Made by a program: the position numbers and the translations under genes. The notes under the pieces were generated by a model, which saw only the letters and a list, made by a program, of their open reading frames with translations, was not told where the DNA came from and ran no database searches. From a virus, in the IMG/VR virus record IMGVR_UViG_3300000575_000005, positions 1 to 36,906 of that record: a stretch of DNA of 36,906 nucleotides; one strand, 5' to 3'. This document shows positions 1-36,906 of the stretch, piece by piece (position 1 is the first letter of the stretch; each line of letters starts with the position of its first letter).

Positions 1-649
1 AATTCTCATGCATAATTCCGAGGATTTAATCTATATAGGAAATTCGCGTGGCACAGCCTGGGTAGAATTAACTTCCAACGGCAAAATTGACATATATTCT
101 CAAGATTCTGTATCTGTACACACGGAAGCAGACCTAAACTTTAAGGCAGACAGAGATATCAATTTCGAAGCTGGAAGAGATTTCAATATAAAAGCAAATC
201 AAAATATCACCCAAGAAAGTGTAGAAAGTTTTCAGTTGATAATCGGTGATGGCGGAAAGATTACAACTCAAAAAGGCAATTTAGATGTAAACACAAAAGA
301 CGGTAATAATAATTTTACAGCAAACGAAAACACAAATATAAAATCCGGAGGCAATCATGTGGAGGAAGCCAGCATAATACACATGAACGGCCCTTCTGCT
401 GCTACAGCGGATGAGGCAGAGCCTCTAGATTCTTTTGTGCTTCCAGGAACTGTGCCCGGCTCGCAGCCAGGAGAAATAGAATCTATTCTAAAAAGAATGC
501 CACAAAGAGAACCTTGGCTACATCATGAAAATCTTGCACCTCTCAACTTTACTCCAGAAAAAACAGACATCAAATCGGATGAACCTGCTCCCGAAAGCGG
601 CGAGTATAATCCTACTAGAGACACATTCAAGCCCACTAATAACGGTTAA
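1..649 (+). CDS. 5: Baseplate hub / tail needle protein gp5, C-terminal part (partial at window start)
   Basis: The frame is open to the left edge, so the first ATG at base 8 is probably internal and the N-terminus (OB-fold and lysozyme domains in T4) lies outside. Residues about 15-125 are short polar repeats alternating V/I/F with charged residues (for example VHTEADLNFKADRDINFEAG), as expected for the intertwined triple-stranded beta-helix that forms the membrane-piercing needle of T4 gp5. The tail carries RMPQREPWLHHENLAP followed by a proline-rich end, a motif I recall from cyanophage gp5 proteins. It is followed after 8 bases by gp25, another baseplate gene, which supports the call. Whether the lysozyme domain is present cannot be seen here. 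Confidence 0.82.
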   Translation, partial: ILMHNSEDLIYIGNSRGTAWVELTSNGKIDIYSQDSVSVHTEADLNFKADRDINFEAGRDFNIKANQNITQESVESFQLIIGDGGKITTQKGNLDVNTKDGNNNFTANENTNIKSGGNHVEEASIIHMNGPSAATADEAEPLDSFVLPGTVPGSQPGEIESILKRMPQREPWLHHENLAPLNFTPEKTDIKSDEPAPESGEYNPTRDTFKPTNNG

Positions 650-657
650 ATATATTG

Positions 658-1101
658 ATGAGCACAATAGAAAAAAACATATACAAACAGGTCAATGTTC
701 CTGCTAATCAAAAACCAAAGGCTCCGCCTGAGAGCAGAGCTTATAGAGGAATTAGCACAGTTAATCCTGACGACACAAACTGGAAAAAATACGACATTGC
801 TCTTATCAAACAGGACATTATCAATCATTTTCACATCCAGAAAGGCGAAAAATTAAGTGATCCCAGCTTTGGAACCATAATCTGGGCAGTGCTTTTTGAG
901 CCCTTGACAGATGACCTTAAACAAATTATTGCAGATGATGTAACACAAATAATCAATAGTGATCCCAGAGTAGTGGCAGAAAGGATTGTAGTTGACGAAT
1001 ACGACAAAGGCATACAAATAGAAGCAACTCTGCGATATCTAAACTACAACATTTCTGAAAGCATGCGTATTGATTTTGATCAAGAAAACGCAATTAATTA
1101 A
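658..1101 (+). CDS. 25: Baseplate wedge subunit gp25
   Basis: 147 residues from the ATG at 658 (MSTIEKN); an in-frame TTG lies one codon upstream but ATG is preferred. The protein matches the GPW/gp25 family: the central part LSDPSFGTIIWAVLFEPLTD and the following DDVTQIINSDPRV are the hallmark of this small lysozyme-like-fold wedge protein, which in T4 sits in the inner baseplate and is shared with type VI secretion (TssE). Length is close to T4 gp25 (132 residues), with a short N-terminal extension. The gene follows gp5 by 8 bases and precedes gp6 by 49 bases, so hub and wedge genes are neighbours here. No strong Shine-Dalgarno is visible in the short gap. Confidence 0.93.
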   Translation: MSTIEKNIYKQVNVPANQKPKAPPESRAYRGISTVNPDDTNWKKYDIALIKQDIINHFHIQKGEKLSDPSFGTIIWAVLFEPLTDDLKQIIADDVTQIINSDPRVVAERIVVDEYDKGIQIEATLRYLNYNISESMRIDFDQENAIN

Positions 1102-1121
1102 ATTACCAGTTAATTCTTTCC

Positions 1122-1129
1122 GCTAAATA
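1122..1129 (+). promoter_or_regulatory. Candidate T4-type late promoter before gp6
   Basis: GCTAAATA matches six of eight positions of the T4 late consensus TATAAATA. It lies in the 49-base gap between gp25 and gp6, 21 bases upstream of the gp6 ATG, with AAGGA at 1140-1144 as ribosome binding site. The distance fits those of the other octamers in this window (18-26 bases). Confidence 0.5.
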
Positions 1130-1150
1130 CAAAACAAGCAAGGAAACAGT

Positions 1151-4100
1151 ATGTCATCAACAGACAGACAAAACAGGTTGCTGTTAACAGAAGACTGGAA
1201 AAGAATATACGAATCATTCAGAAACGCTGATTTCAAAAGTTATGATTTTGACAATCTTCGTCGCACCTTAATAAACTATCTCAGAGAGAACTATCCTGAA
1301 GATTTCAATGACTACATAGAAAGTTCAGAGTATCTGGCATTAATTGATATGATTGCGTTTCTAGGGCAAAATCTTGCTTTTAGAACAGATTTAAATGCCA
1401 GAGAAAACTACATTGATCTTGCAGAAAGAAGAGAAAGTGTTCTGAGACTGGCTCGGTTATTGAGCTATAACCCCAAAAGAAATCAAGCAGCAAACGGTTT
1501 ATTAAAAATTACAGCAGTTTCAACAACAGAAAGTGTTAGAGACAGCAATAACAACAGCCTTGCAAACAGAACAATTGCATGGAATGACCCTACAAATGCT
1601 AACTGGCGTGAACAGTTTGAAAGAATTCTAAATGCAGCACTGCCTCAAAACAGCCAAATTGGAAATCCTCAAAAGCGTGAAATAATTCAGGGACTAAGAA
1701 CAGAAAAATACAAAATACGAAGTGTAAATCCTGAAGTTCCTGTATTCGGATTCAACAAGGCTGTTGACGGAAGAACCGTACAGTTTGAAGTTACTTCTGC
1801 AGATATAACTCCAAACAGTATTCTAGAAGAACCACCGCTTCCGGGAAACAGCCTGGGATTTCTGTTCAGAAACGACGGACAAGGGCCTGGCAGTGCAAAC
1901 ACTGGATATTTCTGCCATTTTAGACAAGGCGAACTGGACCAGGGCGACTTTACAATAGACAATCCTGTTGCTAACCAGACGGTAAATGTTGATGCACAAA
2001 ACATCAACAACACAGACGTTTGGTTATATGAAATTAACCTAAGCGATAGACGCAGCGAATTATGGACCAGTGTAGACGCAGTTGCTGGCAACAATGTGAT
2101 TTTTAACAGTATTGACAAGGATCGTAGAAAAATTTACGCAGTTACTACCAGAGCAGATGACAGAATCGGTCTTGTGTTTGCAGACGGAACATTTGGAGAG
2201 ATTCCAAATGGCAGATTCAGAGTGTATTATAGAACAAGCATAAATGCACCGCTACAAATCAACCCAAGCGATCTACGTAACATAATTGTTAGAATTTCCT
2301 ATGTCAGTCAAACAGGACAGCCAGAAACCGTTACTCTTACACTGGGATTGCAAGAAACTGTAGATAACAGTGCAAGAAGCGAAACAAACGAATCTATCCG
2401 AAGAAATGCTCCTGCTCTGTTCTACACACAAAATAGAATGATAACAGGAGAGGATTATCAGCTTGCTCCGCTTACAGTTAGCCAACAAATTGTAAAAGCC
2501 AAAAGCATTAACAGAACAAGTTCTGGTGTATCTAGATTTTTTGATCTTGTAGACAGCACGGGCAAATATTCCACAGTAAATCTATTTGGCACAGACGGTG
2601 CGTTGTATAAAGTAAGAGAATTACCGCAGATTTCTTTTGGCTTTGATACACTCACTGACATAGAAGGTGCAATTATAAATGACATAGAACCGATTCTAGC
2701 CAGCACAGAATTAAACAACTTCTACCTTGACAGTTTTCCTAAAATCTTTATAGACGATCTAGGAGGAACATGGCAGCAGAATACGCGAGAGACAAATCAA
2801 TCCACAGGTTTTGTAGAAAATGAAAGAGGCATAAGAATTCAACTTGCTGCTTTCACAGGCAGCAATTACAGATTTGTAAAAACAGACAGTCTAATCAAAT
2901 TTGAAGCACCTGCAGGTTACTATTTTTTTAACGGCGAACTGGTTCAGGGAGCACCAGATTTTAGAGGAGGCGACACCAAGATTTGGGCCAAAGTAGTCAG
3001 TATTAGAGGCGACGGCACAGAAGTTGCAGACTCCGTAGGACCGGTTGCTCTTAACGAAGCTGTTCCAACGGGTGCACGTCTGACACAGGTTATTCCTGCT
3101 CTTCCCAGATCTTTGACAGATCAAACAGCACAGCAATTGGTTGATCAGGTATTTTCTTTTAGAACTTTTGGTTTACGGTATGACCGGCGAAACGGCGAGT
3201 GGAGTATTATAACACAAACCAATCTCAACACTACTACAGACTTTTCTACAGGTAAAACTGGTGATACCACAAATCAAAATCTAGATGCAAGTTGGTTCTT
3301 GCTGTTTGAAAACGACGGCGAAGCATATACTGTTACACATCGTTCTACAAAATATGTTTTTGAAAGTGACAGAGAAATTAGATTTTTCTTCGACGAAGAC
3401 TCAAAAAACTTCAATCCTCGGTCAGGCAGAGTACAGAAAGACAGAATCAGTATATTGCCAATAAATTCTAAACCAGACAGTGCGGAACCTCTCAGACTGC
3501 AATATGACTGGGAAGTTGTGTCAGAATTTAGAGACATACAGGGTTATGTGGACAGCAAAAAACTCGTGGTAGGTTTTTTCGACTCTGACGACGACGGCGT
3601 TGTAGATAATCCAGAAACATTTCAAGACATAGTTGATCCAGAAACAAACGAAATAGAAAAACTGGTTTTTTTAAAGTTGATTACTTCGCCAGAAGGAGTT
3701 AATGATTTTGTTTACACCACACAGGAAGACATAGGCGTCAAGGTTTTTAGAACTAAAGAGGATATAGGTCCTCTCAGCCAATATGATGATCGACAACTGT
3801 TTTATTTCTTTGAAGAAGATGTATTTGAAATATTCAATAGAAACACAGTCACACTAGAACTTACTTCTGATTTTAGAGCAGAAAAAGGAATCGATTTATT
3901 GAAATTTCAGTATGTTCATTCAACAGGAGAAAATCAACGAATTGATCCTAGTTCAACAAACATAATTGATACCTATCTGTTAACTAGGCAGTATGATAGA
4001 AGGTTTAGACGATTTTTGCAGGATGTAGATGCAGATGCACCTCTGCCTCCTAGCAGCGACTCTCTTTTTGTGCAATTTGGGCAAGAACTAAATGCTATTA

Positions 4101-4588
4101 AAAGTATCAGTGATGAGATAATATATCATCCTGTAAGATATAAGCCGCTTTTCGGTGAAAAAGCACCAAAAGAGTTGCGTGCAAAATTCAAAATAATCAA
4201 AAATCCTGATTTGGTTATCAACGACAACGACTTAAAATCAAGAACTATCGGTGCAATAAACAGATATTTTAATATCGATAACTGGGATTTCGGTGACACA
4301 TTCTACTTTTCAGAGCTTGCTGCGTTTGTTGTAAATCAACTGGCACCAGACCTTGCATCCTTTGTAATTGTGCCTGTGCAGTTAGATCAAAGTTTCGGCA
4401 GTTTATTCGAAATTAAGAGCGAGTCAGACGAAATCTTTATCAGTGCTGCAACTGTTGCAGATATAGATATCATAGACGAAAATACAGCCAGTAGATTGCG
4501 AGCAGAAGGTTCTGTAATAACAGAATCTCAATCAAGGCCACAGGGAATACAAAGCACAACAGGAGGCCAACTAGATAATGGCATTTAA
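1151..4588 (+). CDS. 6: Baseplate wedge subunit gp6
   Basis: 1,145 residues starting at an ATG behind AAGGA. The N-terminal 130 residues carry the signature I know from cyanophage gp6 proteins: YLRENYPEDFNDYIESSEYL, then LIDMIAFLGQNLAFRTDLNA, then an arginine-rich segment ending in LLSYNP. The baseplate_J-like region around residues 385-440 contains NAPALFYTQNRMITGEDYQL, typical of gp6/gpJ proteins. gp6 forms the dimeric wedge ring that joins the hub to the peripheral baseplate. It is much longer than T4 gp6 (660 residues); the extra length is mostly a beta-rich, acidic middle and C-terminal region. The 3' end overlaps the next gene by 11 bases, indicating co-expression with it. Confidence 0.92.
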   Translation: MSSTDRQNRLLLTEDWKRIYESFRNADFKSYDFDNLRRTLINYLRENYPEDFNDYIESSEYLALIDMIAFLGQNLAFRTDLNARENYIDLAERRESVLRLARLLSYNPKRNQAANGLLKITAVSTTESVRDSNNNSLANRTIAWNDPTNANWREQFERILNAALPQNSQIGNPQKREIIQGLRTEKYKIRSVNPEVPVFGFNKAVDGRTVQFEVTSADITPNSILEEPPLPGNSLGFLFRNDGQGPGSANTGYFCHFRQGELDQGDFTIDNPVANQTVNVDAQNINNTDVWLYEINLSDRRSELWTSVDAVAGNNVIFNSIDKDRRKIYAVTTRADDRIGLVFADGTFGEIPNGRFRVYYRTSINAPLQINPSDLRNIIVRISYVSQTGQPETVTLTLGLQETVDNSARSETNESIRRNAPALFYTQNRMITGEDYQLAPLTVSQQIVKAKSINRTSSGVSRFFDLVDSTGKYSTVNLFGTDGALYKVRELPQISFGFDTLTDIEGAIINDIEPILASTELNNFYLDSFPKIFIDDLGGTWQQNTRETNQSTGFVENERGIRIQLAAFTGSNYRFVKTDSLIKFEAPAGYYFFNGELVQGAPDFRGGDTKIWAKVVSIRGDGTEVADSVGPVALNEAVPTGARLTQVIPALPRSLTDQTAQQLVDQVFSFRTFGLRYDRRNGEWSIITQTNLNTTTDFSTGKTGDTTNQNLDASWFLLFENDGEAYTVTHRSTKYVFESDREIRFFFDEDSKNFNPRSGRVQKDRISILPINSKPDSAEPLRLQYDWEVVSEFRDIQGYVDSKKLVVGFFDSDDDGVVDNPETFQDIVDPETNEIEKLVFLKLITSPEGVNDFVYTTQEDIGVKVFRTKEDIGPLSQYDDRQLFYFFEEDVFEIFNRNTVTLELTSDFRAEKGIDLLKFQYVHSTGENQRIDPSSTNIIDTYLLTRQYDRRFRRFLQDVDADAPLPPSSDSLFVQFGQELNAIKSISDEIIYHPVRYKPLFGEKAPKELRAKFKIIKNPDLVINDNDLKSRTIGAINRYFNIDNWDFGDTFYFSELAAFVVNQLAPDLASFVIVPVQLDQSFGSLFEIKSESDEIFISAATVADIDIIDENTASRLRAEGSVITESQSRPQGIQSTTGGQLDNGI
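4561..4566 (+). promoter_or_regulatory. Strong Shine-Dalgarno for the giant gene
   Basis: AGGAGG inside the end of gp6, 11 bases before the ATG at 4578. It is the strongest ribosome binding site noticed in the window and fixes the start of the 4,979-codon frame despite the overlap with gp6. Confidence 0.7.
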
Positions 4589-7500
4589 TGACGATCAAAA
4601 AGAATTTCCTCTGCCTGGAGGGGACAACGACAGACGACGCAGTGCCCAGCACTTGCCTCGGTACTTCAGGACTCAGGTAAACAACAAATTTCTGTCGTCT
4701 ACTTTTGATCAATTTATACAGCCAGGACAAGTGGAAAAGATAAGTGGCTTCTTTGGTCAACGTCAAGCCAAGGCTAGGCAGGTAGAAGACGTCTATGTTC
4801 CCGATGTGTCAAAGTCAAGACAGGACTATCAGCTTGAACCAGCTGCTGTAATTAAAGATGATTTAGATAACCTAGATTTTTATCAGGACTATAACGATTA
4901 TATCAATCAAATAAACAATTTACGAGGATCCACGGCAGATCATTCTCTGCTTAACAGACAGGAATATTATGCGTGGGATCCTCACATTGACTGGGACAAA
5001 TTTACAAACTTTAGAGAATATTTCTGGCTACCAAACGGACCTGATCCTGTACCGGTTGCAGGTCAGTCAATAGATATTCAGTCTACCTATACAGTGACAA
5101 GTGTGGACGAACAGACAAACTATGCTTTTGTGTTTACCCCAGACGGGCTAACAAGAAATCCTGCTCTCACATTATATCGAGGCATCACATATAGATTTGA
5201 AATAGATTCTCCGGGCGTGCCTATCAGTATCAGAAAGCAGAGAATTGTTGCACGACCTTGGCAGCCACAGATCGCATACAGACAAGCAGAAACTGTGTTG
5301 TTTGAGGGAGAAATATATATTGCAAATCAAAATCATAGATCTGGTTTTGATTTTTCTCAAGACGCAAATAAGTGGGACAGATCTACGGACATTAATCTTG
5401 CCCAAGAAGCTGATAACCAAAGCGTAGAACAGGGTGTTATAAAATTAACACTAACACCAGAAACACCAGACATTCTTTATTATGTTGCAGACAATGATAT
5501 TAATGCTTCTGGAGAAATAAGAGTGTTTGACATCCAAGAAGCAGCATTTATTGATGTCGACAAAGACATTTTAGGCAAGAAAACCTATCGCACAGGAAAC
5601 GGATTCGATCTTTCCAATGGAATGAAAATCTATTTTCAGGGAACAACTTCGCCGCAAAAATATCAAACAGGCAATTGGTATGTAGAAGGCGTAGGCGATT
5701 CTATCAAACTTATAAGCGAAAATGATCTTACAGTAGCAAGTGCTTTTGTGCAAGACGAATTTGTGGAATTTGATTCAGAAGGATTCGACAGAAATCCCTA
5801 CAGTTTTTCAATAGGGTTTCCTCGCAATAAAGATTACATCACAATCAATCGATCTGCAACTGACGGAAATCTCTGGAGCAAATATAACAGATGGATTCAT
5901 AGAGACGTTATAGAAAAAGCCGCAGAAATAAATCAAACTGGTCTGTTTATTGATCAAAACGCAAGAGCAACCAGACCAATTATAGAGTTTGAAGCAGGAT
6001 TAAAACTGTTTGACTTTGGAACTAAAACAAAATCTTCTGTAGATCTTGTGGACAACTTTACAACAGATGTTTTTTCCATAATTGAAGGAAGCCAAGGTTA
6101 TAACATAGATGGTATTGATTTGTCGCAGGGAATGCGTATTCTGTTTACAGCAGATACAGACGTTCTTGTAAAAAACAAGATCTATCAGGTTGAATTTATT
6201 ACATTTAAAGGACAAAGACAGATCAGTCTGCTAGAAAAAGCTGACACAGATCCTTTGCAAGACGAAACAGTTTTGTGTATTGGTGGCAAAGAATTCGGCG
6301 GAAAGGTTTTGTATTTTACAGGCGACCGATGGAATCTAGCACAAGACAAAAACTCTGTTAATCAGCCACCGCTCTTTGATGTTTTTGACTGCGACGGCTT
6401 TAGTTTAGCAGACCCTGAAATTTATACTTCCACAGACTTTGAAGGTACTCCTATATTTTCTTATAGGCAGGGAACAGGACCTTCAGACCCTGAACTTGGG
6501 TTTGCTCTTTCTTATCAGAATGTTCAAAATGTAGGAGACATTGTATTTGACTTTAATTTGTCTCGAGATGCTGTTATATTCTGCCCTGAAGGCGAAACAA
6601 CAAAATCTATCGGGTTAGGCACAGGATTTTTACGAAATTACAGAAACAGAACTGAATTTTCACTTGAAAACGGGTGGACTAGAGCAGTTGAGCTCAGTTC
6701 GCAAGACGTGATATTTCAAGTGGTTGCAAGATCTGCAACACCTCTAATTGACATAGACGTTTATGATAATTCTGCTAGATTAGACGACTTGATTGTGAAA
6801 GTGTTTGTAGATAATGTTCTTGTGTTTGAGAATGTAGATTACGAAATTGTAAAAGGCAACGGTGATCTAGCACAGATACAATTTTTAACCCCTGTTAACA
6901 GAGACTCGGTGATTAGGATTAAAACACGCAGCAGTGCACCAAAGAACAGCAGAGGTTTTTATGAAATACCGCATAATCTAGAACGCAATCCTAACAACGA
7001 AGACCTTGGCAAAATAACACTGGGCGAAATCAACGATCATGTTTCGTCAATAGTTGAAAACTTTCAAGGTTTTAGGGGAGAATTTCCTGGAAGAGGAAAT
7101 CTACGAGATGCCGGCAACTTAGCACAGTTTGGCAAAAGAGTAGTGCAACACAGTGCACCTCTTGCAATATCTCTATATCATCTTACGGACGAAGATGCCA
7201 ATCTTGTACAGGCAATGAGATATGCCAAATTAGAATACAGTAAATTCAAAAGAAACTTCATACAAACAGCAACAGACACAGCCTTTGACGGACCTATTGA
7301 TAAACACTTTGAAGTTGTGCTAGAAAGAGTTTTGTCAAACTCAAAAAACTCAGATCCGTTTTATTTTTCAGACATGGTTCCTTTTGGCGGTGCAAAAGTC
7401 TCGAGACTGACTGTGCGAAGTGCAGGCGAAAGATTTTTCAGTCTTGCAGAACCATTTTCTTTAAACAGCCTTAGCAACAAGGCTGTATTGCTTTATCTTA

Positions 7501-10500
7501 ACGGCAAGCAGTTATTGGCAAACAAGGATTATGAATTCAACGACGAAGGATTCGCTGTTCTAAAATTTGACACAGAAGTTGGCGACGAAATTATAATTAG
7601 AGAGTTTGAAACCACTGATGCAAATTTTATTCCTGCGACCCCTACAAAGCTGGGAATTTACCCTGCTTTCGAGCCTGCAATTTTTGTGGACGATACTTAT
7701 GCTGAACCAAGAACCGTGATTCAGGGTCACGACGGTAGCATAACACTGGCGTTTGGCGATTTCAGAGACGACCTGCTACTAGAACTAGAAAAAAGAATCT
7801 ATAACAATATCAAGATAAAATATGACACACAGGTATTTGACATATTTGACTACCTGCCTGGTGATAACAGAAGCACCGGACTGTCTCGGTCGCAAATAGA
7901 CAACGTGCTATCAAGAGACTTTACGCAGTGGCTAAGTCTTGTAGACAGTGACTTTACAGATAATTCTGCATTCAATGATGCAAATCCGTTTACATACAAT
8001 CACAGTGAACTACAATCTAGATTCGACAAGCCTTTACAAGGACACTGGAGAAGTGTATATAAACAGATTTTTGATACAGATCGTCCTCACACACATCCTT
8101 GGGAAATGTTGGGATTTACAGAAAAGCCCGAATGGTGGGACGAAGAGTACGGCGAAGCACCGTACACAAGCAATAACTTGCTTTTATGGGAAGACCTCGA
8201 GCAGGGAATTGTTCGCGAACCGGGCAAGTTGCCTGAAACACGAGAAAAATTCAAAAGACCAAATATTACAGCTTATCTCCCAGTTGACGAAAATGGCAAT
8301 CTAGTTGCTCCGACTGCAACAAACTTAATCAAAACAATCAGATCAACCAGATTAGCAGCAGACTGGAAATTTGGCGACCATGCACCTGTAGAAACTGCAT
8401 GGAGACGTAGTTCTGAGTATCCTTTTGCACTCCTTGTTGCTCTCTTTTTAAATCAGCCAAACAGAGTAATTAGCGGTGCATTTGACAGGTCTAGACAATT
8501 TAGAAATCCTGCTGATCAGTTAATCTACGCTGCTCCCAACAATAGATTGAATCTGAGAGACCTTGTTTTACCTAACACCATAGACGAAAACGAAAGAAAA
8601 TTTACATCTGGTTTAGTAAACTATATCAGAGATTGGTTTGCTGCTGCAACAAACAGAGAGTTTGTGTCTTATAGAAACAGACTAACGGGTCTAGATGTGT
8701 CAATTGGCGGTAAGCTCGCAGGCTATGCAAGCAAAGACAAACTAAAATTTATATTGGATAGCAGATCTCCTCTAAGCGAAGGAAATGTGTTTGTTCCAGA
8801 CGAAAATTATCAAATTGCTTTTAACAAAAGCACACCAACTAGACTGTTGTATTATAGCGGAGTAATTGTTGAACGAGAGCCGCAAGGATTTATTATAAGA
8901 GGGTATAACGAAGAAGACCCTGTGTTTGTGTGGAACAGACCAATTGCCACAGAAGCAGACAGTGTGGTAAGAATAGGAGGTGTAACAGAACCTATCATTC
9001 AGTGGACTCCTCGACGCACGCTAACAAAAGAGTCTGTGGTTGAAAATCAAAACAGGTTTTTCAGAGTAACACAAACTCATACTACAACTGATTCTTTTGA
9101 TGCAGGTAAATTTGCTCCAATCGCAGAACCTGCTGTTCGCGGCGGCAGAGAAGCTAGGTTAAGAACAAGATTTAGAACACAAACAGAAGAACTTGCATAT
9201 AACTCTGTTTTCAAGTCAATACAAGAAGTTGTTGATTTTTTGTTAGGTTATGGACATTATCTAGAGAGCCAAGGATTTGTTTTCGATCACTTTGATTCTG
9301 ATTCAAGGCAAGTAGCTAACTGGACAACTTCAGCAAAAGAATTCTTGTTCTGGACGACTCAAAACTGGGCACAAGGTTCAGTTATTTCTCTGTCGCCCGG
9401 TGCATTCAAAATCACACTGGAAACTGATTTTGAGTCGGTCGACTCTGTGTTTGACAGTCTGTACGGGTACGGAATACTAAAAGTTGACGGAAGCCGTCTT
9501 GAGCCAGAATTTGTTAGTATTTCCAGAGAGGATGTGGGCAAGTTTGAAATACGACCAAAAATAACTGCAGATGGAATTTATGGTTTAAGAATACCGCTTG
9601 TTCAAAAAGAACACGTCGTTTTATTTGATGACAGAACCAGTTTTAATGACGTAATATATGACAAAGCAGCAGGTTATAGGCAAGAAAGAATCTCAGTATT
9701 AGGGTATAGAACAACAGACTGGGATGGAAGCATTAATATTCCTGGGTTTATTCTGGATCAAGTGGACATCAAAGACTGGGAACAGTGGCGAGATTATGAC
9801 ATAGGGGACGTTGTAAGGCACAAAGAATTTTTCTATGCAGCAGACACACGGGTCGTAGGCTCTGCAGAATTTCAAGAAGAAAGCTGGGCAAAACTTCCAG
9901 AGCGACCAGAATCTCGTCTGCTGCCCAACTTTGATTACAGATCTGCTCAATTTGCCGATTTCTATGACCTAGATAGTGATAACTTTGATGCTGAACAACA
10001 GAGATTTGCCCAGCATCTTATAGGCTATCAAAACAGAGATTATCTTGCCAATATAATTAATGATGATGTAAGCCAATACAAGTTTTATCAGGGATTTATC
10101 AGAGAAAAAGGCACACAAAACGCATTTACAAAACTGTTCGATGCTCTAAGTGCAGATGATAAAGAAAGCGTTGAGTTTTTTGAAGAATGGGCAATTAAGT
10201 CTGCACAATACGGAGCAAGCGAAGGCTTTGAAGAAGTAGAATATCCGCTAGATGAAACAAGATTTAGGAGATCTCCGCAGCCTGTTCGACTAGTCTCCAG
10301 AAGAGACCCAGAGGCAACTGACCTTGTTTATGAAATAATTCCCAGCGAAGTGGGCATACAGCCAAGAGAGTATAATCACAGACCGTTTCCAGAAACTCAG
10401 GTGCCAGAAAGTTTTGTTAAGGAAAGCGGCTATGTAAATCCAGATGATGTAGACTTTGTAGTAGACAGTTATAGAGATATAATCGGAATAGACATAAACG

Positions 10501-13500
10501 ATCTTTCTTTTGGAGATCATATCTGGGTAGGAAACGATAAAGAAACTTGGCAGGTTTATACAAATGTAAGAGCAAACACAGGAATTGTTGTATCCGAAAT
10601 TGTAGAAGCGGGCATATTTGTAGAATTAACAGATACAAAAACAGATTTTGAAGTAGGTGAAATAATTGCTGTTTATGATATAGGTGCACCATCTGGCATT
10701 TACGAAATTGTAAGAATAGAAAATAACAGGCTAATTCTTCTGGGAGATATCATAGAGCCTCCTGAACTGGGACCAGTTAACGGTACTATTTCTAGATTTG
10801 TTAAAACAAGATTTACCAGCATAGACAATGCTCAGAGCATTGTCACTGATATTGACAATGGAGTTAACAGATTATGGTTGGATCAAACAGATAAAAGCGT
10901 TCCTAAAGTCATTGATAGACAAAAACAGTTCTCTATATCAGACACATTGTTTAATCTTGGCTTAGATGAAGATCAAAATTATGGCACAGCAATTAGCACA
11001 AACAGCAGAAATACTGTTCTTGCTATAGGCAGTCCGGATGACGAATCGGGCAAAGTATACGTCTATACAAGAAGTACAGAAAACAATCCGTTTGAACTTT
11101 CTCAGGTAATCGAACCTACAGACGATCTTTCTGCAACACCAGAGAGATTCGGGGCCAGTGTTGCAGTTAGCGATACGGGAAGATTTATTGCTATAGGGTC
11201 CCCCAGTGCATCTAATGTAAAAACACAATTTAAAGAAGACTATCAAACTGATCTAGAATATTCTCAAGGCGATATTGTAGATTTTGAAGATAATCTGTGG
11301 AGAGCGAACACTGATATCCTGCCAGAAACAAACAGTGTGGAATTTCAATCTTTTGAATCAGTTCCCCAAGTTCTTGTTGATCTTGGATTAGATTTTGAAA
11401 ATGCACCGTCTTTCGACACTATCATTACAGGCAAGTTTCCTTTTACAAACGTTGAAACAGATCATATCCTGGTAAAAGCACCGATAGAGCAATACGACGG
11501 CTCGGAGCCCGGGTACAGCCTAAAATTTAAATGGAATGATGTGTCATATGCATACCAAGATCAAACTGATTTGTCGCCTGTAGAGCCGTTTGGAGGAGAC
11601 ATTCCTAGTATTGATACTGGATTTATAACAAACAATCTGCATGTAATCTCAGAAAAGATTGATTCCGTTTTATTTGTAGAAGCTGCAACAAATATTCCCA
11701 GCGTTGGGCAAATTGTAGAATCAAACACGGCAACAGGAGAAGTTGCATTTGTTTACAATGAACTTGCTGTTGCCACAATCTATATCAAAAATCAAAACGG
11801 CGACTTTACTGCCAGCGGGTCTCTTACTACAGAAATAGGCGAGTTTGTAGGAGAATATGAAACAGTAGCAGGTAGAGAAACTGCTGTGGGTGCCGACGAA
11901 GTATGGCAAGGATTATGGAAGATTGACCTTGGATTTAACATCAATGTAGATCAAATCAATTCAGACGAAGGCAGGGGTCTGGTTTATCTAGACGTAATTC
12001 CCACAGGCGAAACTGATCCTGAAAAATTCTATTTTAACATTTTAGATTTTGCAAGCAAAGCATTTTCCAGCTTCGACACCAGAAACAGCGAAATTGTCAC
12101 ACTTAGTTATTTCGGAAATCCTGGACCACAAGGCGTAGTAGGAGAATTCCTAAGCGACCTTTATGCCGTAAGATCGCCGTTAGAGTTAACTGATAATTTA
12201 TCGGTCGGAGATGAGATAGAATTTTTCTACAATCCCCTGCGTGACTTCGAAACAGACTCTTTTGTTGATCCTGAGTTAATTGGTCTGTCACTGGAAGATC
12301 TCAATCAAACACAAACAGTTCAAGACATTTGGGACGGATACATTGATTTTGATATTACTAGGAATTTGGGAGGTGTTCCTCTAGAACCAAAAGTTGGTAT
12401 TACAGTGCAGGATGTCACAAACCTCGGAACAGCTGAAGTAGTGTTCTATCAGAGGTTTGATACTGTAAGCGGCAGAATCTATGTGAAAAATGTCCAAGGC
12501 ACATGGGCAACAGGTGCTGACTTTGGCGAAAACAGAGAAATACAGTTTTTAGCAGACGGATCAGGAGATCCTGTGTACGACCCGGCAGCCGGGTTCAGGG
12601 TTTTTGGACAGATACAGTCAAGAAGCTTGGGATTTGAACCAGACGGCATAGGCCAGATGTTGGTGTTTACTAAGAACATTCAAATAAGTTTAGAAGACAA
12701 AGAACAAGACCGAATTATTGACGGAGAATATTGGTTTTATGAAACTGATATTGTGCAAGGCAGACCAAGACCTGCAAATATTCCTGCTCCTGAAAACGCA
12801 GATTGGCAACAAGTGTATAATGTACCTGCAGGACTTGCAGGAGAAGCTTCCACACTACAAAGCGAAGGATATTACACGATACTTCAAAGATCAGGAACGT
12901 ATCGCTGGACCAGAATTAATGACTACATTGTTCCGCAAAGAGATAATAATCAATTTTTAGGCAGTGATGTACAGTTTTCTGCGTTTAACGATTTTACAAG
13001 GCTGCATGTTCATGCCAGCGGAAACGCTACCCAGAATAATTTTGGTAAAATTTACACAATTAAAAATGGAACAGAAAACACCCAAGAGTTCGCTTGGGAC
13101 CTTGGCAAAGACAAGAGGTATCAAGGCGAATTTTCTATCACGAGAAATTATGTAGAAGGCGACGTTGTTTTTAAAGATGGAGAATTACTTGAAGCACAAA
13201 CCAACATTGTTGCAGGTATATTTGAGCCAGAAGAATGGCAGTCTCTTACAACGCCGATTGACTATACCGGCTTTATTCCTAATGATATAGGACTAGTACT
13301 TGACAATACAACTGTTATAGACGCACAAGGGCTTACAGAATTTGCAATAGACTTTGATGTTGACAATCGAGGAGAAGTTTTAGTAACAAGTGCAAGATTC
13401 AACAACAATACAACAAAAGTTTTTGTTTATCGAAATCTTAATGGATTGTATGTCAAGACACAAACAATAGAACAACCAGATCAAAATGAAAATTACGGTA

Positions 13501-16500
13501 TAAGCATCTCAATTAACGGCGATGGAAGATTTATTGCAGTAGGATCTCCTGATTTTGACGGCACAGAAATAAATCAGGGCAAAGTTTTTGTTTATAAACA
13601 AGTTGACGGAGAATTTGAATTACATCAAACACTGTTTGGTCCGGACAGAAAACGCAACGAACAGTTTGGTATAAGAGTAAGTTTCAGTGATGATTTTCTT
13701 GCAGTAACAAGTCGTAACGGTGGGTCAAGAATAGAAACAAGTTTTGACAATGGTGAAACTGTTTTTGATAGTGCAAGAACTAAATTTGTTGACGTTACGC
13801 CTAACACTGGTGTAGTAAGAATATTTGAATTATTTGATGATTCTCTCTTGTTCGGAGAAACAATTGATCTAGACGAAGAAGGCGTAAGATTCTTCGGCAG
13901 AAATCTGTATGCAAACAAAAATCATGTGTATGTAGGACTGCCTATGCTTAGTTTAGATTCAGGAAATCAAGGGCTGTTAGTAGACTATGCAAAAGAACGC
14001 GACTCAAAATTGTGGAGTACCTTAAGAACAGTCAAACCTACTGTGGATGTTAGCAAAATAAAACAGGCAGTTATTTACGATAGAACTACTCAACAGCTGA
14101 TAGACAATCTTGATTATATCGATCCGCTACAAGGCAAAATTGCCGGAGTGGCTGAACAAGAGATTTCCTATAAAACTCCTTATGACCCTGCTGTATATAC
14201 AATCGGCGAAGATGTAGAAGTAAATGCTACAAGAAGCTGGGGTAAAGACCAAGTAGGAGAAATTTGGTGGGATCTTTCAACTGCTAAATTTAGAAATCCC
14301 TATGTAGGAGGAACACTGTTTGCTACTAACAACTGGAATACTCTGTTCTCTGACTTTAACACAATTGATGTTTATGAATGGGTAGAATCCAATCTAACCC
14401 CTAATCAATGGGATACTATAAGCGAAACTGCGGATGGATTTAGTAGAGGAATCACAGGCCAGAGTAAACAGGGAAATTCTGCGTATGTAGAAAAAACAAT
14501 ATTTGACAAAACTACTAGATCTTTTGCTACTAGAAGATACTTTTGGGTGCGAAATAAACAAACTGTTCCAAACATTCCAGACAGAAATATCAGTGCACTT
14601 GCAATTTCGGAACTAATTAGAGACCCTGCAGGAGCCGGATATAGGTTTGTTGCTTTAATTAGTGCTACAGAATTTGCAATCTTTAATTCTAACAGGCTAA
14701 TACGTGATCAAGACGTAGCAGTAAAATTCCAATATTGGACGATCCAGGATCAGTCAATAAACATTCACAACGAGTATCAAATTTTAACAGACGGACTGTC
14801 AAGCAGCAGGCCAAAGACTGATGTAGAAAGAAAATGGTTCGACAGTCTTGTTGGTTTTGATGAGCAGCGTAGAGCAGTTCCTGCAAGAGAATTAACAGAA
14901 CAAGAAAAATACGGAGTTTTAAATTCTCCTAGACAGAGTTGGTTTGTTAACAGAATAGAAGCACTTAAACAGACTGTCGAAAGAATTAACAGAGTGTTTG
15001 CAAGGTCTCCTGTTGCAGACGAAAGAAATATAAGTCGCCTGAGAGAACAGGAAAACCCGCCCAGGTTTGCACTTGGCCTATATGACAGGACAGTAGAATC
15101 AAGATTAGACCTTGATTTTGTTGGTGTAGCAAGAGCAAGAACAGCGATACTGGAACCTGTGATTGAAGACGGTAGGCTAACAAGAGTAGATATACAGGAT
15201 TCTGGTCGAGGATATCTTGTAGCCCCGAGCACCGAAATTGTAGGTACAGGAACAGGTGCACAAATTTCTGTAGACATCAATAACAGAGGGGAAATTGTTG
15301 ATGTTTCTGTAGAAAAACAAGGCAGATTGTATACACAAGATACATCTATCACTGTGAGACCGTTTTCTGTTCTAGTACAAGCAGACGAAGCCATTGGCGG
15401 AAGATGGGCTATATTTGAAAGAGACGCACAAGCAGGCGAATGGATCCGATCAGCAAGCCAGGGATTTAATGTCAATCTTTACTGGAATTTTGTGGACTGG
15501 TATGCTGAAGGATTTTCAGAATTTACAAATATTGATTTTGTAGTGGATTTTTCGTTCGAATTAAGACAGATCAACGACAGATTGGGGGATATTGTTAAAG
15601 TTCAAAACATGTCAGACGGAGGATGGACTCTGCTGGAAAAGATCAATGACGAACAAACTGACAATTTTGTTATTAACTATAGAACTGTTGCAAGACAAGA
15701 CGGTACTATACAACTAAAGTCTTCCATATATGATGCCCAAGAAAATCTTGCAGGATTTGACATAACAAATTTCGACCTTGTGAAGTTTGATGGCCTGCCA
15801 AGCAGAGAAACCAGAATTATTCTAGAAGCATTGAGAGATGATATTTTTACAAGCGATCTTGCAGTTGAATACAATCGCTTGTTCTTTGCTAATCTTAGAT
15901 ATGTATTTTCTGAACAGAATTTTGTAGATTGGGCGTTTAAAACCAGTTTTATCAAGGCTCAACACAATGTAGGCGAATTAGACCAGAGAGTAACTTTCCA
16001 AAACGACAATCTGCCTAATTTTGAAGATTATGCAAGAGAGGTAAAGCCTTACAGTACAAACATAAGAGAATACCTATCAAATTACAACAGACTAGAACCT
16101 GCAGATACACAGATCACAGACTTTGATTTACCTGCCAAGTTTGATTCTACTACAAATAGAATAGAAGCCTTTGACACTGTGGTAAGAGATAATCAAATTT
16201 CTGTTTTGAATAATGTTATTGAAGATAGTCCAGAACTTGATTGGCAAAATGCTGCAGGATTTGAAATTGTGGAAATTCTGGTGTCGGATGCAGGATCAGG
16301 GTACACTTCTGCTCCTGTTATTAACATAATAGGAGGGGGAGGCTCTGGTGCGAAGGCTGTTGCTAGTGTAGGCGCCGGTGGAACCATTTCCAGCATCAAA
16401 ATCACACAGTCTGGTCAGGGATATTTGTCTGCTCCTAGTGTGCAAATAAATGGTTCTATTAGAGACGGCGGGTTGCCGGCAAAAGCAGTTGCCAGGATAG

Positions 16501-19500
16501 GCAATTCCCCCGTTAGATCTATGCACACTGTAGTCAAGTTTGACAGAACAAGCGGTGAGTTTGAGTTTGCTACTCTTAATACAGTACAGGAATTTGCAGG
16601 ATCTGGTTCAAGGTTGGTATTCGATCTTGAGTGGCCTGTGGATTTAAGAACAAACAAAACAATTGTTAGAATAAACGGAGTAGAATCACTTGTAGGTAGT
16701 TACACTCTGCAAAACAAACAAGATACCAGAAAAGGATATACCAGAACACAAGGAGTTATAGAGTTTATTACACCTCCTCCAGAAGGTGCACAAGTTGTTG
16801 TCGAATATCACAAAGACACCAGACTGTTGAACGCACAAGACAGAGCTAAATTTCTCCAGGGAGTTGACACACCTAGCCAGCTTGCTCAATTAATGGACGG
16901 TGTGGACTACGGCGGAGTAGAAGTAACAAGCTTCGGTTTTGAAGGAACAACGGGATGGGACACAGCAGGCTGGATAGATCAAGCTTATGATAATTTTGAT
17001 CAAAATTTTGAAGATGAAATTATACAACTAGATGGGTCTACTATAGAAATTGAACTTAGCAAGCCTCTAGATGTTGACGTAGTGTATAACATATATCGAG
17101 TAGCAAGAGACTCATTCGGAAACGTAGTTTCGAACACGCGAATGGATGATCCAAACTTTGGAACAGCAGAACAAACAAATCCAGACGCAACTACTGAAAG
17201 TATTATAGGTGATGGTTCGACTACTACAATATTCCTAGATGAACTAGACATTCCCACGGTGCCCCTAACACCTGAAGAACAAACCGTAATTATTATTGTT
17301 AGAAAAATCACAAGCGACGGCAGCTTTATTCCGGATCCAGAAGCATTTGACACTGTTCTCAAAGGAGGAAGCTTTGATAAACTTACTGCAACAGGACTGG
17401 AGTCTGCAGACATAACAGTAGATGGCGATGGATTTGTAACGCCTACAACCTCAAAGGGTCCTGAAGAAGTCGTACCGGGGCAGGTTTTAGATACACTAGA
17501 CCTAAAAGTATTCGAACGTCCAGATACAGGGGCTAGCAATATTACTTCTGTAAATTATAGAGGCGACGGGTCTCGAACCGTGTTCGATGTAGGCAGCGAC
17601 ATTGTAAACAAAAACGCAGTGTTTGTAAAAGTCGACAACGACATACTGTCATCAGATGATTATTTTATAAATGTATCTGCAAAAACAATCATTCTGGATC
17701 AGCCGCTGCTACAGGACAGTATACTGAATATTGTCAACCTTGGCTTCTCTGGCAAAAATATTTTCGATATCGACACATTTATTGCAGACGGAGAAACCGG
17801 TCAGTTTTTAACAAGAGCAAGATGGCAAGACGATTTACAAGCTGTTGTTACTGTAAACGGAGAAACAGTTCCGTTTGTTCTAGAAGAATCTGATTCAGGT
17901 TTTGAAATACAAGGAAATGTTGTAGTAACTGTTCCTGATATGCCACAAGTAGGGCATCAAGTAGCAATAATGATCCTGGAAGAAGGACCTATATCTGATA
18001 ACTTTAGCACTGTAAACATAGACAAGTTTATAGGAGACGGCTCCACTGATCAGTTTGTGCTAGAAAACAATATATTTGCACAACAACCTGCTCTAGTGCA
18101 TGTATTAGTTCAGGTAGGAAATAGAATTTTATCTGCAGGCTTCAATCAGGTATTTGATGTAGATGAACGCAGAGAATATCAACTGGATCTTACACAAGTT
18201 CCAGAAGGAACAGTTTCAAGTCAACAGCTAGAAGTTTATCTTAATGGCAGTCGCATAGAATTTTTGCAACAATGGAAATTCATAGGTTCTTCTGGTCTAG
18301 ACGATATAGACGATGCAAGCACAATTGTGCTCGAGCCAGGAGTAGGAAGTCCGAGCGACGAACTCAGAGTATATGTTATATCAGATGCAGAATACAGATT
18401 TGGAGAATTCGACGAAAACGGAAACTTTGTTCCTTCAAGAGGAGAGGATTCTACTTTGCCTATAATTCATCTGGATAACGCTCCTGAAGCAGGAGAAGAA
18501 GTCACAGTTTATTCTTTCAGCAATCATAACAGTCAGAGAATAGAAAGACAGAACAAAGATGTAATTGAAAGAACCGCACTGACTCCTGAAACTGCTGATT
18601 ATTTTGATTTTAGACAGCTACAGAATGGTTTGATAAAGTTGAAAAAACCAGCAGCTGGAACAGCATGGGTGTGGGCAATTGTAAATGGCGAACTACAATC
18701 ACCTAATATTGATTATACTCTTGTAGGAAATAGAAGCTTTGTAAAATTCGATAGAACATTCGGTGAGCAAGACACGGTAGAAATATTTCACTTCTCTGCT
18801 GCACCTGTTCAAAATGCATTTGGTTGGAGACAATTCAAAGACATCTTTAACAGAACTCACTACAAGAGGCTGAGAGATACTCAGGTTATAGATGAGGACC
18901 TGCATTTCTATGACACAGAAATTAAATTAGAAGATGCATCTTCTCTGCCTGATCCGGTGCCACAAAGCAATGTTCCGGGTGTGCTGTTTATAGAAGGCGA
19001 AAGAATAGAATACTTTAGAAAAGACGGCAATGTTCTTAAGCAGCTTAGAAGAGGCACGTTAGGGACAGGAATCAAGAGTGTTTATCTAGCAGGTACTGTA
19101 GTTATGGAACAGGGTGCAACCAACAATATTCCATACAAAGATGAAACAGAAACACAACAGTTTACAAGCGACGGCACTAGTGTTGTATCTGAACTGGGAT
19201 TTACCCTCGATGAAAATGTTGATCCTACAGATCAAGTTGAGGTATTCGGAGCAGGCAGACGTCTAAAGAAAGATCAGATATCTGTTTTCGATAGAGATTT
19301 GGCCTTGGATTCTCCCGAGGGAGATTTTGTACAGGATCCAGAATTCACAATTCAAGACGGAAACTTGTTTGTAACCGAACCTCTGCCAGAAAACACAAAC
19401 ATCACAGTTGTTCGCAAGCTAGGAACAGTTTGGCAAGAATCAGGTAAACCACTTAGAGAAAGCGAAACCAACATTGCAGAATTCCTTAGATCACAAACAA

Positions 19501-19517
19501 CAGATCTGCCACGATAA
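4578..19517 (+). CDS. Giant tail/baseplate structural protein (4,979 residues)
   Basis: One uninterrupted frame translates into a protein of roughly 550 kDa. The first 160 residues (HLPRYFRTQVNNKFLSSTFD, later EYYAWDPHIDWDKF and REYFWLPNGPDP) and the end (FNRTHYKRL, FIEGERIEYF, RRGTLGTG, NIPYKDET) resemble ends of very large virion proteins that I recall behind gp6 in marine T4-like phages. Between them are several modules: carbohydrate-binding-like W...GD.V...Y.A...W units (near residues 228, 1732, 2218 and 2845), FG-GAP/beta-propeller-like blades (about 2125-2215 and 2917-3120), two blocks of GxGY..AP glycine-rich repeats, and a C-terminal series of GDGS beta modules. No enzyme motif, signal peptide or membrane segment was found. 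By position it could replace T4 gp7 and other outer wedge proteins; that is inference. It may be a spoke or adhesin of the baseplate. Confidence 0.85.
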   Translation: MAFNDDQKEFPLPGGDNDRRRSAQHLPRYFRTQVNNKFLSSTFDQFIQPGQVEKISGFFGQRQAKARQVEDVYVPDVSKSRQDYQLEPAAVIKDDLDNLDFYQDYNDYINQINNLRGSTADHSLLNRQEYYAWDPHIDWDKFTNFREYFWLPNGPDPVPVAGQSIDIQSTYTVTSVDEQTNYAFVFTPDGLTRNPALTLYRGITYRFEIDSPGVPISIRKQRIVARPWQPQIAYRQAETVLFEGEIYIANQNHRSGFDFSQDANKWDRSTDINLAQEADNQSVEQGVIKLTLTPETPDILYYVADNDINASGEIRVFDIQEAAFIDVDKDILGKKTYRTGNGFDLSNGMKIYFQGTTSPQKYQTGNWYVEGVGDSIKLISENDLTVASAFVQDEFVEFDSEGFDRNPYSFSIGFPRNKDYITINRSATDGNLWSKYNRWIHRDVIEKAAEINQTGLFIDQNARATRPIIEFEAGLKLFDFGTKTKSSVDLVDNFTTDVFSIIEGSQGYNIDGIDLSQGMRILFTADTDVLVKNKIYQVEFITFKGQRQISLLEKADTDPLQDETVLCIGGKEFGGKVLYFTGDRWNLAQDKNSVNQPPLFDVFDCDGFSLADPEIYTSTDFEGTPIFSYRQGTGPSDPELGFALSYQNVQNVGDIVFDFNLSRDAVIFCPEGETTKSIGLGTGFLRNYRNRTEFSLENGWTRAVELSSQDVIFQVVARSATPLIDIDVYDNSARLDDLIVKVFVDNVLVFENVDYEIVKGNGDLAQIQFLTPVNRDSVIRIKTRSSAPKNSRGFYEIPHNLERNPNNEDLGKITLGEINDHVSSIVENFQGFRGEFPGRGNLRDAGNLAQFGKRVVQHSAPLAISLYHLTDEDANLVQAMRYAKLEYSKFKRNFIQTATDTAFDGPIDKHFEVVLERVLSNSKNSDPFYFSDMVPFGGAKVSRLTVRSAGERFFSLAEPFSLNSLSNKAVLLYLNGKQLLANKDYEFNDEGFAVLKFDTEVGDEIIIREFETTDANFIPATPTKLGIYPAFEPAIFVDDTYAEPRTVIQGHDGSITLAFGDFRDDLLLELEKRIYNNIKIKYDTQVFDIFDYLPGDNRSTGLSRSQIDNVLSRDFTQWLSLVDSDFTDNSAFNDANPFTYNHSELQSRFDKPLQGHWRSVYKQIFDTDRPHTHPWEMLGFTEKPEWWDEEYGEAPYTSNNLLLWEDLEQGIVREPGKLPETREKFKRPNITAYLPVDENGNLVAPTATNLIKTIRSTRLAADWKFGDHAPVETAWRRSSEYPFALLVALFLNQPNRVISGAFDRSRQFRNPADQLIYAAPNNRLNLRDLVLPNTIDENERKFTSGLVNYIRDWFAAATNREFVSYRNRLTGLDVSIGGKLAGYASKDKLKFILDSRSPLSEGNVFVPDENYQIAFNKSTPTRLLYYSGVIVEREPQGFIIRGYNEEDPVFVWNRPIATEADSVVRIGGVTEPIIQWTPRRTLTKESVVENQNRFFRVTQTHTTTDSFDAGKFAPIAEPAVRGGREARLRTRFRTQTEELAYNSVFKSIQEVVDFLLGYGHYLESQGFVFDHFDSDSRQVANWTTSAKEFLFWTTQNWAQGSVISLSPGAFKITLETDFESVDSVFDSLYGYGILKVDGSRLEPEFVSISREDVGKFEIRPKITADGIYGLRIPLVQKEHVVLFDDRTSFNDVIYDKAAGYRQERISVLGYRTTDWDGSINIPGFILDQVDIKDWEQWRDYDIGDVVRHKEFFYAADTRVVGSAEFQEESWAKLPERPESRLLPNFDYRSAQFADFYDLDSDNFDAEQQRFAQHLIGYQNRDYLANIINDDVSQYKFYQGFIREKGTQNAFTKLFDALSADDKESVEFFEEWAIKSAQYGASEGFEEVEYPLDETRFRRSPQPVRLVSRRDPEATDLVYEIIPSEVGIQPREYNHRPFPETQVPESFVKESGYVNPDDVDFVVDSYRDIIGIDINDLSFGDHIWVGNDKETWQVYTNVRANTGIVVSEIVEAGIFVELTDTKTDFEVGEIIAVYDIGAPSGIYEIVRIENNRLILLGDIIEPPELGPVNGTISRFVKTRFTSIDNAQSIVTDIDNGVNRLWLDQTDKSVPKVIDRQKQFSISDTLFNLGLDEDQNYGTAISTNSRNTVLAIGSPDDESGKVYVYTRSTENNPFELSQVIEPTDDLSATPERFGASVAVSDTGRFIAIGSPSASNVKTQFKEDYQTDLEYSQGDIVDFEDNLWRANTDILPETNSVEFQSFESVPQVLVDLGLDFENAPSFDTIITGKFPFTNVETDHILVKAPIEQYDGSEPGYSLKFKWNDVSYAYQDQTDLSPVEPFGGDIPSIDTGFITNNLHVISEKIDSVLFVEAATNIPSVGQIVESNTATGEVAFVYNELAVATIYIKNQNGDFTASGSLTTEIGEFVGEYETVAGRETAVGADEVWQGLWKIDLGFNINVDQINSDEGRGLVYLDVIPTGETDPEKFYFNILDFASKAFSSFDTRNSEIVTLSYFGNPGPQGVVGEFLSDLYAVRSPLELTDNLSVGDEIEFFYNPLRDFETDSFVDPELIGLSLEDLNQTQTVQDIWDGYIDFDITRNLGGVPLEPKVGITVQDVTNLGTAEVVFYQRFDTVSGRIYVKNVQGTWATGADFGENREIQFLADGSGDPVYDPAAGFRVFGQIQSRSLGFEPDGIGQMLVFTKNIQISLEDKEQDRIIDGEYWFYETDIVQGRPRPANIPAPENADWQQVYNVPAGLAGEASTLQSEGYYTILQRSGTYRWTRINDYIVPQRDNNQFLGSDVQFSAFNDFTRLHVHASGNATQNNFGKIYTIKNGTENTQEFAWDLGKDKRYQGEFSITRNYVEGDVVFKDGELLEAQTNIVAGIFEPEEWQSLTTPIDYTGFIPNDIGLVLDNTTVIDAQGLTEFAIDFDVDNRGEVLVTSARFNNNTTKVFVYRNLNGLYVKTQTIEQPDQNENYGISISINGDGRFIAVGSPDFDGTEINQGKVFVYKQVDGEFELHQTLFGPDRKRNEQFGIRVSFSDDFLAVTSRNGGSRIETSFDNGETVFDSARTKFVDVTPNTGVVRIFELFDDSLLFGETIDLDEEGVRFFGRNLYANKNHVYVGLPMLSLDSGNQGLLVDYAKERDSKLWSTLRTVKPTVDVSKIKQAVIYDRTTQQLIDNLDYIDPLQGKIAGVAEQEISYKTPYDPAVYTIGEDVEVNATRSWGKDQVGEIWWDLSTAKFRNPYVGGTLFATNNWNTLFSDFNTIDVYEWVESNLTPNQWDTISETADGFSRGITGQSKQGNSAYVEKTIFDKTTRSFATRRYFWVRNKQTVPNIPDRNISALAISELIRDPAGAGYRFVALISATEFAIFNSNRLIRDQDVAVKFQYWTIQDQSINIHNEYQILTDGLSSSRPKTDVERKWFDSLVGFDEQRRAVPARELTEQEKYGVLNSPRQSWFVNRIEALKQTVERINRVFARSPVADERNISRLREQENPPRFALGLYDRTVESRLDLDFVGVARARTAILEPVIEDGRLTRVDIQDSGRGYLVAPSTEIVGTGTGAQISVDINNRGEIVDVSVEKQGRLYTQDTSITVRPFSVLVQADEAIGGRWAIFERDAQAGEWIRSASQGFNVNLYWNFVDWYAEGFSEFTNIDFVVDFSFELRQINDRLGDIVKVQNMSDGGWTLLEKINDEQTDNFVINYRTVARQDGTIQLKSSIYDAQENLAGFDITNFDLVKFDGLPSRETRIILEALRDDIFTSDLAVEYNRLFFANLRYVFSEQNFVDWAFKTSFIKAQHNVGELDQRVTFQNDNLPNFEDYAREVKPYSTNIREYLSNYNRLEPADTQITDFDLPAKFDSTTNRIEAFDTVVRDNQISVLNNVIEDSPELDWQNAAGFEIVEILVSDAGSGYTSAPVINIIGGGGSGAKAVASVGAGGTISSIKITQSGQGYLSAPSVQINGSIRDGGLPAKAVARIGNSPVRSMHTVVKFDRTSGEFEFATLNTVQEFAGSGSRLVFDLEWPVDLRTNKTIVRINGVESLVGSYTLQNKQDTRKGYTRTQGVIEFITPPPEGAQVVVEYHKDTRLLNAQDRAKFLQGVDTPSQLAQLMDGVDYGGVEVTSFGFEGTTGWDTAGWIDQAYDNFDQNFEDEIIQLDGSTIEIELSKPLDVDVVYNIYRVARDSFGNVVSNTRMDDPNFGTAEQTNPDATTESIIGDGSTTTIFLDELDIPTVPLTPEEQTVIIIVRKITSDGSFIPDPEAFDTVLKGGSFDKLTATGLESADITVDGDGFVTPTTSKGPEEVVPGQVLDTLDLKVFERPDTGASNITSVNYRGDGSRTVFDVGSDIVNKNAVFVKVDNDILSSDDYFINVSAKTIILDQPLLQDSILNIVNLGFSGKNIFDIDTFIADGETGQFLTRARWQDDLQAVVTVNGETVPFVLEESDSGFEIQGNVVVTVPDMPQVGHQVAIMILEEGPISDNFSTVNIDKFIGDGSTDQFVLENNIFAQQPALVHVLVQVGNRILSAGFNQVFDVDERREYQLDLTQVPEGTVSSQQLEVYLNGSRIEFLQQWKFIGSSGLDDIDDASTIVLEPGVGSPSDELRVYVISDAEYRFGEFDENGNFVPSRGEDSTLPIIHLDNAPEAGEEVTVYSFSNHNSQRIERQNKDVIERTALTPETADYFDFRQLQNGLIKLKKPAAGTAWVWAIVNGELQSPNIDYTLVGNRSFVKFDRTFGEQDTVEIFHFSAAPVQNAFGWRQFKDIFNRTHYKRLRDTQVIDEDLHFYDTEIKLEDASSLPDPVPQSNVPGVLFIEGERIEYFRKDGNVLKQLRRGTLGTGIKSVYLAGTVVMEQGATNNIPYKDETETQQFTSDGTSVVSELGFTLDENVDPTDQVEVFGAGRRLKKDQISVFDRDLALDSPEGDFVQDPEFTIQDGNLFVTEPLPENTNITVVRKLGTVWQESGKPLRESETNIAEFLRSQTTDLPR
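5256..5384 (+). other. Carbohydrate-binding (CBM5/12-like) module 1 in the giant protein
   Basis: Residues about 227-269 read W-P-Q-x-A-Y, then V-L-F-E-G-E-I-Y-I-A, then a spacer with F and a closing W (W228, W266). This is the order of aromatic residues in small chitin-binding-like CBM5/12 folds. Assignment is by pattern only. Confidence 0.4.
9771..9899 (+). other. Carbohydrate-binding (CBM5/12-like) module 2 in the giant protein
   Basis: Residues about 1732-1774 contain WEQWRDYDIGDVVRHKEFFY followed by A, a G-containing spacer, F and W-A-K-L. It is the best match of the four to the pattern W..Y..GD.V....Y.A....G..F....W..L. Function (glycan contact) is inferred. Confidence 0.45.
10950..11220 (+). 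repeat. FG-GAP / beta-propeller-like blades, first set, in the giant protein
   Basis: Two to three repeats of the type Y/FG..ISxxxxxxVLAIGSP....G.VYVY, including RFGASVAVSDTGRFIAIGSP. This FG-GAP-like pattern marks integrin-type propeller blades. About 90 residues are covered, which is too few for a closed propeller alone. Confidence 0.55.
11229..11345 (+). other. Degenerate CBM5/12-like module 3 in the giant protein
   Basis: Residues about 2218-2256: YQTDLEYSQGDIVDFEDNLW then R-A-N-T. It keeps the GD.V and the aromatic strand but lacks the closing tryptophan. It directly follows the first set of propeller-like blades. Confidence 0.3.
13110..13245 (+). other. CBM5/12-like module 4 in the giant protein
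   Basis: Residues about 2845-2889: YQGEFSITRNYVEGDVVFKD then L-E-A-Q-T, a G-containing spacer, F and E-W-Q-S-L. It keeps GD.V, the spacer and the closing W. It directly precedes the second set of propeller-like blades. Confidence 0.35.
13326..13960 (+). repeat. FG-GAP / beta-propeller-like blades, second set, in the giant protein
   Basis: About four further blades: FAIDFDVDNRGEVLVTSARF, then YGISISINGDGRFIAVGSPD with KVFVYKQVDG, then QFGIRVSFSDDFLAV, then FFGRNLYANKNHVYVGLPM. They carry the same phrase structure as the set near 10950-11220. Confidence 0.55.
15130..15360 (+). repeat. Glycine-rich GxGY repeats, block 1, in the giant protein
   Basis: Residues about 3518-3594: VDIQDSGRGYLVAPSTEIVG followed by G-T-G-A-Q and a second half-repeat VDVSVEKQGRLYTQDTSITV. 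The pattern V.I...G.GY..AP...I.G.G.GA is a known phage/bacterial extracellular repeat type of unknown role. Confidence 0.5.
16260..16502 (+). repeat. Glycine-rich GxGY repeats, block 2, in the giant protein
   Basis: Residues about 3895-3975: ILVSDAGSGYTSAPVINIIG, a GGGGSGA linker, then ISSIKITQSGQGYLSAPSVQ and a third GGLPAKAVA segment. It is a clearer copy of the block near 15130-15360. Confidence 0.55.
16590..18270 (+). repeat. Series of GDGS beta-sandwich-like modules in the giant protein
   Basis: Modules start with (G/A)DG(S/E) followed by a hydrophobic strand: GSGSRLVFDL (near 16596), GDGSTTTIFL (17208), GDGSRTVFDV (17562), ADGETGQFLT (17787), GDGSTDQFVL (18036). Within each, V.VNG or similar and a strand ending in hydrophobic-V-x-hydrophobic follow. 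A related SDGTSVVSEL occurs near 19166. Spacing is irregular, about 75-120 residues for neighbouring units. Confidence 0.45.
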
Positions 19518-19520
19518 ATA
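19513..19520 (+). promoter_or_regulatory. T4-type late promoter overlapping the giant gene's stop codon
   Basis: GATAAATA matches seven of eight consensus bases; its TAA is the stop codon of the giant gene (19515-19517). It lies 18 bases before the ATG at 19539, with AGGA at 19527-19530 as ribosome binding site. Confidence 0.65.
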
Positions 19521-19538
19521 TACTATAGGAACAAACAT

Positions 19539-20153
19539 ATGAGTAACAGTTTTAACGATAAAAACGGCGTACATGTACAAGGGCATATCAAAATACATGA
19601 TCCTTCTACAGGGGAAACATTTGTAGATAAACGCAATGCAATACATTTTGAAAACATTTCAATATCTCTTGCAGAAAGTCTTGCAAATCAGGGCACTGGG
19701 TGGATTTCGGAGATGGTGTTTGGCAACGGCGGAACCACAATAGACCCAACAGGAATTATTACCTATCTCACACCAAATTCCACAGGTCTTAATGCTGGTT
19801 TATACAATGAAACATTTTCCAAAATAGTAGATGATAGATCTGTTAATAACACAGATCCTTTAAGGAATCGCATAGAAACAAGGCACACTAGCGGCACAAA
19901 TTTTACAGACGTATTGATTACCTGTTTGCTTGATTTTGGAGAGCCAGAAGGGCAACAAGCCTTTGATGCAGCAACAGACACTAATCAACAGTTTGTGTTT
20001 GACGAGCTAGGGCTAAGAGCTTTCTCTGCAGACGGCAACGGCAGGTTGCTTACTCATGTTATATTCCATCCTGTACAAAAAAGTCTCAACAGACTTATAC
20101 AAATTGATTATACAGTTAGAGTGCAGTCTCTGTCAGGATTTAATGAGGTTTAA
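19539..20153 (+). CDS. Conserved T4-like virion structural protein
   Basis: 204 residues. The opening VQGHIKIHDPSTGETFVDKR and the close LLTHVIFHPVQKSLNRLIQI-DYTVR resemble a highly conserved protein of marine T4-like phages that I recall between the baseplate and fibre genes, usually annotated only as structural or hypothetical. No enzyme motif, signal peptide or membrane segment is visible; the sequence looks like a compact mixed fold with many beta strands. It has its own late promoter and AGGA site, and ends 2 bases before the first fibre gene. A role as an adaptor between baseplate and fibres is plausible from position only. Confidence 0.7.
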   Translation: MSNSFNDKNGVHVQGHIKIHDPSTGETFVDKRNAIHFENISISLAESLANQGTGWISEMVFGNGGTTIDPTGIITYLTPNSTGLNAGLYNETFSKIVDDRSVNNTDPLRNRIETRHTSGTNFTDVLITCLLDFGEPEGQQAFDAATDTNQQFVFDELGLRAFSADGNGRLLTHVIFHPVQKSLNRLIQIDYTVRVQSLSGFNEV

Positions 20154-20155
20154 AA

Positions 20156-22216
20156 ATGGCGTATCAAATTCCATACACAGACGAAGCTAACAATGGCACA
20201 CTGACAGTAGTAGACGGAACACTAAACGAAGAAACTACATTAAAAATTCCAGGCAGGAATTTCACAGGATACGGTCAAGCGATTGCTGAAAATTTTTTGC
20301 ACCTACTGGAAAATTTTTCAAATTCAATTGAACCTCCAAGGCCCACAGAAGGTCAGTTGTGGTACGATACTACCCCTGGAGTGGACCAGCTAAAAGTATA
20401 CAACGGTGCTAACTGGGTTCCTGCAGGCAATGTAAATAGAGCAGCAAATGCACCAGATGTTGCTCTTGCCCAAACAGGTGATCTTTGGGTGGACACAGAA
20501 AATCAACAATTATATTTAAATTCCGGTTCTGCTTGGGTATTAGTAGGCCCAACATTTTCTGAAGGGCTGTCTACAGGAGCATTCCCCCTTACAGTAACAG
20601 GCACAGACAATGTGTCATACACAGTAATACTTGTAGAAGTACAAGCTCAACCTCTTGCAATTATTTCTACTCAAGAATTTACTCCTAAATCTGCAATTGC
20701 AGGCTTTAATATTATACGCCCTGGTATTAACATATCTAACAGAGACATCTCGGGAGACGGCGCCGCAAGATTTATTGGCACTTCAGAAAAAGCAGAAAGT
20801 TTACTTGTAGGCACAGAAACTGTTGCAGCAGGCAATTTTCTACGAGGTGATACTACTTCTAACACTGATTTTCCTTTAAATGTGCGAAACAACACAGGTA
20901 TAAGACTAGGAACAGATGCAGCCCTAAGCATAGGTATTGAAGGCCAAGCAGGTATAATTCAGCATCAGATCGAAGGCTCTAACATTGATGTTAGAGTAAG
21001 AAGTCAAGGCACAAGTAGAACTGTACTCAGAGTAGACAGTGCTAGACGATTAGGCATTAATAACGAAGCACCGGACGAAGCACTTGATGTTGTAGGTAAC
21101 ATCAAAACAGATGCTAACCTTTTTGTAGATGGAAATACGCAAAGTGTCAATACTAATTCGGGAAGTATTGTAACAAAAGGCGGAGTAGGCATTGCCAAAG
21201 ATCTAAATGTAGGCGGAAATTCTAAATTTGCAAATTTGACAACCCTGGGAAATGCAATACCCGACGGAAATAATACTAGAAATTTCGGATCGCCCACTGC
21301 AAGATGGCAAACTGTTCATGCTACAAGTTTTATAGGCAATTTAACTGGAAATGTTAATGGTACGGTATCTGGCACAGCAGGTTCTGCAGAAAGACTTGCC
21401 AGTGCGTCTACATTTAGAATAACAGGTGATGTGTCTTCACAGGACATTATATTTGATGGACAGACTGACGGTGCCTTAAAAGTATTCAATACAGAAATAT
21501 CAAACGATTTTATTGCGGACAAGGACGAAGTGTTTTCGTCTAGATCAGATGACGAAATAATAATCAATCGCCAAAGCGGAGACACTGGTCTATTTAAAAT
21601 TAACCGCAACAATCTTTTAAGAGCAGTTCCTACAAATCCCCCAGGAGTAATTTTACCTTACGGAGGCGTTGCTGCACCCGCGGGCTGGTTACTTTGCGAC
21701 GGTTCAGAATACCTAGTTGCTGATTTCAGTGTGCTATTCGAGGCAATAGGATACCAGTTTGCGTCAAGACTGTCTTTTTCTACACAAGATCCTGCAAGAA
21801 CACTGGAAGACCTTGGTTTGTTTAGGGTGCCAGATCTTAGAGGAAGAATTCCAATGGGTCTAGACAACATGGGAGGAAACTCTGCAGGAAGAATAAGCGA
21901 AGGTGCAGCAGATCAAGTAGGATTATCTAGTGGCTCAGAAACTACCAACATCAACCTGGAAAATCTTCCAGAACACGAGCACGATCTTAGAGGATCCAAC
22001 GGTGACCAGTTTTATGCTATCAGAGACGTGTCGGGTGCACCGGGCGATCCAGATGGCATACAGTTTGATGCTCCTAGTGAGCTCGACAATGCACAAGCAC
22101 TACCCAAGAGCGGCGGCATACTCAGAGACATAAGCGTTCAAATAGGTCAGCCTTTAGGAGTGCTAAATCCGTTTACTGCTATGAATTACATAATCTTTAC
22201 AGGTAGAACAACATGA
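20156..22216 (+). CDS. Tail fibre protein 1, with C-terminal phage tail collar domain
   Basis: 686 residues; GAGG at 20145-20148 sits 7 bases before the ATG. The N-terminal 130 residues (GRNFTGYGQAIAENFLHLLE, GQLWYDT, then GDLWVDTENQQLYL and LVGP) are shared with the next two genes and probably anchor the trimeric fibre to the baseplate. The middle is a beta-rich shaft with Gly/Asn repeats such as IGNLTGNVNGTVSGTAGSAE. The C-terminus from about residue 500 is a tail collar domain: PPGVILPYGGVAAPAGWLLC-DGS, FRVPDLRGRIPMGLDNMGG, then NLPEHEHD. Collar domains form the receptor-binding or collar part of fibres such as T4 gp12. The stop overlaps the next ATG by 4 bases. Confidence 0.88.
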   Translation: MAYQIPYTDEANNGTLTVVDGTLNEETTLKIPGRNFTGYGQAIAENFLHLLENFSNSIEPPRPTEGQLWYDTTPGVDQLKVYNGANWVPAGNVNRAANAPDVALAQTGDLWVDTENQQLYLNSGSAWVLVGPTFSEGLSTGAFPLTVTGTDNVSYTVILVEVQAQPLAIISTQEFTPKSAIAGFNIIRPGINISNRDISGDGAARFIGTSEKAESLLVGTETVAAGNFLRGDTTSNTDFPLNVRNNTGIRLGTDAALSIGIEGQAGIIQHQIEGSNIDVRVRSQGTSRTVLRVDSARRLGINNEAPDEALDVVGNIKTDANLFVDGNTQSVNTNSGSIVTKGGVGIAKDLNVGGNSKFANLTTLGNAIPDGNNTRNFGSPTARWQTVHATSFIGNLTGNVNGTVSGTAGSAERLASASTFRITGDVSSQDIIFDGQTDGALKVFNTEISNDFIADKDEVFSSRSDDEIIINRQSGDTGLFKINRNNLLRAVPTNPPGVILPYGGVAAPAGWLLCDGSEYLVADFSVLFEAIGYQFASRLSFSTQDPARTLEDLGLFRVPDLRGRIPMGLDNMGGNSAGRISEGAADQVGLSSGSETTNINLENLPEHEHDLRGSNGDQFYAIRDVSGAPGDPDGIQFDAPSELDNAQALPKSGGILRDISVQIGQPLGVLNPFTAMNYIIFTGRTT

Positions 22217-24087
22217 GTTATAGAATAAACAAAACCAATGGCGAATTGTTAGTAGAGTTAGCCGATGGCACTATAGATACCAGTTCGTCAGATATTACTC
22301 TTGTTGGCAGGAACTTTAGAGGTTTCGGCGAACTATTCAATGAAAATTTTGTAAAACTAGCAGAAAATTTTGCCAGCACTCGCAGCCCAGACAATCCTCT
22401 CCAGGGACAACTCTGGTATGACACAAATCAAGAAAGATTAAAATTATACAATGGTGTAGAATTTAGGCCTGCAAGCGGAGCAGTAGTTAGTCCCACTCAA
22501 CCTCTTTTAATAGAAGGTGATATTTGGATAGATAATCGTAACAAACAGTTGTATTTCTTTGATGGAAATCCCGGCAACCAACCTACTCTAGTGGGCCCAG
22601 TATTTACGCAGCAACAAGGCACATCTGGAATACAAGTACGGTCTGTTCTTGACGCAAACGGCAAGGAACAGGTTATTGTAAAATTCTTTGTAGGCAATGA
22701 CTTGATATATGTGCTTGCAAAAGAGACCTTTAGACTTGCCGGCAGAAACAGAATAGAGCAATATCCTACAGACCCCGACGATCAAGTTGTGCCACCGAGG
22801 CAATTGCTTAAACAGGGATTAAACACAGTTGATCCAGGTTTCCAATTTCGAGGCAACGCAGAAACAGCCAATGCTCTTGTAGATTCACAAGGAAACATAA
22901 GGACTGGCTCTAACTTTTTGCCGGCAGACGCAAATGGTACTACAATAGGAACACTTACAGTTCTTAATAGTGGCGGAATTTCAACAGGGATTGACAACAC
23001 TGTTTTTACAAGACTGAGAAATGTAGGCACCAGAACAGTACTAGAAGCTAGACAAAGCCAAACCGACATGGTGCTTCGTACAAGGCAAGGAAACACGTCA
23101 ATCGATTCTGTGTTTATCAAAGGAACCAACAGTAATGTAGGAATAAACACAGCCCAGCCTACAGAAATGCTTGATGTTAACGGAAACTTGCGAGTAAGAC
23201 AGAATGCTGTAATTGATGGAAATTTAACAATTAACGGTGATACTACTTTTATCAATGCAGAAACAGTAAGAATACTCGACAAGAACATAGAATTAGGATT
23301 GTTAGGTGATGAAACACTAGGCGACGACAACGATGTAGATGAAGCAGGGCTCATAATTAGGTCAAGCGACGGTGATAAAACATGGTTGTGGGATAAAGAC
23401 AATAATGCTCTTACGTCAAATGTAAATATTGATCTAGAACAAGGCAACGAGTATTTTATAAACGGTCAGTCCGTGTTATCTAGAACAGAATTGGGATCCA
23501 CAGTCACAACAGCAAGTGGATTAACTAGCATTGGTACCTTGACTTCTCTTTCTGTAGACAATTTGTCTCTTGATGCAAATACAATTTCGTCTATAACAGG
23601 TGATATTGTATTGAATCCGGCAAATAATACGCTAAACCTATCAAACAGTGAAATTATAGGATTAAATGAACCATCGACTTCGTCTTCTGCAGCTACCAAA
23701 AACTATGTGGACACTGTTAATAGATCGTCTAATGTTGCATTAAGCTTAGACGTTACAGGTCTAGATAGCCCCACTACAGCTAATCCTTATGTATCAGTAC
23801 AACAGATCCTTGAGACAATTTCTCCTGCTAGCGAAAAAGAAAACGGTGTGTTAGCTAGAATAAACGTTGTTGATTATAATAATGCAGAAGTATCGGGAAT
23901 AGATGTTGCAGATACAGCTGATAAGAGTTTTGTAAGTGTGCTATCTGACGATGGAACAAGTTCTGAATCAGTGCTGCAAGATATTGCATTCTCTGATGCC
24001 CAAGGAAATGTAAATCTAACACCTAATCGACAGACTATGATATTCGAAGTAGTAGACAATGCCTGGGTCTGGGTTACTACAAATTAG
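22213..24087 (+). CDS. Tail fibre protein 2 (shared N-terminal domain)
   Basis: 624 residues, starting in an ATGA overlap with fibre 1. The N-terminal domain repeats that of its neighbours: GRNFRGFGELFNENFVKLAE, GQLWYDTNQERLKLYNG, GDIWIDNRNKQLYFFDG, LVGP. The middle has shaft-like phrases (NVGINTAQPTEMLDVNGNLR, VIDGNLTINGDTTFINAETV) that resemble the NxGIxTxxPxxxLDVxGN repeats found in many fibres and before intramolecular chaperone domains. Unlike fibre 1 there is no collar domain; the end is a Ser/Asp/Val-rich stretch closing with VVDNAWVWVTTN. It contains SAATKNYVDT near residue 500, a phrase common in phage fibre knobs. Which fibre is distal cannot be decided from sequence. Confidence 0.85.
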   Translation: MSYRINKTNGELLVELADGTIDTSSSDITLVGRNFRGFGELFNENFVKLAENFASTRSPDNPLQGQLWYDTNQERLKLYNGVEFRPASGAVVSPTQPLLIEGDIWIDNRNKQLYFFDGNPGNQPTLVGPVFTQQQGTSGIQVRSVLDANGKEQVIVKFFVGNDLIYVLAKETFRLAGRNRIEQYPTDPDDQVVPPRQLLKQGLNTVDPGFQFRGNAETANALVDSQGNIRTGSNFLPADANGTTIGTLTVLNSGGISTGIDNTVFTRLRNVGTRTVLEARQSQTDMVLRTRQGNTSIDSVFIKGTNSNVGINTAQPTEMLDVNGNLRVRQNAVIDGNLTINGDTTFINAETVRILDKNIELGLLGDETLGDDNDVDEAGLIIRSSDGDKTWLWDKDNNALTSNVNIDLEQGNEYFINGQSVLSRTELGSTVTTASGLTSIGTLTSLSVDNLSLDANTISSITGDIVLNPANNTLNLSNSEIIGLNEPSTSSSAATKNYVDTVNRSSNVALSLDVTGLDSPTTANPYVSVQQILETISPASEKENGVLARINVVDYNNAEVSGIDVADTADKSFVSVLSDDGTSSESVLQDIAFSDAQGNVNLTPNRQTMIFEVVDNAWVWVTTN

Positions 24088-24094
24088 ATTTTAG

Positions 24095-24102
24095 CATAAA
24101 TA
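24095..24102 (+). promoter_or_regulatory. T4-type late promoter before fibre gene 3
   Basis: CATAAATA matches seven of eight consensus bases and lies 23 bases before the ATG at 24126, in the 38-base gap after fibre 2. Confidence 0.65.
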
Positions 24103-24125
24103 CTCTATATAACGGGATTGAGTAG

Positions 24126-25595
24126 ATGGCATACACAATTAACAAATTCAACGGCACTGTCTTAACTGTAGTAGAAGATGGCACTATAGATAATAACACT
24201 GACCTTAAACTTGTAGGTAAAAATTTTGCAGGGTACGGTGAAATACAAAACGAAAATTTTGTATTTCTTCTTGAGAACTTTGCTAATCTTAACCCACCAC
24301 CTCGACCAATTGCAGGACAAGTATGGTTCGACTCCAGCGAGTCAAAGCTGAAATTTTATGATGGATCTAAATTTAGAACCACTGGCGGAGCAGAAGTAAG
24401 TGGATCAACTCCAGCCGGCCTAACTGTTGGCGACTTTTGGTGGGACACAGAAAACGAACAGCTTTTTGCTTTTAATGGCACAGAATTTATACTTGTTGGC
24501 CCTCAAGATGCTGGCGAAGGCGTCACTCAAATGCAGAGTACCACGCTAACAGGCACAGACGGTGTTAACCGTTCAGTAATTGTTTCTCTTCTCAATGACG
24601 AAGTTGTAACAGTGATATCTAGGGAAGCATTTGCAATACCACAAGGACAACTGCCAGGATTTGATACGATAAAGAAGGGTATTACGCTTAAAGATACTCT
24701 AGCAGCTTCCGGAGGTGTAACTAGTACAGATTTTATATATTGGGGCACAGCATCTAACGCACAAAAATTAAACGGCGTAGACGGATCTCAATTTGTTCAA
24801 GCAGGTGATGCCGACTTTGACAGTCTAGTGGAATTTGCAGACATTGGGTTTGCTGTAGGAGATTCCAACGATTTAAGGGTCTTTATCGAAAGTGACAATC
24901 AAGGTGTGATATCCAACGAAGTTGGCAGTGTTATTCGATTAAGAACAAAAAATCAGCAAGGTAACTCGGTAGAAAGTCTCAAAATACAACCAGGTGAATT
25001 ATTGCCAGGAGATATAGGCGGTTCAGTTGAAGCAGTGAATCTAGGCAGCGGGTCTGCACCGTTTCAGGCAGTATGGGCAGATAACTTTTTTGGTGTAAGT
25101 GAAAAAGCAAGTTCCTTGGTTGTTGGAGGAGAATCCAGATTCCCAAGCGTGCCTGCCAGTCCCAACACTGTTGCAGTGAGAGACAGTTCCGGAGATCTCA
25201 GGGCAAATCTATTTAGAGGAACAGCTCTTACCGCCAAGTACGCCGACCTTGCAGAAAAATATACTACAGAACATGAATTATCAGTAGGCACTGTAGTTTC
25301 TGTCTGTGATCATGAAGACCATGAAGTCTGTCCTGCAAAAGCAGATGCTGTTGCTATAGGTGTTGTTTCTCATAAACCTGCACTTATTATGAACGAAGGC
25401 AGTAAAGGACAAGCCATTGCTCTTAAAGGAAGAGTGCCTGTGAGGGTAAAAGGAAGTGTACAAAAAGGTGACCCGATATATGTTCACAGCAACGGAACAG
25501 CCTCTAATAAACCAAACGGTGAAATCATCGCAGTTGCACTAGAATCTATAAACTCAGATTCAGAAAACCTAATCGAATGCGTGTTAAAACTATAA
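24126..25595 (+). CDS. Tail fibre protein 3 (shared N-terminal domain, different C-terminus)
   Basis: 489 residues. The N-terminal domain again has GKNFAGYGEIQNENFVFLLE, GQVWFDSSESKLKFYDG, GDFWWDTENEQLFAFNG and LVGP, so the three fibres come from one ancestor. The middle holds IGFAVGDSNDLRVFIESDNQ and a Gly-rich linker. The C-terminal 110 residues start with AKYADLAEKYTTEHELSVGT and continue through a small beta domain (AVALESINSDSENLIECVLK at the end); the YADLAE+Y...GTVV phrase is one I recall from cyanophage fibre ends. No collar or S74 peptidase domain is visible. Expressed from its own late promoter, so its dosage could differ from that of fibres 1 and 2. Confidence 0.85.
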   Translation: MAYTINKFNGTVLTVVEDGTIDNNTDLKLVGKNFAGYGEIQNENFVFLLENFANLNPPPRPIAGQVWFDSSESKLKFYDGSKFRTTGGAEVSGSTPAGLTVGDFWWDTENEQLFAFNGTEFILVGPQDAGEGVTQMQSTTLTGTDGVNRSVIVSLLNDEVVTVISREAFAIPQGQLPGFDTIKKGITLKDTLAASGGVTSTDFIYWGTASNAQKLNGVDGSQFVQAGDADFDSLVEFADIGFAVGDSNDLRVFIESDNQGVISNEVGSVIRLRTKNQQGNSVESLKIQPGELLPGDIGGSVEAVNLGSGSAPFQAVWADNFFGVSEKASSLVVGGESRFPSVPASPNTVAVRDSSGDLRANLFRGTALTAKYADLAEKYTTEHELSVGTVVSVCDHEDHEVCPAKADAVAIGVVSHKPALIMNEGSKGQAIALKGRVPVRVKGSVQKGDPIYVHSNGTASNKPNGEIIAVALESINSDSENLIECVLKL

Positions 25596-25598
25596 ATA
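25591..25598 (+). promoter_or_regulatory. Exact consensus late promoter TATAAATA
   Basis: All eight bases match the T4 late consensus. The stop codon of fibre 3 (TAA, 25593-25595) lies inside it. The next ATG is 26 bases downstream with AGGA at 25613-25616. Confidence 0.75.
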
Positions 25599-25624
25599 AA
25601 CTACGCATTTAAAGGACTTTTATT

Positions 25625-26644
25625 ATGGCAGTAAATTCAGGAGATTCAATTACCGCAGCTCAGTTTAACGGACTGCAAAGCAGAATAAACCAAGTTCTAG
25701 GAACAGGAAGCGGCACATTCGGATATGGACAATCTGTATCAAGTTCTCAAGTTACTTCTCTTACTGACCCTGATATACCAGACGGCGACTCTGTCACTGC
25801 ACAACAATTTAATCAGCTAAGGTCTGATTTAAGAAAAGCATTTATACACCAAACTGGTACAGAAATTCCTGTAAATTCTTTCAGTGTGGGCGATATTATC
25901 GGAGCAGATGAATCCGGAACAGACATAGATTTTGTTAACGGTGATGCGGTATTTGTTAACGAAGATGCATCAAAAGGATTTAATGACCTTTTGAGCATTA
26001 TGAGTGGCTTAGAAGCTGGCAGATTTGATATTCATCCCAGTCAACAAGACGTACAAGTAAGAGCTGCAGACGAAAGAACATCAGACTGGAACGGTACTAT
26101 AGTAAGTGCATTTACTGTAAGTTTTTCAAATACAGATGAAAGAAGGTTCTTCTTTAATTCTGGAGGAGAAATTAGAATTTCTGGCACTAACGATCTAAAC
26201 ACATCAACAGGAGACAGCTTCGAACGAGACCAAGGATGGGATAATTTGTTGGAAAATCCTGGTGAGATAAGATTCGATTATAATTCTACAACAATAACTG
26301 GAAGTACCTCAGGTGTTTCGTTCCCAGACGGTGCAATAGGAAATGAGGACTTAACTGGTTCTTATCAGACAATTTTTAGAAAAGATGCCAGCGGCGGAGT
26401 ATACAGTGACTCATATTGGAAAATAGATGCACGGGAAGATTCTTCAACGCAACTTAGATTTAGAATTGAACTAGTAGACGCTGGACCAGAAAGCGACGAC
26501 GACGCAGGTGAACCTGGTTCTATAGATGGCGGTATAGTAGAACCTATAACTGCTGATCTTGAATTTGAATATGCAGCAAGACGTGCAAACGGCGAAGTAG
26601 TTGTGCCTTTTCCTGCATTCAGTGTGGTAAACACTTTCGAATAA
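25625..26644 (+). CDS. Conserved virion structural protein, probably fibre- or tail-associated
   Basis: 339 residues. The opening GDSITAAQFNGLQSRINQVL-GTGSGTFGYGQ and its partial repeat GDSVTAAQQ-like segment (residues 59-75, GDSVTAQQFNQLRSDLRKAF) form two helical units of the same design. The remainder is beta-rich with FFFNSGGEIRIS and GPESDDDAGEPGS, and ends in PFPAFSVVNTFE. I recall related proteins in marine phages near fibre genes, annotated only as structural or hypothetical. It has an exact late promoter, so late expression and a place in the virion are likely. The gene ends 8 bases before the -35 box of the following regulatory element and is the last gene of the structural block. 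Confidence 0.7.
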   Translation: MAVNSGDSITAAQFNGLQSRINQVLGTGSGTFGYGQSVSSSQVTSLTDPDIPDGDSVTAQQFNQLRSDLRKAFIHQTGTEIPVNSFSVGDIIGADESGTDIDFVNGDAVFVNEDASKGFNDLLSIMSGLEAGRFDIHPSQQDVQVRAADERTSDWNGTIVSAFTVSFSNTDERRFFFNSGGEIRISGTNDLNTSTGDSFERDQGWDNLLENPGEIRFDYNSTTITGSTSGVSFPDGAIGNEDLTGSYQTIFRKDASGGVYSDSYWKIDAREDSSTQLRFRIELVDAGPESDDDAGEPGSIDGGIVEPITADLEFEYAARRANGEVVVPFPAFSVVNTFE

Positions 26645-26652
26645 AAAATTTC

Positions 26653-26681
26653 TTGACAAGGAGCTCCAATTCTAGTAGTAT
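26653..26681 (+). promoter_or_regulatory. Near-consensus sigma70-type promoter
   Basis: TTGACA (26653-26658, perfect -35), a 17-base spacer, then TAGTAT (26676-26681, four of six for -10). Transcription should begin near 26688-26690, about 15 bases before the ATG at 26705. This is host-type rather than late-type, so the operon to the right may be expressed early. Confidence 0.65.
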
Positions 26682-26704
26682 GTAAACTAGATTGGAGTTT
26701 TTTT
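26662..26704 (+). terminator. Intrinsic terminator overlapping the promoter
   Basis: The arms CTCCAATTCTAG (26664-26675, one bulged T) and CTAGATTGGAG (26687-26697) pair over 11 base pairs around an 11-base loop, followed directly by seven T. The left arm fills most of the promoter spacer and the loop contains the -10 box. It would end transcripts coming from the structural block. Confidence 0.7.
26694..26697 (+). promoter_or_regulatory. Shine-Dalgarno GGAG in the terminator's 3' arm
   Basis: GGAG ends 7 bases before the ATG at 26705; the spacer is the T-tract. In a read-through transcript the site is base-paired in the hairpin; in a transcript started at the local promoter the 5' arm is missing, so it is free. 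Confidence 0.6.
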
Positions 26705-27061
26705 ATGGACGAAAGATTAAAAAAAGCACTTGATTTTTCAAACTATATGGTCACTCTCAATAACCAAAAGAGAGTAATAAAAAATCAATATCACGAAAGT
26801 TGTGTTTATTATTTTAACGGCGGACAGTTTACAGTTACAAAAGAACTAGTTACTTTTGTGAACATGCTGGTAGAGAAAGACAATACAAGTGACATAGTGC
26901 TAGTAGACGACAACGAAACGCCGATATTGATTCCAAACCTCGATGATTTTTTAAGCGACATAATTGACACATATTTTTCTGCAGCAAACACCTATTATGC
27001 AGAATATCAACAGTTAATAAAAAATAGATCAACTGCAAAATTAGTAGATTATGACGAGTAA
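26705..27061 (+). CDS. Conserved hypothetical phage protein, first gene of the modification operon
   Basis: 118 residues, mostly helical by appearance: LKKALDFSNYMVTLNNQKRV, then YYFNGGQFTVTKELVTFVNM, an acidic middle (VLVDDNETPILIPNLDDFLS) and SAANTYYAEYQQLIKNRSTA. I recall similar small proteins of unknown function in T4-like cyanophages. No catalytic motif, signal peptide or transmembrane segment is visible. It is transcribed from the promoter inside the preceding terminator and overlaps the first glycosyltransferase by 11 bases, so it heads that operon; translational coupling is likely. The pattern is that of a small helical partner or regulator, but no function can be given. Confidence 0.7.
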   Translation: MDERLKKALDFSNYMVTLNNQKRVIKNQYHESCVYYFNGGQFTVTKELVTFVNMLVEKDNTSDIVLVDDNETPILIPNLDDFLSDIIDTYFSAANTYYAEYQQLIKNRSTAKLVDYDE

Positions 27062-27941
27062 ACAGGGTGTTGTCACCTTTGCTAGAAATAACAGCCAGAT
27101 TGATTATATCAAACAGGCAACTTTTCTTGCTAAAAGAGTCAAAAAATATCTTAACTTGCCGACTACTCTAGTAACTGATTCCCCAGAATTTTTAAAGCAA
27201 GAATATCCTGATTATAAAACAGTTTTTGATCAGGTTGTTTTTCTGGTATGGCAAGAAAAAGATGTGACCGAAAATACTGTGTTGTGTACCGCAGAACGCA
27301 AAAACACAAAGAAATTTTACGACGGATCTCTGGTATCTAAAAAACTAGACTGGAAAAATGATGCAAGAACGCTTGCCTATGAAGCATCTCCTTATGATGA
27401 AACGCTTTTACTGGACAGTGACATTGTTATTTGCAATGAGTTCTGGAAAGAATGTTTTGATCAACCCCACGATTTACTTGCATATCGGCACTGTATTGAA
27501 CTATTAGATATTGACCGGGGCGATGTTTTCCACAGAATAAGCGACACCTCAGTGGATTTTTACTGGGCAACGGCAATATTTTTTAGAAAATCACTGAAAA
27601 CAGAAATTTTTTTCCAGCTGATGCAGCATGTGCAAGAAAACTGGAGGCATTATTGTTCAATATTTCAAATCAACACGCCTTATTATAGGAATGATTATGC
27701 TTTTTCTATTGCTGCACACATTATGAACGGGTACGAGGGCAGTGATGTTATCAAATCCATGCCAGGTAACTTGTATTTTATTACAGATAAAAGCATTCTA
27801 TGGCAGATTGACGATGACTCTCTGCTTATTTTGTTAGAAAAGCCCACATATGACGGGGAATATACTCCATTGAGAATTAAAAAATCAACAGTTCACTGTA
27901 TGAACAAGTTTAGTTTAAACAGGTGCATTGACAATGAGTGA
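27051..27941 (+). CDS. GT-A-like glycosyltransferase (paralogue A)
   Basis: 296 residues. The N-terminal part GVVTFARNNSQIDYIKQATF begins like a nucleotide-sugar binding strand, and YDETLLLDSDIVICNEFW carries a DSD motif at residues 122-124, the metal-binding DxD of GT-A glycosyltransferases. DWKNDARTLAYEASPYDETL before it resembles the K...R...P....LLLD layout of GT8-type enzymes. A later phrase, YWATAIFFRKS followed by an NWRHYCSIF segment and a YRNDYAFSI segment, matches the same places in the next gene, so the two are tandem paralogues. Donor and acceptor cannot be read from sequence. The ATG lies within the end of the previous gene, and the stop overlaps the next start. Confidence 0.65.
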   Translation: MTSKQGVVTFARNNSQIDYIKQATFLAKRVKKYLNLPTTLVTDSPEFLKQEYPDYKTVFDQVVFLVWQEKDVTENTVLCTAERKNTKKFYDGSLVSKKLDWKNDARTLAYEASPYDETLLLDSDIVICNEFWKECFDQPHDLLAYRHCIELLDIDRGDVFHRISDTSVDFYWATAIFFRKSLKTEIFFQLMQHVQENWRHYCSIFQINTPYYRNDYAFSIAAHIMNGYEGSDVIKSMPGNLYFITDKSILWQIDDDSLLILLEKPTYDGEYTPLRIKKSTVHCMNKFSLNRCIDNE

Positions 27942-28767
27942 AGGGTTTGTAATTTTTGCAGACGGAGAACCCTATGTAAAACAGGCTTATCTGTGTGCAC
28001 TAAGTCTAAAAGCCAGTAAAAACACCAAGCCTATATGTGTTATAACTGCTACACCTGTATCTGCTAAACAAAAATCGGTGTTTGATTATGTTTTAGACAT
28101 TCCCTGGTATAAAAATGACGATAGTTTTTTGAAAGTAAACAATAGATGGAAGTTATATCATGCTACTCCCTTTGATAAATCGATTGTCTTGGATAGCGAT
28201 ACACTGGTTTTAAACAATCTAGATTATTTTTGGAATTATTTGCAAGCCTTTGACGTTTATTTCCCTTCAAAAGTTTTCACATATAGACAAGAGTGCGTAA
28301 ACGAGGCAAAAAACCCTTATAGAAAAGCGTTTCAAGCAAATAATCTTCCAAATCTATATAATTCTGTTCATTTTTTTAGAAAATCTGCTTTTGCTCAGGA
28401 GTTTTATAAATGGGTTGAGCTTGTTACAAACAATTGGGAATTGTTTTACGGGCATTTTTGTAAAGAACATTACCCAAAAGAGCCGTCTATGGACATAACA
28501 GTCGCAATTGTGTCTAAAATTTTAGACTGTGATAACAAAATTACTAATTACAAGCAGGAGATACCCAATCTTGTGCATATGAAACCTTTTATACAGAACT
28601 GGCAATCCAGTATTTCAAGGTGGCAGGACAGGGTTGGCGTATATCTTACACCAGATCTTGAACTAAAAATAGGAAATCATAGACAAAATACGGTTTTCCA
28701 TTACACAGAAAACGATTTTTGTTGTGATAATATAATCGAAAAATTTGAAAACAAAGTATGTATGTAA
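27934..28767 (+). CDS. GT-A-like glycosyltransferase (paralogue B)
   Basis: 277 residues from the ATG at 27934 (an in-frame TTG lies 6 bases upstream; ATG, preceded by AGG and overlapping the previous stop by 8 bases, is preferred). It parallels its neighbour: GFVIFADGEPYVKQAYLCAL at the start, WKLYHATPFDKSIVLDSDTL with DSD at residues 87-89, then SVHFFRKSAFAQEFYKWVEL, NNWELFYGHF, and MDITVAIVSKI. This is the GT8-like layout, with the second half probably binding the acceptor. Aromatic and charged residues near the C-terminus (LVHMKPFIQNWQSSISRWQD) resemble the acceptor end of similar enzymes. The stop overlaps the next gene by 10 bases. Confidence 0.65.
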   Translation: MSEGFVIFADGEPYVKQAYLCALSLKASKNTKPICVITATPVSAKQKSVFDYVLDIPWYKNDDSFLKVNNRWKLYHATPFDKSIVLDSDTLVLNNLDYFWNYLQAFDVYFPSKVFTYRQECVNEAKNPYRKAFQANNLPNLYNSVHFFRKSAFAQEFYKWVELVTNNWELFYGHFCKEHYPKEPSMDITVAIVSKILDCDNKITNYKQEIPNLVHMKPFIQNWQSSISRWQDRVGVYLTPDLELKIGNHRQNTVFHYTENDFCCDNIIEKFENKVCM

Positions 28768-29324
28768 TTTTTGAGAAAGAAACCGGCAAAGTCCTAGGGG
28801 TTTCGCCTAAAGATGACAATGAAAACTCTATTTGGGTTGAATTTGACGAAGTAGAAGCACTGATTTCAGGGAAAGACAGAAGAAAAAACTACAGAGTTGA
28901 ATATAATCCCAAAGAAAAACAGCTAGAACTTGTGAATTTGCACTTACAAAGCCTGGATGGGGCGTCGATTAGTGATTTTATCTATGAAATACCGGAAAAT
29001 TACGCAGAAAATGCAGATATAGTGGTTGAACAGGACCAAAAAACCAGATGTTGGCGAATTATACTGGGAAATGCCCTAAAAAAGGGCTTGAGAAGGCAGG
29101 GCATACGCTTTAATAGCTGGGTAAACTTTTCTGTTACTGCAAAACATGACCCTAATGTGCTTTATAAAACACTGGAAGTGGATTTTTCCAAGATTTTACA
29201 AGATAATTATGCTATATTGCCTTTTTCAATGGATTTTGAGTACACAAACACTCCTATCTCTGTTTTTACTAGCAGAAAATTTGATTCTTATGAGTTTAGG
29301 AGGATAATGCATGAACAAAATTAG
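28758..29324 (+). CDS. Hypothetical protein within the glycosyltransferase operon
   Basis: 188 residues, not recognised. It begins MYVIFEKETGKVLGVSPKDD and is rich in beta-type strands and charged residues: VEFDEVEALISGKDRR, then CWRIILGNALKKGLRRQGIR, and a C-terminal LPFSMDFEYTNTPISVFTS. The first 60 residues look like a small domain with a K/R-rich linker to a second, more hydrophobic domain. No signal peptide, transmembrane segment or catalytic motif is seen. It overlaps both neighbours (10 and 14 bases), so it is almost certainly translated with the glycosyltransferases and could be a partner or substrate of them. I have a vague memory of similar proteins in cyanophages. Confidence 0.6.
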   Translation: MYVIFEKETGKVLGVSPKDDNENSIWVEFDEVEALISGKDRRKNYRVEYNPKEKQLELVNLHLQSLDGASISDFIYEIPENYAENADIVVEQDQKTRCWRIILGNALKKGLRRQGIRFNSWVNFSVTAKHDPNVLYKTLEVDFSKILQDNYAILPFSMDFEYTNTPISVFTSRKFDSYEFRRIMHEQN

Positions 29325-30219
29325 AATAGCAGAGCAAGACATTGTTTTTCTGTCATATGACGAGCCCAATGCAGAAAAAAACTATGTAGACTTGTGCCAA
29401 AAAATACCCTGGGCAAAGCGAGTACACGGAGTAAAAGGTTCGGATGCCGCTCACAAAGCATGTGCAGAGATATCAGAAACAGAGTATTTTGTCACGGTTG
29501 ATGGTGATAATCAAATAGATCCTGATTTTTTAACTGTGGAAATTGACCTAGATAGACTAGGACTTACTTCAGATTATGTTTTTTCCTGGTGCGGAAAGGT
29601 TCATGTAAATGGTCTGATGTATGGTAATGGCGGTCTAAAGCTCTGGAACAAATCTTTTGTAAAAAACATGCGGACTCATGAAGCATCTGACGGATCTGAT
29701 CCTAGAAGCCTAGTAGAATTTTGCTTTGATAACAAGTATTATCATCTGAATGAGAATTATTCTACTTCTTACACAAATGCAACTCCTCTGCAAGCATTTA
29801 GAGCTGGGTTTAGAGAAGGCGTGAAGATGAGTCTTAATCAGGGTGCTAAGGTAAATGATATTAAAACAGTCTGGTGGCAGAACCTCGAGCGTCTATTAAT
29901 TTGGTGTTCTGTTGGTGCCGATGTGGAAAACGGTTTATGGAGCATTTATGGTGCAAGAGAAGGCTGTTACCTTACAAATTGCACAGATTGGGATTATACA
30001 CAAGTTCGAGATTTTGAGTATTTGACTGAATTGTGGAGTGACTTTTACTCGAAAACAGACGAAACCGGTCTCATCTCGGTTATAGATAGGTTAGGAGATA
30101 GCATACACGATAACCTAGGTATAGAAATTGCTTTATTAGACGAGAAAGGCAGTAAATTTTTTAAGAAAGTTTATCATAATAAGCCTCGCGTAAGGAAAAA
30201 AAATATATGGATGAATTAG
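29311..30219 (+). CDS. Glycosyltransferase-like protein with DGD motif
   Basis: 302 residues. The N-terminal half, DIVFLSYDEPNAEKNY, then PWAKRVHGVKGSDAAHKACA and EYFVTVDGDNQIDPDF, has the order of a GT2-like GT-A domain: strand, helix, a substrate loop, then the metal-binding DxD (DGD at residues 64-66). The C-terminal half has WCGKVHVNGLMYGNGGLKLW and conserved aromatic residues but no motif I can name; it may hold the acceptor site. I recall this protein as well conserved in marine T4-like phages, where it is annotated as glycosyltransferase or hypothetical. Overlaps its neighbours by 14 and 13 bases. Confidence 0.62.
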   Translation: MNKIRIAEQDIVFLSYDEPNAEKNYVDLCQKIPWAKRVHGVKGSDAAHKACAEISETEYFVTVDGDNQIDPDFLTVEIDLDRLGLTSDYVFSWCGKVHVNGLMYGNGGLKLWNKSFVKNMRTHEASDGSDPRSLVEFCFDNKYYHLNENYSTSYTNATPLQAFRAGFREGVKMSLNQGAKVNDIKTVWWQNLERLLIWCSVGADVENGLWSIYGAREGCYLTNCTDWDYTQVRDFEYLTELWSDFYSKTDETGLISVIDRLGDSIHDNLGIEIALLDEKGSKFFKKVYHNKPRVRKKNIWMN

Positions 30220-31583
30220 AAAAAATACAGAAGGTACTACAAAAAACAGATTCGGAAATATCTCCAACCTTTTGCATGGCAAAGTGGCATCATACTACAA
30301 TCTATCTTCAAACCGGAGAAACACATTCTTGTTATCATCCTGCTCCTCATCCTATTCCTCTTGAAGAATTAAGAGATAACCCTTCTGCACTTCACAATAC
30401 CAACCAAAAGAAACAAGAAAGAGAGCTAATGATACGCGGAAAACAACCGGAAGGCTGTTCTTATTGTTGGAATATAGAAGCAATGGGGAAAGATTATGTA
30501 TCCGACAGGCATTTAAGAACAGCATCTATATATAACGACGAAAGATTCGAAGAGATTAAACAAGGCGGCAGTAAATTTAATGTTAATCCAGAATATATCG
30601 AAATCTCGTTCTCAAATGAATGCAATTTTAAGTGCGGCTATTGTCATCCTAAGGCAAGTTCTCGATATTGGAAAGAAATAGACGACCACGGGCCCTATGA
30701 TGTGTCTTCAGACCACAGGCAGGACATAGATTGGTTTAAAATTTATCAAAAAGAAGAGGAAAACCCTTATGTAGAAGCCTGGTGGCGATGGTGGCCTGAA
30801 GTATCTAAGACACTTAACATTCTCAGAATAACAGGTGGAGAACCTCTCATGCATAAAAGCACATGGGACTTGTTTGATAGGCTAGAGGAAGATCCTAAGC
30901 CGCATATTCAAATAGAACTTAATTCTAATCTAGGAGTTAAGCCTAAACTGGTCGAAAAATTAGTTGAAAGGGTGCTTTTTTTAAAATCAATCCGTGCAAT
31001 AAAAGGCTTTAAGCTGTATACATCGATAGATACATGGACAAAAAGAGCAGAATATGCTAGGCACGGGCTTAATTTAGACCTCTGGGAGAAAAATTTACAG
31101 TATTATCTAACGAAAACACATCTTCCTGTTGTTTTTATGATTACTTTCAACATTTTTGGCGTTACAAGCTTCGATACCCTGTTACAAAAAATTTTAGAGT
31201 GGCGGAAAATATACAATTCTGATAAAAACGAAATACATTGGCAGAGAATTCGATTCGACACTCCGCATTTGAAAGAACCTGCTATTTTTGACATGAATAT
31301 TCTGCCAAAAAAAGAATTTATGCCATACATGCACTCGCATCTGGAGTTTATAAAATCTAACTTAGATAATCATGACAGAACAAAGTTCAGTGATTTGGAA
31401 TATCAAAAATTTAAAAGAGTGGTGGACTACATGGCAACCACAAACTACGACGAAGATAAGCTGTTAGTAGCAAGGAAAAATTTTGTGGCATGGTTTACCG
31501 AACATGACAGGAGAAGAAATACCAGTCTGCTAGAAACATTCCCTGAAATGAAAGATTTTTGGGAGCTGTGTGCTAGCCTTTAA
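30207..31583 (+). CDS. Radical SAM protein with N-terminal twitch-like cysteines
   Basis: 458 residues. The radical SAM core is clear: EISFSNECNFKCGYCHPKAS gives CxxxCxxC (C139, C143, C146) for the 4Fe-4S cluster that cleaves S-adenosylmethionine, and ITGGEPLMH near residue 210 is the SAM-binding GGE motif. Before it, C23 (FCMAKW), C42 (SCYHP), C84 and C87 (GCSYCWNIE) are placed like a twitch-type auxiliary cluster domain, but at the N-terminus, as in phage proteins called twitch domain-containing radical SAM. Such enzymes often modify peptides, sugars or nucleotides; the substrate here is unknown. Last gene of the operon; its stop overlaps the convergent gene by 4 bases (TTAA). Confidence 0.85.
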   Translation: MDELEKIQKVLQKTDSEISPTFCMAKWHHTTIYLQTGETHSCYHPAPHPIPLEELRDNPSALHNTNQKKQERELMIRGKQPEGCSYCWNIEAMGKDYVSDRHLRTASIYNDERFEEIKQGGSKFNVNPEYIEISFSNECNFKCGYCHPKASSRYWKEIDDHGPYDVSSDHRQDIDWFKIYQKEEENPYVEAWWRWWPEVSKTLNILRITGGEPLMHKSTWDLFDRLEEDPKPHIQIELNSNLGVKPKLVEKLVERVLFLKSIRAIKGFKLYTSIDTWTKRAEYARHGLNLDLWEKNLQYYLTKTHLPVVFMITFNIFGVTSFDTLLQKILEWRKIYNSDKNEIHWQRIRFDTPHLKEPAIFDMNILPKKEFMPYMHSHLEFIKSNLDNHDRTKFSDLEYQKFKRVVDYMATTNYDEDKLLVARKNFVAWFTEHDRRRNTSLLETFPEMKDFWELCASL

Positions 31584-32440
31584 TTCCAGATCTCACAAGG
31601 TATAGGCCTTCCTTTTGTCAACTTGAACTTTTGACGAAGATCGTTTTCTACAGTTTGAGGAAAGTCATGTAATCCGTGACTTTTTTTAGAGTTTCTATAG
31701 CAATTTCGTATATATGAAACCCAGTTTTCTTGTAATTTTTTTATTGAAGCTATGGTTTTACTGGAAAATTCATAGTCTAGCACAGCCTGCAAATATTCTA
31801 GATGTTCTAAAGGTGTTGGATGCCCGTCAGAATAATTTTTATGTACAGTTGACCAATCTTTTTGCCATTTGGAGTCAATATTTCCCTGCCATAATACATC
31901 ATAAAAGCTAGGAGCAATTTTAGATAAGTTTTTATTGTATAAGTTGCTAATTTTGTATACTAGATTCTGTTGTTCAGACGATGTCTCTTCCCACTGATTA
32001 ATTTGATTTACAATATTACACATTGACAAAAAATTAAAATTAGTGCAATCTAAATAATTAGCCGTTAAGTCAATCAATGCGAAGTCTCTTAATGCAAAAT
32101 GTATGTCGTTTGCCCATCTTTTAACGAATTTTGCATCGTACTCGTTTTGTGAGTAAATATTTCCCGGAGTTACCCAACCTTGTTTTTCTGTATATCTATC
32201 TTCTCTTGATATGTTTGTCCAGCATACAACAACTAAATCGTTTTTATCAAAACTAAAATAATTATTTGCCTGTGTAATTTGATTGCTAATGAAATAATTC
32301 CCAGCCCCGCTCCTTCCAAAGTTATAAAATTCACAATTTAGCTCATATGCTAAAATGTTTGCCCAAGTTGCCCATTTATAATCTGTGAAAGAACAGCCGA
32401 ACGTAAACAATCTTCTAGGTCTGTTAATAGCTAGTTTCAT
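31580..32440 (-). CDS. SGNH/GDSL hydrolase-like protein
   Basis: 286 residues on the minus strand. Near the N-terminus LFTFGCSFTDY has the block I serine (S17); GRSGAGN (residues 42-48) fits the oxyanion glycine block, NDLVVVCWTNISREDRY (about 67-83) resembles the block III asparagine region, and YSDGHPTPLEHL (203-214) gives the block V aspartate and histidine (D205, H207). The fold therefore looks like an SGNH esterase or acetyltransferase/deacetylase of sugars. No signal peptide is present, so it acts in the cytoplasm or on the particle. It is the second gene of the minus-strand pair, overlapping the upstream GT10-like gene by 4 bases (32437-32440). Confidence 0.65.
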   Translation of the reverse strand: MKLAINRPRRLFTFGCSFTDYKWATWANILAYELNCEFYNFGRSGAGNYFISNQITQANNYFSFDKNDLVVVCWTNISREDRYTEKQGWVTPGNIYSQNEYDAKFVKRWANDIHFALRDFALIDLTANYLDCTNFNFLSMCNIVNQINQWEETSSEQQNLVYKISNLYNKNLSKIAPSFYDVLWQGNIDSKWQKDWSTVHKNYSDGHPTPLEHLEYLQAVLDYEFSSKTIASIKKLQENWVSYIRNCYRNSKKSHGLHDFPQTVENDLRQKFKLTKGRPIPCEIWN

Positions 32441-33594
32441 AGAGATTTGATCAGTCTCCTAAAATTCTTCTTTTCAAAATTGGGGTCCATAAGGCATTCA
32501 AAGTTATGTTTAAGAATACCTTCTTGTGAAAATTTCCATTCTATTTGCTGCTTTCTTGACATTTTATCTAATTTATTTATTGCATGTTTTATAGTATCTA
32601 GCATTGCCTGATATCTTTTTTTAGTGTCTTTTATACTGTCAAAACTGTAATCAAACATGGTATGATATAGTTTAAAGCCAAAATCTTCTAATCGTGAATT
32701 ACAATTAGGTTGACCAAAAATTAAAAAAGGTTGCATGTGAGCCACAGATCTAAATGTTTTTTCTGAATAAAATAAACTTGTGCCATTCCAGTCGTTAACA
32801 TGAGTCTCATTTACTATTTGAAAGAGGGTAGATGTATGTAAATGGCTGTTAAGAGAAAGTGCGTGATTTGTTTCGAAATCTTTTGTATCGATCGTGAGGG
32901 GAAGAGATGCCCGCCATTTGTTAAAACTGTCAGGATTTAGCTGATATTTCTTTAGAATCAGTTCTGATTCTTTGGTAGACACTGAATTTTGACTAATATT
33001 GAATTTGCAAGCAGCATTAGATTGGTATAGCATGTAGTTAGCTAATATTCTATGATCTCTGTTTACTCTGCTTAAACTTAATCCGTATTTGTTTACAAAT
33101 TTTGATACTGTCTGTTTTTGAAAGTAATCTAATGCACTGTCGCTGTTAAAATAAAACCCAAAATAGTCTTCCACTAAATCCGCAATCATTTTTTTAAAAC
33201 TTAAAAATGTAAAGACTTTTATGCTGTTGGTTATTCTCTTCTTTTTGTTGTACTGGTCAATATTTTGTCTATCCGACATATTAGCGGATACAAATATTAT
33301 TTTTTGAGGATTTATGCTATTGACTTTACACGAATAATACAGATTGTCAAAAAAGAATGTCTTATACGGAGAAAAACCTTCTGTGCTTGCATCAAAAACG
33401 AAATAGGTCCTAGGATTATTTCTTAAGGTATCTAAATTTTCAACAAATTTTAATAAATCTATCTTCCCCTGCCAATTAGGATATTTTATTATACTATGTA
33501 TAAACCGTATATTTTTCTCGTGTGCAAAATTATTGAATAATACACTGAAGGTAGAGCTATCGCAATGTGATATATACGGATTATTCTTTATCAT
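32437..33594 (-). CDS. GT10/GT-B-like glycosyltransferase candidate (paralogue 1)
   Basis: 385 residues. Two places suggest a GT-B enzyme related to fucosyltransferases: SRVNRDHRILANYMLY (about 175-190), an arginine motif before the nucleotide-sugar site, and LFQIVNETHVNDWNG followed by YSEKTFRSVAHMQPFLIFG (about 257-294), which resembles the E-K-x-x-x-A-x-x-x-x-P-I/L motif that contacts the sugar nucleotide in GT10. A following DFGFKLYHTMFDYSFDSI fits the last helix region. The same order occurs in the gene at 33877-35058. The N-terminal 170 residues have no recognisable motif. It is the first gene of its pair and has an exact late-promoter octamer 25 bases upstream on the minus strand. Confidence 0.45.
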   Translation of the reverse strand: MIKNNPYISHCDSSTFSVLFNNFAHEKNIRFIHSIIKYPNWQGKIDLLKFVENLDTLRNNPRTYFVFDASTEGFSPYKTFFFDNLYYSCKVNSINPQKIIFVSANMSDRQNIDQYNKKKRITNSIKVFTFLSFKKMIADLVEDYFGFYFNSDSALDYFQKQTVSKFVNKYGLSLSRVNRDHRILANYMLYQSNAACKFNISQNSVSTKESELILKKYQLNPDSFNKWRASLPLTIDTKDFETNHALSLNSHLHTSTLFQIVNETHVNDWNGTSLFYSEKTFRSVAHMQPFLIFGQPNCNSRLEDFGFKLYHTMFDYSFDSIKDTKKRYQAMLDTIKHAINKLDKMSRKQQIEWKFSQEGILKHNFECLMDPNFEKKNFRRLIKSL

Positions 33595-33619
33595 CGGATA
33601 TTACAAAAATCTATATATA

Positions 33620-33627
33620 TATTTATA
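33620..33627 (-). promoter_or_regulatory. Exact late-promoter octamer on the minus strand
   Basis: The plus-strand bases TATTTATA read TATAAATA on the minus strand, a full match to the T4 late consensus, 25 bases upstream of the start at 33594. The region is very AT-rich, so chance occurrence is possible. Confidence 0.5.
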
Positions 33628-33631
33628 TAAT
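33626..33631 (+). promoter_or_regulatory. Candidate -10 box on the plus strand
   Basis: TATAAT (perfect -10) points toward the small plus-strand gene at 33649. A weak -35-like TTACAA lies at 33601-33606 with a 19-base spacer. The predicted start (near 33638) would give a transcript with almost no leader before the AGGA site. Confidence 0.3.
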
Positions 33632-33648
33632 AAACCTCAGGAACATGA

Positions 33649-33880
33649 ATGAAAAAGCTAGATATTTGGGCACACACTGCTAGTACAAGAAATAAAAAAG
33701 CCAGAAAATAAAAATTATAAAAAAATCTATAAAGAATTAGAGCATATTTGTAAGCACAACAAACAACTTGCAATTAAGCACATTAAAAACCAAGAAGGCG
33801 TTCCTGAATCGGCAAAAGAATACAACTATTATAGAATAATAATTAATGAAGCAACACAAAAGCTGTGTCTTATAGACTAA
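33649..33880 (+). pseudogene. Small frame-split gene (about 76 codons across a +1 frameshift)
   Basis: AGGA (33639-33642) sits 6 bases before an ATG at 33649, which reads MKKLDIWAHTASTRNKKARK and stops at 33709. The +1 frame, open from 33662 to 33880, has a protein-like continuation: LLVQEIKKPENKNYKKIYKE then LEHICKHNKQLAIKHIKNQE, GVPESAKEYNYYRIIINEAT and QKLCLID. No ATG serves this second frame. The two parts join by a +1 shift between 33662 and 33711, for example at the A6 run 33694-33699. The final stop overlaps the convergent gene by 4 bases (CTAA), as happens at 31580-31583, which supports a real gene. It may be a broken gene, a sequencing error in the A-run, or programmed frameshifting. 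Function unknown. Confidence 0.5.
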
Positions 33881-35058
33881 TCGGTGTCATTAATAATAAT
33901 ATCTTTTTCTTTCAGGGATTTTAAAATCGATCTGTTGTGATCTAGTATATCTAGCATATCTCTGTATATATCATTAAGCTCGTCTAGCTTTTTCGAATTA
34001 ATGCAATCTATAATTCTAAAAATCTCCACCATTCTATCTGTATGATTTTCAATTTGGTCATAATCTTCTGGCCAGTATTTGTCAAAAGTTTTAAAACCAA
34101 ATTTTTTCAAATATTCCAAAGTTTTAGGTGGGGCTACTAGAATAAAAGGTTTTCTATAGTTAATAGCATCTATTGTTTTTTCTGAAAAATTACCGGTTGG
34201 TTGAGCAAACCTGGTTTCGTTTATTATACATACAAAGCATTCGTCAAAAGTTTTTTTGTAAGTAATGTTTGGTTGAGAAAAATTGCCTTGTGGTATATAA
34301 AAGCAGCTATTTTCTTCAACTTTAATTTTTTTTGCAGAAAAATCCAATTCAAAGATATTTTTATTTAAAATCCGGTTATTTTTTTTTAAGTAGGTAAGGT
34401 CTATTTTATGACCAATCCAGCTTTTTTCGAGGTCCCAGTTCATGTCAGATTCGAACCACCAGCTATAATTTCCTGGTTTATCTGCAAGATAGCACATTAT
34501 CATGTGTCTATGTATTGCATATCTTCCGTTTCCGCACCAGAATTTTTTGGTTATTACAGGTATATCTTTAGGATCATTAGGCATCCAGGAAAACGCAGCT
34601 TGTCGTAAAAAAATATCTCTGCATTGCATGTTAATAAACGGATACTTTGCAGCCATAAACTTTGGTAATCGATAATCACAATGATTAAGAGTAACAGTTC
34701 CTATTTTTTTTCCTAAATAATTTATACTATCTAGTTCTGATACATGCAAATCGTCATCATGATTACAATCCGAATGAAATTCAGAATAAAATGATAAATT
34801 ATAATCTTTACCTTTAAAATAATACGATACTGGTTCATATAAAAAAACTTGCAACTGACGTTTTGATAATTTTTTCAAAATCTTAAAATCTTTTTCCAAA
34901 AAATCAAAATCAATTGACCCAGTTCCTGTGTATACAAAATACGGAGTTTTTATTTTCTTAAGGAAAGTTTGTTCTGTTAAATGCTTTATTCCATGAGTTT
35001 TTCTATAATGCAGAATTTTAGATGGTAGGTTTTTATAAAATATATCTTGCCGAAACAT
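33877..35058 (-). CDS. GT10/GT-B-like glycosyltransferase candidate (paralogue 2)
   Basis: 393 residues. It repeats the layout of the 32437-33594 gene: an arginine motif in KFWCGNGRYAIHRHMIMCYL (about 173-191), then FVCIINETRFAQPTGNFSEK with TIDAINYRKPFILVAPP (about 275-311), and KKFGFKTFDKYWPEDYDQIE (318-337). In GT10 fucosyltransferases the EK and the following helix contact the sugar nucleotide; the match here is by pattern only. A second arginine/aromatic region, SWWFESDMNWDLEKSWIGH, has no counterpart that I can see in paralogue 1. It ends the incoming minus-strand operon, starting 3 bases after the oxygenase-like gene ends; GGAA lies upstream of its ATG. Confidence 0.45.
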   Translation of the reverse strand: MFRQDIFYKNLPSKILHYRKTHGIKHLTEQTFLKKIKTPYFVYTGTGSIDFDFLEKDFKILKKLSKRQLQVFLYEPVSYYFKGKDYNLSFYSEFHSDCNHDDDLHVSELDSINYLGKKIGTVTLNHCDYRLPKFMAAKYPFINMQCRDIFLRQAAFSWMPNDPKDIPVITKKFWCGNGRYAIHRHMIMCYLADKPGNYSWWFESDMNWDLEKSWIGHKIDLTYLKKNNRILNKNIFELDFSAKKIKVEENSCFYIPQGNFSQPNITYKKTFDECFVCIINETRFAQPTGNFSEKTIDAINYRKPFILVAPPKTLEYLKKFGFKTFDKYWPEDYDQIENHTDRMVEIFRIIDCINSKKLDELNDIYRDMLDILDHNRSILKSLKEKDIIINDTD

Positions 35059-35061
35059 TTA

Positions 35062-35553
35062 TTAAGTTCCAGTTATTTGTAAAGTATACCTAGGTTCTGT
35101 ACCTATGTTAGCAGCGAAATGAGGTTCGTCACAATTCCATATTATATACTTACCGGCTTCGTAGTTAACAATTGCTTCTCCGCCTATGTCAAAATAATGT
35201 CCAATTTTCCAATCTTCTAAAAACACAACGGCTCGACGCACACTTTCTCGATCAACATTAAATATTTCGCAGTATTTTTTAAAATGATCTACATGCGTTG
35301 GCATTATATCTCCGGTTGTCATTTTGTAAAAAACAAATCCAGGATTAGATAAGTCTAACATATTGGCAATGTTGTGGACCCATTCGGGCATAGGGTTTTC
35401 CCCACCATACATAACACCAGTAAAACTGTCGTGCATATATCCCATTTCTCTCCAGGCTTCTAACTCTTTATCAGTTACTGGCTGCTTCGTATACGGAAAA
35501 TTTTTAAATTCGTTGTTCCAGGTAGGCGTAATCTGTCTTTTAATTATGGTCAT
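35062..35553 (-). CDS. 2-oxoglutarate/Fe(II) oxygenase-like (Asp/Asn beta-hydroxylase type) protein
   Basis: 163 residues. TTGDIMPTHVDHFKKY contains H87-x-D89, and after RRAVVFLEDWKIGHYFDIGG comes EAGKYIIWNCDEPHFAANIG with H145 and then EPRYTLQI with R155. This is the HxD...H...R order of the double-stranded beta-helix Fe(II)/2-oxoglutarate oxygenases, closest in style to short aspartyl/asparaginyl hydroxylase-like phage proteins. Iron ligands would be H87, D89 and H145, with R155 for 2-oxoglutarate. Its substrate (protein side chain, sugar or small molecule) is unknown. It overlaps the amidinotransferase start-side neighbour by 4 bases, so both are expressed together. Confidence 0.72.
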   Translation of the reverse strand: MTIIKRQITPTWNNEFKNFPYTKQPVTDKELEAWREMGYMHDSFTGVMYGGENPMPEWVHNIANMLDLSNPGFVFYKMTTGDIMPTHVDHFKKYCEIFNVDRESVRRAVVFLEDWKIGHYFDIGGEAIVNYEAGKYIIWNCDEPHFAANIGTEPRYTLQITGT

Positions 35554-36518
35554 TTTATTTCTCTCTCTACGTCAAGGGTTACACAATGAAATCCACCACC
35601 TAGTGTTCTTTGATGTCTCATTGGCAACATGGCACATTCTATTTTTTGCTTTTCTAAAAGTTTTCGTAAATTGTGTTGATGTTCTTCTAGAACTACTAGA
35701 TTTTCGTTTATGGAAAACAGATTCATATTTATCCACTTACTTGCATTGCAGTAACCGTCAACATATCCAACATCATAAGGTTCGGGTGCCCATATTGCAT
35801 CCCAGTTGCAAAATGGTTTTGGTAAAATTTCTTTGGATTTTATTCTGTCTGGATTTAACAACATCAAACCTTCGCGGAGGAATGCTATAGTAGAGTCTAT
35901 ATGCATGTAAGAATATATATTTTCCAGTAGATGTACTTTTGCATCTTTGCCTAGTAGTTTTTGAATATAAGCTGCACCTTTTTTGTTTCCGCTGTTACTG
36001 ACTAGATATAAAATATCGTCGTTTGCTTTTATAAGATTAGCAGCATCAAAAGCAGGTGCAATTTCACTAAGTGCAAGTTTGTTGGGATTTCCTACACAAT
36101 CTAAATTGAATAATTTTTCGTCTTTGCAAGGATCAATTTTTACTACATTATTGAGATGATGCGAAAACGCTGTATATTCGTCGTGACGTGCAAAAACCGG
36201 CATCGGAGAAACGTATGCAGTATTTTGATACACAAACGCAGAATCTCGAGGACAATAATTATAGTAAGCAGGATTGTTGTCAACAGGGCGAAGTACTTTT
36301 ATTCCTTCTCCTTCTAGGAATTTACAAAAAACATCAAGATCTTCATTTGCTTCGTTGATTACTTGTACCGGATAACTACCGCTGGGGATTTCTTCTTCAT
36401 TGATAACATCAGCATAGTTAACACATCGAAGAGAAATGTCTCTCTGAGGAATTTTAGCATTGTCAGCAATTCCTACTATCACACTTTTTAAATTACTCCA
36501 CTCATTTGTTATGTGCAT
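35550..36518 (-). CDS. Amidinotransferase (glycine/inosamine amidinotransferase type)
   Basis: 322 residues. Family marks of the pentein fold are in the expected order: YCPRDSAFVYQ (R91, D92), IAPAFDAANLIK (D158), YMHIDSTIAFLREGLMLLNP (H206, D208) and RTLGGGFHCVTLDVER with the nucleophilic cysteine C312. This is the Cys-His-Asp set of arginine:glycine and scyllo-inosamine amidinotransferases, which move the amidino group of arginine to an amine. HID rather than an arginine deiminase pattern and the LGGGFHC end favour transferase over deiminase. Length is close to that of bacterial members. It overlaps the oxygenase-like gene by 4 bases and the upstream SGNH gene by 17 bases. Acceptor unknown; an amino sugar or amino acid is plausible. 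Confidence 0.85.
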   Translation of the reverse strand: MHITNEWSNLKSVIVGIADNAKIPQRDISLRCVNYADVINEEEIPSGSYPVQVINEANEDLDVFCKFLEGEGIKVLRPVDNNPAYYNYCPRDSAFVYQNTAYVSPMPVFARHDEYTAFSHHLNNVVKIDPCKDEKLFNLDCVGNPNKLALSEIAPAFDAANLIKANDDILYLVSNSGNKKGAAYIQKLLGKDAKVHLLENIYSYMHIDSTIAFLREGLMLLNPDRIKSKEILPKPFCNWDAIWAPEPYDVGYVDGYCNASKWINMNLFSINENLVVLEEHQHNLRKLLEKQKIECAMLPMRHQRTLGGGFHCVTLDVEREIK

Positions 36519-36906
36519 ATTTTTTTCTATATTTTTCTAATAATAATTCTGCTATTTTTTGATGTCCCAATTCGTTAGGATGAGTGTCGTTTTCGATAAA
36601 GTGCTTTCCTATGAATGGTTTTGGAGGACCGTTAATGTCAAGTCGATAATTGCCTCGCCATTCACTTTCTCCTAAAAGTTTTGTAAGTGATTTTCGTGGA
36701 TTTAAAAAAATATTTTTTGGAATAAGATATTGAAGTTCTGGCATCAAAACAAGGTCGCCGTAATTATGAGCCATAATTACAGGTATTTTGTTATAATGAC
36801 AAATACTATAAATTGTCAAAATAAACAGAGAATGGTGATAGATGAACCAATAGTCTGTTTTGCCTTTTATAAATTGTTTATATTCTTTTGTTTTATAGTC
36901 AAACAT
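36502..36906 (-). CDS. SGNH/GDSL hydrolase-like protein, C-terminal part (partial at window end)
   Basis: 134 residues of a minus-strand frame that reaches the window edge; the methionine at 36906 is probably internal, because no block I serine is present in this piece. The C-terminus FIENDTHPNELGHQKIAELL gives the block V aspartate and histidine (D107, H109 here) and the following helix typical of GDSL hydrolases. IPVIMAHNYGD before it fits the preceding strand. It carries the same D-x-H-P spacing as the other SGNH-like protein at 31580-32440, but no closer relation is claimed. It is the upstream gene of an operon continuing with the amidinotransferase, oxygenase and GT10-like genes. Confidence 0.6.
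   Translation of the reverse strand: MFDYKTKEYKQFIKGKTDYWFIYHHSLFILTIYSICHYNKIPVIMAHNYGDLVLMPELQYLIPKNIFLNPRKSLTKLLGESEWRGNYRLDINGPPKPFIGKHFIENDTHPNELGHQKIAELLLEKYRKKYAHNK

Follow-up and report, generated by a model that had tools for sequence, protein, structure and literature searches.

A promoter nested in a hairpin that pairs the next gene's ribosome binding site, at the end of a virion gene block in a T4-like phage fragment

Gene order and anatomy of the site

The stretch of DNA analysed here (the window) is a 36.9 kb virus fragment from IMG/VR (IMGVR_UViG_3300000575_000005), and its source is of the T4-like large myovirus type. Positions 1-26644 carry baseplate-hub, wedge and fibre-type genes on the + strand, and the wedge protein is nearest to those of jumbo phages such as Atu_ph07, SCTP-2 and PA5oct, at 35-38% identity. 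A single open reading frame of 4,979 aa fills positions 4578-19517 in the tail region. The last gene of the fibre/baseplate block (25625..26644, + strand; stop codon at 26642-26644, read from the sequence) encodes a 339-aa protein, and its transcripts would enter the hairpin described below. This protein has no family match and no significant match in fold searches; it is called virion-type here from its position after baseplate/fibre-type genes, its synteny (a homologue lies at the equivalent place in relatives) and its company. A T4-type late promoter element, TATAAATA (25591..25598, + strand), identified as a motif that is enriched near gene starts, lies 34 nt upstream of this gene.

Downstream of 26644 follow co-oriented genes for proteins of 118, 296, 279, 188 and 302 aa and for a 458-aa radical-SAM protein, and then convergent genes. 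The end of this + strand block overlaps a convergent gene on the - strand (31580-32440) by 4 bases (31580-31583), and no terminator-like site separates the two at this junction.

The 118-aa gene (26705..27061, + strand) is the first of the putatively insulated block, and alignment was possible with relatives of its product, of which 355 were found among viral contigs. Using BLAST against cultured phages, no matches were obtained for the region or for the 118-, 296- and 279-aa proteins, and no sequence profile or family matches the 118-aa protein. In Foldseek, its high-confidence predicted structure (pLDDT 91) is similar to phage DUF4376 proteins (best E ~1e-3, TM ~0.4-0.65); the top fold match is an uncharacterised protein (E 2e-5). 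Prefoldin-like matches in the PDB were not significant and were discarded. DUF4376 proteins are often encoded beside tail-fibre genes.

Between the two genes, on the + strand, lies a compact site. A -35 element TTGACA (26653..26658), conserved among relatives, is separated by a 17 bp spacer from the -10 element TAGTAT (26676..26681). The spacer contains the 5' arm of a hairpin, CTCCAATTCTAG (26664..26675), the 11-nt loop (26676-26686) opens with the six bases of the -10 element, and the 3' arm, CTAGATTGGAG, occupies 26687..26697. The stem has 11 pairs and one bulged T. Inside the 3' arm, GGAG (26694..26697) is the Shine-Dalgarno sequence (SD) of the 118-aa gene, and a T7 tract (26698..26704), directly followed by the ATG at 26705, has the form of a terminator tail and is at the same time the spacer between SD and ATG. 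The sequence-only reading had described a TTGACA-17-TAGTAT promoter with its -10 in the loop of an 11-bp hairpin, a T7 tail and GGAG in the 3' arm, and this was confirmed base for base. The RNA of 26653-26715 folds at -18.8 kcal/mol (z -3.9), and none of 200 dinucleotide shuffles folds as well. Judged from the -10 spacing, transcription is predicted to start at about 26688, at the 5' end of the 3' arm, so that the local RNA would lack the 5' arm.

Promoter conservation and co-varying pairing in relatives

The window promoter matches the consensus at 10 of 12 positions, and such sites are not rare: the scanned part of the window holds 63 promoter-like sites, with 57 expected, and counting promoter scores within the window was therefore not accepted as evidence by itself. 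Since a lone match of this kind proves little, relatives were compared, with 80 of the 355 relatives of the 118-aa protein kept per scan. Of 103 distinct upstream regions of homologues, 80 have a promoter scoring at least 10/12, the spacer is 17 bp in 79 of these 80, and the background rate is 1.9% (108 of 5,749 80-nt windows at this score). In relatives, the conserved promoter ends 17-29 nt upstream of the ATG. This conservation makes the promoter credible, and the TAGTAT of the window is weaker than the -10 of most relatives. Other strong promoters in the contigs of relatives are for the most part located within genes or between genes of the same orientation, and hairpins are rare there.

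In many relatives, the 17 bp spacer can pair with the leader, the Shine-Dalgarno sequence included, although the arm sequences themselves differ. For example, the window pairs CTCCAAT with ATTGGAG, relative L006 pairs CCCCTAAT with ATTAGGGG, L045 pairs CTCCTAT with ATAGGAG, and L076 pairs ACTCCTATGACT with AGTCATAGGAGT. Because the register of the helix shifts between lineages, co-variation was assessed not by columns of one alignment but by a partner-swap test, in which spacers were re-paired with the leaders of other relatives in 20,000 permutations. The mean duplex energy of 59 clusters is -7.25 kcal/mol, compared with -4.97 after permutation (sd 0.24), and the corresponding values are -10.07 and -6.13 for 26 clusters and -7.01 and -4.94 for 41 clusters; in all three tests, none of the 20,000 permutations reached the observed mean. 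The sequence-only reading had named a lack of covariation in relatives among the outcomes that would refute it, and spacer and leader do co-vary. The 118-aa gene has a leader that strongly hides the Shine-Dalgarno sequence at 22 of 89 starts, compared with 27 of 725 starts of other genes. The hairpin exists only in a subset of relatives and is missing from many, and Rfam covariance models gave no match up to E = 1. At L049:4592-4651, the same gene has a strong terminator-like hairpin burying the Shine-Dalgarno sequence (CCCTCCTTATT..AATAAGGAGGG TTTTT) without a recognisable TTGACA.

As a control, the same contigs contain a second conserved sigma-70-type promoter, before a gp55-like late sigma gene (phrog_12791, E 3e-75). 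This gene is divergent from its neighbour, so no read-through arrives from that neighbour. At its promoters, in 49 clusters, no excess of spacer/leader pairing was detected (-3.58 versus -3.56), thus promoters of this type in these phages do not as a rule show the pairing. The late-sigma promoter of these phages is itself very conserved (L264-L266, L275, L279-L282, L284-L363), with spacers such as AAATTAAGTATGTATAT just upstream of TATAAT, and the constancy of this spacer suggests extra contacts or a putative regulator.

These comparisons bear on the idea that the inverted repeat acts as DNA, as the operator of a regulator repressing the promoter, rather than as an RNA structure. The repeat does bracket the -10 element, which is a usual place for an operator. 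However, the arm sequences change between relatives while their complementarity is kept, including through G-T pairs (CTCC/GGGG in L010) and bulges, and for this reason a DNA operator is very improbable. The late-sigma promoter of these phages, moreover, has no such repeat, and the repeat at the 118-aa gene varies with the class of promoter on the gene upstream, as described below.

Ribosome-site access, termination and the upstream promoter class

The accessibility of the ribosome binding site was computed for both transcript forms, with the local RNA modelled from 7 nt past the -10 element and 12, 30 or 50 nt of native coding sequence included. Freeing GGAG costs 10.6-12.6 kcal/mol in the read-through RNA versus 0.6-2.5 kcal/mol in the local RNA; in one longer model of the local RNA (26688-26760), GGAG pairs with coding sequence and the cost is 5.7. 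Among 20 relatives with strong hairpins, the cost is 7.8 for read-through and about 1.2 for local RNA. The earlier proposal that only locally started transcripts would be open to ribosomes thus finds computed support, GGAG being fully paired in the read-through form and much cheaper to free in the local form. The upstream stop codon lies 19 nt upstream of the 5' arm, a distance that should be out of reach of a terminating ribosome and so leave the hairpin able to fold.

One rival holds that the site is merely the intrinsic terminator of the late operon placed beside the next promoter, with the SD pairing as a by-product of saving space. In the whole window, this is the sole perfect 7-bp stem (at least 3 G/C) that leads into six or more consecutive T, and shuffled windows contain 0.125 on average; a terminator scan passed over the hairpin because it admits loops of at most 8 nt. 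T runs of at least 5 also follow 5 of 20 strong hairpins versus 1 of 44 weak ones (p 0.01), with a U-tract present in the window, L006/L010, L011, L067/L068 and L076 and missing in most others. Yet three quarters of the strong hairpins, without a T run, still bury the Shine-Dalgarno sequence, and it is this pairing, not the tail, that recurs, which leaves the terminator-only explanation unlikely. Since only 5 of the 20 strong hairpins carry a U-tract, termination is not the common denominator. Silencing of translation is, as far as these sequences indicate, the shared property, and termination would be an addition in some lineages. The sequence-only reading had proposed that read-through RNA would both terminate and hide its ribosome site. 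The hiding is supported by computed folding and co-variation, and the stem with its T7 is present in the window; the tail as a companion of the hairpin does not extend to most relatives.

A further rival is an element of mRNA processing or stability, either a 3' end protecting the late mRNA or a nuclease site freeing the downstream message. The distance of the stem from the stop codon agrees with it, and 3' hairpins often stabilise the upstream mRNA. However, for RNase III a stem of 11 bp is short, and such an element leaves unexplained both the promoter in the loop and the pairing of the SD in tailless relatives; we regard it as improbable, more so than a bare terminator.

The preferred reading, insulation against late read-through, concerns the transcription that arrives from upstream. 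Counted in these loci relative to gene starts, TATAAATA is found 38 times in the interval -50..-20 and 4 times in -120..-70, and its concentration 29-49 nt upstream of the starts matches the expectation for gp55-type late promoters. In relatives, the preceding gene has either TATAAATA, or a sigma-70-type promoter, or neither clearly. Spacer/leader duplexes of -9 kcal/mol or stronger were found in 15 of 24 relatives with TATAAATA before the preceding gene, 2 of 20 where the promoter there is of sigma-70 type (Fisher p 5e-4 between these two classes) and 6 of 32 of the rest, the median duplex energies being -11.7, -4.0 and -4.9, respectively. One of the two strong cases in the sigma-70 class, L046, has CATAAATA and may be misclassed. 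The association persisted when relatedness was taken into account by phylogenetic regression along the 118-aa protein tree (slope -3.55, p 0.01, n=71); it is a post hoc result from 71 sequences and motif-based classes. There are exceptions on both sides: L149 and L065 have TATAAATA but no hairpin, and L079 and L145 have a hairpin without TATAAATA.

This association is what an insulator against late read-through would predict. The suggestion that the site separates late-structural from early-type expression also gains support from TATAAATA at 25591 and from the sigma-70-type promoter on the gp55-like gene.

Two other arrangements were seen before the upstream gene in relatives. In L129, L130, L131 and L134 (403-aa gene, start near L134:3380), the arrangement is mirrored: a hairpin burying the virion gene's Shine-Dalgarno sequence (leader MFE ~-15) has the late-type CATAAATA in its loop, like T4 gene e. 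In L151, L162, L167, L180, L181 and L182, the virion gene is preceded by TATAATAAATA, in which a sigma-70 -10 element overlaps the late motif, apparently forming one promoter for both early and late use.

Proposed mechanism and known parallels

In our interpretation, the site probably insulates in one direction, shielding a gene block under separate control from the late virion operon before it. Late RNAs starting at TATAAATA (25591) or farther upstream would carry the 5' arm, and beyond the stop at 26644 they would fold the hairpin, whose stem and T7 would act as an intrinsic terminator. Read-through RNA that escapes would have the GGAG of the 118-aa gene paired and so remain untranslated. 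The promoter in the loop, of host sigma-70 type, would start RNA past the 5' arm, and this short-leader RNA would be unable to fold the hairpin and would be translated. The purpose may be to keep the 118-aa block off, or at low dosage, while late virion mRNA is abundant. If the 118-aa protein is a fibre chaperone, late silencing would set dosage rather than only timing.

The principle is known from other systems. In T4 genes e, soc, 49 and I-TevI, the ribosome site is hidden in RNAs that start upstream, and e and I-TevI also have promoters within the stretch encoding the 5' arm, which give a short translatable RNA (PMC3014915). The site in the window shares with e and I-TevI the SD paired in the long RNA, as computed here, and a promoter within the structure, whose predicted start would give a local RNA without the 5' arm. 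However, in T4 e and I-TevI it is early RNA that is kept silent, and translated RNA comes from the late promoter TATAAATA, whereas in the window the incoming RNA would be late and the local promoter is of the TTGACA-17-TATAAT type. The T4 structures are, moreover, described without a terminator tail, and the 118-aa gene has no match in cultured phages. In Bacillus subtilis sigG, read-through RNA from PspoIIG was proposed to be kept from translation by a large hairpin that RNA from PsigG cannot form (PMC5942855); that case is an unrelated cellular sporulation gene with 20+ pairs, other sigma factors and no described terminator tail. The site also resembles intrinsic terminators that overlap a following promoter, having a G+C-containing stem and a U-tract at an operon end. 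Unlike these, its stem holds the SD of the next gene, its U-tract is the spacer of that gene, and most relatives lack the tail and keep the SD pairing.

No identical late-to-early arrangement was found in the open-access literature. What is new relative to T4 e, I-TevI and B. subtilis sigG is the reversed, late-to-early polarity, the use of the promoter spacer as the 5' arm, and the fused terminator. The site offers a compact design for an insulated promoter that is directly testable with reporters in E. coli, and a sequence signature for locating borders of expression phase in uncultured phages. The relatives form a natural experiment, in which the hairpin tracks the promoter type of the upstream gene.

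Dense phage genomes must separate neighbouring operons within a few dozen bases, and here one short stretch would serve as promoter, terminator and read-through filter. More tentatively, and with somewhat more doubt than confidence, we propose that uncultured T4-like large phages may generally use such self-cancelling promoters at late-to-early borders: the promoter spacer would encode an anti-Shine-Dalgarno arm, read-through RNA would be untranslatable and in some lineages terminated, and the element would be gained, lost and rewritten with the class of the upstream promoter.
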